64,000 nt of DNA from assembly GCF_010730355.1 (NCBI RefSeq), contig NZ_AP022576.1:5084001-5148000 (forward strand), given 5' to 3'. Shown here piece by piece: positions 1 to 64,000 of the stretch. The notes below the pieces were generated by a model, which was not told the DNA's origin, did no database searches, and saw nothing but the letters and a program-made list of their open reading frames with translations. Position 1 is the stretch's first letter; every line of letters starts with the position of its first letter. The stretch is from Mycobacterium florentinum (lineage in GTDB: Bacteria > Actinomycetota > Actinomycetes > Mycobacteriales > Mycobacteriaceae). Position numbers and translations under genes: made by a program.

Positions 1-1
1 C

Positions 2-514
<513 letters not shown>

Positions 515-632
515 TCCGGTTCATGGCACGGCCCACGGGCCGATAATCATGCGATTTCGCAAGATCCATGGCGGTGCTGGGCACCTAGTCGCGCTACATT
601 CGAGGGGTACGTGGCAGCGAAAGGAGCTGGTG

Positions 633-1028
633 ATGGCCGACCGGGGACATGTGTTCCGCCGCGCGTTCTCCTGGCTCCCGGCCCAGTTCGCCTCCCAGAG
701 TGATGCGCCGGTCGGCGCGCCGCGTCAATTCGGCTCGACCGAGCATCTGTCCGTCGAAGCGATCGCCGCGTTCGTCGACGGTGAGCTGCGGATGAACGCC
801 CACTTGCGGGCGGCCCATCACCTCTCGCTGTGCCCGCAATGCGCGAGCGAAGTCGACGATCAGAGCCGGGCGCGGGCCGCGCTGCGCGACTCCCACCCGA
901 TCCGCATCCCGAGCACCCTGCTCGGAATGCTGTCGGAGATCCCGCACTATCCGCCCGACGACACGCCCTCGCGGGCGTCCGACCGTTTCGCTGACCGCGA
1001 TGTGCGCGACCAGCGTAAGCGCCGGTAG
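633..1028 (+). CDS. rseA: anti-sigma-E factor RseA, zinc-associated type
   Basis: This 131-residue protein is the partner of SigE. It carries the zinc-associated anti-sigma signature H-x3-C-x2-C (HLSLCPQC, about residues 66-73) after the sequence AAFVDGEL. In the family this domain holds the sigma factor inactive until redox stress or PknB phosphorylation and ClpP-dependent degradation releases it. I chose the ATG at 633 because AAGGAG stands at 621-626 and the protein then begins MADRGHVFRR like the M. tuberculosis protein. The longer frame from 549 is not supported. The C-terminal tail is shorter and differs from the tuberculosis version. Confidence 0.93.
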   Translation: MADRGHVFRRAFSWLPAQFASQSDAPVGAPRQFGSTEHLSVEAIAAFVDGELRMNAHLRAAHHLSLCPQCASEVDDQSRARAALRDSHPIRIPSTLLGMLSEIPHYPPDDTPSRASDRFADRDVRDQRKRR

Positions 1029-1087
1029 CGCTCGGGTTGCCCCAGCTCGTGGGTTCATGCCGACCGGTTAGCGACCGTGGATACTAG

Positions 1088-2700
<1,613 letters not shown>

Positions 2701-2701
<1 letters not shown>

Positions 2702-3117
2702 TGTTCGCCAATGTCGGCTGGGGGGAGATGCTCGTCCTCGTCGTGGTCGGGCTGGTAATCCTTGGCCCGGAACGGCTTCCGGGCGCGATTCGCTGGGCGT
2801 CGACCGCGTTGCGGCAGGCCCGCGACTACCTCAGCGGCGTCACCAGCCAGCTGCGCGAGGACATCGGCCCCGAGTTCGACGACCTGCGCGGCCCGCTGAG
2901 CGAGCTACAGAAACTGCGGGGCATGACGCCGCGGGCGGCGCTGACCAAACACCTGCTGGACGGCGACGATTCGCTGTTCACCGGCAATTTCGAGCGGCCG
3001 GTCAACGGAGCCGCGGCGCAGCCGCCGCCCTCGGAACCGGCAGCGAGGCCGAACGGGAGCCCGACGTTCGGGGTCGGGCAGCAGGGCCCGGCGCCGTTCG
3101 ACACCGACGCGACCTGA
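2701..3117 (+). CDS. tatB: Sec-independent (Tat) translocase subunit TatB
   Basis: This 138-residue subunit belongs to the twin-arginine pathway, which exports folded proteins. It shows the family pattern: an N-terminal membrane helix (residues 5-21) with the conserved acidic residue Glu9, the L-G-P-E-R-L-P hinge at about 21-27, an amphipathic helix, and a Pro/Gly-rich cytoplasmic tail from residue 100. Its ATG overlaps the htrA stop codon. The placement next to htrA and sigE is conserved in mycobacteria. TatA and TatC are not in this window. Confidence 0.93.
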
Positions 3118-3123
3118 ACACCT

Positions 3124-3182
3124 CGCGAGCGTCAGCGCACTGTTAATGCGGGGCCCGAAATCGCGGCCTGCTTACGCTCGCG
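3124..3182. repeat. inverted repeat between convergent tatB and mrp
   Basis: CGCGAGCGT at 3124-3132 is matched by ACGCTCGCG at 3174-3182, a perfect 9-bp inverted repeat with a 41-base spacer. It fills most of the 78-bp gap between the 3' ends of two converging genes. It may act as a two-way terminator, but the long spacer and lack of a T run make this uncertain. Confidence 0.4.
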
Positions 3183-3195
3183 GCGCGTAACGGTC

Positions 3196-4353
3196 TTACT
3201 TTCGGGTCGGGTCGAGCCCCAGCGATACGCCCGCCAATCCCCGCTTTCGCGACGACAGCTTGTCGGCGACGCCGCGCAACTCCTTGCCCACCGGCGAATC
3301 CGGTGCGCTGAGCACGATCGGTACGCCGGAATCACCCGCGGCGACCAGCGCCGGGTCCAGCGGGATCTGGCCCAGCAGCGGCACGTCGGCGCCCACCGCG
3401 CGGGTCAGGCGCTCGGCGACCTGCTTGCCGCCACCCTCGCCGAACACCTGCATGGTCGAGCCATCCGGCAGCACCAGCCCGGACATGTTCTCGACGACAC
3501 CGACGATGCGCTGGCGGGTCTGCAGCGCGATGCTGCCGGCCCGTTCGGCGACCTCGGCGGCGGCCAGCTGCGGCGTGGTCACGACCAGGATCTCCGCGTT
3601 GGGGATCAGCTGCGCCACCGAGATCGCGATGTCGCCGGTGCCGGGCGGCAGATCGAGGAGCAGCACGTCCAGATCGCCCCAGTAGACGTCGGCCAGGAAC
3701 TGCTGCAACGCCCGGTGCAGCATCGGCCCACGCCACACCACCGGGGTGTTGCCCTCGGTGAACTGGGCGATCGAGATGACCTTCACCTCGTGGGCGATCG
3801 GCGGCAGGATCATCGACTCGACCTGGGTGGGCCGGTCGGTGGTGCCCATCATCCGGGGGACGGAATGGCCGTGGATATCGGCGTCGAGCACGCCGACCGA
3901 CAGGCCGCGCGCGGCCATCGCGGCGGCCAGGTTGACCGTGACGCTGGACTTTCCGACGCCGCCCTTGCCCGACGCGACGGCGTAGACCCGGGTCAGCGAG
4001 CTGGGCTGGGCGAACGGGATGACGGGCTCGCTGGCGTCGCCGCGCAACTGCTTGCGCAGCTCGGTGCGCTGCTCGTCGTTCATCACGTCCAGGCTGACCT
4101 TCACCGCCCCAGTGCCGGGGACGTCCGCGACGGCCTGGCTGACCCGCTCGCTGATTTCGGTCTTCTTGGGACAGGCCTCGGTGGTCAGGTAGATCCCGAC
4201 GTGTACGCCGCCGTCGGGCTGGATGTCGATGCTCTTGACCATGCCGAGTTCGGTGATGGGACGCCGCAATTCGGGGTCGATCACCTTGCCCAGCGCGGCG
4301 CGAACGGCGGCGGTGCGGTCGTCTTGCGAACCAGAGGAGTCATGGCGGGACAT
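3196..4353 (-). CDS. mrp: Mrp/NBP35-family P-loop ATPase, iron-sulfur carrier type, lacking CXXC
   Basis: A 385-residue protein with an N-terminal MIP18/DUF59 domain (about 10-85) and a deviant Walker A P-loop ATPase (ASGKGGVGKSS near residue 125). ApbC/Mrp relatives carry and transfer Fe-S clusters. Oddly, the CXXC that usually binds the bridging cluster after VENMS is replaced by LVLPDGS, and I see only one cysteine in the whole protein (TEACPKK). The start is the ATG at 4353, giving MSRHDSSG; the frame extends far upstream as an arginine-rich shadow, which I exclude. It converges with tatB. In M. tuberculosis, Rv1225c to lpqX lie between these two genes and are missing here. Confidence 0.88.
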   Translation of the reverse strand: MSRHDSSGSQDDRTAAVRAALGKVIDPELRRPITELGMVKSIDIQPDGGVHVGIYLTTEACPKKTEISERVSQAVADVPGTGAVKVSLDVMNDEQRTELRKQLRGDASEPVIPFAQPSSLTRVYAVASGKGGVGKSSVTVNLAAAMAARGLSVGVLDADIHGHSVPRMMGTTDRPTQVESMILPPIAHEVKVISIAQFTEGNTPVVWRGPMLHRALQQFLADVYWGDLDVLLLDLPPGTGDIAISVAQLIPNAEILVVTTPQLAAAEVAERAGSIALQTRQRIVGVVENMSGLVLPDGSTMQVFGEGGGKQVAERLTRAVGADVPLLGQIPLDPALVAAGDSGVPIVLSAPDSPVGKELRGVADKLSSRKRGLAGVSLGLDPTRK

Positions 4354-4399
4354 CACCGCCGAGTGTAGGCGGGCTCGGCTATTGACCGGCTGGCAGGCG

Positions 4400-5695
4400 T
4401 CAGCCGGCCGGAGTGGGCGCCTGTTGCGCGGCGGGCGCCTGGGCCGCCGGTGCGACCGGCGGTGGCGGTGCGACCGGCGGTGGCGGTGCGACCGGCGGTG
4501 CCCACGGCGGGGCGGCGTTCGGCGGGGCCATCGGCCCAAACGGTTGCGGTCCCAGCTGCGGCGCACCCGGCGGCGGGGTCGAGTTGATGCAGATCACCGT
4601 GCACCCGGGCATGTGCCCCTGCGTCGGCACCTGGGCGGGGGGCGTCATCCAGGGGAACATCGGCGACGACGGGTTGAGCTGCTGCGGCTGGCCGGTCAGG
4701 TCGATCAGCGGCATCCGTGCGTACGGGTCGTCTTGGGGCAGGCCGATCATGTTGATCGGCAGACCGGGCCCGAGCCCCTCCGGGTTCTCGTCGTGCGCGT
4801 TGCCCAGCGGCGGGGGCGGTCCGGTGATCGGCGGCAGGTCGACCGGGACGACGCCGGTGGCGTAGGCCGCGGCCCAGCCCAGCACGTTCTGGGCGTAGGC
4901 AGTCGAATTGTTGTAGCGCAGGATCGCGGCCATGACCCCGGCGGGGTCGCGCAGGTTCAGCCCGCCGCTGCACAGGTAGCGGGCGGCCGTCAGGGTGGAG
5001 TCGAACAGGTTCTGCGGGTCGGCTATGCCGTCGCCGTCGCCGTCGGCGGCGTAGCGCGCCCAGGTGCCGGGCAAGAACTGCATGGGCCCCATCGCGCGGG
5101 CGTACGTGACGCGATTGCCGACGCTGCTGGAGATGATGACCTCGTTGCCGGGCAACGTGCCGTCCAGCGAGGGGCCGTAGATCGGGGTGACCGCGGTGCC
5201 GCGGGCGTCGACGGCGCCGCCGCTGGCGTGCCCGGACTCGATGCGCCCGATACCGGCCAGCAGGTTCCAGCTGACGCCGCAGGCCGGGTCGGACACGGCC
5301 ATCTTCTGTTCGGCGTTGCGGTAGGCGGTCAGCGCCATCATCGGAATGCCCAGTGCGCCAGGCGCATTCACCACCCTAGGTGGTGGCGGTGCCGAGGTGG
5401 CGCCCGCCGCGACGTGGAACGCCGTCGGCGCCCGATCGATCGCGATGACGACCGGACCGGACAGATCGGGGACGCTGGGAGACACGGCGGCGACCGGAGT
5501 GATGACCGCATGCACCGACGGGATGGGGCTCTTACCGTGTCCGCGTAGCGGCTCGGGCGTGGCGCCGACCGCGCCCGCGAACACCAACGGACTGATCACG
5601 GCGACGCTGAATACCTGTGCCCGGGTTACCGGAAGCCCCCGCTTCCGCACCGCCGCAACGGCCCGGCGTGCACCCAAGCGACCCCCTATGCGCAC
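4400..5695 (-). CDS. secreted lytic murein transglycosylase (Rv1230c-type)
   Basis: A 431-residue exported protein predicted to cleave peptidoglycan glycan strands. The N-terminus has an Arg-rich start and a hydrophobic stretch (about 28-45, VFSVAVISPLVFAGAVGA), a signal peptide or anchor. The transglycosylase fold lies near residues 115-285, with the probable catalytic Glu153 in AGIGRIESGH followed by AMGPMQFLPGTW and NNSTAYAQNV. The last 110 residues are Pro/Ala-rich with short repeats (VAPPPP). It starts at a GTG (5695). A near-perfect CRP-type site lies 66-81 bp upstream, which suggests cAMP control of this wall enzyme. No other gene shares its transcript in an obvious way. Confidence 0.85.
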   Translation of the reverse strand: MRIGGRLGARRAVAAVRKRGLPVTRAQVFSVAVISPLVFAGAVGATPEPLRGHGKSPIPSVHAVITPVAAVSPSVPDLSGPVVIAIDRAPTAFHVAAGATSAPPPPRVVNAPGALGIPMMALTAYRNAEQKMAVSDPACGVSWNLLAGIGRIESGHASGGAVDARGTAVTPIYGPSLDGTLPGNEVIISSSVGNRVTYARAMGPMQFLPGTWARYAADGDGDGIADPQNLFDSTLTAARYLCSGGLNLRDPAGVMAAILRYNNSTAYAQNVLGWAAAYATGVVPVDLPPITGPPPPLGNAHDENPEGLGPGLPINMIGLPQDDPYARMPLIDLTGQPQQLNPSSPMFPWMTPPAQVPTQGHMPGCTVICINSTPPPGAPQLGPQPFGPMAPPNAAPPWAPPVAPPPPVAPPPPVAPAAQAPAAQQAPTPAG

Positions 5696-5760
5696 TCCAC
5701 CGTCCTATGTGTGTGGGCCGCCGGGGGCCCTGTGAGCTGCTGGAAACCTGCTCTTAGCTT

Positions 5761-5776
5761 CGTGAACTAGATCACC
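5761..5776 (-). promoter_or_regulatory. candidate CRP (cAMP receptor protein) binding site
   Basis: GTGA at 5762-5765 and TCAC at 5772-5775 are separated by six bases, matching the mycobacterial CRP consensus GTGA-N6-TCAC; the flanking bases are C on both sides. The site is centred about 73 bp upstream of the transglycosylase start. From memory, the M. tuberculosis orthologue Rv1230c was listed among predicted CRP (Rv3676) targets. Confidence 0.7.
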
Positions 5777-5867
5777 ATACATAACTCTTGTTACGGGAGT
5801 GGCGCAATGGTGGATTCGGTATTCACGGGGATCTCTTAGTGGTCGGCCGCTGGTCTGAACCGGGTGA

Positions 5868-6377
5868 TCACCGGCGCGACGGCGGCTCCTCCATCGGGAT
5901 GTGCTTGTCCGGGCCGGTCAGCAGGGTACGCAGTTCTTCCAGCTCGTCGCGCAGATATTCGCGCGTGACGACCTCGCCGATCGCCAGCCGCAGCGCGGCC
6001 AGCTCACGGGTCAGGTACTCGGTGTCGGCCTTGGTCTGGGCGGCGCGACGACGATCCTCTTCGAGTGCGACCCGGTCCCGGTTCTCTTGGCGGTTCTGGG
6101 CCAGCAGGATCAGCGGCGCGGCATAGGCGGCCTGAGTGGAGAAGGCCAGATTCAGCAGGATGAACGGGTACGGGTCGAAGCGCAGACTCGCGGCGGCCAG
6201 GTTGATCGCGATCCACACGATCACGATGACGGTCTGGATCAGCAGGTAGCGGCCGGTGCCGAAAAAGCGCGCGATGGCTTCGGTGCTCTGCCCGACTGTC
6301 TCGGGGTCCACTCGCAGCGAGAGCCCGCGCGAGGTCCGCGGGGTGTACAGCCGTCGCATCGCCGGCGATTTGCTCAC
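5868..6377 (-). CDS. DUF1003 two-helix membrane protein (Rv1231c-type)
   Basis: A 169-residue protein with two adjacent hydrophobic helices (about 43-85, LIQTVIVIVWIAINLAAAS and ILLNLAFSTQAAYAAPLILLA). A charged coiled-coil tail follows (NRQENRDRVALEEDRRRA onward). This is the DUF1003 layout, whose biochemical role is unknown. The GTG at 6377 shares GTGA with the stop of the upstream MgtE-like gene, a 4-base overlap indicating coupled translation. Its constant pairing with a divalent-cation-sensor-like protein suggests a function in membrane or cation homeostasis, which is inference. Confidence 0.85.
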   Translation of the reverse strand: MSKSPAMRRLYTPRTSRGLSLRVDPETVGQSTEAIARFFGTGRYLLIQTVIVIVWIAINLAAASLRFDPYPFILLNLAFSTQAAYAAPLILLAQNRQENRDRVALEEDRRRAAQTKADTEYLTRELAALRLAIGEVVTREYLRDELEELRTLLTGPDKHIPMEEPPSRR

Positions 6378-7684
6378 GGGGCCCCCTCGATTGCTTCGGC
6401 ACCTCGGACCGCGGCGGTGAGCTCTTGGGCGTGCGCGCGCCAGTCGTGTGGCAGCAAGTGATCGAGCAGGTCGTCCACGGTGACAGCCCCGAGCAGGTGG
6501 CGTTGATCGTCGACGACGGGTCCGCACACCAGGTTGTAGGCGGCGAAGTAGCGCGTCACGGACGCGAGGGTGGTCTCCGGGGCCAGGGTGAGCAGGTCAC
6601 TGTCGACGATTCCGCCGACCAAGTCGCTCGGCGGTTCGCGCAGGAGCTTCTGCAGCGAGACGCAGCCCAGGTACTTCCCGGTGGGCGTAGCCGTCGGTGG
6701 ACGCGTCACGAACACCATCGACGACAGCGCGGGGGTGAGGTCGGGATCGCGGACCAGGGCCAGCGCCTCGGCCACCGTGGTGTCGGCGGTCAGCACCACC
6801 GGGTCGGAGGTCATCAACCCGCCCGCGGTGTCCGGAGAGTGTTTCAAAAGCCTTCGCACCGGGGCGGATTCGTCGGGGTCCATCCGGGCCAGCAGCAGCT
6901 CGGCATCGGTCGGATTCAGCTCGCCGAGCAGGTCGGCGGCATCGTCGGGGTCCATCTCCTCGAGCACGTCGGCCGCGCGCTCGGTGCCCAGGTGCGACAG
7001 CGCATCGGCCTGCTCCGACTCGGGCAACTCCTGCAGGATGTCGGCCAATCGCTCGTCGCTCAGGGCGGTGAACACCTCGGTGCGCCGCTTGACCGGCAGC
7101 CCGCGAATGGCGTCGGCGACGTCGACCGCGCGGCGACCCTCGAATTGGTTGAGCAGTTGCGCGACCGCCTGCCCGGGCATCGCCAACGCCGACGGCGTCA
7201 GCCCGTGCACGCTTTGCCAGTCGACCACGTGCGCCGGGCCGCGGCGGCCGAGCCGACGCTGGCTTCGCACCGCGATCCTGGTCACCAGCCAGTCGCGGGT
7301 CCGGGATTGCTCGATGCCGAGATCGGTGATCACGACGTCGCGCCCGACCAGCTCCGGGAGTTCGGGGTCGTTGACCGTGACGGGGGTGTCGAGGATCTGA
7401 CCGATCGCCAGCACCTCGCCCGGACGCTGTTCGAAGTGGCGCAGTGACACGCTTCCGGTGTTCAGGGTCACGGCGTTGGGCTCGATCGCGGCGACCCGCA
7501 GAATCGGGATGAAGATGCTGCGGCGGGTGGCCAAATCGACGACCAGGCCCAGCACCCGCGGTTGCTGGCGCACGATGCTGATGCTGATCACGACATCGCG
7601 GATGCGCCCGAAGTTTTCGCCCATCGGCCCCAACACCAACATCCGCGCCAGCCGCGCCACGTACACCCTGTTGACCGATGCCAT
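6374..7684 (-). CDS. PRC-barrel / MgtE-N / CBS-pair protein without a channel domain (Rv1232c-type)
   Basis: A 436-residue soluble protein. The N-terminal ~110 residues resemble a PRC-barrel (VLGLVVDLATRR, VGRDVVITDLGIE). Next comes a magnesium-transporter-type MgtE-N superhelix (about 165-275, with repeated LPESEQADAL, MDPDDAADLLGEL and LLARMDP), then two CBS motifs (about 285-415). The transmembrane channel of real MgtE is absent, so this cannot itself transport Mg2+. The known MgtE-N/CBS part senses Mg2+ in the full-length channel. The start is the ATG at 7684. It is translationally coupled to the DUF1003 membrane protein, which could be its membrane partner. Confidence 0.85.
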   Translation of the reverse strand: MASVNRVYVARLARMLVLGPMGENFGRIRDVVISISIVRQQPRVLGLVVDLATRRSIFIPILRVAAIEPNAVTLNTGSVSLRHFEQRPGEVLAIGQILDTPVTVNDPELPELVGRDVVITDLGIEQSRTRDWLVTRIAVRSQRRLGRRGPAHVVDWQSVHGLTPSALAMPGQAVAQLLNQFEGRRAVDVADAIRGLPVKRRTEVFTALSDERLADILQELPESEQADALSHLGTERAADVLEEMDPDDAADLLGELNPTDAELLLARMDPDESAPVRRLLKHSPDTAGGLMTSDPVVLTADTTVAEALALVRDPDLTPALSSMVFVTRPPTATPTGKYLGCVSLQKLLREPPSDLVGGIVDSDLLTLAPETTLASVTRYFAAYNLVCGPVVDDQRHLLGAVTVDDLLDHLLPHDWRAHAQELTAAVRGAEAIEGAP

Positions 7685-7743
7685 GGGAGAGAGCCTAGGC
7701 AGCCCGTCGCGCGATGGCAGCGAACAGGCTCTGGCGTGCCCGG

Positions 7744-8313
7744 CTAATGGGAATGCACCGCAAAAATCATCACGATCAGAGCCACCACCAAGGTTGCGAT
7801 GCCGATCACAATGCCCGCGACGGCCATGCCGTATCCGTCCTGGCGGGTCCGCTTGATCTGGTCGATCGCGATGGTGCCCAGCACGATGGCCACGATTCCG
7901 CCGACGCAGCAGAACAACCCGGTGAACGACGAGATCAGCGCGGCGATCGCCATCCCGTTCGTGCCGGACCGGACGGCCTCAGCCGACCAGTAATCGCCCG
8001 GATAATCCGGTGCCGGGTAATAGCCGCCGGGATACGGCGGGGGACCGTAGTTCGGTGGGGGGCCGCCGAATTGCGCCGGCCCCGGCGGGTAGGACGGGCC
8101 ACCGGGCGGCTGCTGGTAGCCGAACGGCGGGGTGCCCGGCGGGTAGTCGAGCACGTATCCGGGCGGCGGGTACGGCGGCGGCGGATAGTCGGCCGGCGGC
8201 GGTGCTCCCGGGGAATCCCACGGCGTTGCCCATCCTGGCTGCTCAGGGCGCTGCCCGCCGGCGGCATGCGGATCCGCGGCGTCTTCGCCACTGGCGCCGC
8301 CGGGAGCTGTCAT
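7744..8313 (-). CDS. proline-rich DUF4190-like membrane protein (Rv1233c-type)
   Basis: A 189-residue protein. The first ~105 residues are a Pro/Gly/Tyr-rich low-complexity cytoplasmic tail (repeats of YPPPPYPPPGY type). Two hydrophobic helices follow (about 125-150, AIAALISSFTGLFCCVGGIVAIVLG, and 165-187, GMAVAGIVIGIATLVVALIVMI) and a His-containing end. This is the DUF4190 layout; function unknown. I chose the ATG at 8313 because a TAGGTT box ends 7 nt before it, fitting a leaderless mRNA. A TTG at 8322 would add three residues. Confidence 0.8.
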   Translation of the reverse strand: MTAPGGASGEDAADPHAAGGQRPEQPGWATPWDSPGAPPPADYPPPPYPPPGYVLDYPPGTPPFGYQQPPGGPSYPPGPAQFGGPPPNYGPPPYPGGYYPAPDYPGDYWSAEAVRSGTNGMAIAALISSFTGLFCCVGGIVAIVLGTIAIDQIKRTRQDGYGMAVAGIVIGIATLVVALIVMIFAVHSH

Positions 8314-8320
8314 GGTGTTC

Positions 8321-8326
8321 AACCTA
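8321..8326 (-). promoter_or_regulatory. -10 box, leaderless promoter of the DUF4190-like gene
   Basis: TAGGTT on the minus strand, seven bases before the ATG at 8313, with no ribosome binding site between. No convincing -35 box. Confidence 0.45.
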
Positions 8327-8399
8327 GCCTGCAGGCTGGCTCGATAGGGTGGGAGGGCCGAGGTGAAACTACCGCCTCGGCGTAGGAGAATGAGCGCTG

Positions 8400-8927
8400 A
8401 TGACTAGTCCTTTCCAGCCCGGCCAAGTGCCCGGCGCAACGCCGACCGGCGGGGCCGCGGGACGGCGCGGTGTGCCGCAGTTGCCGACTCCGCCCAAGGG
8501 CTGGCCGGTGGGCTCCTATCCCACCTACGCCGAGGCGCAGCGCGCCGTCGACTACCTGTCCGAACAGCAGTTCCCGGTGCAGCAGGTGACCATCGTCGGC
8601 GTCGATCTGATGCAGGTGGAACGGGTCACCGGCCGGCTGACATGGCCCAAGGTGCTCGGCGGCGGTGTGCTCAGTGGGGCCTGGCTCGGGCTGTTCATCG
8701 GGTTGGTGCTCGGCTTCTTCAGTCCCAGCCCGTGGGGCGCGCTGGTGACCGGTTTGGTCGCCGGGGTGTTCTTCGGTTTGATCACGTCCGCTGTTCCCTA
8801 TGCAATGGCCCGTGGCACAAGGGATTTCAGTTCGACAATGCAGTTGGTCGCCGGCCGTTACGATGTCCTCTGCGATCCGCAGAACGCCGAGAGGGCTCGG
8901 GATTTGCTTGCGCGCCTGGCGATCTGA
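8400..8927 (+). CDS. general-stress-protein-17M-like membrane protein (Rv1234-type)
   Basis: A 175-residue protein. After a 35-residue Pro/Gly-rich start it has the N-terminal fold of general stress protein 17M/YflT proteins (GSYPTYAEAQRAVDYLSEQ, about 42-80). Two membrane helices follow (about 88-130, LGGGVLSGAWLGLFIGLVLGFF and ALVTGLVAGVFFGLI). The ATG at 8400 follows a GGAGA motif. It lies 15 bp upstream of lpqY on the same strand, so it probably belongs to the trehalose importer transcript; no transport role can be read from it. Confidence 0.82.
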   Translation: MTSPFQPGQVPGATPTGGAAGRRGVPQLPTPPKGWPVGSYPTYAEAQRAVDYLSEQQFPVQQVTIVGVDLMQVERVTGRLTWPKVLGGGVLSGAWLGLFIGLVLGFFSPSPWGALVTGLVAGVFFGLITSAVPYAMARGTRDFSSTMQLVAGRYDVLCDPQNAERARDLLARLAI

Positions 8928-11231
<2,304 letters not shown>

Positions 11232-11242
<11 letters not shown>

Positions 11243-12062
11243 CGCGCGGCGCACCGCGATGTGGGCGGTCGTCAACACCGCGGTCGTGGTGTATGCGCTG
11301 CTACCGGTGCTCTGGATTCTCAGTCTGTCCCTCAAGCCGACGTCAACAGTCCGGGACGGCAAGCTGATTCCGTCGTCGGTGACGCTGGAAAACTATCGCG
11401 GGATCTTCCGCGGCGACGTCTTCACCTCGGCGCTGATCAACTCGATCGGAATCGCGTTGACCGCCACCGCGATCGCGGTGGCCCTCGGCGCGATGGCGGC
11501 CTACGCGATTGCCCGGCTGAGCTTTCCCGGCAAGCGGGTGCTGATCGGCTCCACGCTGCTGATCACCATGTTCCCGGCGATCTCCTTGGTCACGCCGCTG
11601 TTCGAAATCGAACGCTGGGCCGGGCTTTTCGACACCTGGCCCGGACTGATCCTGCCCTACATCACCTTTGCGTTGCCGCTTGCCATCTACACGTTGTCGG
11701 CATTCTTCCGGGAGATCCCCTGGGATCTGGAGAAGGCAGCCAAGATCGACGGGGCCACGCCGGCGCAGGCCTTCCGCAAGGTCATCGTCCCGCTGGCGGC
11801 GCCCGGGCTGGTCACCGCGGCGATCCTGGTGTTCATCTTCGCCTGGAACGACCTGCTGCTGGCGCTGTCGCTGACCGCCACCAAGGCGGCGATCACCGCG
11901 CCGGTGGCGATCGCGAACTTCGGGGGCAGCTCGCAGTTCGAGGAACCAACCGGATCAATCGCGGCCGGTGCCATGGTGATTACGGTGCCGATCATCGTGT
12001 TTGTTCTAATCTTCCAACGACGGATTGTCGCCGGGTTGACCTCAGGCGCCGTGAAGGGATAG
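11232..12062 (+). CDS. sugB: trehalose ABC transporter permease SugB
   Basis: A 276-residue second permease of the trehalose importer with six predicted helices and the EAA loop [20 protein letters not shown] at about 168-187. It is close to M. tuberculosis SugB along the whole length. The ATG at 11232 gives [10 protein letters not shown], matching the known N-terminus; a GTG three codons upstream (11223) is the alternative. The gene overlaps the end of sugA by 11 bases, and sugC begins 4 bases after its stop. Confidence 0.95.
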
Positions 12063-12066
12063 CGCG

Positions 12067-13239
12067 ATGGCCGAGATTGTGCTGGAGCACGTCAACAAGA
12101 ATTACCCCAACGGGCACACGGCGGTGCGGGACCTGAACCTCACCATCGCCGACGGCGAATTCCTGATCCTGGTCGGCCCGTCCGGGTGCGGCAAAACCAC
12201 CACGCTGAATATGATTGCCGGCCTTGAGGATATCTCGTCGGGCGAGCTGCGGATCGGCGGCGAACGAGTCAACGAGAAGGAGCCCAAGGACCGCGACATC
12301 GCGATGGTGTTCCAGTCCTATGCGCTGTACCCGCACATGACCGTTCGGCAGAACATCGCCTTCCCGCTGACCCTGGCGAAGATGAAGAAGGCCGACATCG
12401 CGCAGAAAGTCGAGGAGACGGCGAAAATCCTTGACCTGAGCGAACTTCTGGACCGCAAGCCCTCCCAGTTGTCAGGTGGGCAACGGCAGCGGGTCGCGAT
12501 GGGCCGGGCCATCGTGCGTCACCCGAAGGCGTTTCTGATGGACGAGCCGCTGTCCAATCTGGACGCCAAACTTCGGGTGCAGATGCGCGGCGAGATCGCC
12601 CGGCTACAGCGCCGGCTGGGCACCACCACCGTCTACGTCACCCACGACCAGACCGAGGCGATGACGCTGGGTGATCGGGTCGTGGTGATGCACGGCGGTG
12701 TCGCCCAGCAGATCGGCACGCCCGGGGAGCTCTACGAGCGTCCGGCGAATCTGTTCGTCGCGGGGTTCATCGGCTCGCCGCCGATGAACTTCTTCCCCGG
12801 CACCCTGACGTCGGCCGGACTCACGCTGCCCTTCGGTGATGTGATGCTGACCCCGGAAGTCCAGGATGTGGTTGCCGGGCACCCGAAACCGGAAAACGTC
12901 ATCGTCGGGGTGCGCCCCGAGCACCTGCTGGACGCGGCGCTGATCGACGGCTACCAGCGCATCACGGCGACGACCTTCGAGGTGAAGGTCGACCTGGTCG
13001 AATCGCTCGGGGCCGACAAGTACGTGTACTTCACCACCACCGGATGCGACCTGCATTCGGCGCAACTCGACGAGCTGGCCGCCGAGTCGGAGGTAGTCGA
13101 AAACCAGTTTGTGGCACGGGTTCCCGCCGAGTCGAAGGCGCTGATCGGCCAGTCGGTCGAATTGGCCTTCGACACCGCTAAACTCGCCGTGTTCGACGCC
13201 GATTCCGGAGCGAACCTGACCCTGCCTGCGGGACAGTGA
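12067..13239 (+). CDS. sugC: trehalose ABC transporter ATPase SugC
   Basis: A 390-residue MalK-type ATPase that powers trehalose uptake. It has Walker A GPSGCGKTT (about 38-46), the signature LSGGQRQR (about 135), Walker B ending FLMDEP, and the switch His in THDQTEAM. A C-terminal OB/TOBE regulatory domain starts near residue 240. The start is the ATG at 12067, four bases after sugB. The stop shares GTGA with the next gene, extending the operon by one gene compared with M. tuberculosis, where corA follows directly. Confidence 0.95.
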   Translation: MAEIVLEHVNKNYPNGHTAVRDLNLTIADGEFLILVGPSGCGKTTTLNMIAGLEDISSGELRIGGERVNEKEPKDRDIAMVFQSYALYPHMTVRQNIAFPLTLAKMKKADIAQKVEETAKILDLSELLDRKPSQLSGGQRQRVAMGRAIVRHPKAFLMDEPLSNLDAKLRVQMRGEIARLQRRLGTTTVYVTHDQTEAMTLGDRVVVMHGGVAQQIGTPGELYERPANLFVAGFIGSPPMNFFPGTLTSAGLTLPFGDVMLTPEVQDVVAGHPKPENVIVGVRPEHLLDAALIDGYQRITATTFEVKVDLVESLGADKYVYFTTTGCDLHSAQLDELAAESEVVENQFVARVPAESKALIGQSVELAFDTAKLAVFDADSGANLTLPAGQ

Positions 13240-13841
13240 CGCAGCTCCTGGACCAGGTACGGGCGCACCTGCGCGACCACTTCGCGAACGCCGGACAGTG
13301 GGGCGAGCCCGATTCGGCGAGCGTGACATTCCTGGGGACCGAGCCCATGGAGGTGCTGCGCTTTCGCGCGAAAGACGGCTTGGTGCAGTACGTGTCGCTG
13401 GGGTGCTCGCGCCACCCGATGGGCGATCCCACCGAGATCGTCGTCGACCCGCAGCGCGGCCCGCGCGCCGAGATCGTGCTCCGTCTGCGAAATCCCGGGC
13501 CGGCCACCGGAATTGCCCGCAGCCTGGCGATACTGGCGGCCTCGCCGGCCGTCGACGGTGTGGTGCTCGTCCCTAACGCGCTGATCGATCTCGGCTCGCC
13601 GCTGTGGGAATTGCCGTCGCAACGGGTGCCCTTCACGGCTGTTCTGTTGGGCCGCAGCGACATTGCGGATCTACCGCTCGAGCCGCCGCGCGACCCGGTG
13701 GTGTTTCTCTCCGCGACGCCGATCACCGCGACCGAGGCGGCGTGGGTGCGGCTCAAAGGCGCCGAGGCCATGCGGCAGGCCTGGGAGACCGACGGCGTCG
13801 ACGTGCTGGACCCGAATCGCCACGCGGCGCAACCGAACTGA
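13236..13841 (+). CDS. suppressor-of-fused (SUFU)-domain protein coupled to the trehalose importer
   Basis: A 201-residue cytoplasmic protein without signal peptide or membrane helix. The pattern VQYVSLGCSRHPM, PRAEIVLRLRN and GVVLVPNALIDLGSPLW is that of bacterial SUFU-domain proteins, a family of unclear role sometimes used as immunity proteins or scaffolds. Its GTG lies in the sugC stop (GTGA), so it is translated together with the ATPase. M. tuberculosis lacks it here. I assign the domain from pattern memory; a trehalose-linked role rests only on the operon. Confidence 0.72.
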   Translation: MTQLLDQVRAHLRDHFANAGQWGEPDSASVTFLGTEPMEVLRFRAKDGLVQYVSLGCSRHPMGDPTEIVVDPQRGPRAEIVLRLRNPGPATGIARSLAILAASPAVDGVVLVPNALIDLGSPLWELPSQRVPFTAVLLGRSDIADLPLEPPRDPVVFLSATPITATEAAWVRLKGAEAMRQAWETDGVDVLDPNRHAAQPN

Positions 13842-13849
13842 CGCCGAGC

Positions 13850-13921
13850 GACTACGTGTCGAGTGTGCACACTCGGCGTCCTGAGCGCACACTCACAGCC
13901 CAGGGCGCACGCTCGAAGCGG
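13850..13921. repeat. intergenic GAGTGTGC-type repeat, copy A
   Basis: This 72-bp gap between two convergent genes contains a perfect 14-bp palindrome (GAGTGTG/CACACTC, 13861-13874). Further degenerate copies of the same half-site follow (GAGCGCACACTCA, then GCGCACGCTC). A related block occurs at 35905-35996, sharing GTCGAGTGTGC and CTGAGCGCACACTCA followed by GCCCAGG. It looks like a dispersed 3'-end element. Confidence 0.6.
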
Positions 13922-15019
13922 TTAAAGCCAGTTGTTCCTGCGGAATTGGAAGTACAGGATCAGGCAGGCCAGCGTCATCAAGCCCATCACACCCGGATAA
14001 CCCCAGGTCCAGTCCAGCTCGGGCATGAAATGGAAGTTCATGCCGTAGATGGCGGCGACCATGGTGGGCACCGCCAAGATACCGGCCCAGGCCGCCATCT
14101 TGCGCATGTCGTTGTTCTGCTGCATGCCAACTCGCGCCAGCGCCGCCTGAACCAGCGAGTTGAGCATGTCGTCGTAGCTGGCGATCTGATCGGCGGCGGC
14201 AGAGTGGTGGTCGCCGACGTCGCGCAGATAACGCCGTACTTCTTTGGAGATCAGATCCTTGTTTTCCACCTGCATGCGATGGAATGCGGCCGACAGCGGG
14301 TTGACGCAGCGGCGAAGCTCGACGACCTCGCGCTTGAGCATGTAGATCGGCTCGATGTCGAGCTTGCGGCCCGGGGCGAACGCCACCTCCTCGATGCTGT
14401 CGATGTCGGTTTCCATCAGCTGGGTGACCTCGAGGTAGCGGTCCACGACATAGTCGGCGATCGCGTGCATCACCGCATACGGCCCCAGCATCAGTTGTTC
14501 GGCGTCGGCCTCCATCTGCTTGCGCACGTCCGCCAGTCCGCTGTGCTCGCCGTGGCGGACCGTGACCACGAAGTCCTTGCCGACGAAGACCATCACCTCG
14601 CCGCTCTCCACGATCTCGCGTGCGAGCGCCACCGACTCGTGCGGGACGTACTTGACCGTCTTGAGCACCAGCACCAAGGTGTCGTCGTAGCGCTCCAGCT
14701 TGGGGCGCTGATGTGCGCACACCGCGTCCTCGACGGCCAGCGCATGCAAGCCGAAAACGTCTGCGACTTCCTTCATCTGGACCTCGTCGGGCTCGTGCAA
14801 ACCCACCCAGACGAAGGCCTCGTGGCCCAGCATCTCGATCTGGTGCACCTTGCTGCAGGCTTCCGTGTAGGTGAACTTGCCGGGCAGCCGGTGCCCCGCA
14901 ACGTAGACGGCGCAGTCGACCAGGGCTTCGTGGGGTGGGGGCGGCGGCGGGGGTTCTGGCGTCGGCTCGTGCGCGATCGTGCGCAGCGCTTCCGGCAGTG
15001 CGTCGAAACCCTCGAACAC
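13922..15019 (-). CDS. corA: CorA-family magnesium/cobalt transporter
   Basis: A 365-residue divalent-cation channel. A large N-terminal cytoplasmic funnel (1-300) ends in two membrane helices, the first closing with the diagnostic Y-G-M-N motif (YGMNFHFMPELDW, about 326-338). The positively charged C-terminus is FRRNNWL. The GTG start at 15019 has an AGGAGG motif 5 bases upstream. It is divergent from mdh across a 217-bp gap. The first 35 residues include a Pro/Glu-rich run (EPTPEPPPPPPP). Confidence 0.93.
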   Translation of the reverse strand: MFEGFDALPEALRTIAHEPTPEPPPPPPPHEALVDCAVYVAGHRLPGKFTYTEACSKVHQIEMLGHEAFVWVGLHEPDEVQMKEVADVFGLHALAVEDAVCAHQRPKLERYDDTLVLVLKTVKYVPHESVALAREIVESGEVMVFVGKDFVVTVRHGEHSGLADVRKQMEADAEQLMLGPYAVMHAIADYVVDRYLEVTQLMETDIDSIEEVAFAPGRKLDIEPIYMLKREVVELRRCVNPLSAAFHRMQVENKDLISKEVRRYLRDVGDHHSAAADQIASYDDMLNSLVQAALARVGMQQNNDMRKMAAWAGILAVPTMVAAIYGMNFHFMPELDWTWGYPGVMGLMTLACLILYFQFRRNNWL

Positions 15020-15236
15020 CTCAACCTCCTATCCCACCGTAGGCCTGGTAGAGCGGTGCTCCATGCTACGCGTCCTGGTAAAACGCCGGTTGAAACGGCA
15101 CGAGCTGACAATGCCTGCCCGATGGGCGGCGGCGAATCCGCGGTGGCGTCGGACCGGAGATTTCGGGCGGGCAACGGTGCGCTAGTTTCGACCCGAAGCA
15201 AAAGGACCGAAATTTCTCCATAAGGAGCCAATCGAC

Positions 15237-16226
15237 GTGAGCGCAACTCCTCTGAAGGTCGCCGTCACCGGCGCCGCCGGCCAGATCGGCTACAGCCTGC
15301 TGTTCCGCCTGGCCAGCGGCTCCCTGCTGGGACCCGACCGCCCGATCGAACTGCGGCTGCTCGAGATCGAGCCCGCGCTCAAGGCGCTCGAGGGCGTCGT
15401 GATGGAGCTCGACGACTGCGCGTTCCCGTTGCTGTCCGGCGTCCAGATCGGCGCGGACGCCAACAAGATCTTCGACGGCGTGAACCTGGCCCTGCTGGTC
15501 GGCGCGCGGCCGCGTGGCCCGGGCATGGAGCGCAGCGACCTGCTGGAGGCCAACGGCGCAATCTTCACCGCGCAGGGCAAGGCGCTCAACTCGGTTGCCG
15601 CAGACGACATTCGCATCGGCGTGACCGGTAACCCGGCCAACACCAACGCGCTGATCGCGCTCAGCAACGCTCCCGACATCCCCAAGGAGCGGTTCTCCGC
15701 GCTGACTCGCCTGGACCACAACCGGGCGATCTCGCAGCTGGCCCGCAAGACCGGTGCCGCGGTCACCGACATCAAGAAGGTGACCATCTGGGGCAACCAC
15801 TCGGCGACCCAGTACCCCGACATTTTCCACGCGGAGGTCGGCGGCAAGAACGCCGCGGAGGTCGTCAACGACCAGGCCTGGATCGAGAACGACTTCATCC
15901 CGACCGTCGCCAAGCGCGGCGCGGCGATCATCGACGCGCGCGGCGCCTCGTCGGCCGCCTCGGCGGCCTCGGCCACCGTCGATGCCGCCCGCTCCTGGCT
16001 GTTGGGCAGCCCCGACGGCGACTGGGTGTCGATGGCGGTCTTCTCCGACGGCTCCTACGGCGTGCCGGAGGGCATCGTCTCGTCGTTCCCGGTGACCACC
16101 AAGGACGGCAACTGGTCCATCGTGCAGGGGCTGGAGATCGACGAGTTCTCCCGGAGCCGGATCGACAAGACCACCGCTGAGCTGGTCGAAGAGCGCACCG
16201 CGGTCACCGAGCTGAAGCTGATCTGA
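15237..16226 (+). CDS. mdh: malate dehydrogenase
   Basis: A 329-residue cytosolic NAD-dependent malate dehydrogenase of the TCA cycle interconverting malate and oxaloacetate. The Rossmann motif is [16 protein letters not shown] (residues 12-27). The substrate loop is [14 protein letters not shown] (about 88-101), and the catalytic His is in [11 protein letters not shown]. Length equals the M. tuberculosis enzyme (329). The GTG at 15237 follows AAGGAG by 9 bases. The tuberculosis gene has been reported as cAMP-responsive (from memory), but I see no GTGA-N6-TCAC site here. Confidence 0.96.
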
Positions 16227-16235
16227 GCACACCAA

Positions 16236-16265
16236 TTAGGCCTACTAATGGGTAGTCAGTACCCT
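16236..16265 (+). promoter_or_regulatory. leaderless promoter of the malic enzyme gene
   Basis: TACCCT at 16260-16265 is followed by six bases and the GTG at 16272, and there is no ribosome binding site. A weak -35 (TTAGGC, 16236-16241) lies 18 bp upstream of the -10. This position argues for GTG 16272 as the start rather than the ATG at 16248. Confidence 0.5.
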
Positions 16266-16271
16266 GGGCGC

Positions 16272-17441
16272 GTGTCCGAAATCGTGCCACCACTCGTCAT
16301 CGGGGACGATGAGATCTTCGACGCCCATGTCGGTGGGAAGCTTTCGGTAGGGATGAAGTCCCCGCTGGACACGCAGCGCGCGCTGTCGATCGCGTACACG
16401 CCGGGCGTCGCACAGGTCAGTCGGGCGATCGCCGCCGACCACACCCTGGCCGATCGCTACACGTGGGCGAACCGGCTGGTGGCCGTCGTCAGCGACGGCA
16501 GCGCCGTACTCGGTCTCGGCGACATCGGACCGGCGGCGGCGCTGCCGGTGATGGAGGGCAAGAGCGCACTGTTCAAACAGTTCGCCGACCTCGACGCGAT
16601 CCCGATCGTGCTGGACACCAAGGACCCCGACGAGATCGTCGAAACCCTGGTGCGGCTGCGCCCGACGTTCGGCGCGGTGAACCTCGAGGACATCTCCGCG
16701 CCCCGCTGCTTCGAGATCGAACGACGGGTCATCGAGGCGCTGGACTGCCCGGTGATGCACGACGACCAGCACGGCACCGCGATCGTGGTGCTGGCGGCGC
16801 TGATGGGCGCGTCCAAGTTGCTCGGCCGCGACATGGGCTCGCTGCGGGTCGTGGTCTCGGGCGCCGGAGCAGCGGGTGTTGCCTGTTCGAAACTCCTTCT
16901 CGCAATGGGTGTTTCGGACATCACCGTGCTCGACTCACGCGGCATCCTGCACGCCGGGCGCGACGACATGAACGTCGTCAAGACCGACCTGGCGCGCAGT
17001 AGCAATCCCCGTGGTCTGGCCGGCGGCATGGTGGAAGCGCTCAAGGAAGCCGACGTGTTTCTCGGGGTGTCGGCCGGCGTGGTGCCCGAGGAGCTGATCG
17101 CCACGATGGCGTCGGATTGCGTGGTGTTCGCGCTGTCCAACCCCGACCCGGAGATCCAACCCGACATCGCGGCCAAGTACGCCGCCGTGGTGGCCACCGG
17201 CCGCAGCGACTACCCGAACCAGATCAACAACGTGCTGGCGTTCCCCGGGGTGTTCCGTGGTGCGCTGGATGCCGGGGCGCGGCGGATCACCGAAAAGATG
17301 ATGGTGGCCGCGGCCGAGGCGATCTTCTCCGTCGTGAGCGACGACCTCGCGCCCGACCGGATCGTGCCGAGCCCGCTGGACGCGGGCGTCGGTGAGGCGG
17401 TGTCGCAAGCCGTGGCGCGGGCTGCCGACACCTCGGAGTGA
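16272..17441 (+). CDS. malic enzyme, short NAD(P)-dependent form
   Basis: A 389-residue decarboxylating malate dehydrogenase (malate to pyruvate and CO2). It has the catalytic Tyr region AYTPGVAQVS (about 42-51), the Lys region VMEGKSALFKQFAD, metal ligands in NLEDISAPRCFEIE and the segment PVMHDDQHGTAI. The nucleotide site is VSGAGAAGVAC (about 195-205). It belongs to the ~390-residue class and differs from the 548-residue Mez (Rv2332) of M. tuberculosis, so I do not use that symbol. It lies 45 bp after mdh, and its stop overlaps lpqZ by four bases. The ATG at 16248 would add eight residues. Confidence 0.9.
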   Translation: MSEIVPPLVIGDDEIFDAHVGGKLSVGMKSPLDTQRALSIAYTPGVAQVSRAIAADHTLADRYTWANRLVAVVSDGSAVLGLGDIGPAAALPVMEGKSALFKQFADLDAIPIVLDTKDPDEIVETLVRLRPTFGAVNLEDISAPRCFEIERRVIEALDCPVMHDDQHGTAIVVLAALMGASKLLGRDMGSLRVVVSGAGAAGVACSKLLLAMGVSDITVLDSRGILHAGRDDMNVVKTDLARSSNPRGLAGGMVEALKEADVFLGVSAGVVPEELIATMASDCVVFALSNPDPEIQPDIAAKYAAVVATGRSDYPNQINNVLAFPGVFRGALDAGARRITEKMMVAAAEAIFSVVSDDLAPDRIVPSPLDAGVGEAVSQAVARAADTSE

Positions 17442-18301
17442 AAATCGGCAAGCTCGGGGCGCTGCTGATCGCCGCCGTGCTCGCGCTCACCGCCGGTTGC
17501 ACAACCGACCATCACCCCGCGCCGGGTCTGGTGGTCGGTTCCAAGAACGATCCCACCTCGAGGCTGCTGGCCGCCGTCTACCTGGCGGCGCTGCGGTCCT
17601 ACGGTTTCGCCGCGCAAACCCAGACCGCCGACGATCCGATGGCGCAACTGGACTCCGGCGCCGTTGCCGTCACGCCGGCCTTCACCGGCCAGACGTTGCA
17701 GACCCTGCAGCCCGGCGCGACGGCGCTGTCCGACGCGCAGGTCTACCGCGCGATGGTGGCGGCACTACCCGAGGGCGTCGCCGCCGGCGACTACGCCACC
17801 GCCGCCGAGGACAAGCCCGTGCTGCTGGTGACACAACCCACCGCCAAGGCCTGGGGCGGCCAGGACCGCAGCGCGGACCTGACCACGTTGGGAAAACATT
17901 GCGACGGCCTGGTCGTCGGGATCGTCGCCGGCCACCACGCGCCGTCGGCGATCGGCAGCTGCCGGCTACCCGCCCCGCGTGAATTCCCGGATGGCACAAC
18001 GATGTTCGCGGCGGTGCTGGCCGGGCAGTTGACCGCGGGCTGGACCACCACCGCCGACCCGGCCATTCCGGGCGACCTGGTGCCACTGGCCGACGGCAAG
18101 CCGGCTCTGATCCGGGCGGAGAACGTGGTGCCGCTCTACCGGCGCAATACGCTGACCGATCGGCAGGTGCTGGCGATCAACGAGGTGGCGGGCGTGCTGG
18201 ACACCGCGGCCCTGGCCGATATGCGCCGCCAGGTCGATGGCGGTGCCGATCCGCTGGCGGTCGCCGGCGGGTGGCTCGCCGAACACCCGTTGGGCCGCTG
18301 A
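17438..18301 (+). CDS. lpqZ: LpqZ, glycine-betaine/osmoprotectant-type substrate-binding lipoprotein
   Basis: A 287-residue lipoprotein with a signal peptide ending in the lipobox LTAGC (about 17-21). The mature part resembles OpuAC/ProX-like binding proteins for quaternary amines (KNDPTSRLLAAVYLAALRSYG, VTPAFTGQTL, ADGKPALIRAENVVPLYR). No permease or ATPase lies beside it, so any transporter partner is encoded elsewhere. The GTG at 17438 is inside the malic enzyme stop (GTGA). The next gene is convergent, 4 bp away. Confidence 0.87.
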   Translation: MKIGKLGALLIAAVLALTAGCTTDHHPAPGLVVGSKNDPTSRLLAAVYLAALRSYGFAAQTQTADDPMAQLDSGAVAVTPAFTGQTLQTLQPGATALSDAQVYRAMVAALPEGVAAGDYATAAEDKPVLLVTQPTAKAWGGQDRSADLTTLGKHCDGLVVGIVAGHHAPSAIGSCRLPAPREFPDGTTMFAAVLAGQLTAGWTTTADPAIPGDLVPLADGKPALIRAENVVPLYRRNTLTDRQVLAINEVAGVLDTAALADMRRQVDGGADPLAVAGGWLAEHPLGR

Positions 18302-18305
18302 GGAC

Positions 18306-19139
18306 CTACGGCTTGCCGCGGGGAACGAGCCGTCGCGTGATGGGTCCGAACAGCCGCTGGTAGCCCGGCCCGGTCAGCCGCACCACGGCATCGAGCACCT
18401 TGGCGTCCGTGCCGACCAGCACCCTGGCCTTGTTCTTGCGCACGCCCTCCAAGATCACTTGCGCGGCTTTCTCGGGGGTGGTGCTGGCCATCTTCTTGTC
18501 GAACACCTTGGCCAGTTCGGCCGCGTCGAGTCCCTCGACGGCGGTGGCGTTGCGCGCGATCGCGGTCTTGATGCCGCCCGGGTGCACCGTGGTGACCTTC
18601 ACCGGATGCCCGGCCACCCACATCTCCTGGCGCAGCGCCTCGGTGAAGCCCCGCACCGCGAACTTGGCCGCGTTGTACGCGGCCTGGCCCGGCACCGAGA
18701 ACAAGCCGAACACGCTGGAGATGTTGATGACGTGGCCGTCCCCGGACGCGATCAGGTGGGGGAGAAAAGCCTTGGTGCCGTTGACAACTCCCCAGAAGTC
18801 GACGTCCATCACCCGTTCGATGTCCTTGAACTGGCTGACCTCGATGTCGCCGGTGAACGCGATGCCGGCGTTGTTGTAGATCTGGTTGACCTTGCCGAAG
18901 TGCTCGTTGATCGCGTCGGCGTAGGCCAGGAAGGCCTCGCGCTCGGTCACGTCGAGTCGGTCGGTTTTGACCGGCGCGCCGATGGCCTTCAGCTGTTCCT
19001 CGGTCTGCGCCAGTCCCTCGGTGTTGACGTCACTGATCGCAAGGCCGGCACCGGAGCGGCCCAGCTCGACGGCCAGCGCCTGACCGATACCCGAACCCGC
19101 GCCCGTGACCACCGCGATCTTGCCGGCGAACCCCTGCAT
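18306..19139 (-). CDS. short-chain dehydrogenase/reductase, tandem copy 1 (Rv1245c-type)
   Basis: A 277-residue classical SDR with the NAD(P) motif TGAGSGIG (about 10-17), NNAG near 90, the catalytic Ser in INISS and Tyr-x3-Lys in AAYNAAKFAVRG. The ATG at 19139 follows GAGGGAGG. It is strongly similar to the gene immediately upstream (19219-20085), sharing for instance VDFWGVVNGTKAFLPH and GFTEALRQEM. The two come from a tandem duplication, with divergence concentrated in the last 70 residues. Substrate unknown. Confidence 0.88.
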   Translation of the reverse strand: MQGFAGKIAVVTGAGSGIGQALAVELGRSGAGLAISDVNTEGLAQTEEQLKAIGAPVKTDRLDVTEREAFLAYADAINEHFGKVNQIYNNAGIAFTGDIEVSQFKDIERVMDVDFWGVVNGTKAFLPHLIASGDGHVINISSVFGLFSVPGQAAYNAAKFAVRGFTEALRQEMWVAGHPVKVTTVHPGGIKTAIARNATAVEGLDAAELAKVFDKKMASTTPEKAAQVILEGVRKNKARVLVGTDAKVLDAVVRLTGPGYQRLFGPITRRLVPRGKP

Positions 19140-19218
19140 GTGCGCCCTCCCTCGTGTCCACACTTACCTCGAGATTACCGGTACCAGCGGTCCCGGGTAG
19201 CGATGGGGTTGCCGAGCG

Positions 19219-20085
19219 TCAGCTCCTGCGTGCCAGGAGGCGGCGTCCGAAGGTCACCAGCCGGCCCAGCACGCCCGGCCCGCCGAACAACACGTCGTGG
19301 TAGCGCGTACCGGCCACCCGCACCAGCAGGTCCGCGGATTTCGCGTCCGCGCCGATCAGGACCCGGGCCTTGTTCTTGCCCACCGCCGCCAGGATTCTGC
19401 GGGCGGCCTGTTGCGGCGTCGTCTTGGCCACCTGCTGGTCGAAGTTCGCGAGTATCTCGTCCTGGTCGAGTCCCATGCCGTCGGCGATCTCGGCGTTGGT
19501 GCCGAACGGGGTTCTGACGCCGCCCGGGTGGACCACGGTCACGCCCACGTTGTGGCCGGCCACCGACATCTCCTGGCGCAGCGCCTCGGTGAACCCGCGG
19601 ACGGCGAATTTGGCCGAGACGTAGGCGACCTGACCCGGCAGTGCCATCACCCCGAGCACGCTGGAGATGTTGATGACGTGGCCGTCTCCGGAGGCGATCA
19701 CGTGGGGGAGAAAGGCCTTGGTGCCGTTGACAACTCCCCAGAAGTCGACGTCCATCACGCGCTCGATGTCCTTGAAGTCGGTGACCTCGAGGGTGCCGAT
19801 GTGGGTGAGTCCCGCGTTGTTGTAGATCTGGTTGACCTTGCCGAAGTGGTCGCTGACCTCGTCGGCGTAGGCCAGGAAGGCCTCGCGCTCGGTGACGTCG
19901 AGCCGGTCGGCCTTGACGGGGGCGCCGATGGCCTTCAGCTGTTGCTCGGTCTGCGCCAGACCGTCGGTGTTGACGTCACTGATCGCAAGGCTGGCACCCG
20001 CGCGACCGAGCTCGATGGCCAGCGCCTGACCGATACCCGAACCCGCGCCGGTCACGACGGCGACTTTGCCGGCGAACTTCTGCAT
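19219..20085 (-). CDS. short-chain dehydrogenase/reductase, tandem copy 2
   Basis: A 288-residue classical SDR, paralogue of the gene downstream. The cofactor motif TGAGSGIG, NNAG, INISS and the catalytic Y-x3-K (VAYVSAKFAV) are all present, so both copies should be active. The C-terminus differs and is longer (YHDVLFGGPGVLGRLV, ending basic RRLLARRS). The start is the ATG at 20085 with AAGGG upstream. Its start lies 78 bp from the end of kgd on the same strand. M. tuberculosis has one copy here, followed by relBE, which is absent. Confidence 0.87.
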   Translation of the reverse strand: MQKFAGKVAVVTGAGSGIGQALAIELGRAGASLAISDVNTDGLAQTEQQLKAIGAPVKADRLDVTEREAFLAYADEVSDHFGKVNQIYNNAGLTHIGTLEVTDFKDIERVMDVDFWGVVNGTKAFLPHVIASGDGHVINISSVLGVMALPGQVAYVSAKFAVRGFTEALRQEMSVAGHNVGVTVVHPGGVRTPFGTNAEIADGMGLDQDEILANFDQQVAKTTPQQAARRILAAVGKNKARVLIGADAKSADLLVRVAGTRYHDVLFGGPGVLGRLVTFGRRLLARRS

Positions 20086-20163
20086 GTACACCCTTTCCCA
20101 AGTCCGCCCCATGCGTCGAGGTTAACCGGTATTCGCGGAAGTCCAGCCGGTGGCCGATGAATC

Positions 20164-23100
20164 TCAGCCGAATGCGGTGTCGAGTATCTCCTGTTGTTCC
20201 ACCGCGTGCACCTTGGACGAACCCGACGACGGCGCCGACATCGCCCGGCGCGAGATGCGCTTGATCCCGGACAGTTTGTCGGGCAGCAACTCGGGCAGCT
20301 CCAGGCCGAAGCGCGGCCACGCACCCTGATTGGCCGGCTCCTCCTGCACCCAGAAGTACTCGTTGACGTCCGGATAGCGGTCCAGGGTTTCGGACAGGCG
20401 CCGCTTCGGAAGCGGCGCGAGCTGCTCGATCCGCACGATCGCGATGTCGTCGCGGTTGTCCTTGGCCTTGCGTGCCACCAGCTCGTAGTAGATCTTGCCG
20501 CTGGTCAGCAGGATTCTGCGGACCTTGCTGCGATCGCCGATGCCTTCTTCGTAGGTCGGCTCCTCCAGCACCGAGCGGAACTTGATCTCGGTGAAGTCCC
20601 GGATGTCGCTGACCACGGCCTTGTTGCGCAGCATCGACTTCGGGGTGAATACGATCAGCGGGCGCTGAATGCCGTCCAGGGCGTGGCGGCGCAGCAGGTG
20701 GAAGTAGTTGGACGGGGTCGACGGCATCGCGATCGTCATCGAACCCTCCGCCCACAGCTGCAGGAAACGCTCGATTCGCCCGGAAGTGTGGTCGGGACCC
20801 TGGCCCTCGTGGCCGTGCGGCAGCAGCAGCACCACGTTGGACAGCTGGCCCCACTTGGCCTCGCCGGAGCTGATGAACTCGTCGATGATCGACTGCGCGC
20901 CGTTGACGAAGTCGCCAAACTGGCCCTCCCACAACACAAGTGCGTCCGGGTTGCCCACGGTGTAGCCGTATTCGAAGCCGACGGCCGCGTATTCGGACAG
21001 CGGCGAGTCGTAGACCAGGAACTTGCCCCCGGTCGGGGTGCCGTCGGGGTTGGTCGCCAGCAGCTGCAGGGGTGTGAACTCCTGGCAGTTGTGGCGATCG
21101 ATGATCACCGAATGCCGCTGGGAGAAGGTGCCGCGGCGGGTGTCCTGCCCGGACAGCCGGATCAGCTTGCCCTCGGCGACCAACGTTCCCAGCGCCAGCA
21201 GCTCACCGAAGGCCCAGTCGATCTTGCCTTCGTAGGCCATCTCCCGGCGCTTTTCCAGCACCGGCTGTACGCGCGGGTGCACGGTGAACCCCTCCGGGAC
21301 GGCCAGGAACGCGTCGCCGATGCGGGCCAGCAGCGATTTGTCCACCGCGGTGGCCAGGCCTGCGGGCACGATCTGGTCCGCCTCGACGGATTCGCTGGGC
21401 AGCGCGCCGTGCTTTTCCACCTCACGGACTTCGTTGAACACCTGCTCCAGCTGGCCCTGGTAGTCGCGCAGCGCGTCCTCGGCCTCCTTCATCGAGATGT
21501 CACCGCGGCCGATCAGGGCTTCGGTGTAGCTCTTGCGGGCGCCACGCTTGGTGTCGACGACGTCGTACATGTAGGGGTTCGTCATCGACGGGTCGTCGCC
21601 CTCGTTGTGGCCGCGGCGTCGATAGCAGAGCATGTCGATCACGACGTCCTTGCGGAACTTCTGCCGGAAGTCGACGGCCAGCCGCGCCACCCACACGCAG
21701 GCTTCCGGGTCGTCGCCGTTGACGTGGAAGATCGGCGCGCCGATCATCTTGGCGACGTCGGTGCAGTATTCGCTGGACCGGGAGAACTCCGGTGCGGTGG
21801 TGAAACCGATCTGGTTGTTGACGATGACGTGGATGGTGCCGCCGACCCGATAACCGGGCAGCAGCGCCAGATTCAGCGTCTCGGCGACCACGCCCTGGCC
21901 GGCGAAGGCGGCATCGCCGTGCAGCATCAGCGGCATCACCGAGAAGCCGTCCTCGCTGTCGCCCTTGTCTAGCAGGTCCTGCTTGGCCCGAACCAATCCC
22001 TCCAGCACCGGGTCGACGGCTTCCAGGTGCGACGGGTTGGCGGTCAGCGAAACCTGAATGTCGTTGTCGCCGAACATCTGTAGGTACACGCCGGTGGCAC
22101 CCAGGTGGTACTTGACGTCGCCGGACCCGTGCGCCTGCGACGGGTTCAGGTTGCCCTCGAACTCGCTGAAGATCTGCGAGTACGGCTTGCCGACGATGTT
22201 GGCCAGCACGTTGAGCCGGCCCCGGTGCGGCATCGCGATCACCACTTCGTCCAGGCCGTGCTCGGCGCACTGGTCGATCACCGCGTCCATCAGCGGAATC
22301 TGGCTTTCGGCGCCCTCCAGTGAAAACCGTTTCTGCCCAACATATTTGGTCTGCAGGAAGGTTTCGAACGCCTCGGCGGCGTTGAGCTTGGACAGAATGT
22401 ATTTCTGTTCGCCCACCGTGGGTTTGACGTGTTTGGTCTCGACCCGTTCTTCCAGCCAGCGCTGTTGCTCGGGCTCGAGGATGTGGGTGTACTCCACACC
22501 GATGTGCCGGCAGTACGCGTCGCGCAGCAGGCCCAGCACGTCGCGTAGTTTCTTGTATTCACAACCGGCGAAGCCGTTGACCTTGAACACCCGATCGAGG
22601 TCCCACAACGTCAGGCCGTGGTTGAGGATATCCAGGTCGGGGTGGCTTCGGAAGCGGCTGGTGTCCAACCGCAACGGGTCGATGTCGGCCATCAGATGTC
22701 CGCGGTTGCGGTAGGCCGCGATCAACTCCATCACGCGCGCGGTCTTGTCGACGATCGAGTCCGGGTTGTCGGTGCTCCAGCGCACCGGCACGTACGGGTT
22801 GCCCAGCTCGCGGAAGATCTCGTCCCAGAAGTCGTCCGACAGCAGCATCTCGTGGATGGTGCGCAGGAAGTCACCGGACTCCGCGCCCTGGATGATGCGG
22901 TGGTCGTAGGTCGAGGTCAGGGTGATCAGCTTGCCGATACCGAGTTCGGCGATGCGCTCCTCGCTGGCGCCCTGGAATTCGGCGGGGTACTCCATCGCAC
23001 CCACCCCGATGATGGCGCCCTGGCCGGCCATCAGCCGCGGCACCGAGTGCACGGTGCCGATGGTGCCCGGGTTGGTCAGCGAAATCGTCACTCCGGCAAA

Positions 23101-23874
23101 GTCTTCGGCGGTCAGCTTGCCGTCGCGGGCGCGGCGCACGATGTCCTCATAGGCGGAGACGAATTCCGCGAACCGCATCGTCTCGCAGCCCCTGATGCCG
23201 GCCACCACCAGCGAGCGCTTGCCGTCCTTGCCCTGCAGGTCGATGGCCAGACCGAGGTTGGTGTGCGCCGGGGTGACCGCGGTGGGCTTGCCGTCGACCT
23301 CGGCGTAGTGCCGGTTCATGTTCGGGAACTTCTTGACCGCCTGCACCAACGCGTAGCCCAGCAGGTGGGTGAAGGAGATCTTGCCGCCGCGGGTGCGCTT
23401 GAGCTGGTTGTTGATGACGATCCGGTTGTCGATCATCAGCTTGGCCGGAACGGCACGGACGCTGGTCGCCGTCGGCACGTCCAGCGATGCGGACATGTTC
23501 TTGACGACGGCCGCGGCCGCGCCGCGCAGCACCTGCACCTCGTCGCCTTCGGCCGGCGGGGGCGTGGGGGCCTTGGCAGGCGCAGCGGGCGCCGGCGTCG
23601 CGGCACCGTTTCCGGCCGGAGCGGTGCTGGCCGGCGCAGCGGGGGCAGGCGGGGCGGCCGGCGGCTCGGCGACGACGACCGGCTTGGGCGCCGCGGCGGC
23701 CTGTCCGTCAGCGGGGTTCGGGGTGTCCTGGGCCGCGGCGCTGGGCTCGGGGTTGTAGTCCACGAGGAACTCGTGCCAGCTCGGATCCACCGACGAGGGG
23801 TCGTCGCGGAACTTGCGATACATCTCCTCGACCAGCCATTCGTTTTGCCCGAATGGTGAACTGCTGTTGCTCAC
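20164..23874 (-). CDS. kgd: multifunctional 2-oxoglutarate decarboxylase/dehydrogenase Kgd (SucA-like)
   Basis: A 1236-residue TCA-cycle enzyme that decarboxylates 2-oxoglutarate with thiamine diphosphate. In mycobacteria it acts as E1 with an E2-like transacylase domain and also as a 2-hydroxy-3-oxoadipate synthase, restrained by the FHA protein GarA. A short N-terminal segment ([18 protein letters not shown]) is followed by a Pro/Ala linker (50-110). The E2-type domain (about 120-360) has the catalytic His in [10 protein letters not shown], and the E1 domain contains [10 protein letters not shown]. The start is the GTG at 23874, matching the tuberculosis N-terminus; the longer frame upstream is not supported. 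Confidence 0.96.
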
Positions 23875-24065
23875 GGCCGCTGTTCGCCTCAATTCTTCTG
23901 TCCTGCAGGCTCTATAAGCGGCTATTGCCCGGCGCCTGCAACTCTGCGCACCTCGGTTGACGAGGCACCTCACACCCGTGGCAGACCATTATGTTTCCGC
24001 CTCATAAAGGCTAACCCTTCGCCGGTGATTCGCCAGCGAGACCTCGGAACCCGGGGACCGGACGG

Positions 24066-24854
24066 CTACTGGCTCACCTCGCGCACCGGCGGCAATACGT
24101 GCAAGAGATTCGGCCAGCGAGCCGGCGGGGCGCCAAACGCCTGGCGGGCATTCTTGACGATCTTCTTACCGATGACGCGATTGCCGCCGCCACCGACCAC
24201 GGCGCCGATGCCGACCGGCAGCATCTTGCCGAACATCAACGCGCCGCGGCGCAGCGCGTACCGCTTGACGAAGTATCTGAGCATTCGCGTGTTGAGCCGT
24301 CCCAAGCTCGACAGCGGCAGCGAGGCCATGCCCTCGGCCAGCCAGCCGCCGTTGGTGCGCGCCGGACCGATCAGCTCGCCGATGGCGCGCTTGCTGTCGT
24401 CGCCGACCAGGACGGCCAGCACCAGCGCGCGTCGCCGCTCGTGATGATCGGCGGGGATGCCGTAGACCTGGGCGGTCGAGAGCACGAAGATCGCGGTCGC
24501 TTCCAGGAAGAACACGGTTTCGCCGGCACCCGCCGACAGCGCCGTCAACGTCCCGATCCCGGGGAAGGTCGCCGCCGAACCGACCGCGGCACCGCTGGCC
24601 ATCAAGGCGGCCAGGTAACGATTCTCCAGCTTGGTGACGATCTCGGCGGGGCTCGCGCCGGGGTTCGCCCGCCGCAGCCGGGCCACCAGGGCCTCCGCGG
24701 CCGGGCCCTGAACCCGCGAACTGCGCTCGATGACCTGCGCCAATGCGCGCGTCGAAGCCTTCGGGCGACCGGAGCGGCCGGACGGCACGTTCTCGGGCAG
24801 CTGCTCGGATCGTTTCAGGGACCGAAGCCCCGACCTAGTGCGTCGCGCGCTCAT
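24066..24854 (-). CDS. EcsC-like membrane-associated protein (Rv1249c-type)
   Basis: A 262-residue protein. The first 35 residues are basic. Hydrophobic segments occur at about 83-130 (ALMASGAAVGSAATFPGIG, FFLEATAIFVLSTAQVYGI) and 215-235 (MLPVGIGAVVGGGGN). The order P-G-I-G, then a helix ending in YGI, then GAVVGGGGNRVIGKKI resembles the EcsC family, whose function is poorly known. The ATG at 24854 is preceded by GGAGAGG. It is divergent from the efflux pump gene across 243 bp in which I see no clear operator. Confidence 0.72.
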   Translation of the reverse strand: MSARRTRSGLRSLKRSEQLPENVPSGRSGRPKASTRALAQVIERSSRVQGPAAEALVARLRRANPGASPAEIVTKLENRYLAALMASGAAVGSAATFPGIGTLTALSAGAGETVFFLEATAIFVLSTAQVYGIPADHHERRRALVLAVLVGDDSKRAIGELIGPARTNGGWLAEGMASLPLSSLGRLNTRMLRYFVKRYALRRGALMFGKMLPVGIGAVVGGGGNRVIGKKIVKNARQAFGAPPARWPNLLHVLPPVREVSQ

Positions 24855-25097
24855 AGTGCCTCTCCTGCCAATGGCGTCCCTTCAGGCTAACGCGAGTTTG
24901 CTGAACGCGGGGCCAGCGAATGTGCGCGCGCGTCAATCAGACCGTGGACGGCGGGTGGTCGGCAGACCCGGAATAATGCAGGCTGGACACTGCTCGAGCC
25001 GTTGTCGGCTGCGGCTGGGGGAATCGCCGCGTGCGGGCGCTGTCACACCTGCTCACGGCGGCAAGCCGGTCGTCGGGCGTTGAAGCGAGGTGAGTGC

Positions 25098-27050
25098 ATG
25101 ACCACGGCCACGTCCGGGTCGTCCGGGGGAACCCGGCGCGCGGGGCCGAGTCGTGCCGAGAAGACCACCGACCGCAAGTACCTCGCCCCATCCGGGCCGT
25201 TCAGGAGCGGGAACCCGTGGCACGCGCTCTGGGCGATGATGATCGGGTTCTTCATGATCATGGTCGACTCGACCATCGTCGCGATCGCCAACCCGACCAT
25301 CATGGCCGACCTGCGTATCGGGTACGGCGCCGTGGTCTGGGTGACGAGCGCCTACCTGCTCGGGTATGCGGTGGTGTTGCTGGTGGCCGGCCGGCTCGGT
25401 GACCGGTTCGGGACGAAGAACCTCTACCTGATCGGTCTGGTGGTGTTCACCGCCGCCTCGATGTGGTGCGGGCTGGCCGGCAGCGCCGGCATGCTGATCG
25501 CCGCGCGGGTCGTGCAGGGGGTCGGCGCGGGGGTGCTCACCCCGCAGACCCTGTCGACCATCACCCGGATCTTCCCGCCGCAGCGGCGCGGCGTGGCGGT
25601 CAGCGTGTGGGGCGCCACCGCCGGCGTCGCCAGCCTGGTGGGTCCGTTGGCCGGTGGCGTGCTGGTGGACGGGCTGGGCTGGGAGTGGATCTTCTTCGTC
25701 AACATCCCGATCGGCATCGCCGGGGTGGCGCTGGCGGTGTGGCTGGTTCCGGAGCTGCCCATCCAGGCGCATCGGTTCGATCTGGTCGGCGTCGCCCTGT
25801 CCGGGGTGGGCATGTTCCTGATCGTGTTCGGTCTGCAACAGGGCCAGTCGGCGCATTGGCAGCCGTGGATCTGGGCGACGATCGTCGCCGGCATCGGGTT
25901 CGTTTCGGCCTTCGTCTACTGGCAGTCGGTGAACGCCCGCGAGCCGCTGATCCCGCTGGCAGTCTTCACCGACCGTGATTTCAGCCTGTGCAGCGTCGGC
26001 GTGGGCATCACCTCGTTCGCCGCGACGGCGTTGATCTTGCCGGTGACCTTCTATACGCAGATGGTGTGCGGGTTGTCGCCGACCCGTTCGGCGCTGCTGC
26101 TCGCGCCGATGGCGATCGCCAACGGTGTGCTGGCGCCGTTCGTCGGCCGGATCGTCGATCGGTACCATCCGCGGCCGGTGTGCGGTTTCGGCTTTTCGGT
26201 GCTGGCGATCGCGCTGACCTGGCTGTCGTTCGAGATGGCCCCGGACACGCCGATCTGGCGTTTGGCGTTGCTGTTCACCGCAGTTGGTGTCGGGATGGCG
26301 TTTGTGTGGTCGCCGCTGACGGCCACCGCCACCCGCAATCTGGCGCCGGAGCTGGCCGGCACCGGGTCCGCGGTGTACAACTCGGTGCGCCAGCTCGGGG
26401 CGGTGCTCGGCAGTGCCGCGATGGCCGCGTTCATGACGTGGCGGATCGGTGCCGAGATGCCGCCCGACGTGTCCGACCAAGACGCGGGGGATGGCGCTAT
26501 TGGGTTGCAATTGCCCGAATTCGTGCGCGAGCCGTTCTCGGCCGCGATGTCGCAGTCCGTGCTGTTGCCCGCGTTCATCGCGCTGTTCGGGATCGGCGCG
26601 GCGCTGTTCCTGGTCGGCTTCGCGTCCTCGACGATGTCCCGCCCGGGCGTCGGTGCTGCGCCGTCCGACTATGACGACGATGACGACTACGTCGAAGTCA
26701 TCCTCCGTCGCGAGCACAGCGGTGAGCCTGCGCGCAGCGCCGCGATCGCCCCGGACGAGGTGCTGCACCGCGATCCCGTCGAATCGCGCCGCCGTCGCGG
26801 CGATCCGCCGTCGCGACCCGAACCGATTGGCTTCGCCCACAACGGCTCTCACATCGATCGTGAAAAGCGCTTTCGGCCGATCGTCGAGCTGCCGCCGCAC
26901 TGGCATGGTCCGGCCACCCGCAGCGATCGCCGCGCGCCGTCGCCGGGCCGGCGCGTGAACGGCTCGACCCGGGCGGCGCGGGGCCAGCGTTACGGTCCCG
27001 ACCCGGACGACGACCCGACCGGACGCGGCCGGCATTCGTCGGGCAGGTAG
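25098..27050 (+). CDS. DHA2-family (14-helix) MFS drug efflux transporter with long basic tail (Rv1250-type)
   Basis: A 650-residue proton-driven exporter of the EmrB/QacA class. Typical signatures are [14 protein letters not shown] in helix 1 (about 55-68), motif [14 protein letters not shown], and motif [17 protein letters not shown]. About 14 helices are predicted up to residue 515. The last ~125 residues form a charged tail starting with an acidic run ([10 protein letters not shown]) and becoming Arg-rich. It appears longer than the tuberculosis orthologue (579 residues as I recall). The start is the ATG at 25098, giving MTTATSGSS; the upstream frame is not supported. Substrate unknown. 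Confidence 0.88.
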
Positions 27051-27066
27051 GCCCGACCGGACGCCC

Positions 27067-30000
27067 TCAGGCGTTCGCCGTCAACGCCAGAAAGCCGCCC
27101 AACTCCAGCAGGCCGGCCGGTGTGGTGGGCAGGTACTCGGTCAGCAGCTCCGACCGCACGATCACCGCCGCGTACTGCGCCCGGCTGACCGCGACATTGA
27201 GCCGATTCCTGTTGAGCAGGAACGAGATTCCGCGCGGCACTTCTTCGACCGACGACGCCGTCATCGAGATGAAGACGACCGGCGCCTGCGCGCCCTGAAA
27301 CTTGTCGACGGTTCCGACCCGCACCGCATCCAGACCCGCCGACGCCAACCGCTCGCGCACCAGCGACACCTGAGCGTTGTACGGCGCCAACACCAGCACG
27401 TCGGAGGCGGCCAATTCCCGGGTGCCGTGCTCGTCGGTCCAGGACGACCCGAGCAGCGGCCGGATCTGCGCAACGATCGCGTCGGCCTCCTCGGGGCTTT
27501 CGATTGAATTGCCTTGGTGGCGAACGGAAAGCACGCGCACACCGGGCTCACAGCCGTCGAGGACGCGCGCGGCGGTGCGCTCGGCGAGCGAACGCAGTCT
27601 GCCTTCATACGATAGCTCGGAGACCGCGGCGCAGACCGCCGGATGCATCCGGTAGGACAGGTCCAGGAAGTAGCCGCGCTCGTCGGGCAACGTGCGCTGG
27701 CCGTCGACCAGCCAATCGAGGGCGGACGTGTCGACGGGTTCGGGATGAGTGCCCTGACTGACCTGCGGCAGCTGCTGCGGGTCCCCGAGCAGCAGCAGGT
27801 TGCTCGCCGCCGGCGCCACGGCGATCGTGTTGGCCAGGCAGAACTGGCCCGCCTCGTCGATGACAAGCAGATCCAGGCTGCCCGGCAGCACCCGATTGGC
27901 GTTGGCGAAATCCCATGCCGTACCACCTATTACGCATCCGTTGCCGGCCGAGATGAATGCGGCGTACTCGCTGCCGTCGATCTCCTGCCAGCGCGGGGCG
28001 TGGTGGTCGTACTTTTTCTTCGCGACCCGGCTCGGTTCGAGCCCCGCATCGATCACGGCGTCGAGCAGGTTTTCCACCGTGGCATGCGATTGCGCCACCA
28101 CACCGACGCGCCAGCCGTGTTCGGTGACCAGGCGGGTGATCACCGCCGCGGCGGTGTAGGTCTTTCCGGTTCCCGGCGGGCCGTGCACCGCCAGGTATGA
28201 CGATTCGAGATCCAGTGCCGCGGCAGTGATATCGGCGATAGCGTCGGAGGTGCGCGGCAACGGGTTTCTGGTGCGGGGTGCGCGGCGCAGCAGGATGTCG
28301 ATCATCGCGGTGCGGGGCAGCTCCGGCAGCCCGGCGCCAACCGCGACGGCGGTGGATTCGATCGACTCGCGCAGCGCCGTCGTGGGAAGGGGCGGCCCGG
28401 GTGTCAGCGCAAAGGGGAGTTGGTGAAAGGCGTTGCCGTCATTGCCCATTCGTTCGACGATAACGACTTCGGTGGGCACTGCCGGATCGTCGACCTCCAC
28501 GACGGTGGCCCGTCCGGGCGCCCGCCGATCGGGACTGTCGCACATGCTCGGCGGGGCCGGCGCCTCGTAGAGCGCGAAGACGTCGGTCATCAGGTCGCCG
28601 CGGGCCAGTTCACCGCGCAGCGTCACCCGGCGCTGCGGCTTGCGGGCCCGGGGCGGCGTGTGCCAGTCCACGCTGACGGATGACTCGTGGGAGACGAACA
28701 CATCGGTGTTGTCCGCCCATTCGTCGACCGGGAAGTTCAGCCGGTCGAAATGCGCCCACCAGAACGGTTTGTCCTCACGCCGGTGATAGCCGCGCGCCGC
28801 GCCCACCAACGCGACGGCGACCTGCTCCGGCGTGCGATCGCCGACGGCGGCGTCCCCGGTGAACGCCGACAACGCGGCAGCCAGCTCGTCATGGTCGTCG
28901 ACGGTATCGCCGCCGGAAACCGGTTGGGCGCCAACCGGTGTGACGCCGGATTCCCAGGCGCGCACCAACAGCCAGTTGCGCAGCTCCTGCGTCGACCGGC
29001 AGTCGTAGTGGTTGTAGTCCTCGATCTCCTTGAGCACGGTTTCGGCTTCGCCGGTGCGGCCGGCGTCGCGCAGTTCGCAGGACTTGGCGTAGGAGGTGAT
29101 CGAATCGGCGGCCGTGGTGACCTCACCCGAGCGCAGCTGTGTCCCCATGTACAAGGGCTCCAGGGCCTTGAGACTGAACGACTCGGCGCCGGATTGAATG
29201 CTCTTGCGCACCAACGGGTACAGGTCGACCAGCGTGCCGCTGCGCAACAGGTCGTCGACCTCGTCCTCGCCGACGCCGTAGCGTCCGGCCAGCCGCAACA
29301 ACGCGGTCTTCTCGTACGGCGCGTAGTGGTAGATGTGCATGTTGGGCCGACGCTTGCGCCGCTTTTTCACCATGGCCAGGAAATCGATCAGGGCCTTGCG
29401 CTCGTCGGCCCGGTTGTGCGCCCACAGCGGGCTGAAATGTCCCGCCGCGTCCAAGACGCCGAACAGGTACTCCAGGCCCCAGTCGTGGCCGTCGGCGGTC
29501 CACAGCGGATCGCCCTCGAAGTCGAAGAACAGATCGCCGGGGTCGGGCTCGGGCAACAGCGCCAGCGGCTTTGGATCGACCACCTCGAAGTGCGCAATTC
29601 CGGTATCACGCTGCCGTACTTGCAGTTTCGCCTGTGCGGTCAGCCTGGCCAGCGCGCTGGACGCCAGGCCGGGCACCGGGCCGTCATGTTCGGCCAGCTC
29701 GGCGACCGTGTCAATCCCGGCATCAATCAGCTTGTCGCGCTGACTGACTCGCATGCCGGCCACCAACAACAGATCGTCTCCCGCTCGCACCTGCTCGACA
29801 CACAGCGGGCAACGAAAGCAGGCCCGCACGCCCTCGTCTTCCCAGCGCACCGGCGTGCCGGCGGCGTGGTGCTCGTCGAGCAATCGCTGCAACCGGGCCC
29901 GCTGCGATCGAAAGACGGGGATCAGGTCGTAGACGCGGTACCGCATCACCGAGCCGTCGCCCAGCCGCAGCTCGGCCTCCTGGGCGACGGACACGCCCAT

Positions 30001-30465
30001 TGCGGTCAGCGCGTCGGCGTAGGCCGCCAGCTGCAGCAACGCGGTGACCTTGGCGGAGCGGGCCAGCTTGGTGTCGACGAGCCGATACTGCTCACCGTCG
30101 GCGACCAGGAAGTCGGCGAAGCCGACGAAGCGCCCGTCGAACATGGCGGCCTGATACACCACCGGGGCGCGGCCGGCGATCGCGCGCCGGGTCGCCTCCG
30201 CGGCGGCGCTCAGCCCGGCCAGCGTGTAGGCCGGACGCCCGATGACCGCGACGCCGTCGGCGAACTCGTCGCGCAGCCGGTCGAGTTCGCGTCGCTCGTG
30301 GTCGTCCCCGAGGGCCGCGGTGCGCGCCAGCAGTTCGTCCTCGACGTCGACGGCGGGGCCCCAGCCGAGCTTCGCGTCGAAATTCCGGAGCAGGGCGTAC
30401 TCGCATCGGGCGGCCGCGGCCAGGTCCGACGCGCTGTACACGATGCTGTCATCGGTGACGAACAC
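27067..30465 (-). CDS. RecB-like nuclease / DNA2-type helicase fusion (Rv1251c-type)
   Basis: A 1132-residue fusion for nucleic-acid processing. The N-terminal PD-(D/E)XK nuclease has Asp118 in GFADFLV and Asp131-x-Lys133 in LVDTKLA. Four cysteines (Cys21, then Cys216-x2-Cys219-x2-Cys222) frame it as in Fe-S nucleases such as AddB and Dna2. A second RNase H-like region begins FFDFEGDPLW. The C-terminal SF1 helicase has Walker A HGPPGTGKT, Walker B VIDEAGQF and motif DKFQGAQA. I prefer GTG 30465, with a TACAGT box 7 nt upstream; GTG 30495 would add ten residues. It ends 16 bp from the convergent efflux gene. Confidence 0.87.
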   Translation of the reverse strand: MFVTDDSIVYSASDLAAAARCEYALLRNFDAKLGWGPAVDVEDELLARTAALGDDHERRELDRLRDEFADGVAVIGRPAYTLAGLSAAAEATRRAIAGRAPVVYQAAMFDGRFVGFADFLVADGEQYRLVDTKLARSAKVTALLQLAAYADALTAMGVSVAQEAELRLGDGSVMRYRVYDLIPVFRSQRARLQRLLDEHHAAGTPVRWEDEGVRACFRCPLCVEQVRAGDDLLLVAGMRVSQRDKLIDAGIDTVAELAEHDGPVPGLASSALARLTAQAKLQVRQRDTGIAHFEVVDPKPLALLPEPDPGDLFFDFEGDPLWTADGHDWGLEYLFGVLDAAGHFSPLWAHNRADERKALIDFLAMVKKRRKRRPNMHIYHYAPYEKTALLRLAGRYGVGEDEVDDLLRSGTLVDLYPLVRKSIQSGAESFSLKALEPLYMGTQLRSGEVTTAADSITSYAKSCELRDAGRTGEAETVLKEIEDYNHYDCRSTQELRNWLLVRAWESGVTPVGAQPVSGGDTVDDHDELAAALSAFTGDAAVGDRTPEQVAVALVGAARGYHRREDKPFWWAHFDRLNFPVDEWADNTDVFVSHESSVSVDWHTPPRARKPQRRVTLRGELARGDLMTDVFALYEAPAPPSMCDSPDRRAPGRATVVEVDDPAVPTEVVIVERMGNDGNAFHQLPFALTPGPPLPTTALRESIESTAVAVGAGLPELPRTAMIDILLRRAPRTRNPLPRTSDAIADITAAALDLESSYLAVHGPPGTGKTYTAAAVITRLVTEHGWRVGVVAQSHATVENLLDAVIDAGLEPSRVAKKKYDHHAPRWQEIDGSEYAAFISAGNGCVIGGTAWDFANANRVLPGSLDLLVIDEAGQFCLANTIAVAPAASNLLLLGDPQQLPQVSQGTHPEPVDTSALDWLVDGQRTLPDERGYFLDLSYRMHPAVCAAVSELSYEGRLRSLAERTAARVLDGCEPGVRVLSVRHQGNSIESPEEADAIVAQIRPLLGSSWTDEHGTRELAASDVLVLAPYNAQVSLVRERLASAGLDAVRVGTVDKFQGAQAPVVFISMTASSVEEVPRGISFLLNRNRLNVAVSRAQYAAVIVRSELLTEYLPTTPAGLLELGGFLALTANA

Positions 30466-30472
30466 AGCAGCC

Positions 30473-30478
30473 ACTGTA
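30473..30478 (-). promoter_or_regulatory. -10 box for a leaderless start of the nuclease/helicase gene
   Basis: TACAGT on the minus strand ends seven bases before GTG 30465; no ribosome binding site precedes that GTG or the alternative at 30495. Confidence 0.4.
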
Positions 30479-30523
30479 GGTGAGGCGGCCGACACCGCCG
30501 CGGTTCTGCGAAGGCGTGCCGGG

Positions 30524-31099
30524 TCAGCGCGCGGGGACGTTGCCGATCAGCTCGACGGTGTTGCCGTTCCAATGGAATCGGACGTTGGTGTTCAGGCCGT
30601 TGATGCCGCTGGGATAGGTCAACGCCACCGTGTCGCCGGTGGTTTGCGCCGCGTCGATGCCGTTGAACCCGTAGGTGTCCGGCACCCCCTGCGGGATGAA
30701 CTGGCCGAGATGAAACAGCACCGCCCGGGTCGTCGCATTCACCGCGTTGGTGTTGGCCTTGATGATCACCGCGGAAAGCGGTGCGCACTGGTTGTAGTTA
30801 CCGGCCAGCGGCTCCGGGTTCCAGGCCTGTTGGCTGCGCGGATCGCGGGGTAGGTCGGAGACCACCTTCGCGATCGTGGGCGACGCCAGGTTGACCGCGC
30901 ACGGGTCGGCCGGCGTGCTGGGACCCGGCGACGCGATTTCGGTCGGCTTGGGCGTGGCGGGGGCGGTGATCGAAGCGGTTGCCGTGGTGGCTTGCGGCGT
31001 CTTCGCGACCGTCGAATCTCCGGAACCGCAGCCGGTCAACGTTGCGGCAAGCAGGACGCCGACGGTCAGTGGCTCGACACGGCACGGTAGGCACCACAC
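30524..31099 (-). CDS. lprE: LprE-family lipoprotein (LppP/LprE)
   Basis: A 191-residue lipoprotein with the lipobox LTGC (about residues 21-24), a Thr/Pro-rich linker (30-65) and the conserved LppP/LprE domain (ADPCAVNLASPTIAKVVSDLP, QAWNPEPLAGNYNQCAPLSAV, ending VELIGNVPAR). The domain has two conserved cysteines. Molecular function unknown. An in-frame TAG just upstream forces the start to GTG 31099 or later. A TACGGT box (31108-31113) lies 8 nt before it, again suggesting a leaderless mRNA. It is divergent from the DEAD-box gene. Confidence 0.85.
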   Translation of the reverse strand: MWCLPCRVEPLTVGVLLAATLTGCGSGDSTVAKTPQATTATASITAPATPKPTEIASPGPSTPADPCAVNLASPTIAKVVSDLPRDPRSQQAWNPEPLAGNYNQCAPLSAVIIKANTNAVNATTRAVLFHLGQFIPQGVPDTYGFNGIDAAQTTGDTVALTYPSGINGLNTNVRFHWNGNTVELIGNVPAR

Positions 31100-31107
31100 A
31101 TCGCGCT

Positions 31108-31113
31108 ACCGTA
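31108..31113 (-). promoter_or_regulatory. -10 box upstream of lprE
   Basis: TACGGT on the minus strand with eight bases to GTG 31099. It lies in the short divergent gap shared with the DEAD-box helicase, whose own candidate -10 (TAAACT, 31155-31160) sits nine bases before its ATG. Confidence 0.4.
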
Positions 31114-31169
31114 CCGGCAGCCCGCTCGCTGGTGTAGCAGGCATGCCGTGCCACTAAACTTCTCAGACG

Positions 31170-32891
31170 ATGACAGTCCCAGACGGTTCGCCTGAAGCGG
31201 CCGCTACTACCTTTGCCGACCTGCAGATTCACCCCTCGGTCATGCGGGCCATCGCCGACGTCGGTTACGAATCGCCGACCGCGATTCAGGCGGCGACAAT
31301 TCCGGCGCTGATGGGCGGCTCCGACGTGGTCGGACTGGCGCAGACCGGCACCGGAAAGACCGCAGCGTTCGCCATCCCGATCCTGTCCAAGATCGACGTC
31401 ACCAACAAGGCGACCCAGGCCCTGGTGTTGGCGCCCACCCGCGAGCTGGCCTTGCAGGTGGCCGAGGCATTCAGTCGCTACGGCGCCCACCTGCCCAAGA
31501 TCAACGTGCTGCCGATCTATGGCGGGTCGTCCTACACGGTGCAGCTGTCTGGCCTGCGGCGCGGTGCACAGGTGGTGGTCGGCACCCCGGGTCGGGTCAT
31601 CGACCACCTCGAGCGTGGGACGCTCGACCTGTCGCACGTGGATTACCTGGTGCTCGACGAGGCCGACGAGATGCTCACGATGGGCTTCGCCGAGGAAGTC
31701 GACCGCATCCTCTCCGAAACACCGGAATACAAACAGGTGGCGCTGTTCTCGGCGACCATGCCGCCGGCCATCCGCAAGCTCACTACCAAATACCTGCACG
31801 ATCCGCTCGAAGTCACCTTCAAAGCGAAAACCGCGACAGCCGACAATATTTCGCAGCGCTACGTCCAGGTGGCCGGACCGCGCAAGATGGACGCGCTGAC
31901 CCGGGTACTGGAAGTCGAGCCGTTCGCGGCGATGATCGTCTTCGTGCGCACCAAGCAGGCCACCGAGGAGGTCGCCGAAAAGCTGCGTGCCCGAGGGTTT
32001 TCCGCGGCCGCCATCAACGGCGACATCGCTCAGGCCCAGCGTGAGCGGACCATCGCGGCGCTCAAGGATGGAAGGATCGACATCCTGGTTGCCACCGACG
32101 TGGCGGCCAGAGGCCTGGATGTGGAACGCATCTCGCATGTGCTCAACTACGACATCCCGCACGACACCGAGTCCTACGTCCACCGGATCGGACGCACCGG
32201 CCGCGCCGGCCGTTCGGGAAACGCGCTGCTGTTCGTCTCGCCGCGTGAGCGCCACATGCTCAAGGCGATCGAAAGGGCGACCCGGCAAACGTTGACCGAG
32301 GTCGAATTGCCCAGCGTCGAGGATGTCAACGCGCAGCGGGTGGCGAAATTCGCGGATTCCATTACCGATACGCTTGGCGGCCCAGGCATCGAGCTGTTCC
32401 GCAGGCTGGTCGAGGACTACGAGCGCGAGCACGACGTCCCGATGGCCGACATCGCGGCCGCGCTCGCTTTGCAGTCGCGCGATGGTGAGGCGTTCCTGAT
32501 GTCGCCCGAACCGCCGCCGCAGCGACGTGAGCGGCCCGAACGTAACACCGAGCATCGGGATCGCACGGACAAGCCAAGGCAAACAAGAGATTTCGCCACC
32601 TATCGAATCGCCGTGGGCAAGCGGCACAAGATCGGGCCGGGTGCCATCGTCGGCGCCATCGCCAACGAGGGCGGCCTGCATCGCAGCGATTTCGGCCACA
32701 TCGCGATCGGGCCCGACTTCTCGTTGGTGGAGCTGCCGCCAAAGCTCTCCCCCGCGACGCTCAAAAGGCTTGAAAAGACCCGTATCTCGGGTGTGCTGAT
32801 CGACCTGAAGCGGGACCGCTCGTCCGGCAAGTCCGCTGAAAGGCCCGGCCGATCGGGTGGGCCCAAGCGGCGCAGAAAAGACGCTGGATGA
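31170..32891 (+). CDS. deaD: DEAD-box ATP-dependent RNA helicase (DeaD/CsdA type)
   Basis: A 573-residue RNA helicase for ribosome assembly and cold adaptation. It shows the Q motif (SPTAIQ), motif I AQTGTGKT (about 52-59), motif Ia PTRELA, motif II DEAD, motif III SAT, motif V ATDVAARGLDV and motif VI HRIGRTGRAGR. A DbpA-type RNA-binding domain follows (about 475-545), then a basic Arg/Lys/Gly tail. The ATG at 31170 has no clear ribosome binding site. The stop overlaps the acyltransferase start by four bases (ATGA). Confidence 0.94.
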   Translation: MTVPDGSPEAAATTFADLQIHPSVMRAIADVGYESPTAIQAATIPALMGGSDVVGLAQTGTGKTAAFAIPILSKIDVTNKATQALVLAPTRELALQVAEAFSRYGAHLPKINVLPIYGGSSYTVQLSGLRRGAQVVVGTPGRVIDHLERGTLDLSHVDYLVLDEADEMLTMGFAEEVDRILSETPEYKQVALFSATMPPAIRKLTTKYLHDPLEVTFKAKTATADNISQRYVQVAGPRKMDALTRVLEVEPFAAMIVFVRTKQATEEVAEKLRARGFSAAAINGDIAQAQRERTIAALKDGRIDILVATDVAARGLDVERISHVLNYDIPHDTESYVHRIGRTGRAGRSGNALLFVSPRERHMLKAIERATRQTLTEVELPSVEDVNAQRVAKFADSITDTLGGPGIELFRRLVEDYEREHDVPMADIAAALALQSRDGEAFLMSPEPPPQRRERPERNTEHRDRTDKPRQTRDFATYRIAVGKRHKIGPGAIVGAIANEGGLHRSDFGHIAIGPDFSLVELPPKLSPATLKRLEKTRISGVLIDLKRDRSSGKSAERPGRSGGPKRRRKDAG

Positions 32892-34027
32892 CCCTGTCCG
32901 ACGAACGGGACGCCCAAGGCGGACTCGAGCAGGTCTCGCACGTCGACCGGGTCGCCTCCTTGACCGGTATCCGCGCGGTCGCCGCGATCCTGGTCGTCGG
33001 GACTCACGCGGCCTACACCACCGGCAAGTACACGCACGGCTACTGGGGTCTGGTCGGCGCCCGGATGGAGATCGGTGTGCCGATCTTCTTCGTGCTGTCC
33101 GGCTTCCTGCTGTTCCGCCCCTGGGTGAAATCGGCAGCCGGCGGCGGGCCGCCGCCGGCGGTGAGTCGCTATGCGCGACACCGGGTTCGGCGCATCATGC
33201 CGGCCTACGTGATCACCGTGCTATTCGCCTATGTGCTGTACCACTTCCGCGATGCCGGACCGAATCCCGGCCATTCCTGGCACGGCTTGATTCGCAATCT
33301 CACGCTGACGCAGATCTACACCGACGGCTACCTCGGCAAGTATCTGCACCAGGGCCTGACCCAAATGTGGAGCCTCGCGGTAGAGGCGTCCTTCTACGTG
33401 CTGCTGCCGTTTCTGGCATACCTGCTGCTGGTGGTCATCTGCCGGCGGCGCTGGCGGCCGAGGTTGCTGGTGGGGACCTTGTTGGCGCTGTCGTTGATCA
33501 GCCCGATCTGGGTTGTCCTGGTACACACCGATCATTGGTTCGCCGACGGCGCTCGGCTGTGGCTGCCGACCTACCTGGCGTGGTTTCTGGGCGGCATGTT
33601 GCTGGCGGTGCTGCAGGCGATGGGCGTGCGCTGCTACGCATTCGCCGCCATACCGCTGGCGGTGATCTGTTACTTCATCGTCGCCACCCCGATCGGCGGC
33701 GCACCCACGACATCGCCGGCGTCGACGCCGGAGGCGGTCGTCAAGACGGTCTTCTACGCCGTGATCGCCACCCTGGCGGTCGCCCCGCTGGCGTTGGACG
33801 GCCACGGTTGGTATTGGCAGGCGCTGGCCAGCCGGCCGATGGTGTGGCTCGGCGAGATCTCCTATGAGATCTTCCTGATCCACCTGGTGACCATGGAATT
33901 CACGATGGTCTACATCGTGCGGGCCCACGTCTACACCGGGCCGATGCTGTATCTGTTCGTCGCGACGCTTGTGGTGACGATCCCGCTGGCTTGGCTGCTG
34001 CACCGCTTCACCCGCGTACCCGGATGA
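32888..34027 (+). CDS. membrane acyltransferase, family 3 (Rv1254-type)
   Basis: A 379-residue integral membrane acyltransferase of the OafA/acyltransferase-3 family, with about ten hydrophobic helices. The family start is visible (VASLTGIRAVAAILVVGTHAAYTTG, about 22-46), including the His needed for acyl transfer. Further marks are FVLSGFLLFRPW, YARHRVRRIMPAYV and TQMWSLAVEASFYVLLP. Relatives O-acylate cell-surface glycans or glycolipids; the acceptor here is unknown. It is translationally coupled to the RNA helicase, a pairing conserved in M. tuberculosis without obvious functional logic. Confidence 0.88.
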   Translation: MTLSDERDAQGGLEQVSHVDRVASLTGIRAVAAILVVGTHAAYTTGKYTHGYWGLVGARMEIGVPIFFVLSGFLLFRPWVKSAAGGGPPPAVSRYARHRVRRIMPAYVITVLFAYVLYHFRDAGPNPGHSWHGLIRNLTLTQIYTDGYLGKYLHQGLTQMWSLAVEASFYVLLPFLAYLLLVVICRRRWRPRLLVGTLLALSLISPIWVVLVHTDHWFADGARLWLPTYLAWFLGGMLLAVLQAMGVRCYAFAAIPLAVICYFIVATPIGGAPTTSPASTPEAVVKTVFYAVIATLAVAPLALDGHGWYWQALASRPMVWLGEISYEIFLIHLVTMEFTMVYIVRAHVYTGPMLYLFVATLVVTIPLAWLLHRFTRVPG

Positions 34028-34039
34028 GACGGCTGCCGG

Positions 34040-34621
34040 CTAGCGGCGGGCGCTCGCCGGGGCGATGACCGGGACGACAAATTCCTCGATCATCGCTCGC
34101 TCCTCGTTTTCGTCGCGGCCCGGATAGGTCAGCAGCGAGACGATCACCCGCACCGCCCAGCGGGCGCGGCGCTCGATGACGGCGGGATCGTGGGGCCCCA
34201 GCGAATGCAGGAACGCCGCCGCCAGGGCCGCGATCACGTCGGACTGTCCGGCCAACTCGCCGCCGATCGGCGGGCGAGTGGTGGCGAACCACGACGCCAG
34301 GGCGGGGTTCTCGCGAACCATCTCCATCGTGACGAGGATGCTGGCGACCAGCTTTTCGCGGGGGTCCTCGATGCCGCCGGTCCGCGCGATGATGTCGCGG
34401 CCAAGGCGATGCGTTTCGCGATGGATGTACGCGGTTCGCAGCGCCTCCCGGTTTTCGAAGTACCGGTACAGCGTCGCGCGGGAACAGCCTGCGGCCCTCG
34501 CGATCTCATTCATGCCGATCGAATCCGAATCGCGCGCGGTGTACAGCTGCTCGGCCGCATCGAGGATGCGGTCTACCGCGGCCTCGCTGCGACTCGAGGC
34601 AAGCCAGTCATTACCGGCCAT
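34040..34621 (-). CDS. TetR-family repressor, second gene of the cyp130 operon (Rv1255c-type)
   Basis: A 193-residue regulator with an N-terminal TetR helix-turn-helix (RILDAAEQLYT, then MNEIARAAGCSRATLYRYFENREAL, about 18-60) and an all-helical ligand domain. Its ATG at 34621 overlaps the cyp130 stop (TGATG), so P450 and regulator are made together. The inverted repeat in the cyp130 promoter (35881-35896) is the natural operator, which implies self-repression relieved by a P450 substrate or related lipid; this is inference. The apparent longer frame into cyp130 is a shadow. Confidence 0.88.
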   Translation of the reverse strand: MAGNDWLASSRSEAAVDRILDAAEQLYTARDSDSIGMNEIARAAGCSRATLYRYFENREALRTAYIHRETHRLGRDIIARTGGIEDPREKLVASILVTMEMVRENPALASWFATTRPPIGGELAGQSDVIAALAAAFLHSLGPHDPAVIERRARWAVRVIVSLLTYPGRDENEERAMIEEFVVPVIAPASARR

Positions 34622-35862
34622 CAGGACTTCACGGTGATCGGCACCGACACCGGACGCCGCACGTAGCTGCCGCCCGCCCACACGACCGAATTCTCGTCGA
34701 CGTCGAAGTCCGGGCAGCGGGCCAGCAGTTCGGTCAGCGCGACCCGGGATTGCATCCGGGCGGCCGCCGCCCCCAGGCAGTGGTGCGCGCCGTGGCTGAA
34801 GGTCAGGATGTTGCGCGGGCAGCGGGTCACGTCGAGTTCGCCGGCGTCCGGGCCGTATTGGCGTTCGTCGCGGTTGGCCGACCCGTACAGCAGCAGCACG
34901 CGGCGATCGGCCGGGATCGTGGTGTCGCCGATCGTCACGTCGTGGGTGACGGTGCGTGCTAGACCCTGGGCCGGCGAGGTCAGCCGTAACAGCTCCTCGA
35001 CCGCGTCGTTGATCAGTTCGGGGTTGTGCACCAACAACTCTCGCTGATCGGGCCGTTGGTGCAGCAGCGGCATCGAACCACCGAGCATGCCGGTCACCGT
35101 GTCGTTGCCGCCGGTGACCATCGTGAAGGTGAACGCCAGAATCGACAGGGTTCCGGAGATGTCGCCGTCGGCGCCGACGCCGGCAGAGACCAGGTGGGAG
35201 ATGGTGTCGTCCTCGGGCTCGGTCCGGCGGCGCTCGATCAGCCCGGTGAAGTAGGCCATCATCGATCCGACCGCGTCGCCGACGGTTTCCAGCGCGCCCG
35301 CAACCCCGCCGTCGGCGGTGTTGGCCGCGACGATGGCCTGCGTCCAGCCGTCGAACTGAGCCCAATCCTCTTCGGGCACACCGAGATAATGCGCGACGAC
35401 CATCGACGGCAGCGGCTTGAAGAGTTCGGTGACGATGTCGCCGCCGCCGCGGGCGCGCAACCCCTCGATGCGCTCCACGACGAACTGGCGAACCTTCGGT
35501 TCCACCGCCTCGACCTGTCGGGGGGTGAACCCGCGCGACACCAGCTTGCGAAACTCGGTGTGTACGGGCGGATCTTGCATCACGAACGGCGGATTATCCT
35601 GCAGCCCAATCATTTCCAGGTCGCCGTAATTGACCGTCAGGCCTTGCGCCGAGGAGAACGTCTCGTGGTCGCGGGCCGCCGACCACACATCCGCGTGCCG
35701 GGACAGCACGTAGTAATCCTGCTCGGGATGCTTCGGGGGGACGACGTGGTGCACCGGGTCGTGGTCGCGCAGCGCGCGGTACATCGGCCACGGATTCGGC
35801 CAGGTGTCGGCGTTGGCGAGCTCGAACACGACCGGCGCGTTGTGAGACATTACCGCAGTCAT
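34621..35862 (-). CDS. cyp130: cytochrome P450 CYP130
   Basis: A 413-residue soluble P450 monooxygenase close to M. tuberculosis CYP130 (structure known, azole-binding, native substrate uncertain). The oxygen-activation helix reads TMVTGGNDTVTG, the ExxR motif is in VEELLRLTS, and the haem-ligand Cys is in FSHGAHHCLGAAAARM near residue 355. Compared with the tuberculosis protein there is a small insertion near residue 190. The ATG at 35862 directly follows a strong promoter, so the mRNA is probably leaderless. It heads a two-gene operon with its own TetR regulator. Confidence 0.95.
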   Translation of the reverse strand: MTAVMSHNAPVVFELANADTWPNPWPMYRALRDHDPVHHVVPPKHPEQDYYVLSRHADVWSAARDHETFSSAQGLTVNYGDLEMIGLQDNPPFVMQDPPVHTEFRKLVSRGFTPRQVEAVEPKVRQFVVERIEGLRARGGGDIVTELFKPLPSMVVAHYLGVPEEDWAQFDGWTQAIVAANTADGGVAGALETVGDAVGSMMAYFTGLIERRRTEPEDDTISHLVSAGVGADGDISGTLSILAFTFTMVTGGNDTVTGMLGGSMPLLHQRPDQRELLVHNPELINDAVEELLRLTSPAQGLARTVTHDVTIGDTTIPADRRVLLLYGSANRDERQYGPDAGELDVTRCPRNILTFSHGAHHCLGAAAARMQSRVALTELLARCPDFDVDENSVVWAGGSYVRRPVSVPITVKS

Positions 35863-35868
35863 GTCTTA

Positions 35869-35897
35869 TTCGTACGACAATGACAGATACATGTCAA
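35869..35897 (-). promoter_or_regulatory. cyp130 promoter with overlapping TetR-type operator
   Basis: On the minus strand, TTGACA (35892-35897) and TACGAA (35869-35874) are separated by exactly 17 bp, and the -10 ends six bases before the ATG at 35862. An inverted repeat TGACA-N6-TGTCA (35881-35896) covers the spacer and most of the -35, ideally placed for repression by the co-transcribed TetR protein. Confidence 0.75.
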
Positions 35898-35904
35898 CTG
35901 GCGG

Positions 35905-35996
35905 GGGTGTCGAGTGTGCGTTCGGGGCGCCCTCCTGAGTGCACATTCACCGCCCTGAGCGCACACTCAGCGCCCAGGCTGCACACTCAACCCCGC
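35905..35996. repeat. intergenic GAGTGTGC-type repeat, copy B
   Basis: Four half-sites of the copy A element recur in about 90 bp: GAGTGTGCG, GAGTGCACATTC, GAGCGCACACTC and GCACACTC, with the spacer CGCCCAGG close to CAGCCCAGG of copy A. It lies directly after the 3' end of the FAD oxidase gene and before the cyp130 promoter. Confidence 0.6.
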
Positions 35997-35998
35997 AA

Positions 35999-37378
35999 CT
36001 AGATCGCCGCGCCGGGGTTGAGGATCCCTAGCGGGTCCAATGCCTGCTTGATCCGTTGATTCAGCGCCATCACCTCGGGCCCGAGATAGCCGTCCAGCCA
36101 GGGCCGCTTCAGCCGGCCCACCCCGTGTTCACCGGTGATCGTGCCGCCCAAACCGATGGCCAGGTCCATGATTTCGCCGAACGCGACCTGGGCCCGCGCT
36201 GTCATCGCGGCGTCGGCGCTGTCGTACACGATCAGCGGGTGGGTGTTGCCGTCGCCGGCGTGCGCGATCACCGAGATCATCAGGTCGTGCTCCGCGGCGA
36301 TGCGGGCAATCCCGGTCACCAGTGTGCCCAGCGCCGGAAGCGGCACCCCGACGTCCTCGAGCAGTAGCGATCCCTTGGCCTCGACGGCCGGGATGCAGAA
36401 CCGGCGCGCGGCGACGAAGGCGTGGCCCTCGTCCGGGTCGTCGGTGGTGAAAACGTCTGTTGCCTTGTTCTCGGCAAAGATCGCCGCCATCAGCTCGGCG
36501 TCCTCACCGCTGGCGCGGCCCCGCTCGTCGGAGCCGGCCACCAGCATGGCCGCCGCCCCCCGATCCAGATCCATGCGCAAGATGTCCTCGACGGCGTTGA
36601 TCGACGCCGAATCCATGAATTCCAGCATCGCCGGCCGCAGCCGGGCCGCGACCCCGAGCACCGCGTCGACCGCCGATTCCACCGAGGCGAACGTCGCCAC
36701 CACGACGCTCGACGTGTTCTGGGCGGGCAGCAGCCGCAGCGTCACTTCCGTGACGATGCCCAGCGTGCCTTCGCTGCCGACGAACAGCTTGGTCAGCGAA
36801 AGCCCCGCCACGTCCTTGAGCCGCGCGCCGCCCAGCCGCACCGCGGTGCCGTCGGCCAGCACCACCACCATGCCAAGCACGTAGTCGGTGGTGACGCCGT
36901 ACTTCACACAGCACAGGCCCCCGGCGTTGGTGGCGATGTTGCCGCCGATGCTGCAGATTTCGTACGACGACGGGTCCGGCGGATACCACAGGCCGTGTTT
37001 GGCGACGGCCTTCTTCACCTCGGCGTTGAGCAGGCCGGGCTGACATACCGCGGTCCGGGTAACCGGGTCGACGGTGATGTCGCGCATCTTCTCCGTCGAC
37101 AACACGATCCCGCTGGCCAGCGCCGTCGCCCCACCCGACAAGCCGGTGCCGGCCCCTCGCGGCACCACCGGCACCTGGTGGGCGGTGGCCCAGCGCATCA
37201 CCGCCTGCACGTCTTCGGTGCAGCGCGGCCGTACCACGGCCAGCGGTGTGCCCGCCGACGGGTCGAAGGCGCGGTCCTGGCGGTAGCCGTCGGTGATGGT
37301 CGGGTCAGTGACCACCATGCCGTCCGGCAGGTCGGCGATCAGGCCGGCCAGCATGTCTTCATTGACTGTGGTGCTCAC
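35999..37378 (-). CDS. FAD-linked oxidase, glycolate oxidase GlcD / D-lactate dehydrogenase type (Rv1257c)
   Basis: A 459-residue flavoenzyme of the vanillyl-alcohol-oxidase fold. The FAD-binding domain (about 45-225) shows PVVPRGAGTGLSGGATAL and GNIATNAGGLCCVKYGVT, and the C-terminal part contains the family HAGDGNTHP and TGEHGVG motifs. Such enzymes oxidise 2-hydroxy acids such as glycolate or D-lactate; the actual substrate is not readable. The GTG start at 37378 lies 9 bp after the tap stop on the same strand, so the two may share a transcript. Confidence 0.9.
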   Translation of the reverse strand: MSTTVNEDMLAGLIADLPDGMVVTDPTITDGYRQDRAFDPSAGTPLAVVRPRCTEDVQAVMRWATAHQVPVVPRGAGTGLSGGATALASGIVLSTEKMRDITVDPVTRTAVCQPGLLNAEVKKAVAKHGLWYPPDPSSYEICSIGGNIATNAGGLCCVKYGVTTDYVLGMVVVLADGTAVRLGGARLKDVAGLSLTKLFVGSEGTLGIVTEVTLRLLPAQNTSSVVVATFASVESAVDAVLGVAARLRPAMLEFMDSASINAVEDILRMDLDRGAAAMLVAGSDERGRASGEDAELMAAIFAENKATDVFTTDDPDEGHAFVAARRFCIPAVEAKGSLLLEDVGVPLPALGTLVTGIARIAAEHDLMISVIAHAGDGNTHPLIVYDSADAAMTARAQVAFGEIMDLAIGLGGTITGEHGVGRLKRPWLDGYLGPEVMALNQRIKQALDPLGILNPGAAI

Positions 37379-37387
37379 GGGCCGATT

Positions 37388-38635
37388 TTACGGCGCGGAA
37401 TCCTCGGCAAACTCCGGCGCGCGATCGAGTTCCCGCAGCGACGGCAGCGCGCACGCGATCAGGCCGACCGCAATGATCGGCACCGCCAGCGTCAGGAATG
37501 TCACCCGCAGCCCGGCCGCGTCGGCCAACGGACCCGCCACCAGCAAGCCCAGCGGGCCCGCGGCGAAGGTCAGCCCGGTCATCACCCCGACCACCCGGCC
37601 GCGCAGATGGTGTGGCGCCCGGGTCTGCATCACGTAGTTGTAGATCGGCTGGATCGGCCCGTAGACCAGGCCGGTCAGCCCGCACAGCACCAGGATCACC
37701 GGCAACGGCGGCAGGAACGCGATGCCGACCGACGCGGCACCGAAGGTGAGCGTCGCGGTCAGCACCGCCGTGCGCCGCCGCACGGATTTCGACAGCACGG
37801 CATAGCCCAGCGCGCCGGCCACGCCGCCGACCCCGAGCGCCATCAACGCCCAGCCCAACTCCGCGGGTTCGTGACGATCGCTGAAGTATTTGGGAAACAG
37901 CACGCTTTCCATCGGCAGGTACAGCGCGGTGACGACCAGGTCGATCAGGCCGAGCGTCCGCAGCACCCGCATCTTCCAGACGAACCGCATGCCCTCGGCG
38001 ACCCCGGACACCAGCCCGTCGGGCCGGGTCGCGTGGTGTGGCTTGCCGATGCCTTCGAGTCGCAGCGCCCCAATTGCGAGGAACGACAACCCGAAACAGC
38101 CCGCCGTGATCCACATCGTGTTGACCCCGCCGACCGTGGCGATCATCAAACCGCCGATACCGGGGCCTACGATGTAGGCCAGGTTGAGAATCGCTTCGTA
38201 AACACTGTTGGTGCGGTCCAGCGACCAGCCGGCGCGGCTGGCAGCCTCGGGCAGCATCGACTGGCGCGCCGTTGTCCCGGCCGGGTCGAATGCGGCCGAA
38301 AAGAATGCCAACAAGGCCAACTCGGCGACATTGAGCGCGTTCGCGCCGAATAGCCACGCGATCAGCGGTACCGCCGCCACCGCGGTGCCGGATAGCGCAT
38401 CGGAGACCAGTGAAATGCGGCGCCGCCCGAAAAAGTCGACCGCGGTGCCGGCGACCAATGTGGAGAGCACCAGTGGCACGGTCATGGCCGCGGCCACTAT
38501 CGATGCGTGGCCGGCGCTGCCGTGCTGCTGCAACGCCAGCCAGGGGAAAGCGACCAATGAAATGCCGGTACCCGCGGTCGCCACCAGAGTGGCGAACAGA
38601 ATCAGAAGCGCCGGACCGCGGCTGGAACGTGTCAT
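37388..38635 (-). CDS. tap: Tap-like MFS multidrug efflux pump (Rv1258c)
   Basis: A 415-residue, 12-helix proton-driven exporter closely similar to Tap of M. tuberculosis, which exports aminoglycosides, tetracycline and rifampicin-class drugs and belongs to the WhiB7 regulon. Visible motifs include GTAVDFFGRRR (about 62-72), PEAASRAGWSLDRTNS, and GPIQPIYNYVMQTRAP. The ATG at 38635 gives MTRSSRGPALLIL; upstream codons would add 20 non-conserved residues. It is divergent from udgB across 70 bp. I could not find a convincing AT-rich WhiB7 site in that gap. Confidence 0.92.
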   Translation of the reverse strand: MTRSSRGPALLILFATLVATAGTGISLVAFPWLALQQHGSAGHASIVAAAMTVPLVLSTLVAGTAVDFFGRRRISLVSDALSGTAVAAVPLIAWLFGANALNVAELALLAFFSAAFDPAGTTARQSMLPEAASRAGWSLDRTNSVYEAILNLAYIVGPGIGGLMIATVGGVNTMWITAGCFGLSFLAIGALRLEGIGKPHHATRPDGLVSGVAEGMRFVWKMRVLRTLGLIDLVVTALYLPMESVLFPKYFSDRHEPAELGWALMALGVGGVAGALGYAVLSKSVRRRTAVLTATLTFGAASVGIAFLPPLPVILVLCGLTGLVYGPIQPIYNYVMQTRAPHHLRGRVVGVMTGLTFAAGPLGLLVAGPLADAAGLRVTFLTLAVPIIAVGLIACALPSLRELDRAPEFAEDSAP

Positions 38636-38705
38636 AAATATCGCGGCTGAATCTAGCTCCAATGCGATCGCGGGACCACCGAATTTCGTGGTCACTACCG
38701 CCTGA

Positions 38706-39551
38706 ATGCAGGATGTTCATGTGCTTGTTCATCCGAATACCGGATTGGCATTCGATTCGCCGGTGCAACCCGGCACCGGATGGCCCGGCGATCCGGCCAC
38801 ACCGCATACCCCCAAGGCCGCCGATGCGGCGCGGGTTCGGGCGCTGGCCGGCGCGGTCGGCTCGATTCCGGATCTGGACGCCGTGGTGAGCGTCTGTCGT
38901 GCCTGCCCGCGGCTGGTCACCTGGCGCGAGGATGTCGCCGTGGCCAAACGGCGCGCGTTTGCCGACCAGCCATATTGGGGCCGGCCGGTTCCGGGCTGGG
39001 GGTCGCAGCAGCCGCGAATCTTCATCGTCGGGCTGGCGCCGGCCGCGCACGGCGCCAACCGAACCGGGCGGATGTTCACCGGCGACCGGTCCGGCGACCA
39101 GCTGTACGCCGCCCTGTATCGGGCCGGGCTGGTGAACCAGCCGACCAGCGTGGACGCCGCAGACGGGTTGCAAACCAAGCAGATTCGGATCTCCGCGCCG
39201 GTGCGGTGCGCGCCGCCGGCCAACGCCCCGACCCCGGCCGAGCGTGACACCTGTTGGCCCTGGCTGGAAGCCGAGTGGCGGTTGGTGTCCGAGCACGTCC
39301 GCGTCATCGTGGCGCTAGGCGGATTCGGCTGGCAGATCGCGCTGCGGCTGCCGGGCGCCTTGGAAATGCGAGCGATGCGAGGGACGCCCAAGCCGCGGTT
39401 CGGCCATGGCGCCGTTGCCGAGTTGCCGTCGGGCGTGCGTTTGTTGGGGTGCTACCACCCGAGCCAGCAAAACATGTTCACCGGTAAGCTAACTCCGGCA
39501 ATGCTCGACGACATCTTTATGGAAGCCAAGAAGCTGACAGGGATTAAGTGA
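38706..39551 (+). CDS. udgB: type 5 uracil-DNA glycosylase UdgB
   Basis: A 281-residue base-excision repair enzyme that removes uracil and also hypoxanthine or ethenocytosine from DNA. Fe-S cluster ligands are visible as SVCRACPRL (about 62-70) and later CAPP...DTCWPW. The active-site region [19 protein letters not shown] (about 109-127) and the motif CYHPSQQN near residue 257 mark family 5. The ATG at 38706 is in the divergent gap with tap. The stop overlaps the next gene by four bases (GTGA). Confidence 0.92.
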
Positions 39552-40678
39552 CCGAGGTATTGATTTCCGGGGCCAGCGTCGCCGGTACAACGTTGGCGTA
39601 TTGGCTTGGGCAACACGGCTTTTCGGTGACCGTTGTGGAGAGCCACCAGGGCCTGCGCCCGGGCGGGCAAGCGATCGATGTGCGGGGTCCGGCGCTGACG
39701 GTGCTGGACCGCATGGGCCTGCTGGCCGCCGCGGCGGACCGAAAGACGGGCATTCGCGGCTCTTCTGTCGTCGACCGCGACGGCAACGAGCTGTCCCGCG
39801 ACACCGAGTCGACGCCCACCGGCGGTCTCATCGACAACCCCGACATCGAGCTGCTGCGCGACGACCTGGTCGAATTGCTATACGAGGCAAGCCAACCCGA
39901 CACCGAATACATCTTCAACGACAGCATCTCCGCCGTGGTGAACCGCGGCACCGCGGTCGATGTGAGGTTCGAACGCACGCCCGGCCGCAGCTTCGACCTG
40001 CTGATCGGCGCCGACGGCCTGCATTCCAATGTGCGCCGGCTGGTGTTCGGCCCCGAGGAGCGGTTCATCAAACGGCTCGGGACGCACGCAGCGATCTTCA
40101 CTGTGCCCAACTTCCTGAACCTGGACTTCTGGCAGATGTGGCACTACGGGGACACCACGATGGCCGGGGTCTACAGCGCCCGCAACAACACCGAGGCGCG
40201 CGCCATGTTGGGTTTCATGGACACCGAACTGCGGATCGACTGGCGCGACACCGAAGCCCAGTTCGCCGAGGTCGAACGGCGGATGGCCGACGACGGCTGG
40301 GTACGCCCGCAACTGCTGGAGTTCATGCGCAAAGCGCCGGATTTCTACTTCGACGAGATGGCGCAGATCGTGATGGATCACTGGTCGATCGGGCGCGTGG
40401 CGCTGGTGGGCGACGCCGCCTACTGCTGCTCGCCGCTGTCGGGCCAGGGGACCAGTGTCGCGCTGCTGGGCGCCTACATCCTGGCCGGCGAGCTCAAGCG
40501 CGTCAGCCAAGCCGATTGGGTCGACCACGGGGTCGCCTTCACCAACTACTTCAAGCGCTTTCACGGCTACACCGAACGCACCCAGTTCCTGGCCACCGAC
40601 AACATTCCCGGTGGTGCCCCGATATCGCAGGAGCAGTTCGAGGCGGTCGTCAACTCGATCACGCCGAGCAACTACTAG
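39548..40678 (+). CDS. FAD-dependent monooxygenase, PHBH type (Rv1260)
   Basis: A 376-residue flavin hydroxylase. The N-terminal FAD motif is [16 protein letters not shown] (about 4-19), followed by [15 protein letters not shown]. The second FAD motif is [16 protein letters not shown] (about 288-303). Relatives hydroxylate aromatic or polyketide compounds or inactivate drugs such as tetracyclines and rifamycins; the substrate cannot be read. The GTG start lies within the udgB stop, so a repair enzyme and a flavin enzyme are translated together, as in M. tuberculosis. Confidence 0.9.
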
Positions 40679-40716
40679 CCGGGAACGACCACCGCGCCGA
40701 ATGCGTTGAGGCCATC

Positions 40717-41748
40717 GTGCGTCTTTCCGTCCTCGATCTCGTCCCGGTACGCACCGACCAGTCGACCGGCGACGCGCTGGCGGCCACCGTGGCGCTGGCG
40801 CAGACCGCCGACCGGCTGGGCTTCACCCGCTACTGGGTCGCCGAACACCACAACATGCCCTCGGTCGGTGCGACCAGCCCGCCGGTACTGCTCGCCTACC
40901 TGGCCGCCCAGACGTCGCGGGTTCGGCTGGGATCCGGCGGGGTGATGCTGCCCAACCATGCGCCGCTGGCCGTCGCCGAGCAGTTCGCGCTGCTGGAAGC
41001 GGCCGCCCCGGGCCGAATCGACCTGGGCATCGGGCGGGCGCCCGGCTCCGACCCGGTGACGTCCTATGCGTTGCGCGGCGCTCGTGATGATCGCGATATC
41101 GAGAACTTCCCCGAATACCTCGACGACGTGGCGGCGTTGATGAGCGCACGCGGCGTGCTGGTTCCCCTGCGCTCTGGCGACTACCGGCTCAAGGCCACCC
41201 CGGCCGCGGCCAGCGAACCACGCCTGTGGCTACTGGGCTCGTCGATGTACTCGGCGCATTTGGCGGCCGCCAAGGGACTGCCCTACGTGTTCGCACATCA
41301 CTTCTCGGGCAAGGGAACCGAGGAGGCGCTCGAGGTCTACCGCACGCGGTTCGTGCCCAGCATGTTGACCGCCGAGCCCGTGACGTTCTTGACGGTCAAC
41401 GCCGCGGTAGCCGAAACACGGGACGAGGCAACGGCATTGATGCTGCCCAACTTGCAGATGATGGCGCGCCTGCGCACCGGACAGCCGCTGGGTCCCGTCC
41501 CGCTGGTGGAGGAGGCCGAAGTGGCGGAACTGACGGCGGCCCAACAGCACATCGTCGACAGCGGGCTGCAGCGCGCCGTCCTCGGCACCCCGGCCCAGGC
41601 CGCCGAGCAGGTGCGGGCGCTGGCCGAGCAGTTCGGCGTCGACGAGGTGATGGTGAACCCGGTCGCGTCGGCCCGGCGCGGCACCGACCCCGCCACCGCA
41701 CCGGGGCGGGTGGCAACGCTGGAGCTGCTGGCTAAGGAATTGTTCTAG
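40717..41748 (+). CDS. luciferase-like (LLM class) flavin-dependent oxidoreductase, MsnO8-like
   Basis: A 343-residue TIM-barrel flavoenzyme. The sequence LSVLDLVPVRTDQS, then YWVAEHHNMPSVG, GSGGVMLPNHAPL, and LGIGRAPGSDPVT is the pattern of bacterial luciferase-like monooxygenases of the MsnO8 subgroup. Cofactor is FMN or F420. The GTG at 40717 follows a GAGG motif. Much longer open sequence upstream in the same frame runs through the previous gene in a different frame and is a shadow. M. tuberculosis lacks this gene between Rv1260 and Rv1261c. It converges on the GGDEF/EAL gene with 3 bp between stops. Confidence 0.85.
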   Translation: MRLSVLDLVPVRTDQSTGDALAATVALAQTADRLGFTRYWVAEHHNMPSVGATSPPVLLAYLAAQTSRVRLGSGGVMLPNHAPLAVAEQFALLEAAAPGRIDLGIGRAPGSDPVTSYALRGARDDRDIENFPEYLDDVAALMSARGVLVPLRSGDYRLKATPAAASEPRLWLLGSSMYSAHLAAAKGLPYVFAHHFSGKGTEEALEVYRTRFVPSMLTAEPVTFLTVNAAVAETRDEATALMLPNLQMMARLRTGQPLGPVPLVEEAEVAELTAAQQHIVDSGLQRAVLGTPAQAAEQVRALAEQFGVDEVMVNPVASARRGTDPATAPGRVATLELLAKELF

Positions 41749-41751
41749 CGC

Positions 41752-44700
41752 TCAATCGGCGATGCCGGCCTGCTCGGGCTTTCTCGGGTTTTGCTGGCGC
41801 ACATGGCTGCTGATCCACTCCTCGAGCTTGTCCGGGGGCAGCGGCGGGGTGTGTACGAACCCCTGGGTAATCGTGCAGCCGTATCGCTGCAGTGCGGTCA
41901 GCGTGACCTCGTCTTCGACCCCCTCGGCCACCAGGTCCGCGCCGAGACTGTCCGCCAGCGCGATCGTGGACCGCACGATGGCCACCGATCGGGCGTCCTG
42001 AGCCAGCCGTGCCACGAAGATCCGGTCGAGCTTCAACTCGTCAACCGAGACATCCTGCAACCTCGCCAGCGACGACCATCCGGTCCCGTAGTCGTCCAGC
42101 GAAATGCGAACGCCCAGGCGCCGCAGCTCGGCCACGGTATTGCGTGACCGCACCGAGTCGACGAGGGCGCTTTCGGTGATCTCGACGATCAACGCGTTCG
42201 CGGGCAAACCGCGGGCCCAGAGCAGTCTTTCGATCGAGCTGACAAGCTCGAGGTCAAGTAGGTTGGTTGTCGCCAGGTTCACCGATACGGCCGAGGTGAT
42301 GCCGTTTTCGCGCCAAAACTGGATCTGGGTGAGAGCGAGTTTCAGTGTGCGGTCGGCGATCTTGCGCATCAGCCCGGCGCGTTCGGCGGCGGACAGGAAT
42401 TCCTCGGGCAGCAGCAGCCCACGAGTGGGATGGTTCCACCGCAGCAGTGCCTCGACGCTGTGCACGCTGCCGTCGCTCGTGTTGACCTTGGGCTGGTAGT
42501 ACAACGTCGGTTCCTCACCTTCGAATAGCGCGTTGCGCAATTCCTCGATGAGGTTGGGGTCGGTGTCGCGGTACACCTCGAACGCCGAGTCGTAGACCGC
42601 GATCTTGCCCATCGCGAATTTGGCGTGCGGCATCGCCGCCTCGGCGCGACTCAGCAGCTCTTGCGGATGCTGACAATGATCGGGGCACAACGCAATAGCG
42701 ATGCGTGCATCGACTCGCACGGTGATCGGATCCAATGCGAATGGCTCGCCCAAGGCTTCGAGCAGGCGACCCGCTTGGGCGCGAGCGCCGATCAGGTCGG
42801 ACCCCTCCGTCAGCAGGATTGCGAATTCGTCATCGCTGACCCGGGCCAGCAGATCCGCGTGCCGCACGCTGTTGGCAAGCCGATCCGCGATGTGGCGCAA
42901 CAGCTCATCGCCGAACGGGCGCCCGAGTGAGTCGCTGATCTCGTCAAGCTCGTACAGCTTCACCAGCAGCAACGCCTTGCGCGACGGCGTTTTGAGCGCC
43001 GCGTCGAGTTCTGTCGGGGTGTCGGGCAACGACGTCAACGCGGTGGCCAGCGACCTTCGGTTGGGCAACGTCGTCAACTCGTCGGTCATGGAGTGCTTGT
43101 AGCTTTCGGCCATCATGCTGACGTCACGCAACGTCAGCGAGAACCGGACGGCGGCGGTCACCAGGCTCAATGCCGCCAAAGCCGTTGCAAATCGCGAGTT
43201 TTCGTCCAACACGATGACCGTCAGCGCGACGGCTGTGCAGGCCGCCGGCACGGCGTAGGACCAGAATCCACGCTTGAGCCCGCGCGCCGCCGATGGCGCG
43301 GGCGCCCAGCTGGCCATCGCCACCAGGAGTGAGGCCGCGGGCCAGGCGGCATCGAGCGTGGTTCCTGAGCGGTATGAGCCGGCCGAGGTCTCGAAGAGAT
43401 AGACGGTGTCCGCGACCGCAAAACCGATCAGCCCACCGACGAGCAGAGCCCAGCGAAATTCGTTGCGCCAGCCAACCATTGGCAGCATGCCGGCGGCGAG
43501 AGCCACCAGCACCAGATCGCCCCACGGGTACAGCAGTCCGACCAACACGGTGTCCGGTGCCCGGGTCGCGGCCGCGTGGAAGGGACCGTTACGCAGTGCC
43601 ACGCCCAGTGCTGCCATGGCCAAACCGCATACCAGGGGATCGAGCCGGATCGGAATCGGTACGGCGGCCAGTCGTGCCCGCACCAGCAGCAGCAGCCCGA
43701 GATAGACGAACGGGTAGAACGCGAGGTACTCCGGGTCGGCCGCCGAGGGTGACTGCCCGTCGGGTACTCCCACGAGGTAGACGACGTCGCCCATCGCCGA
43801 GGATGCCATCCCGACCGCGATCAGCGACCAGGCCAACCGATCGCTCGCGACGCGGTAGGCGCGAACGGCAATCAGCCCGGCCGCCAGCAAGTTCAACGCG
43901 GCATACAGAGAATTGGTGAAGGGTATGTCCTTGGCATTGAGGCCGGCAAGGCTCGTCGCGGTGAAGGTGAGCACGCCAATTGCCAATATTGCCATGGCAA
44001 TTCGGACCGGCGCGGGTGCCCATCGCAGGTCATCGGGCAGATCGGATGGCTCGTCGGGTGCCGAGGTCTTTGGCTCCGCTCGTGCGGTGCGTGGCGAGCC
44101 GGATATGCCCGAGGCGGCTGCCGAAATGGGCGCCCATTCCGCCAGTTTGGCGGGCAAGGCCGATATCGCCGATACCGACTCGCTCGACCGCGGAAACGTA
44201 TAGGAGAACGGAATGTCCGGCACGAAGCTGCGGACGCATTGGCCGCCTTCGCGTTTGGCGGTATACATGGCCAGGTCGGCGTGCCGCAGCAGCTGGTCGA
44301 CGGTGCATGTCGACGCGGCGGTGGCCACGGTGAAGCCGATGCTCGGGCGAACCGCGACCGGCACGCCGTCGATCACGATCGGGGCGCTGAACGCCTCGAG
44401 CACGTCATGTGCGGCAGCCTGAGACTCTTCGACGGAACCCTCTAGCAGCACCGCGAATTCGTCACCGCCCAGTCGGGCGATGAGGCCGTTTTCGTGCAGG
44501 GCGGCGGTGAGCCGCCCGGCGACCCGGATGAGCAGTTCGTCGCCCGCCGGGTGTCCCAAGCCGTCGTTGACCGCTTTGAAGTTGTCGAGGTCGAGGCACA
44601 ACACCGCGATTGGTGGAGAATCTTCGTTTCGGGCGGCGACGGCGTCTTCCAGGCGATGCAGGAAATGCGGCCGATTCGCCAGGCCGGTCAGGCTGTCCCG

Positions 44701-45714
44701 AAACGCCTCCCGCGCGACCGCGGACAACAGGTCCTGGTTTTCGGTGAGCGCGATGAATTGCCGGACGAGCACCGCGCCCACCAGGATTCCCAGCAGGGCG
44801 GTCAACACTCCGAGGTGCTGACTGACGATGGCGCCAAACCCGACGACCGCGGCCAGCGACAGCGGCAGGTACGGCAGCCACAGCAGCGTGCGTGACAACA
44901 CCTCGCTGCGCGACGCCGTCGCCGACACGGGTTCGTCGACGCTGGCCAGGGCGCCAAGCGTGATCAGGCACAATCCGGCCACCCGGCCCAGGTCACCCAG
45001 ATCACTGACGTGATAGCTGCCGATCCCGGTATCGAACACCATCGTGATGTCGGCGATGCTGATCACCGCGATACCGGCGGCTACCAGGCTGCGGCTCGGT
45101 CGCTCACCGGGACGACCCCGCGACAGCATCAGAATCGCCGTCGTCAGCAGGATGCCGTCGTTGACCACCTGCGCCACCGTCGCGGTCCGGGAACCGGTGG
45201 TGTCGCGCAGCTGCTTTTCCAGGACGAATACCCACGAGACCACGAGCAGCGAGGTGACCAGGATCAGCCCGTCGAGTACCAGCCGCCGCGAACTGTGGCG
45301 AGACAGGTTGGACAACGCCACCAACGACGTCATGGCGCCGAAAGGCCATAACAGCAGCACGATCTCGGCCGCGGCCGGGTGCGCGGCGTGATCCAGCTGC
45401 GAGCGCACGTCGTAGAATGCCCAGATGAGTTCGCCGATCGCCCAGCCCATCAGGGCCGTCACCATGGCCAGCCAGCCGACTCTGCGGCGCCCGGTGGTGT
45501 AGCGCGCCGCGCGCAGGCCGCATGCCGCACCGAACAGCAGACTCGCCGCCAAGGCGATTTCGTCGACCGGGCGGGTCGCGTACTCGCCTTCCCAGTTCCG
45601 GACCGAGGCGACGATGATCATCAGCCCGGCGACGCCGTATCCGGCGACGACGAGCCACCCGACGCGCGCGGACAGCCCGAATCGCTGCCACGGAATCCCC
45701 GTCCAGCGCTTCAT
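41752..45714 (-). CDS. giant membrane c-di-GMP enzyme: TM-GGDEF-TM-GGDEF(degenerate)-EAL
   Basis: A 1320-residue protein with two membrane blocks (about 15-325 and 565-860). GGDEF domain 1 keeps GGDEF (416-420) and both metal Asp in LDLDNFK but lacks the inhibitory RxxD (His407...Gly410 instead), so it should make c-di-GMP without product inhibition. GGDEF domain 2 has SDDEF (960-964), lost the metal Asp residues (KLYELDE) yet keeps RxxD (Arg951...Asp954). The EAL domain (about 1055-1300) retains EAL (1088-1090), EITES, DDYGTG (1207-1212), ELKLD, EGVED and QGF, so it looks active as a phosphodiesterase. The ATG at 45714 follows GGAGCAGCA; a start at 45768 would add 18 residues. Absent at this place in M. 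tuberculosis. Confidence 0.9.
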   Translation of the reverse strand: MKRWTGIPWQRFGLSARVGWLVVAGYGVAGLMIIVASVRNWEGEYATRPVDEIALAASLLFGAACGLRAARYTTGRRRVGWLAMVTALMGWAIGELIWAFYDVRSQLDHAAHPAAAEIVLLLWPFGAMTSLVALSNLSRHSSRRLVLDGLILVTSLLVVSWVFVLEKQLRDTTGSRTATVAQVVNDGILLTTAILMLSRGRPGERPSRSLVAAGIAVISIADITMVFDTGIGSYHVSDLGDLGRVAGLCLITLGALASVDEPVSATASRSEVLSRTLLWLPYLPLSLAAVVGFGAIVSQHLGVLTALLGILVGAVLVRQFIALTENQDLLSAVAREAFRDSLTGLANRPHFLHRLEDAVAARNEDSPPIAVLCLDLDNFKAVNDGLGHPAGDELLIRVAGRLTAALHENGLIARLGGDEFAVLLEGSVEESQAAAHDVLEAFSAPIVIDGVPVAVRPSIGFTVATAASTCTVDQLLRHADLAMYTAKREGGQCVRSFVPDIPFSYTFPRSSESVSAISALPAKLAEWAPISAAASGISGSPRTARAEPKTSAPDEPSDLPDDLRWAPAPVRIAMAILAIGVLTFTATSLAGLNAKDIPFTNSLYAALNLLAAGLIAVRAYRVASDRLAWSLIAVGMASSAMGDVVYLVGVPDGQSPSAADPEYLAFYPFVYLGLLLLVRARLAAVPIPIRLDPLVCGLAMAALGVALRNGPFHAAATRAPDTVLVGLLYPWGDLVLVALAAGMLPMVGWRNEFRWALLVGGLIGFAVADTVYLFETSAGSYRSGTTLDAAWPAASLLVAMASWAPAPSAARGLKRGFWSYAVPAACTAVALTVIVLDENSRFATALAALSLVTAAVRFSLTLRDVSMMAESYKHSMTDELTTLPNRRSLATALTSLPDTPTELDAALKTPSRKALLLVKLYELDEISDSLGRPFGDELLRHIADRLANSVRHADLLARVSDDEFAILLTEGSDLIGARAQAGRLLEALGEPFALDPITVRVDARIAIALCPDHCQHPQELLSRAEAAMPHAKFAMGKIAVYDSAFEVYRDTDPNLIEELRNALFEGEEPTLYYQPKVNTSDGSVHSVEALLRWNHPTRGLLLPEEFLSAAERAGLMRKIADRTLKLALTQIQFWRENGITSAVSVNLATTNLLDLELVSSIERLLWARGLPANALIVEITESALVDSVRSRNTVAELRRLGVRISLDDYGTGWSSLARLQDVSVDELKLDRIFVARLAQDARSVAIVRSTIALADSLGADLVAEGVEDEVTLTALQRYGCTITQGFVHTPPLPPDKLEEWISSHVRQQNPRKPEQAGIAD

Positions 45715-45829
45715 TGCTGCTCCAGCCGATCTGTTCCCCCGGCGGTGAACGCATGAAGGCTTCACCACTGCATGGGCAGAATAGTCGTCCCAGACGGTTT
45801 AGCTGGTGCTTTTGTGCAGCTTGGTACCG

Positions 45830-46279
45830 CTAGGCGGGCGTCAGCGCGACGATCGGGATGGGCCGCGACGTCCGGCTCTGATACCCGTCGTACCGGTTGG
45901 CGTTGTTCTTGTTGACGATTTGCCACAGCCGCGCGTAGTCGGGGTCGTCCGGGCCGATGCTGCGCGAGTTGACTCGGAACCGGTTGGGGCCGACGTTGAT
46001 CTCACATTCCGGACGTTTGCGCAGGTTGTGGTACCAGCCGGGGGCGCTGTCGCTACCGCCGTAGGACGCGACGACCAGGTACGCGTCGCCGTCCTTGGCG
46101 TAGGTCAGTGTGGACGAGCGCTGCTGACCGGTCTTGGCGCCGATCGTGTGCAACAGCAGGCTGTCCGGCATCCCGGGTACGTGGTGGCCGATCCGGCCAT
46201 CGGTTTTCCGGTACAGCGAGTCGTGAATGCGCAGCAGCGGGGCCAGAAAGATCCGCTCCAGCGTGGTGAGGTTGCTCAT
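45830..46279 (-). CDS. deazaflavin (F420)-dependent nitroreductase-family protein (Rv1261c)
   Basis: A 149-residue split-barrel protein of the Ddn/DUF385 family. Members bind F420H2 or FMN and reduce quinones or nitro compounds; M. tuberculosis Ddn activates pretomanid. Family marks are LLLHTIGAKTGQQRSSTL (about 41-58), LVVASYGGSDSAPGWYHNL (about 68-86) and NVGPNRFRV. The ATG at 46279 lies 10 bp after the HIT-gene stop on the same strand, indicating a two-gene operon. No signal peptide. Confidence 0.88.
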   Translation of the reverse strand: MSNLTTLERIFLAPLLRIHDSLYRKTDGRIGHHVPGMPDSLLLHTIGAKTGQQRSSTLTYAKDGDAYLVVASYGGSDSAPGWYHNLRKRPECEINVGPNRFRVNSRSIGPDDPDYARLWQIVNKNNANRYDGYQSRTSRPIPIVALTPA

Positions 46280-46289
46280 GAATCCATTT

Positions 46290-46718
46290 CTACTGACTGG
46301 CGTCGATGCGTGCCAGCGCGTCGCGCAGGATCTGCCCGGTGGCCTCGCGGTCCGGGTCTCGGCGCAGCAACATCCCCTTGGCCACCGAAAGTTTGTCGCC
46401 GTTGCGGCGGGGGAGAACGTGCAGGTGGATGTGGAACACCGTCTGGAAAGCCGCGCTGCCGTCGTTGATCCCGATGTTCGTCGCGTCGGCCAATTCGGTG
46501 GCCTTGGCGGCGCGTGCGATCCGCTGGCCGATGGTGATCATCTGGGCCAGCGTCTGCGGCGGGGTGTCGGTCAGATCGACGCTGTGCTCCTTGGGCATCA
46601 CCAGGGTGTGGCCTCGCGTGAACGGGCGGATATCGAGGATCGCCAGGTAGTCGTCGTCTTCGTAAATCCGGATGGCCGGAGCTTCCCCAGCGACGATCGC
46701 ACAGAACACGCAGGACAT
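46290..46718 (-). CDS. HIT-family nucleotide hydrolase (Rv1262c)
   Basis: A 142-residue histidine-triad protein that hydrolyses or transfers nucleotides (Hint/Ap4A-hydrolase-like). The triad reads VFHIHLHVLPR (about 93-103). The N-terminal SCVFCAIVAG contains a Cys-x2-Cys that with downstream His residues forms the zinc site of many HIT proteins. The ATG at 46718 has no ribosome binding site, but a TACCGT box (46725-46730) stands six bases upstream, fitting a leaderless mRNA. It is divergent from amiB2. Confidence 0.9.
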   Translation of the reverse strand: MSCVFCAIVAGEAPAIRIYEDDDYLAILDIRPFTRGHTLVMPKEHSVDLTDTPPQTLAQMITIGQRIARAAKATELADATNIGINDGSAAFQTVFHIHLHVLPRRNGDKLSVAKGMLLRRDPDREATGQILRDALARIDASQ

Positions 46719-46724
46719 GTCGCC

Positions 46725-46730
46725 ACGGTA
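46725..46730 (-). promoter_or_regulatory. -10 box, leaderless promoter of the HIT gene
   Basis: TACCGT on the minus strand with exactly six bases to the ATG at 46718. Confidence 0.5.
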
Positions 46731-46837
46731 CTGGCTGCCTCAACCCGGCCGGCTCGCGCCCGAGCCGGCGAATGCACACCCTTATACCGTTTGCGCACAT
46801 GATCAACCGGCCGGGGCGCGACGCCGGCCGCGGGGGC

Positions 46838-46843
46838 TACGCT
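46838..46843 (+). promoter_or_regulatory. -10 box, leaderless promoter of amiB2
   Basis: TACGCT with exactly six bases to the ATG at 46850; no ribosome binding site is present. Supports the 462-residue form of AmiB2. Confidence 0.5.
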
Positions 46844-46849
46844 GCGGCA

Positions 46850-48238
46850 ATGGACGCTCGCGAACTCGCCTTCGCCGGTGCGGGCGCACTGGCGAAGATG
46901 CTGGCCGACGGTGAAATCAGCGCGCCGGACCTGCTCGAGGTCTACCTGGAGCGGATCGCGCGCCTGGACAGCGACCTGCGCTGCTACCGCGTGGTGCTGG
47001 CCGACAGCGCCCGCGAGGACGCGCAGGCCGCCCAGGAACTTCTCGACGCGGGCGCGCGGCTGCCGCTGCTGGGCGTGCCGATCGCGATCAAGGACGATGT
47101 CGACGTCGCCGGTGAGGTGACCGCGTGCGGCAGCGGCGGCCACGGTCCGCCGGTCGCGTCCGATGCGGAAGCCGTTCGCCGGCTGCGCGCTGCCGGCGCG
47201 GTCATCCTCGGCAAGACCAATGTGCCCGAGCTGATGATCTTCCCGTTCACCGAGTCGCTGACCTTCGGCGCGACCCGCAACCCGTGGAACCTCGGGCGCA
47301 GCCCGGGCGGCAGCAGCGGCGGCAGCGGCGCCGCGGTCGCCGCCGGGCTGGCCCCGATCGCGCTGGGATCCGACGGCGGCGGCTCGATTCGCGTCCCGTC
47401 GTCCTGGTGTGGCCTGTTCGGCCTGAAGCCGCAACGCGATCGCGTCTCGCTCGAACCGCACGACAACGCGTGGTACGGGCTGAGCGTCAACGGTCCGATC
47501 GCACGCTCGGTGGCCGACGCCGCACTGTTCCTCGATGCCACCACGACGATCCCGGGCCCCGAGGGCGGATTCGTCGGCGCCGCCGCGCGCGACCCCGGCA
47601 AGCTGCGAATTGCGTTGAGCACCAAGATCCCCACCGCCCCGCAGCGGGTCGGGCGCGAAGAGTTGGCGGCCGTGGAGCAGGCCGGCGCGCTGCTTCGCGA
47701 TCTGGGCCATGAGGTCATCACCGCCGACCCTGACTATCCACTCACGCGGCTGTATGCGAACTTCCTGCCGCGCTACCTGCGGGGCATCTGCGACGACGCC
47801 GACGCGCAGGCCCATCCGGAACGCCTCGAAGCCCGCACCCGCACCCTGGCGCGCCTGGGATCGTTCTTCTCGGACCGCAGGATGGAAGCCGTGCAGGCCG
47901 CCGAGGAGCGGATGAGCGCCAGGATCCAGTCGATCTTCGACGACGTCGACGTCGTCATCACGCCGGGCACCGCGGACGGTCCGTCCCGGATCGGTGCCTA
48001 CCGGCGCCGCGGCGCGGTGTCGACGCTGCTGCTGGTCGCCCAGCAGGTTCCGTACTTCGCACCCTGGAATGCAACCGGTCAGCCCGCCGCGGTGGTGCCG
48101 TGGGACTTCGACGGCGACGGGCTGCCGTTGTCGGTACAGCTGGTCGGCCGACCGTTCGACGAGGCGACGTTGTTGTCGCTGTCCGCACAGATCGAAGCGG
48201 CCCGGCCGTGGGCGCACCGGCGACCGCCGGTGTCATGA
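46850..48238 (+). CDS. amiB2: amidase-signature hydrolase AmiB2
   Basis: A 462-residue amidase, the same length as M. tuberculosis AmiB2. The Ser-Ser-Lys catalytic set is visible: Lys in VPIAIKDDVDVAG (about 76-88), the cis-Ser and nucleophile Ser in the Gly/Ser-rich block GRSPGGSSGGSGAAVAAG (about 149-166) and GSDGGGSIRVPS. It hydrolyses an unidentified amide. The start was set by the promoter six bases upstream and by match to the known N-terminus. Its end overlaps the convergent glycosylase gene by six bases. Confidence 0.92.
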   Translation: MDARELAFAGAGALAKMLADGEISAPDLLEVYLERIARLDSDLRCYRVVLADSAREDAQAAQELLDAGARLPLLGVPIAIKDDVDVAGEVTACGSGGHGPPVASDAEAVRRLRAAGAVILGKTNVPELMIFPFTESLTFGATRNPWNLGRSPGGSSGGSGAAVAAGLAPIALGSDGGGSIRVPSSWCGLFGLKPQRDRVSLEPHDNAWYGLSVNGPIARSVADAALFLDATTTIPGPEGGFVGAAARDPGKLRIALSTKIPTAPQRVGREELAAVEQAGALLRDLGHEVITADPDYPLTRLYANFLPRYLRGICDDADAQAHPERLEARTRTLARLGSFFSDRRMEAVQAAEERMSARIQSIFDDVDVVITPGTADGPSRIGAYRRRGAVSTLLLVAQQVPYFAPWNATGQPAAVVPWDFDGDGLPLSVQLVGRPFDEATLLSLSAQIEAARPWAHRRPPVS

Positions 48239-48727
48239 AAGCAACAACGCCCGCCAGGCCGCCAGCTTGACGCCCGGCCGGGTGGCATGGGCCGGGCTGC
48301 TGGACGGCAGCCGCTGGAACTCGAGCCGATCGTCGGGCTGCGCCAGCCTGCGATACAGCTCGGCCGCCTTGGCGCCGTTGAAGTAAACCCGGGTGATCCT
48401 CGGGTAGTCGGCGAATAACCCGGCAAAGTCGTTGAGCACCAAGCTTTTCGGATCGATCGCGGAATCGGCGCTACCGGCCCGGCGGCAGCCGCGCAGCACG
48501 TCCCACAGCGCGACCCCGTGCGCCCGCAACGCGGCCAGACGGGATTCGTAGGGCGCGTCGGCGTCGAACCCGAAGAGCTCACCGGTGATGGGCCAGAACG
48601 CATTTCGTGGATTTGCGTAGTACTCGTGTGCGATCAGCGACTGCGCACTCGGAAACGAGCCCAGGATCAGCATCCGGGCGCGGCCGTCAATGACGGGGCC
48701 GAAGCCATGCAGCAGGGGCGGGGTCAT
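48233..48727 (-). CDS. hypoxanthine-DNA glycosylase-like protein (UDG superfamily, family 6)
   Basis: A 164-residue protein of the uracil-DNA-glycosylase fold. The sequence [13 protein letters not shown] (about 18-30) followed by [13 protein letters not shown] (about 35-47) is the mark of DNA-deoxyinosine glycosylases (HDG), which remove hypoxanthine formed by adenine deamination. [18 protein letters not shown] and a C-terminal SSSPAH complete the pattern. It is squeezed between amiB2 and the adenylate cyclase, where M. tuberculosis has no gene. With udgB at 38.7 kb the window encodes two distinct deaminated-base glycosylases. Confidence 0.85.
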
Positions 48728-48755
48728 CGCTTCACATCATGGCCGGTCGGCGTTG

Positions 48756-48761
48756 TACGTT
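48756..48761 (+). promoter_or_regulatory. -10 box, leaderless promoter of the adenylate cyclase gene
   Basis: TACGTT with six bases to GTG 48768. A -35-like TTCACA (48731-48736) lies 19 bp further upstream, inside the 5' flank of the divergent glycosylase gene. Confidence 0.5.
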
Positions 48762-48767
48762 GACCAC

Positions 48768-49895
48768 GTGGACGACGAGGTCGACATCGACGATCTGCTC
48801 GACGGACTCGAGGGTGCCGCGCGCACGGAACGTGCCGAGCTGGTGGCCTGGCTGCTGGAACAGGGGATCACCGCCGACGAGATCGCCTCCACCAACCCGC
48901 CACTGCTGTTGGCCAGCCGCCGCATCATCGGTGACGACGGCACCTACGTGTCGGCGCGTGAGATCAGCGAGCACTACAACATCGACCTGATGCTGCTGCA
49001 GCGCGTGCAGCGCGCGATCGGGCTGGCCAGGGTGGACGATCCCGACGCGGCGATCCACATGCGCGCCGACGGTGAAGCGGCCGCCTACGCCCAGCGCTTC
49101 GTGGAGATGGGGCTCAACCCCGACCAGGTCGTGCTGGTGGTGCGGGTGCTGGCCGACGGTCTGTCCCACGCCGCCGAGGTCATGCGTTATGCGGCGCTGG
49201 CGGCGATCATGCGCCCCGGCTCCAGCGAGCTGGAGGTCGCCCAGGCGTCCAAGGCGCTGGTGAGTCAGATCGGCCCGCAGCTCGGCCCGATGATCGAGCA
49301 GATGCTCTTCATGCAGTTGCGCCACATGATGGAGACCGAGGCGGTCAATGCCGCCGAACGCGCCGCCGGCAAACCGCTGCCGGGCGCGCGCCAGGTCACC
49401 GTCGCCTTCGCCGATCTGGTCGGCTTCACCCGGTTGGGCGAGGTCGTATCGCCCGAGGAGCTGGGGCAGCTCGCCGGCCGGCTGGCGTCCCTGGCTCGCG
49501 ACATGACGGCCCCGCCGGTGCGGTTCATCAAAACGATCGGGGACGCGGTGATGTTCGTCTGCCCGGAGCCCGCGCCGCTGCTCGATGTGGTGCTGAAGCT
49601 CGTCGAAGCCGTCGACACCGACAACGACTTTCCCCGGCTGCGGGCGGGGGTGTCCGCCGGGATGGCGGTGAGCCGGGCCGGTGACTGGTTCGGCAGCCCG
49701 GTCAATGTCGCGAGCCGGGTTACCGGGGTGGCTCGCGCGGGCACCGTTTTGGTCGCCGATTCGGTGTGGGACGAGATCGGCGAGTCCGGGGAGTTCTCCG
49801 GGTCTTTCGCGGGCGCACGTCGCCTCAAGGGCGTCAAGAACGAAGTCAAGCTTTTCCGGGTACGTCGCGGCGGCGACGCCCGCGACAACGACTGA
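48768..49895 (+). CDS. class III adenylate cyclase with N-terminal pH-sensing domain (Rv1264-type)
   Basis: A 375-residue soluble cyclase making cAMP. Residues 1-205 are the helical autoinhibitory domain, which in the tuberculosis enzyme makes activity rise at acid pH. The catalytic domain starts at about 207: metal Asp216 in FADLVGFT, adenine-selecting Lys255 in FIKTIGD, second metal Asp259, and transition-state Asn/Arg in [11 protein letters not shown]. The start was chosen at GTG 48768 because a -10 box ends six bases upstream; ATG 48690 is a shadow. A CRP-type site at 5.76 kb and the Rv1265-type neighbour make cAMP signalling relevant to this window. Confidence 0.93.
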
Positions 49896-50121
49896 ATCCA
49901 CTACACGCTGAGGCAGGCCCGGGCGGCGCTGGGGGGCGTCTGACACGGTCCGACGCGGCCGGCTCCTTCCCCTGTGCCGGCGCTTTGACTTGGCCGCTTC
50001 CGGGCCTGCTTCGTGATCAAAAATACGCCTGTGAGCGGGCCATATCAACGGTTTTCCGGTTCCCGTAGCTAGCCGACTTTCGCGACCGTCCGGCGTTCGC
50101 CGCGGGCGAACCCGCTAGGTA

Positions 50122-50152
50122 TTACAAATGTAACGGTGTAATCATGTAATCA
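50122..50152 (+). promoter_or_regulatory. candidate operator: TGTAA repeats with 8-bp period over the start of the Rv1265-type gene
   Basis: TGTAA occurs at 50129, 50137 and 50145, exactly eight bases apart; the last two units are identical octamers (TGTAATCA) that abut and run into the ATG. An inverted TTACA at 50122-50126 pairs with the first unit as TTACA-N2-TGTAA. Such short tandem repeats are typical binding sites of ribbon-helix-helix proteins, and the product has such a motif. Confidence 0.6.
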
Positions 50153-50709
50153 TGAAATCGCACCACAGTCAGAGGCGGTACGGCCGCCCCGGGGGCTGGC
50201 AGCAAGCCCAGCAGCCCGATGCCACCGGCGCGGCGGAATGGTTCGCCGGACGCCTGCCCGAAGCCTGGTTCGACGGCGACCCGACGGTCGTCGTCGACCG
50301 TGAAGAGATCACCGTCATCGGCAAGCTGGCGGACGCAACAGAAGAGAGCGAGGCGCGTGCCGAAGGCCGGGCCTCGCGGTTCCGCGAGGAGACCCGTTCC
50401 GAGCGGATGCGCATTGCCGATGAGGCGCAGGATCGCTACGGGCGCAAGGTTTCCTGGGGCCTGGAGATCGGCGGCGAACGAATCCTGTTCACGCACATCG
50501 CAGTTCCGGTGATGACACGCTTGAAGCAGCCGGAGCGCCAGGTGCTCGACACGCTGGTGGATGCCGGTGTCGCGAGGTCGCGGGCCGACGCCCTGGCGTG
50601 GTCGGTCAAGCTCGTCGGCGAGCACACCGAGGAATGGCTGGCCAAGTTACGCGACGCGATGTCGGCGGTCGACGATCTGCGCGCCGAAGGGCCAGATCTA
50701 CCGGCTTAA
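50152..50709 (+). CDS. Rv1265-type cAMP-associated protein with ribbon-helix-helix-like C-terminus
   Basis: A 185-residue hydrophilic protein. Residues 1-60 include DPTVVVDREEITVIGKL, followed by a very charged helix (EESEARAEGRASRFREE, about 64-80). The segment RQVLDTLVDAGVARSRADAL (about 128-147) has the spacing of a ribbon-helix-helix DNA-binding motif; this is my inference. In M. tuberculosis Rv1265 was reported as cAMP- and macrophage-responsive (from memory). It follows the adenylate cyclase after 256 bp. Three TGTAA repeats cover its start, so autoregulation is plausible. It ends 42 bp from the convergent pknH. Confidence 0.8.
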   Translation: MKSHHSQRRYGRPGGWQQAQQPDATGAAEWFAGRLPEAWFDGDPTVVVDREEITVIGKLADATEESEARAEGRASRFREETRSERMRIADEAQDRYGRKVSWGLEIGGERILFTHIAVPVMTRLKQPERQVLDTLVDAGVARSRADALAWSVKLVGEHTEEWLAKLRDAMSAVDDLRAEGPDLPA

Positions 50710-50751
50710 GCCAATCTCGCAGTGCCGCTTAGGCATTGGCGGCCGCAAGAG

Positions 50752-52653
50752 CTAGATGTTGTTGACTTTGTCGACGATCTTGTCGGCGATCTGGCTCGAC
50801 TGATCGCTGATGTGGTAGCCGCAGGCGTTGACGTCGACGATCACGTTGTTCGCCACGCTCATCGCGTGCTCGCACTGCCAGCCGTCGGCGCCTTCCTGGG
50901 TCTGCAGCACCGAGATCTTCGGTGAAGTGCCCTGGATGGGAGCGAAAGTCCAGCGATAGGTCTTGTCGTTCGAGTTCGTCACCGTCACCGTCTGACCGAC
51001 GCACTTCTTCCATTTGTCCGCCGAGCTCTGCAGGAACGCCTTGGCTTTGTCGGCGGTCGGGAACGACACCACCGCCTGGTTGACCCAATGGTCGTTGTCG
51101 TCGCCCGGCTCGGAGGCCACCAGCCCGTTGATACCGGTGTAGCCGCTGCCGGCATACACCTGATCCTGCGTCGTGTAGAGCGCTCCCTTGCAGTCCGGTA
51201 TCGACACCGTCATCGTCGAGGTGCCCATCGTGGTGATGGGCTTGCCGGGCTGGATGTTCGTCGCGCCCATGATGGCGTTGATCTCCGAGGGGCTCAGCAG
51301 CAGCGAGTTGAGCTTGTCGGACGCGATCGGGTCGGGCGGCGGCTTCGGGTCGGGGATGATCAGCCAAATCGCGACCGCGCTGACCAGCACCACGACCACC
51401 ACCGCGGCCGCGGCGATGATCGGCCAGGGATTGCGCTTGGGCTTCGGTGGCTGCGCCAGGCCCCAGGGGGTGTGGCCGACGGGCTGGGCGGGCGGCAGGT
51501 TGCCGGTTGGCGGGCCGACCCGGTTGCCGCTGCCGCCTTGGTAATACTGCGGAACAGAGACGGGCTGAGCCGGGCTGGGCACGGGACCGCTCTCGGGTGC
51601 CCAGGGCCGAGGGCTCGGTGCGTGGTGCGGTGGCACCGGAGTGGAACTCGGTCGCGGGTACGGCGTCGGGGTTCGCGGCGGGGGTGTGGTGGGCCGCTGC
51701 TGCACGGGAGGCGCCGCCATGGTGCCCGCGATCGTCGGGGGCTGCTCGAGCTTGTCCTTGCCGGGCAGGGTCGCTTCCTGGCTGCGGCGCAGGATGTCGG
51801 AGGCGTGGTCTTGATCGGGATTGCTGAGCGCCTCATGCGCGGCCAGGGCCAAGTCGCCCGCGCTGGCGTAGCGCTCCTCGGGCTTTTTCGCCATGCCGCG
51901 CCCGATCACCGCGTCGAAGGCCTTGGGAATTCCCGCGCGCACCGCGCTGGGCAGTGGAATGGGATCGCTCATGTGGGCCTTGACCAGCACGCCGGCGCTG
52001 TCGGCGCGATACGGCGGGGACCCGGTCAGGCACTCGTGCAGGACGCAGGCCAACGCGTAGATATCGGCGCGGTAGGTCACCTCGTCATTGGTGAATCTCT
52101 CCGGGGCCATGTATTTCCAGGTGCCGACCGCCGTACCGAGCTGGGTGAGCTTCTCGTCGGTGGTGGCGCTGGCGATGCCGAAGTCGACGAGGTAGGCGAA
52201 ATCGTCGCGGGTGACCAGGATGTTGGGCGGTTTGACGTCGCGGTGCATCACCCCCGCGGCGTGCGCCGCGTCCAGGGCCGAGGCGATTTGGGTGATGATC
52301 GCGACCGCGCGCGGTGGCGTCAGGGGGCCATACCGTTTGAGCAAGCTGTCCAAGTCGGTGCCCTCGACGAGGCGCATCTCCATGAACATTTTTCCGTCGA
52401 TTTCGCCGTAGTCGTGAATCGGGACGACGTGCGGCTCCTGCAAACGGCCCGCGGTGCGCGCTTCGCGCTTCATCCGCTCGCGAAAGACGGGGTCCGAGCT
52501 GAACTGGTCGGACATCAGCTTGACCGCGACGGTCCACTCCTTGACGGTGTGCTCGGCCTCGTAGACCTCGCCCATCCCGCCCCGGCCCAGCAGCCGTTTC
52601 AGGTGGTAGGGCCCGAACGTCGAGCCCTCGCGTGAGGCCTGCCCCTCGCTCAT
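50752..52653 (-). CDS. pknH: Ser/Thr protein kinase PknH with PknH-type sensor domain
   Basis: A 633-residue receptor kinase. The kinase domain (about 15-280) has GRGGMGEV, Lys45, HRD with Asp139, DFG with Asp157, and activation-loop Thr170 and Thr174 in LTQLGTAVGTWKYMAPE. A Pro-rich linker (300-405) leads to one membrane helix (about 409-433). The extracellular domain (440-633) has four cysteines (488, 551, 594, 611) as in the M. tuberculosis PknH sensor. Known PknH phosphorylates EmbR, encoded 5 kb upstream. Its first 280 residues are nearly those of the second kinase at 55.6 kb. The start ATG follows GGAGG. Confidence 0.95.
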   Translation of the reverse strand: MSEGQASREGSTFGPYHLKRLLGRGGMGEVYEAEHTVKEWTVAVKLMSDQFSSDPVFRERMKREARTAGRLQEPHVVPIHDYGEIDGKMFMEMRLVEGTDLDSLLKRYGPLTPPRAVAIITQIASALDAAHAAGVMHRDVKPPNILVTRDDFAYLVDFGIASATTDEKLTQLGTAVGTWKYMAPERFTNDEVTYRADIYALACVLHECLTGSPPYRADSAGVLVKAHMSDPIPLPSAVRAGIPKAFDAVIGRGMAKKPEERYASAGDLALAAHEALSNPDQDHASDILRRSQEATLPGKDKLEQPPTIAGTMAAPPVQQRPTTPPPRTPTPYPRPSSTPVPPHHAPSPRPWAPESGPVPSPAQPVSVPQYYQGGSGNRVGPPTGNLPPAQPVGHTPWGLAQPPKPKRNPWPIIAAAAVVVVVLVSAVAIWLIIPDPKPPPDPIASDKLNSLLLSPSEINAIMGATNIQPGKPITTMGTSTMTVSIPDCKGALYTTQDQVYAGSGYTGINGLVASEPGDDNDHWVNQAVVSFPTADKAKAFLQSSADKWKKCVGQTVTVTNSNDKTYRWTFAPIQGTSPKISVLQTQEGADGWQCEHAMSVANNVIVDVNACGYHISDQSSQIADKIVDKVNNI

Positions 52654-52699
52654 CGCTGATCCTCCAAACCAACCGCAGACCCGCCGACCATATCAACAA
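52651..52699 (-). promoter_or_regulatory. duplicated 5' leader and -10 box of pknH
   Basis: These 49 bases match 46 of 49 at 57434-57482 before the second kinase. They include the GGAGG ribosome binding site and, on the minus strand, TATGGT (52687-52692), a TANNNT -10 box that predicts a leader of roughly 27 nt. Similarity ends shortly upstream. Confidence 0.55.
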
Positions 52700-52918
52700 T
52701 TTCCCGGCGGACCTGTCGGCTGCAACCCCCGGTAAGCACCCATGACGGTATGCGCCGGCCGGCTTCACCGCTCCGTAACGGCAAACGCCGACGGGCTGCC
52801 CACGCGTCGATCCCGGCCCCCAAATACGGGCCGCGTTCCAAGGATTCATCAAGGATCTCGGCAGTACGCGGGCAGACCCTTACTCCATACGAACGCGGGT
52901 TACAGCGAGGGGATATCA

Positions 52919-53074
52919 ATGCTCACCACGATGTCGTCCGCGCAGTGGCGGGCCGGTGCCGAGCGGACATGGTCCTACGGCGTGTACTACGTCGGGTATC
53001 GGTTGCTGTCGGTTCACCTGACGTGCGGCTCGTGGGCTCTCAGCGCGCTAACGCTGGTGGCCAAACACGCGTAG
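52919..53074 (+). CDS. possible small protein, 51 residues
   Basis: A short frame with ATG 52919 preceded by GAGGGG at a workable distance. The product (MLTTMSSAQW...TLVAKHA) has two Trp, three adjacent Tyr around VYYVGY, and a moderately hydrophobic C-terminal half; I recognise no family. It lies in the 427-bp gap between pknH and the FHA transporter, otherwise without genes. It could equally be chance. The rest of the gap holds the pknH leader and no other signal I can name. Confidence 0.3.
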   Translation: MLTTMSSAQWRAGAERTWSYGVYYVGYRLLSVHLTCGSWALSALTLVAKHA

Positions 53075-53080
53075 GCGGTG

Positions 53081-55447
53081 TTACTTGGCCGCTTTGCGTT
53101 GCGGGTCAAGCTGTCTGAGTCGCAGCGCGAGCAGAACGATCAGCACGATCGCCTGTACCGCGCAGGCACCCGCGGCCATCCACCAATCGCTGGCGTCGTA
53201 CTCCCACAGCGGGTCCTCGTCGCCGCCCGCGGTCCGGCGCAGATCGTCGAGATCGACGGTCGAGGCGGCCATCGCGTAGGCCCAGCGGGACGGCGACAGC
53301 CACGCCAACTGCTCCAGCGGGATGCGGCCCTTGACCCCAAACATGCCGCCGCACAGCACGAGTTCGGCCATCACCACCAGCACGAGCAGCGGCATGCCCC
53401 GGTCGGCGTTGCCGATCATCGCCGAAATCAGCAGACCGATCATCATCGAGACCACGGTGACGGCGACCACCGCAATCGCCACTTCGGCTCTGGGCCACGG
53501 CAGGACGACGGCCTGATCCGGCGGAGGCAGGCCCACCACCCCAAGGAAACCGAGAATGAGCCCTTGCACCGTGGTCAGCGCGCTGAGCACCACCAGCTTC
53601 GAGGCCAGATAGGCGCCGCGCGACAACCCGATGCCGTGCTCGCGTTGATAAATGGCTCGTTCCTTGACGATCTCGCGGATCGACGCGGCGCAGCCCATCA
53701 GCGCCCCACCGATGATCAGCAGCACCAGCAGTTGCGAGGGCTGAGTGGACTTCGTTTCGATCGCCTTGGTCAGCGACAACCCGGCCTCGCCCGGGACGGC
53801 GTGCGCGAACAGGCTCAGCAGCAGCGGTAGCACCAGCAGCGTCACCGCGTACTGGCGATCGGCGGCGATGACCGCCAGATACCTTCGGCACAGCGTGGTG
53901 AACTGAGCGAACGCGCTCTGCTGGGCGACCGGTTTCGCGGCGCGCGTGGCAGGTGCCGGGGCCTTCAGTGTGGCGTGCGGCCCGGTGAGGGCCCCGTGAA
54001 TGGGCGATGCGACGTAACGCCCCGTCCAGTCGGTCGTGGTGTCGTGTTCGAGGAGGTTGAACAGGTCGGCGAAGTCGTTGCAGCCGAAGTAGTTCAGGGC
54101 TTGGTGCGGCGGACCGAAGTACGCCAGCCGACCGCCCGGTGCCAGGATGAGCAGCCGGTCGCACAGATTCAGCTGCGCGGTGTTGTGGGTGACCACCACG
54201 ACGGACCGGCCGTCGTCGGCCAGGGCGCGCAGGGTCTGCATCACGGATTTCTCGTAGCCCGGATCGAGGCCCGACGTCGGCTCGTCCAGGAACAGCAGGG
54301 ATGGTTTGGTCAGCAGTTCCAGCGCAACGCTGGTTCGTTTGCGCTGACCGCCCGACAAACTGTCGATCCGTTGATTGGCATGCGCCGCCAGCCCGAGTTC
54401 GCCCAGCACCTCGTCAATGCGCTGCTTCCGTTCCCGGGTGGAGACGTCCTGCGGAAACCGAAGCTGCGCAGCGTAATTCAGTGCCCGTCGGACTGTCAGC
54501 TGAGTGTGCAGGATGTCGTCCTGCGGCACGAAGCCAATCCGGTGTCGCAGCTCGGCGTAGTTCTGGTAGAGGTCGCGATTGTCGTAGCGGACCTCCCCGC
54601 TGCCGGCCGGGCGGAATCCGGTCAACGCGCTCAACAGCGTGGATTTCCCTGCGCCACTTGGCCCTACCACCGCCATGAAGCAGCGTTGCGGCAGGGCGAA
54701 ACTGACGCTGGCCAACAACACCTTGCCCTTGCCGGAGACCACCCGCAGGTTCGACGCCTCGTAGGACACGTCGCCGGTGTCGACGTATTCGACGAGTTGG
54801 TCACCGGACAGGTGCAGCAGCTGATGGCCGATGCCGACGATGTCGTTCGGTCCGATGATCGCGCGCGCGATCCGGTTGCCGTTGACGTAGGTTCCGTTGG
54901 CGCTGTTGCTATCTACCAGCTCCCACTGATTCCCGGCACGGCGCAACACCGCGTGATGGCGAGAGACCAGCAGGTCGTCGAGCACGACGGCGTTGTCGGT
55001 TCCGCGGCCGATCCCGATGGTTACCTGATCCATCGTGTAGACCGCGGTCGGTGGCCGGGCAACCGTGGTCTCGCCGACCGGTCGCGTCGGTGCGACGGTT
55101 TGCGTCCTCGCCGGGCTGGGCGGTGGGGCAATCGGGTAGAGCTCGAGCGGCTGCCCGGAGGACGCCGACCCCAGCACGACGGTGATCGGCTGGCTGATCG
55201 GCAGGCTCTCGACTCGCCGCCCGTTCACGAACATCCCGTTGTTGCTGCGGTTGACCAGGACCCAGCCCGCCGGCGTCGGCTGCAGCACCGCGTGCTGGCG
55301 CGACACTCTGGGATTCTCCAGCTGGATGTCGGCTTCGTGCGCACGGCCAATGCTCCAGGACCGGCCACCGCTGGCCCGCCAGGTACGCCCACCGGCCCGC
55401 AGTTCCAAACCGGGAATGGTGGTGACCACGTCGGTCCTGTCGTCCAC
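53081..55447 (-). CDS. ABC transporter with two FHA domains, ATPase and permease fused (Rv1747-like)
   Basis: A 788-residue ABCG-type half transporter. FHA domain 1 (about 30-100: GRAHEAD, RVSRQHAVL, NNGMFVNG) and FHA domain 2 (about 143-212: GRGTDN, VSRHHAVL, ANGTYVNG) flank a Thr-rich linker (114-135). The ATPase has Walker A GPSGAGKST (262-270) and signature LSGGQRKR. Six C-terminal helices (about 540-785) form an ABC-2 permease. FHA domains bind phosphothreonine, so the kinases on both sides are likely partners; M. tuberculosis Rv1747 is controlled this way by PknF. The GTG at 55447 follows GGAGG. Absent at this locus in M. tuberculosis. Confidence 0.9.
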   Translation of the reverse strand: MDDRTDVVTTIPGLELRAGGRTWRASGGRSWSIGRAHEADIQLENPRVSRQHAVLQPTPAGWVLVNRSNNGMFVNGRRVESLPISQPITVVLGSASSGQPLELYPIAPPPSPARTQTVAPTRPVGETTVARPPTAVYTMDQVTIGIGRGTDNAVVLDDLLVSRHHAVLRRAGNQWELVDSNSANGTYVNGNRIARAIIGPNDIVGIGHQLLHLSGDQLVEYVDTGDVSYEASNLRVVSGKGKVLLASVSFALPQRCFMAVVGPSGAGKSTLLSALTGFRPAGSGEVRYDNRDLYQNYAELRHRIGFVPQDDILHTQLTVRRALNYAAQLRFPQDVSTRERKQRIDEVLGELGLAAHANQRIDSLSGGQRKRTSVALELLTKPSLLFLDEPTSGLDPGYEKSVMQTLRALADDGRSVVVVTHNTAQLNLCDRLLILAPGGRLAYFGPPHQALNYFGCNDFADLFNLLEHDTTTDWTGRYVASPIHGALTGPHATLKAPAPATRAAKPVAQQSAFAQFTTLCRRYLAVIAADRQYAVTLLVLPLLLSLFAHAVPGEAGLSLTKAIETKSTQPSQLLVLLIIGGALMGCAASIREIVKERAIYQREHGIGLSRGAYLASKLVVLSALTTVQGLILGFLGVVGLPPPDQAVVLPWPRAEVAIAVVAVTVVSMMIGLLISAMIGNADRGMPLLVLVVMAELVLCGGMFGVKGRIPLEQLAWLSPSRWAYAMAASTVDLDDLRRTAGGDEDPLWEYDASDWWMAAGACAVQAIVLIVLLALRLRQLDPQRKAAK

Positions 55448-55639
55448 TCATCGCCTCCGCTGGGTTAGCTGGCCGCCTCGAGTATTGTCACGGCGTCCAC
55501 CACTTGTATAGCTGATCTTGGTGTGATCCTGGCGTTTTTGCCACCCGGGCGCGGTTTGCTGGTTTGGTCCGCATCGCGTGGCGCGCGCCGCCTCGGTTAT
55601 CCGATGCCGTTGGGCCGGTTGATCTTTGGCTACCGAGGC

Positions 55640-57436
55640 TCAGCCACCGTATTTGGTCCACCAGGTGTGCAGTTCCTCGATGGTCGGGGGATCGCCGAAG
55701 ACGTCGCATAACAGCAGCTTGACCTGATTGCTCCACACCATGTTCGGGTGGTTGTTGTAGGTGCCGCAGGCGACCATGCCGACGTCGACCTTCGGGGCGT
55801 CCGGGTGCTGCCACGGTTCCGGGTTGTTAACCCCTCCGGGGCAGGTCGCCAGCGTCAGCAGCTTGATGTCGGCGTCGGTTGCGTCCTTCAGGACGCTCGG
55901 ATTCGGGAAGAGACCGTAGCGCGCCTTCGAGGGGCCGCCCGGGTTGGTGTTCTGGTCGCAGTCGACGACGGCCAGCGCGTCCGACCAGACCGTGTTCGGT
56001 TTCGCGGTGGCCGGTGTGCACGTGCCGCTCGGGTAGCCCGGGGGCACCAGGGTGAGCAGCTGGCCTTCGAGGTCGCCGCTCGCGGTGGTCGTGGTGGTGG
56101 TCGGTTTCGAACTCGTGGTCCTCGGCGGGGTTGTGGTGCTGGTCGCGGTCGGATGCGGTTTCGGGTTGTCGTCATCCTGTGTGGCGACGTAGACGCCGAC
56201 GGCCGCGAGCACCAGGACCACAACCAGGGCGGCGGCCCCGATGACGAACGGCCAGGGGTTGCGCTTGGGCTTGGGCGGGGGTTGCTGTCCCAGCGTCCAG
56301 GCAGCGGGGCCGGCGGGCGGGGGTGCGCCGGGCGGCGTTGCGGCCCAGTTGCCGCTGGTGCCTTGGTAATACTGCGCGCCCGAGACCGGCTGGCTCGGGG
56401 TCGGGACGGGGCCACTCTCGGGCGCCCAGGGCCGAGCGGTCGGCGCGGGCGGTGGCACCGGCGTAGAACTTGGCGGCGGGTACGGCGGCGGTGGAGTGCC
56501 GCTCTGCGGTGGCGCGGCCGGGGGAGGCAGGTGCGGGGTTTCGGCCGCCAGGGTGGCTTCCTGGCTGCGGCGCAGGATGTTGTCGGCGTGGTCTTGATCG
56601 GGATTGCTCAGCGCCTCGTGCGCGGCCAGCGCCAGGTCGCCGGCGCTGGCGTAGCGGTCCTCGGGCTTTTTCGCCATGCCCCGCGCGATCACCGCATCGA
56701 AGGCCTTCGGGATGCCCGAGCGCACCGCGCTGGCCAGCGGTATGTCGTCGGTGGTGTGCGCCCTGACCAGCTCGCCGGCGGTGCCCGCGCGATAGGGCGG
56801 GGTGCCCGTCAGGCATTCGTACAGCACGCAGGCCAACGCGTAGATATCGGCGCGGTAGGTGACCTCGCCGTTGGAAAACCGTTCGGGCGCCATGTATTTC
56901 CAGGTGCCCACCGCGGTGCCGAGTTGGGTGAGCTTCTCGTCGGTGGTGGCGCTGGCGATGCCGAAGTCAACGAGGTAGGCGAAATCGTCGCGGGTGATCA
57001 GAATGTTGGGCGGCTTGATGTCGCGGTGCATGACGCCGGCGGCGTGGGCCGCGTCGAGGGCCGAGGCGATCTGGGTGATGATCGCGACCGCGCGCGGCGC
57101 GGTCAGTGGGCCAAACCGTTTGAGCATGTCGTCCAAGTCGATGCCCTCGATCAGGTGCATCTCCATGAACATCTGTCCATCGATCTCGCCGTAGTCGTGG
57201 ATCGGCACCACATGCGGTTCCTGCAAACGGCCGGCGGTGCGCGCCTCGCGCCGCATCCGCTCACGGAATACCGGGTCCCTGCTGAACTCCGCGGTCATCA
57301 CCTTGACCGCGACCGTCCACTCTTTGACGGTGTGCTCGGCCTCGTACACCTCGCCCATGCCACCCCGGCCCAGCAGCCGCTTTAGATGGTAGGGCCCGAA
57401 CATCGACCCCACTCGCGAGTTTTGCTCCTCGCTCAT
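55640..57436 (-). CDS. PknH-like Ser/Thr protein kinase with a different extracellular domain
   Basis: A 598-residue receptor kinase. Residues 1-297 are almost the same as PknH, with Lys45, Asp139, Asp157, Thr170 and Thr174 conserved. The Pro-rich linker and membrane helix (about 396-418) are also related. The outside part is not: a Thr/Pro stalk (425-452) leads to a ~145-residue domain with five cysteines (473, 493, 532, 557, 577) and motifs LLTLVPPGYPSGTC, VDCDQNTNPGGPSKARYGLF, VACGTYNN and LHTWWTKYGG, unlike the PknH sensor. It therefore senses something else while keeping the same kinase. The ATG at 57436 follows GGAGG. embR lies 251 bp upstream on the same strand. Confidence 0.92.
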   Translation of the reverse strand: MSEEQNSRVGSMFGPYHLKRLLGRGGMGEVYEAEHTVKEWTVAVKVMTAEFSRDPVFRERMRREARTAGRLQEPHVVPIHDYGEIDGQMFMEMHLIEGIDLDDMLKRFGPLTAPRAVAIITQIASALDAAHAAGVMHRDIKPPNILITRDDFAYLVDFGIASATTDEKLTQLGTAVGTWKYMAPERFSNGEVTYRADIYALACVLYECLTGTPPYRAGTAGELVRAHTTDDIPLASAVRSGIPKAFDAVIARGMAKKPEDRYASAGDLALAAHEALSNPDQDHADNILRRSQEATLAAETPHLPPPAAPPQSGTPPPPYPPPSSTPVPPPAPTARPWAPESGPVPTPSQPVSGAQYYQGTSGNWAATPPGAPPPAGPAAWTLGQQPPPKPKRNPWPFVIGAAALVVVLVLAAVGVYVATQDDDNPKPHPTATSTTTPPRTTSSKPTTTTTTASGDLEGQLLTLVPPGYPSGTCTPATAKPNTVWSDALAVVDCDQNTNPGGPSKARYGLFPNPSVLKDATDADIKLLTLATCPGGVNNPEPWQHPDAPKVDVGMVACGTYNNHPNMVWSNQVKLLLCDVFGDPPTIEELHTWWTKYGG

Positions 57437-57482
57437 CGCTGATCCTCCAAACCGGCCGCAGACCCGCCGACGATATCAACAA
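57434..57482 (-). promoter_or_regulatory. duplicated 5' leader and -10 box of the second PknH-like kinase
   Basis: Matches the pknH leader in 46 of 49 bases. It contains GGAGG and, on the minus strand, TATCGT (57470-57475) in the place of TATGGT, so the -10 pattern TANNNT is kept. Confidence 0.55.
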
Positions 57483-57687
57483 CTACGGTCAGATCCTCGC
57501 TCGTAACCTCCGCGACTAGCAACCATCACGGTAAGCCGTCGTGCACGCCCAGGCGGGACAATCGCGAGATCCCGGCGCAGGCGCGTCGCGCATCGACACC
57601 GACAACGTCCGGCGAAAAGCCTTGCGGTGTTTGGCCATGCCGGATATTGCTACGAAATACCTTGCACAGCAAGGATATTCGGCTACT

Positions 57688-58842
57688 TCAGTTTGCTGCC
57701 TCGCTGTTGTAGCCGCGCGGGATCTCGAACGTGAATTCGTGGTCGCAGATGCGGACGTGGTCGCCGTCCTTCAGGGTGGCCGCCGACCGGATGCGTTGGT
57801 GTTGCACGTGTACACCATTGGACGACCGCAGGTCGTTGATGACATAGCTGGTGCCGGTGTCGACGATGACGGCGTGATGGCGGCTGACATTGGCGCTGGC
57901 CAGGACGATGTCGTTGTCGCTGAGACGTCCGATCCGGGTCTCGGTCAGGCGCAATGGGTAGCTGCGGCCCGACGCTTCGTGCAGGTAGGCGGCGGGCTTG
58001 CCGGCGGGGACCTTGGTGCGCTGGTCCAGCAGGGTGATGGTGCCGACGGCCGTGGTCCTGGCTGATTTCTTGGCGTCCAGCGGCTCCTGGCGCAGGATTT
58101 TTTCGTTGAGGTCACGCAGCGTCGGGCCGGGGTCGATTCCGAGCTCGTCGGCGAGTGTCGTCTTCACCCGGCGGTACGCGGCCAGCGCGTCGGATTGCCG
58201 GTCGGTCAGGTAGTAGGCCGTGATCAGCTGGGCCCACAGCGGCTCGCGGTAGGGGTGCTCCGCGATGAGCACTTCGAGGTCGCCGATCACGGCGGCGCCA
58301 CGTCCGCAAGCGATTTCGGCCTCTGCCTTCGCGGTGTGGACCAGAATTTTTTCCTCCACGAGTGAGGTGGCGAAGGTGTCGACGAACTGAAAGTCGCGCA
58401 GGTCATCGAGCACCGGTCCGCGCCATTGCGCCAATGCCGCCGTCAGGTGCTGGCTCGCCTGCTCGAACCGGCTGATCGCGGCCGCGTGCACGCCCGCGGT
58501 CTTCTCGGTGATGAACCGTCCAAGATCGCAACTGTTTTCGTCGACGGTGAGCCGGTAGCCCGGCGGCGCGGCGGCCAGCACCACGCGCGGGTCGATGCCG
58601 GCGCCGGTGAGGAGCTTGCGCAGATTGGACACGTAGGAGTGGATGCTGGCCCGTGCACCCGACGGGGGCTCGTCTTCCCACAGGGCGGTGATCAGCCTTT
58701 CGACGCCGACCGGGCTGTTGCGGTTCATCAGCAGCATGGCCAGCACCGCCCGCTGTTTGGGCGTGCCCAGCGGCACCACCGTGCCGTCCACAGTCATCTC
58801 CAACGGCCCGAGCAGGCCGAATTCGAGACTCTTGTCTACCAT
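57688..58842 (-). CDS. embR: FHA-containing transcriptional regulator EmbR
   Basis: A 384-residue SARP-type activator. Residues 1-98 form an OmpR-like winged helix (TPKQRAVLAMLLMNRN, then IHSYVSNLRKLL). Residues 105-255 are the helical activation domain (PYREPLWAQLITAYYLTDRQSDALAAYRRVK). The C-terminal FHA domain (about 295-375) has IGRLSDNDIV, VSRHHAVIV and SSNGVHV. In M. tuberculosis, PknH phosphorylates EmbR, which then activates the embCAB arabinosyltransferase genes, targets of ethambutol. The ATG at 58842 matches the usual length; ATG 58911 would add 23 residues. Neither has a good ribosome binding site. Confidence 0.93.
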   Translation of the reverse strand: MVDKSLEFGLLGPLEMTVDGTVVPLGTPKQRAVLAMLLMNRNSPVGVERLITALWEDEPPSGARASIHSYVSNLRKLLTGAGIDPRVVLAAAPPGYRLTVDENSCDLGRFITEKTAGVHAAAISRFEQASQHLTAALAQWRGPVLDDLRDFQFVDTFATSLVEEKILVHTAKAEAEIACGRGAAVIGDLEVLIAEHPYREPLWAQLITAYYLTDRQSDALAAYRRVKTTLADELGIDPGPTLRDLNEKILRQEPLDAKKSARTTAVGTITLLDQRTKVPAGKPAAYLHEASGRSYPLRLTETRIGRLSDNDIVLASANVSRHHAVIVDTGTSYVINDLRSSNGVHVQHQRIRSAATLKDGDHVRICDHEFTFEIPRGYNSEAAN

Positions 58843-59067
58843 CGTCGCTAACCAGCCCTTCCGGGTTCTCTGCGCGGCGTCACCTGCCCATGCGGTGTTA
58901 TTCCTTGTCATTGTGATACGAACCCCCCGAATTCGGTAATATCCCGCGATTGGTGTGCCGCGGCGCCGGCGGCGGCATGCGCTTGGCCCGGGCTGAAATG
59001 TGTTCCCTGCCAGCGTGATCATCGATTGCTCGCACGAATCCGATTGGGATGCCCCGAAAACGCATAA

Positions 59068-59112
59068 GGCGGGCAGCCGACCCGGTGCATGTGCTCCGCG
59101 TGGCTGCCCGCC
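59068..59112 (-). terminator. hairpin downstream of the C39-like gene
   Basis: GGCGGGCAGCC (59068-59078) and GGCTGCCCGCC (59102-59112) form a perfect 11-bp stem with a 23-base loop, 21 bp after the stop. There is no T run, as is usual for mycobacterial terminators. Confidence 0.55.
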
Positions 59113-59132
59113 GATTGGGCAGTTGGGTGGGT

Positions 59133-59831
59133 TTAGGTGGTGAAGACCATCAGCTCCTTGCTGGCCTCCCACGCCCGCATGAACAGCGCTATCGGGATCT
59201 GCTCGTCGCGGCCTTCCTTGGTGCCGCTGTCGTTGAGGTGCACCACGTCATTGGCGGTGTCGATGCCGGTGACCACCACGGCGTGGTCGCCCCGCGGGTT
59301 TCCGTCGTCGTCCTTGTTTTCGACGGGCTGGCCCCAGATCAGTTCGCCGTTGACGCTGACGATGACCTTGTGGCCCTCCGCCAGCTGCTCCTCGAGCCCT
59401 TCGATGCCACCGAGGATGCCGTCTTTGGCGGCGTGCTCCTTGTTGGTGATCGTGGCGTTGATCTTGTAGAGCTTCAGCAAGGTCGGGACGTCGGCAAAGC
59501 TGGTGCCCATACCCGAGTTTGGGTTTTTGGTGTTGGCCGGCGTGGTGTAGATCGAGCCCGGGTGGACGACGCTCGGAGTCGCTTGCGCCCGCTTGATGAT
59601 GGCCGGTTCCGAGGGTTGCTTGCCGGTGATCTGGCCGATCACGTCGGCACTCGCCATCAGGACGCAGTCGTCGTATTTCTGGTACTGCCAGTACTCGGCG
59701 GCGGCCGCGGGATCGCCGTACATGGTGCCCGCGGCTGCCCCGGCCGGTGCGGCCAAACCCAACGCGACGGCACTTGCGACGACTGCGAAGGCGGCGGTCT
59801 TGGCGATCGCGACGATTTTGGTGGTCTTCAT
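59133..59831 (-). CDS. secreted C39-like papain-fold protein (Rv1268c-type)
   Basis: A 232-residue exported protein. The signal peptide (1-34) ends GLAAPAGAAAG. The mature part fits the peptidase C39-like fold: Cys56 in YQKYDDCVLMASADVIG, His183 in GDHAVVVTGID and Asn200/Asp201 in VHLNDSG could form the active site. Whether it cleaves anything is unknown; no bacteriocin or exporter gene with a C39 role lies nearby. The ATG at 59831 follows GAAGGGA and gives the length I remember for the tuberculosis protein. A hairpin ends the gene. Confidence 0.78.
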   Translation of the reverse strand: MKTTKIVAIAKTAAFAVVASAVALGLAAPAGAAAGTMYGDPAAAAEYWQYQKYDDCVLMASADVIGQITGKQPSEPAIIKRAQATPSVVHPGSIYTTPANTKNPNSGMGTSFADVPTLLKLYKINATITNKEHAAKDGILGGIEGLEEQLAEGHKVIVSVNGELIWGQPVENKDDDGNPRGDHAVVVTGIDTANDVVHLNDSGTKEGRDEQIPIALFMRAWEASKELMVFTT

Positions 59832-59980
59832 CGTGGTCCCTTCTCTCATTCCGCGGTGTTGTGCGGCGGTTGAGAAAAGGTTCCGATCGTGGCCTATCTG
59901 TTATCTCCACGAATTCTTGGAGTGATGAAGACCGTGCTCAGGCAGCGTTGGCTCGTCGCACGGCGGTTTGGGGCCAGGGA

Positions 59981-60349
59981 CTAGTTGCACGCCCAGGTGT
60001 CGATGGAGCCGCCGCCGAGTTTGGTCAAGGCGTCCTTCATCGCGGCGGCCAGGGTCGAGCCGACACCGCCCTGGAATGCCTTGCCATTGGTCGCGACGGC
60101 GCCGCAATCGGTGAAGCTGGTGAGCACCTTGCAGTCGGTGTATGCGCAGTTTTTGACCGCGGTCGCCTCCGCGGCCGGGCGGGTAGGGTAGTCCCACGAG
60201 CGGCCCCAGGAACCGTTGCTGGAGTAGGCAATCGCGCCGTATTGATCGGCGGCGCCGGCCGCGGGAGCCAGCGCGACGCTGATCGCGGCGGCGGTGGCCA
60301 TACCGGCGACGGCCACGGTGAACCGCCGGCGACGAGCAATCGTCCTCAT
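59981..60349 (-). CDS. secreted DUF4189 protein (Rv1269c-type)
   Basis: A 122-residue exported protein. The signal peptide has an Arg-rich start (RTIARRRRF) and cleavage near PAAGAAD (about 31-34). The mature domain shows the DUF4189 pattern: YGAIAYSSNGSWGRSWDYP, then A-x-NCAYTDCKVLTSFTDCGAVAT, and a final WACN, with four cysteines likely in disulfides. Function unknown. The ATG at 60349 follows AAAGGAA. Same strand and close spacing suggest it may be transcribed with lprA and the C39-like gene. Confidence 0.85.
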   Translation of the reverse strand: MRTIARRRRFTVAVAGMATAAAISVALAPAAGAADQYGAIAYSSNGSWGRSWDYPTRPAAEATAVKNCAYTDCKVLTSFTDCGAVATNGKAFQGGVGSTLAAAMKDALTKLGGGSIDTWACN

Positions 60350-60417
60350 TGGTGATTCCTTTCCGAATGCCGGCGGTCCGGCGGTTTCCGCGTTTTCCAG
60401 GGGTTGCGATTCCGCGC

Positions 60418-61158
60418 TCATGGCGAGACGGGCTTCGTGGCGCTGACCGTCTTGCCCCAGTCCGACATCGTCAGCGTCACCGAGGTGTCGTTCGTCGGAT
60501 GGACCCGAAGCTGAACGAGGTGCGAGGAGCCGTCCGAGGCGATCCAGACCGTGGTGGGCACCGTCGTCACGCTCTGCGCGGTCAACTTGGAGCCGGCCAG
60601 GGTGGCGACGTCGTCGGCCGAGGAGCTACCGGTGATCTTGGTGGTTGCGACGCCGTTGACCTGCTCGGTCCCCGACACCGCACCGCCCTGCAGTTTCGAC
60701 AGCAGATTGGCCAGCCCCTTGGTGGGGTCCAGCAGCACCGACACGTTGTAGATCGAGGCGCCGTTGCCGAAGTCGGTGTAGGTGCCGGGCTGTCCGAGGT
60801 CGGAGTAGAGATGGCCGTCGATGTAGACGAACTTCGCGTCTTCCGGCGATTTGCCGACCAGCAGCGTCGCGGTACCCGTGGCAACCGTTTGCGGGGTGTT
60901 GGAGATGTCGCCGTCCAGCTTGGTCACACGAAGATTGGGCACGTCGCCCTGCACGGCCACGCTGACATGCATCCCGGTGACCTTGGTCATCGCGTCGGCG
61001 GCCTGCTTGAGCAGGGTGGCCGCCTCGCTGCTGGAGGTGCTGGAAGTGGTGCCGGGCGGTTTGCCGGTGCTCGAGTCATTCGAACAGCCACCGATGGCGA
61101 GTACGAGGGCGAGCGCTGCGGCAGCGGCGGCGGTGACGGTGCGAGGCGAGAGCTTCAT
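60418..61158 (-). CDS. lprA: lipoprotein LprA (LppX/LprAFG family)
   Basis: A 246-residue lipoprotein with lipobox IGGC (about 22-25). The mature part has the LppX/LprAFG fold with a hydrophobic cavity that binds acylated lipids (VTGMHVSVAVQGDVPNL, ISNTPQTVATGTATLLVG, DGHLYSDLGQPGTYTDFG, LTMSDWGKTVSATKPV). M. tuberculosis LprA is a known TLR2 agonist. I prefer ATG 61158 because AAGGAG stands six bases before it; ATG 61164 would leave no space. Confidence 0.92.
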   Translation of the reverse strand: MKLSPRTVTAAAAAALALVLAIGGCSNDSSTGKPPGTTSSTSSSEAATLLKQAADAMTKVTGMHVSVAVQGDVPNLRVTKLDGDISNTPQTVATGTATLLVGKSPEDAKFVYIDGHLYSDLGQPGTYTDFGNGASIYNVSVLLDPTKGLANLLSKLQGGAVSGTEQVNGVATTKITGSSSADDVATLAGSKLTAQSVTTVPTTVWIASDGSSHLVQLRVHPTNDTSVTLTMSDWGKTVSATKPVSP

Positions 61159-61504
61159 CGACATCTCCTTCAGTGGTGGCCACAGCTGCCTCCTGCATAG
61201 CAATCGCCGCGCAGCAAATCAACAGCCGACCCCCGAGCTTAGTGAGCCCGATGTCGGATGCGGAAGGTCTAAACAGGATCGCGCGTCTGCCCGGTGTCGC
61301 CGCGCAGTCACATTCGGGCCGATATGACAGTGAATTAGCTTGATTAGCAACGTTTTCCAATCTCACCGCGGTGTTGTGGAAGCTGCGGTGTCGTCGAACG
61401 CGGTGCCTGACCGGCGTGACCGAGGGTCCGCAATCCGAACCCAGAAATGGCGAATGGGGGGATCCCGGTTACCGGGATCCCCCCATCCAGTGGGGTGGGT
61501 GCGA
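61159..61504. other. 346-bp intergenic region between lprA and the DUF732 gene
   Basis: No gene is supported here. It holds the lprA ribosome binding site at its left end and a strong hairpin at 61454-61486 near its right end. The middle (about 61200-61440) has short low-quality frames only and a slightly lower GC stretch around 61330-61370; I see no clear promoter motif. Confidence 0.5.
61454..61486 (-). terminator. strong hairpin terminator after the DUF732 gene
   Basis: A perfect 15-bp stem (61454-61468 with 61472-61486) closed by a three-base TTA loop, starting 18 bp after the DUF732 stop. The stem is G/C-rich and symmetrical around GGATCC-containing arms; no T tail follows on the minus strand. 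Confidence 0.8.
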
Positions 61505-61840
61505 CTAGGTGAGCTGCGGGGCGAGTTGCGGGCAGTAGGCGTGGGTCGCGTCGACGACGAAGTAGGCCGCCTGATGGCTGGTCAGGTTCGTCTGCTGCAG
61601 GACCTCGCTGGCGACGTCGGTGCCCGTTTTGCCGGACGCGAGCTCCTGGCAGACCTTGTGGCCGTCCTTGATGGCGTCCGCGGGGGAGTTGAAGGAGATG
61701 CCGAGCTTGTCCATCTGGGCGAGGAACGCGTCGTCGGCGCTGGTAGCTCCGGCGGTGCCGGCGGTACCGACTGCGATGATGCCGATGGCGGCGGCGCCGA
61801 TGACGGTGCTGGCAATCGTGCTGATGCGGCGAGTGAACAT
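61505..61840 (-). CDS. secreted DUF732 protein (Rv1271c-type)
   Basis: A 111-residue exported protein. The signal peptide ends near AGTAGATSADD (about 28-36). The mature domain has the DUF732 pattern: DDAFLAQMDKLGISF, ADAIKDGHKVCQELASGKT and a C-terminal HAYCPQLAP, with two cysteines that probably pair. The family is common in mycobacteria; function unknown. The ATG at 61840 follows AAAGGGA. Confidence 0.88.
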   Translation of the reverse strand: MFTRRISTIASTVIGAAAIGIIAVGTAGTAGATSADDAFLAQMDKLGISFNSPADAIKDGHKVCQELASGKTGTDVASEVLQQTNLTSHQAAYFVVDATHAYCPQLAPQLT

Positions 61841-61972
61841 TGCTGTGGTCCCTTTCGGTTGGGCGGTTGGGGTGCTGATGGGACTAGCGTCAGCCGCACT
61901 TCTAAAGGGATTCTGTATAACTTCTTGGCGTCGTTTCAGTAACGCCTCAGGCGCCCGGCCGGACCGGGAAGT

Positions 61973-63883
61973 TCAGGCCCGGGTCATCGCGTAATAGGCA
62001 CCCCGTCGGGCCATGAGTTCGGCGTGGTTGCCCTGTTCGACGACCCGGCCGGACTCGACCACCACGATGCGGTCGGCATCACGGATCGTCGAAAGACGGT
62101 GCGCGATAACGAAGCTCGTACGATCCCGGCGCAGCTCGTGCATGGCCCGCTGAATGAGAGCCTCGGTGCGGGTGTCGACCGAGCTGGTTGCCTCGTCCAG
62201 GATCAGCAGCTGCGGACGGGCCAGGAACGCGCGCGCGATCGTGATCAGCTGCTTCTCGCCGGCGCTGATGTTGGCGCCGTCGCCGGTGACCCGGGTCTGA
62301 TAGCCGGCCGGCAGGGTGTGTACAAAACGGTCGACGTAGGCCGCCTCGGCGGCCTCGGCCACCTCTCGCGCGCTGGCGTCGGGCCGGCCGTAGGCGATGT
62401 TCTCCGCGATCGTCCCGTCGAAGAGCCAGGTGTCTTGCAGCACCATGCCGATTCGCGATCGCAGGGCTTGTCTGCTCATCGTGGTGATGTCGACGCCGTC
62501 GATCAGGATGCGGCCGGAATCGACGTCGTAGAACCGCATCAGCAGGTTCACCAGCGTGGTCTTGCCCGCTCCGGTCGGTCCGACGATCGCCACGGTGCTA
62601 CCCGGCTCGGCCGCCATCGACAGGTCTTCGATCACCGGCGTGCCCGGGTGGTAGGCGAAGCTGACGTGCTGGAACTCGACACGTCCGCGCGGTTCCTCGC
62701 CGTTGGCCGGAGTTTGTTCGCCGGCCGGCGCGGGGTCGGGTGCTTCCTCGGGCTCGTCGAGCAGGTCGAACACCCGCTCAGCGCTGGCCACCCCGGATTG
62801 CAGGGTGTTGTACATCCCGGCCACCTGGCCCAGCGGGTTGTTGAGTTGCCGGACGTATTGGATGAACGCCTGGATGTTGCCGAGGGTGATGTGTCCGGTG
62901 GCCACTTGCAGACCGCCGAGCACCGCGACCGCGACGTATCCGAGGTTGCCGATGAACGCCGTGGCCGGCGCCACCAGGCCGGAGAAGAACTGCGAGCCGA
63001 AACTGGCGTGGTAGACGTCGTCGTTGAGACTGCGGAATTCCTCACGGGCGGCGTCCCGGTGACCGAAGGTCTTGACCACCGTGAAGCCGCTGTACGTCTC
63101 CTCGATGTGGGCGTTGAGCCGTCCGATGCTGGTCCACTGCGCCTTGAACAGGCGTTGCGAACGGCGCGCGATCGCCCGGGTGGCCAGCAGCGACAGCGGC
63201 ACGGTCAGCAGAGTGATCAGGGTCAGTGTCGGCGAAATCGACAGCATCATGGCCAGCGTCGTGACCACGGTCAGAATCGCCGTCAGCAACTGGCTGATTG
63301 TCATCGACAACGACGCTTGGACGTTGTCGATGTCGTTGGTCACCCGACTCAGCAGCTCGCCGCGCAGCCGCCCGTCGAAGTAGGACAGCGGCAGGCGATG
63401 GACCTTGTCCTCGACCTGCGAGCGCAGCGCGACCATGGTGCGCTGCAGGGTGAGGTTGAGCAGGCGAGCCTGTACCCAAATAAACAATGCGGCAACGATA
63501 TACAGGGCGAGGGCAACGCCCAGCGTTCTCGCCACCGCGCCGAAGTCCACGCCTTGACCGGGCACCAAATCCATTCCGGACAGCAGGTCGGCGAACGCGT
63601 TGTCACCGCGCGCCCGCGCCTGGGCGACGGCCTGCGCCTTGGTGATTCCCGCCGGCAGCCCGCGTCCGATCACACCGTTGAAGAGCAAATCGGTGGCGTG
63701 GCCCAGGATTCGCGGTACGACGACGCCGATCACCGTGCCGGTCAGGCCCAGTGTGATTACCGCGATGCTCAGCGTTCGTTGTGGCGCAAGCCGTTTCACC
63801 AGCCGGGTCGCGGTGCCCCAGAAGTCGCGCGATCGCGTGCTGGGTGCGGGTCCTTTGGTCGGCCGGAATGTCGCTCTGGTCAC
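61973..63883 (-). CDS. ABC exporter half-transporter (Rv1272c-type)
   Basis: A 636-residue fused permease-ATPase. Six membrane helices span about 40-335, interrupted by a large external loop ([21 protein letters not shown]). The ATPase (about 385-630) has Walker [10 protein letters not shown], an unusual signature NISAGEKQ in place of SGGQ, Walker [13 protein letters not shown] and switch AHRLSTI. The GTG at 63883 shares GTGA with the end of the next half-transporter, so the two form a heterodimer. The tuberculosis orthologue has been linked to fatty-acid transport (from memory). Confidence 0.9.
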
Positions 63884-64000
63884 TGGGTGCCCCCGGCTCG
63901 ACCCGATCGCAGGGCGCCGACCGATTGTGAGTCGGCGAATTCCGCGTAGGTGGTGCAATCGGCCAGCAGCGACTCGTGGGTGCCCGTGCCCACCAATTTT
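63880..64000 (-). CDS. ABC exporter half-transporter, C-terminal end only (Rv1273c-type)
   Basis: The right edge cuts this gene. The last 39 codons are visible, including [20 protein letters not shown], the typical end of an ABC exporter ATPase domain. The stop overlaps the GTG of the downstream half-transporter by four bases. Confidence 0.85.

What the first reader, a model, noticed from the sequence alone, without database searches (positions are those of the whole stretch)
50752..58842. Kinase-transporter-kinase-regulator block: two PknH-like kinases flank an FHA ABC transporter beside EmbR
M. tuberculosis has pknH next to embR here. In this window a second PknH-like kinase and an Rv1747-like ABC transporter with two FHA domains are added, all on one strand. 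Both FHA proteins read phosphothreonine. Two receptor kinases with nearly identical catalytic halves could therefore feed different signals into the same two FHA outputs: transcription of arabinan genes and export across the membrane. The layout looks like a self-contained signalling and export module.
Basis: partly seen in the sequence, partly recalled or inferred. Interest (0 to 1): 0.85.

Follow-up and report, generated by a model that had tools for sequence, protein, structure and literature searches.

The report
Two-kinase exporter locus beside embR (RD900)
This is the already described RD900 locus of mycobacteria (two sensor kinases around an exporter, next to the regulator EmbR), here intact in a relative of Mycobacterium triplex; comparing genomes suggests the exporter works with a lipid-carrying surface protein, LprA, and with the kinase's sensor domain.

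Summary
The four genes are real and at the stated coordinates. The block is not new: it is the RD900 locus (embR, pknH2, tbd2/maf1, pknH1) described in the M. tuberculosis complex, M. marinum and M. kansasii (PMC3289620, PMC7785237).

What I add:
(1) The embR-AbmR slot varies from 75 to 12,395 nt over 31 loci.
(2) Kinase halves are homogenised within some genomes; sensors stay distinct.
(3) An RD900-type collapse to a composite kinase also occurred in a close M. triplex relative.
(4) LprA accompanies Tbd2 in 25 of 25 genomes. A second FHA-ABC clade, fused at its C-terminus to the PknH sensor domain (9 of 9), also lies near LprA-DUF4189: same contig 9 of 9, within 5 kb 8 of 9. None of 27 control FHA-ABC loci has LprA. 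Whether the pairing arose once or twice is unresolved.

Best reading: kinase-gated lipid export, with EmbR as a second phosphothreonine-reading output. No biochemistry was tested; the substrate is unknown.

The parts
50752..52653 (-). pknH1-type receptor kinase (Kc): kinase aa 16-261, one TM about aa 415-433, PknH_C sensor aa 444-629
   Evidence: Pfam; PDB 2h34 and 4esq; hydropathy
53081..55447 (-). tbd2/maf1-type FHA-FHA-ABC-ABC2 exporter, 788 aa, six TM peaks in the ABC2 part, C-terminus predicted inside
   Evidence: Pfam; hydropathy; FHA residues conserved
55640..57436 (-). pknH2-type receptor kinase (Ka); sensor aa 450-598 with four invariant cysteines, no Pfam hit and no PDB match (best E 0.47)
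57688..58842 (-). EmbR (winged helix, BTAD, FHA), 384 aa
   Evidence: Pfam; PDB 2fez E 1.8e-203
59133..59849 (-). peptidase-C39-like protein (position of Rv1268c, recalled)
   Evidence: PF13529 E 9.6e-6
59981..60421 (-). DUF4189 protein, overlaps the end of lprA by 4 nt; travels with LprA
   Evidence: PF13827
60418..61203 (-). LprA-type LppX_LprAFG lipoprotein, proposed lipid-carrier partner of the exporter (ORF start uncertain)
   Evidence: PF07161 E 2.8e-62; co-occurrence
50152..50709 (+). AbmR (Rv1265-type), border of the variable slot
   Evidence: NCBIfam NF058631

Best explanation
The block is an intact RD900 locus in a member of the M. simiae complex (nearest named loci M. ahvazicum and M. 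triplex). Likely mechanism: two envelope receptor kinases with different outside domains and almost the same cytoplasmic half autophosphorylate on threonine. Their phosphothreonines recruit two kinds of FHA protein, the regulator EmbR and the exporter Tbd2. Tbd2 then moves an envelope lipid or glycolipid across the membrane and hands it to the LprA lipoprotein, perhaps with DUF4189. The PknH_C sensor probably reports on that pathway, because another exporter clade carries the same domain fused to its own C-terminus. Shown here: gene content, domains, conservation, homogenised kinase halves in some genomes, repeated loss of the transporter, and linkage of LprA-DUF4189 with two FHA exporter clades. 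Published for relatives: PknH-EmbR and PknF-Rv1747 pairing through FHA domains. Inferred: that these kinases act on Tbd2, that Tbd2 exports lipid, that LprA receives it, and what the sensors bind.
For: Domains. In 27 aligned proteins (26 Tbd2-type plus L009) the FHA1 residues G34/R35/S49/H52/N70 are kept in 26 (the other, L058, has a gap there) and FHA2 G147/R148/S162/H165/N184 in 27; in the otherwise variable inter-FHA linker T127 and T134 are kept in 26 each, R131/P133/V136 in 27: a candidate phosphoacceptor island. The commonest activation loop is identical in 47 of 73 kinases. At least 25 of 198 genomes have Tbd2 at 70% or more, and all 25 have LprA at 60% or more; 28 of 198 have such an LprA, one of them broken, besides a broken piece in G089. 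Tbd2 and LprA share a contig in 21 of the 25. A second FHA-ABC clade: 9 of 9 proteins end in PknH_C, seven TM peaks past the ATPase part in 7 of the 8 scanned; LprA-DUF4189 lies on the same contig in 9 of 9 and within 5 kb in 8 of 9. Tbd2 and the fused proteins are distinct clades (100 and 99). Controls: LprA or DUF4189 in 0 of 27 other FHA-ABC loci, PknH_C fusion in 1 of 27.
Against: Independent-pair test of Tbd2 against LprA on the EmbR tree: about 3 pairs agree, 0 disagree, of 4; sign-test p 0.25, not significant. The pairing with two exporter clades may go back to one event: holding Tbd2, L009 and the fused clade together is not rejected (AU p 0.23). Exceptions: L010 has Tbd2 with no LprA at the locus, G045 has LprA and no Tbd2 match at 70%, and modern M. 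tuberculosis keeps LprA (recalled) while lacking Tbd2 (PMC7785237). LprA expressed in M. tuberculosis did not co-purify LAM, LM or PIM, unlike LprG (PMC4214796, passages). One PknH_C-fused exporter (G157, L149) has no LprA neighbour. The nine fused loci were found through LprA, so that set is not an unbiased sample. Tbd2 is broken or lost in several genomes. Nothing biochemical was tested.
Confidence: 0.45

Rival explanations
1. Recombination-prone duplication without coordinated function: the kinases and transporter stay together by descent, and the alike kinase halves reflect gene conversion and deletion between direct repeats, not shared signalling.
For: Within-genome fourfold-site identity of 0.88-0.93 with identical runs of 172-272 nt in L048, L057, L059 and L060, and 0.91 with a 97-nt run in L055. 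AU test rejects Ka and Kc kinase halves as separate clades (p 3.8e-5). Composite kinase after transporter loss in G076. RD900 deleted in 5-15% of lineage 1 M. tuberculosis strains by the paper's own figure (PMC8245516, passages).
Against: FHA phosphothreonine pockets and a linker motif stay conserved across 27 proteins. LprA-DUF4189 lies with two distinct FHA exporter clades. The window pair shows no recent conversion (0.70), yet both genes are intact.
Confidence: 0.25
2. Tbd2 is a PIM or lipooligosaccharide exporter like Rv1747, controlled by the adjacent kinases; LprA is a bystander that lies upstream of embR.
For: Rv1747 is proposed as a PIM exporter and is phosphorylated by PknF (PMC5549992, PMC3908365, passages). 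Same domain order.
Against: Tbd2 is a clade apart from the other FHA-ABC exporters tested. LprA-DUF4189 copies lie beside Tbd2 inside the slot in G105, G006 and G074 and beside it in G057 and G060.
Confidence: 0.16
3. The FHA domains of Tbd2 act mainly as a sponge or inhibitor of PknH, as reported for EmbR2, so that the transporter tunes EmbR output rather than being a substrate.
For: EmbR2 inhibits PknH without being phosphorylated (PMC4238996, passages). The two window kinases share one activation loop.
Against: The whole of Tbd2, ATPase and TM parts included, is kept at about 70-95% identity, which a pure sponge would not need.
Confidence: 0.08

Closest known systems
RD900 locus (pknH2 - tbd2/maf1 - pknH1 beside embR), M. 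africanum, M. canettii, M. bovis, M. kansasii, M. marinum (PMC3289620, PMC7785237)
   Same: Gene order beside embR, co-directional kinases with alike first two thirds and different sensors, FHA-ABC exporter with six TM, loss by recombination between the kinases
   Different: Other species group; I did not align it with MTBC sequences. The LprA-DUF4189 link is not in the parts of those two papers that I saw
PknF-Rv1747 pair of M. tuberculosis
   Same: Kinase next to a two-FHA ABC exporter
   Different: Tbd2 is a clade apart from the other FHA-ABC exporters here (about 42% identity; Rv1747 itself not fetched); the kinases are PknH-type; EmbR is adjacent
PknH-EmbR pair of M. tuberculosis
   Same: PknH_C sensor kinase next to EmbR with an FHA domain
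   Different: Second kinase with an unrelated sensor, and an exporter between the kinases
LprG-Rv1410c and other LppX_LprAFG carrier systems
   Same: Lipoprotein of the same Pfam family (family of LprG recalled) linked with an exporter
   Different: Exporter is ABC with FHA domains; cargo unknown; LprA did not co-purify LAM, LM or PIM (PMC4214796)

Membership tests
RD900 locus | ABC exporter gene flanked by two co-directional PknH-type kinases next to embR | tested here: met
RD900 locus | Kinases alike in the first two thirds and different after that | tested here: met
   74% over 413 residues, no significant alignment after that; sensors unrelated by profile
RD900 locus | Sequence identity to the MTBC copies | not tested
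   No MTBC copy was fetched; M. kansasii and M. basiliense kinases share 55% over the Ka sensor
PknH | Kinase plus PknH_C sensor like 4ESQ | tested here: met
   50752-52653: PF14032 E 1.5e-61, 4esq E 7.7e-90
PknH | PknH_C sensor in the second kinase | tested here: not met
   55640-57436 has no PF14032 hit; hhalign probability 0.3%
EmbR | Winged helix, BTAD and FHA with homology to 2FEZ | tested here: met
Rv1747 orthologue | Falls inside the Rv1747 clade of FHA-ABC exporters | tested here: inconclusive
   Tbd2 (with L009) is a clade apart (100*) from nine other FHA-ABC proteins and nine fused ones in a 33-row tree, but Rv1747 itself was not in the tree
FHA phosphothreonine readers | Conserved GR, SxxH and NG blocks | tested here: met
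Kinase-substrate pair | Phosphorylation of Tbd2 or EmbR by these kinases | not testable with these tools
   needs biochemistry
LppX_LprAFG lipoproteins | PF07161 domain | tested here: met
   60418-61203 E 2.8e-62; L128 neighbour E 1.8e-55

The most novel reading that the evidence does not exclude
Mycobacteria keep one export circuit in two layouts: a two-FHA ABC exporter, an LprA-type lipid-carrier lipoprotein with DUF4189, and a PknH_C envelope sensor. The sensor is placed on a neighbouring kinase in RD900 loci and fused straight onto the exporter in other members of the genus. The long-sought PknH ligand would then be the cargo, or an intermediate, of this export route. Whether the two layouts come from one origin or were assembled twice is open.
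Probability: 0.32. Interest if true: 0.76.

Novelty: new member of a known kind. Interest (0 to 1): 0.48.

Why it matters
The functions of the RD900 genes have not been studied, in the words of PMC8245516 (2021, passage), and a 2012 review calls the PknH sensor ligand unknown (PMC3601408, passage). The fused exporter-sensor proteins and the LprA link name a partner and a class of ligand that can be tested directly. The composite kinase in a close M. triplex relative shows that the RD900 collapse known from M. tuberculosis also happens elsewhere, as the locus layout would predict.

Tried and rejected
Rejected: that the block is a gain in this window (published RD900 work points to loss, and remnants in L075 fit that). 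Rejected: that the Ka sensor is a recognisable PknH_C (hhalign probability 0.3%) or has a solved relative by sequence (best E 0.47). Withdrawn on re-check: my first test seemed to show that LprA was paired with FHA exporters twice independently (AU p 6.4e-41), but it left L009, the nearest relative of Tbd2, outside the group; with L009 inside, a joint clade of Tbd2 and the fused exporters is not rejected (p 0.23), and the one outgroup I could use sits on a branch of length 10 and settles nothing. I lowered two odds for this. Not proof: co-occurrence of Tbd2 and LprA on the EmbR tree (p 0.25); there L085, an EmbR-like gene of G060, was coded 0/0 although G060 holds Tbd2 and LprA, L068 was coded without LprA because its frame is broken, five fragmented genomes were coded from genome-wide hits, and L141 was left uncoded.

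Led nowhere: structure prediction of the Ka sensor (not completed); genus and order census of the fused exporter (no usable answer or busy); Rfam at gathering cut-offs found only a known sRNA in 46000-64000. The third kinase (Kb) of my loci may be the pknH3 of PMC3289620; I could not map it.
Full report
WHAT IS THERE. The four genes are present at the coordinates given, all on the minus strand. Pfam: 50752-52653 has a kinase domain and PknH_C; 53081-55447 has two FHA domains, ABC_tran and ABC2_membrane; 55640-57436 has a kinase domain and a C-terminus without a family; 57688-58842 has the EmbR domains. PDB: PknE kinase and PknH sensor for the first, EmbR for the fourth. Upstream of embR follow C39, DUF4189, LprA and DUF732 genes and an ABC exporter gene; on the other side AbmR and an adenylate cyclase. 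The genome is one contig of 6,219,859 bases. The closest named loci in the one scan I had are M. ahvazicum (94%) and M. triplex (93%); that scan may leave out the genome's own record.

IT IS RD900. PMC3289620 (section 15 read whole) describes M. africanum maf1, an FHA-ABC exporter, flanked by co-directional pknH1 and pknH2 whose first two thirds are alike. It reports the same arrangement in M. kansasii, a third kinase in M. marinum, simple deletions in M. avium, and the composite pknH of M. tuberculosis made by recombination. PMC7785237 (abstract and passages) analyses 60 strains, finds independent losses and already proposes that Tbd2 could be phosphorylated by PknH. PMC8245516 (passages) gives the deletion in 5-15% of lineage 1 strains and says the functions have not been studied. 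So M. tuberculosis lost the block; this window did not add it.

SURVEY. Of 198 genus genomes, at least 25 (own included) have Tbd2 at 70% identity or more; the next matches listed are near 42% (capped list sorted by E-value). EmbR at 73% or more is in 45 of 198. I fetched 20 kb around Tbd2 in 20 of the 24 other genomes, and embR regions of more. Of 31 loci with both embR and AbmR in view, 20 hold Tbd2 (damaged in L051 and L062) and 11 do not, one of these with remnants (L075); the slot runs from 75 to 12,395 nt. LprA is at or in the locus of 19 of the 20 (not L010) and of 1 of the 11 (L068, where its frame is broken). Single-kinase loci exist with either sensor: Ka sensor in L069, PknH_C in L071, L078, L080, L082 and L084.

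KINASE HALVES. In the window the two kinases share 88% of 296 residues and 70% of fourfold sites, longest identical run 44 nt. In L048, L057, L059 and L060 the Ka-Kc pair of one genome reaches 0.88-0.93 at fourfold sites with identical runs of 172-272 nt; L055 reaches 0.91 with a run of 97 nt. In the 73-row kinase tree the Ka and Kc of L010, L055 and L057 pair within their genome, support 98, 98 and 86. I then dropped the Kb kinases, the two L054 kinases and the own-genome paralogues (55 rows kept: 26 Ka, 29 Kc, four of the Kc by position because no sensor was in their frame). Holding Ka as one clade is rejected, AU p 3.8e-5, on a quick tree. The sensors are unrelated by profile. So in several genomes the output half is kept alike while inputs differ; gene conversion alone could explain this.

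COLLAPSE OUTSIDE THE MTBC. In G076, which pairs with M. triplex on the EmbR tree (support 89), Tbd2 is gone. In 13 pieces of 150 nt compared with five species, the first six match the M. triplex Ka best (92-98%, though in the fourth piece Ka and Kc are level at 92.6 and 92.5%); of the next seven, six match its Kc best (87-97%) and the last matches several Kc copies at 95%. The open frame of that kinase is interrupted in this assembly.

LPRA LINK. LprA at 60% or more is in 28 of 198 genomes, including all 25 with Tbd2. The other three are G076 (broken frame), G045 (no Tbd2 match at 70%) and G047 (embR at a contig edge); G089 has a broken piece besides. Tbd2 and LprA share a contig in 21 of the 25; in G188, G015, G091 and G007 they lie on different contigs. 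A second LprA-DUF4189 pair lies inside the slot next to Tbd2 in G105, G006 and G074 and next to it in G057. In G060 Tbd2 sits with LprA-DUF4189 and two kinases of another family; there is no embR orthologue at 73%, but an EmbR-like gene of 64% lies about 15.5 kb away.

FUSED EXPORTER. Nine genomes have a second-tier LprA match (E 3e-82 to 4e-59, 44-54% identity); I did not look at the next tier, which begins at E 3e-47. In 9 of 9 an FHA-ABC protein lies on the same contig: directly adjacent in 6, within 5 kb in 8, about 17 kb away in G117; DUF4189 is next to LprA in 9 of 9. In 9 of 9 the exporter ends in PknH_C, E from 8e-25 to 1.5e-37; L129, near a contig end, shows one FHA domain, the other eight two. 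Past the ATPase part, seven TM peaks in 7 of the 8 scanned against six in Tbd2 put the sensor outside (crude hydropathy, L135 gives six). Controls: 27 other FHA-ABC loci, chosen by me (18, mostly long frames or high ranks; L009; three loci; five short loci), show no LprA and no DUF4189; one (G157, L149) has a PknH_C fusion. The nine were found through LprA, so the reverse rate is unknown; the planned census failed for technical reasons.

ONE ORIGIN OR TWO. In a 33-row tree (14 Tbd2 rows chosen by me) Tbd2 and the fused exporters are separate clades, 100 and 99. A joint clade is rejected only if L009, the nearest relative of Tbd2, is kept out (p 6.4e-41); with L009 inside it is not (p 0.23), and no useful outgroup was at hand. 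So the shared LprA-DUF4189 neighbours may be one old link or two.

MECHANISM. Published: PknH-EmbR and PknF-Rv1747 pairing (PMC4238996 and PMC3908365, passages); Rv1747 linked to PIM levels (PMC5549992, passages); PknH sensor with a cleft and unknown ligand (PMC3601408, passage). A transposon screen in M. marinum lists PknH_1 and the Rv1410c homologue among mutants unable to induce iniBAC (PMC5760070, one table passage). From the sequence: FHA pockets and a threonine-bearing linker island are conserved, and the activation loop is the same in 47 of 73 kinases. I infer kinase-gated export with LprA as carrier and EmbR as second output. Against it: LprA did not bind LAM, LM or PIM in one study (PMC4214796, passages), and the tree test for LprA is not significant.

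PRINT CHECK. I saw no mention of the exporter-PknH_C fusion or of an LprA-Tbd2 link. The searches were in an open-access library only. In one search one paper held PknH, EmbR and LprA together; I did not open it. In one search only 8 of 366 papers were listed, and of those I saw passages of PMC5549992 alone, on other terms.

Noticed in passing
L128, L129, L130, L132-L137: FHA-ABC-ABC2 exporters with a C-terminal PknH_C sensor domain, near LprA-DUF4189; L128 also has an FHA-PknH_C protein (16581-18302).
   Followed up: yes
L054 (G060) 45-2693 and 6268-7767: Two kinases of another family near Tbd2 with the same first 300 residues (98% nt) and different lengths after that: the identical-kinase, different-tail layout again.
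   Followed up: partly
L126 (own genome C1:823000-842000): Paralogous kinases; the one at 12954-14603 has a Ka-type sensor (49%) and a kinase domain 76% like that of PknH1.
   Followed up: no
window 49905-49999, minus strand: sRNA ncrMT1302 (RF02341) between the adenylate cyclase and AbmR.
   Followed up: no
L083 (G046): embR with only 75 nt before AbmR: no kinase in the slot.
   Followed up: no
L146 (G089, 3.2 Mb genome): Fragments of kinase, LprA, adenylate cyclase and Rv1263-type genes: decayed locus.
   Followed up: no
L091, L093 (own genome): Two further EmbR-like genes, each with kinases nearby including PknH_C kinases.
   Followed up: no
L051 (G031): EmbR, Tbd2 and the cyclase are each interrupted in one stretch; assembly errors are possible.
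   Followed up: no
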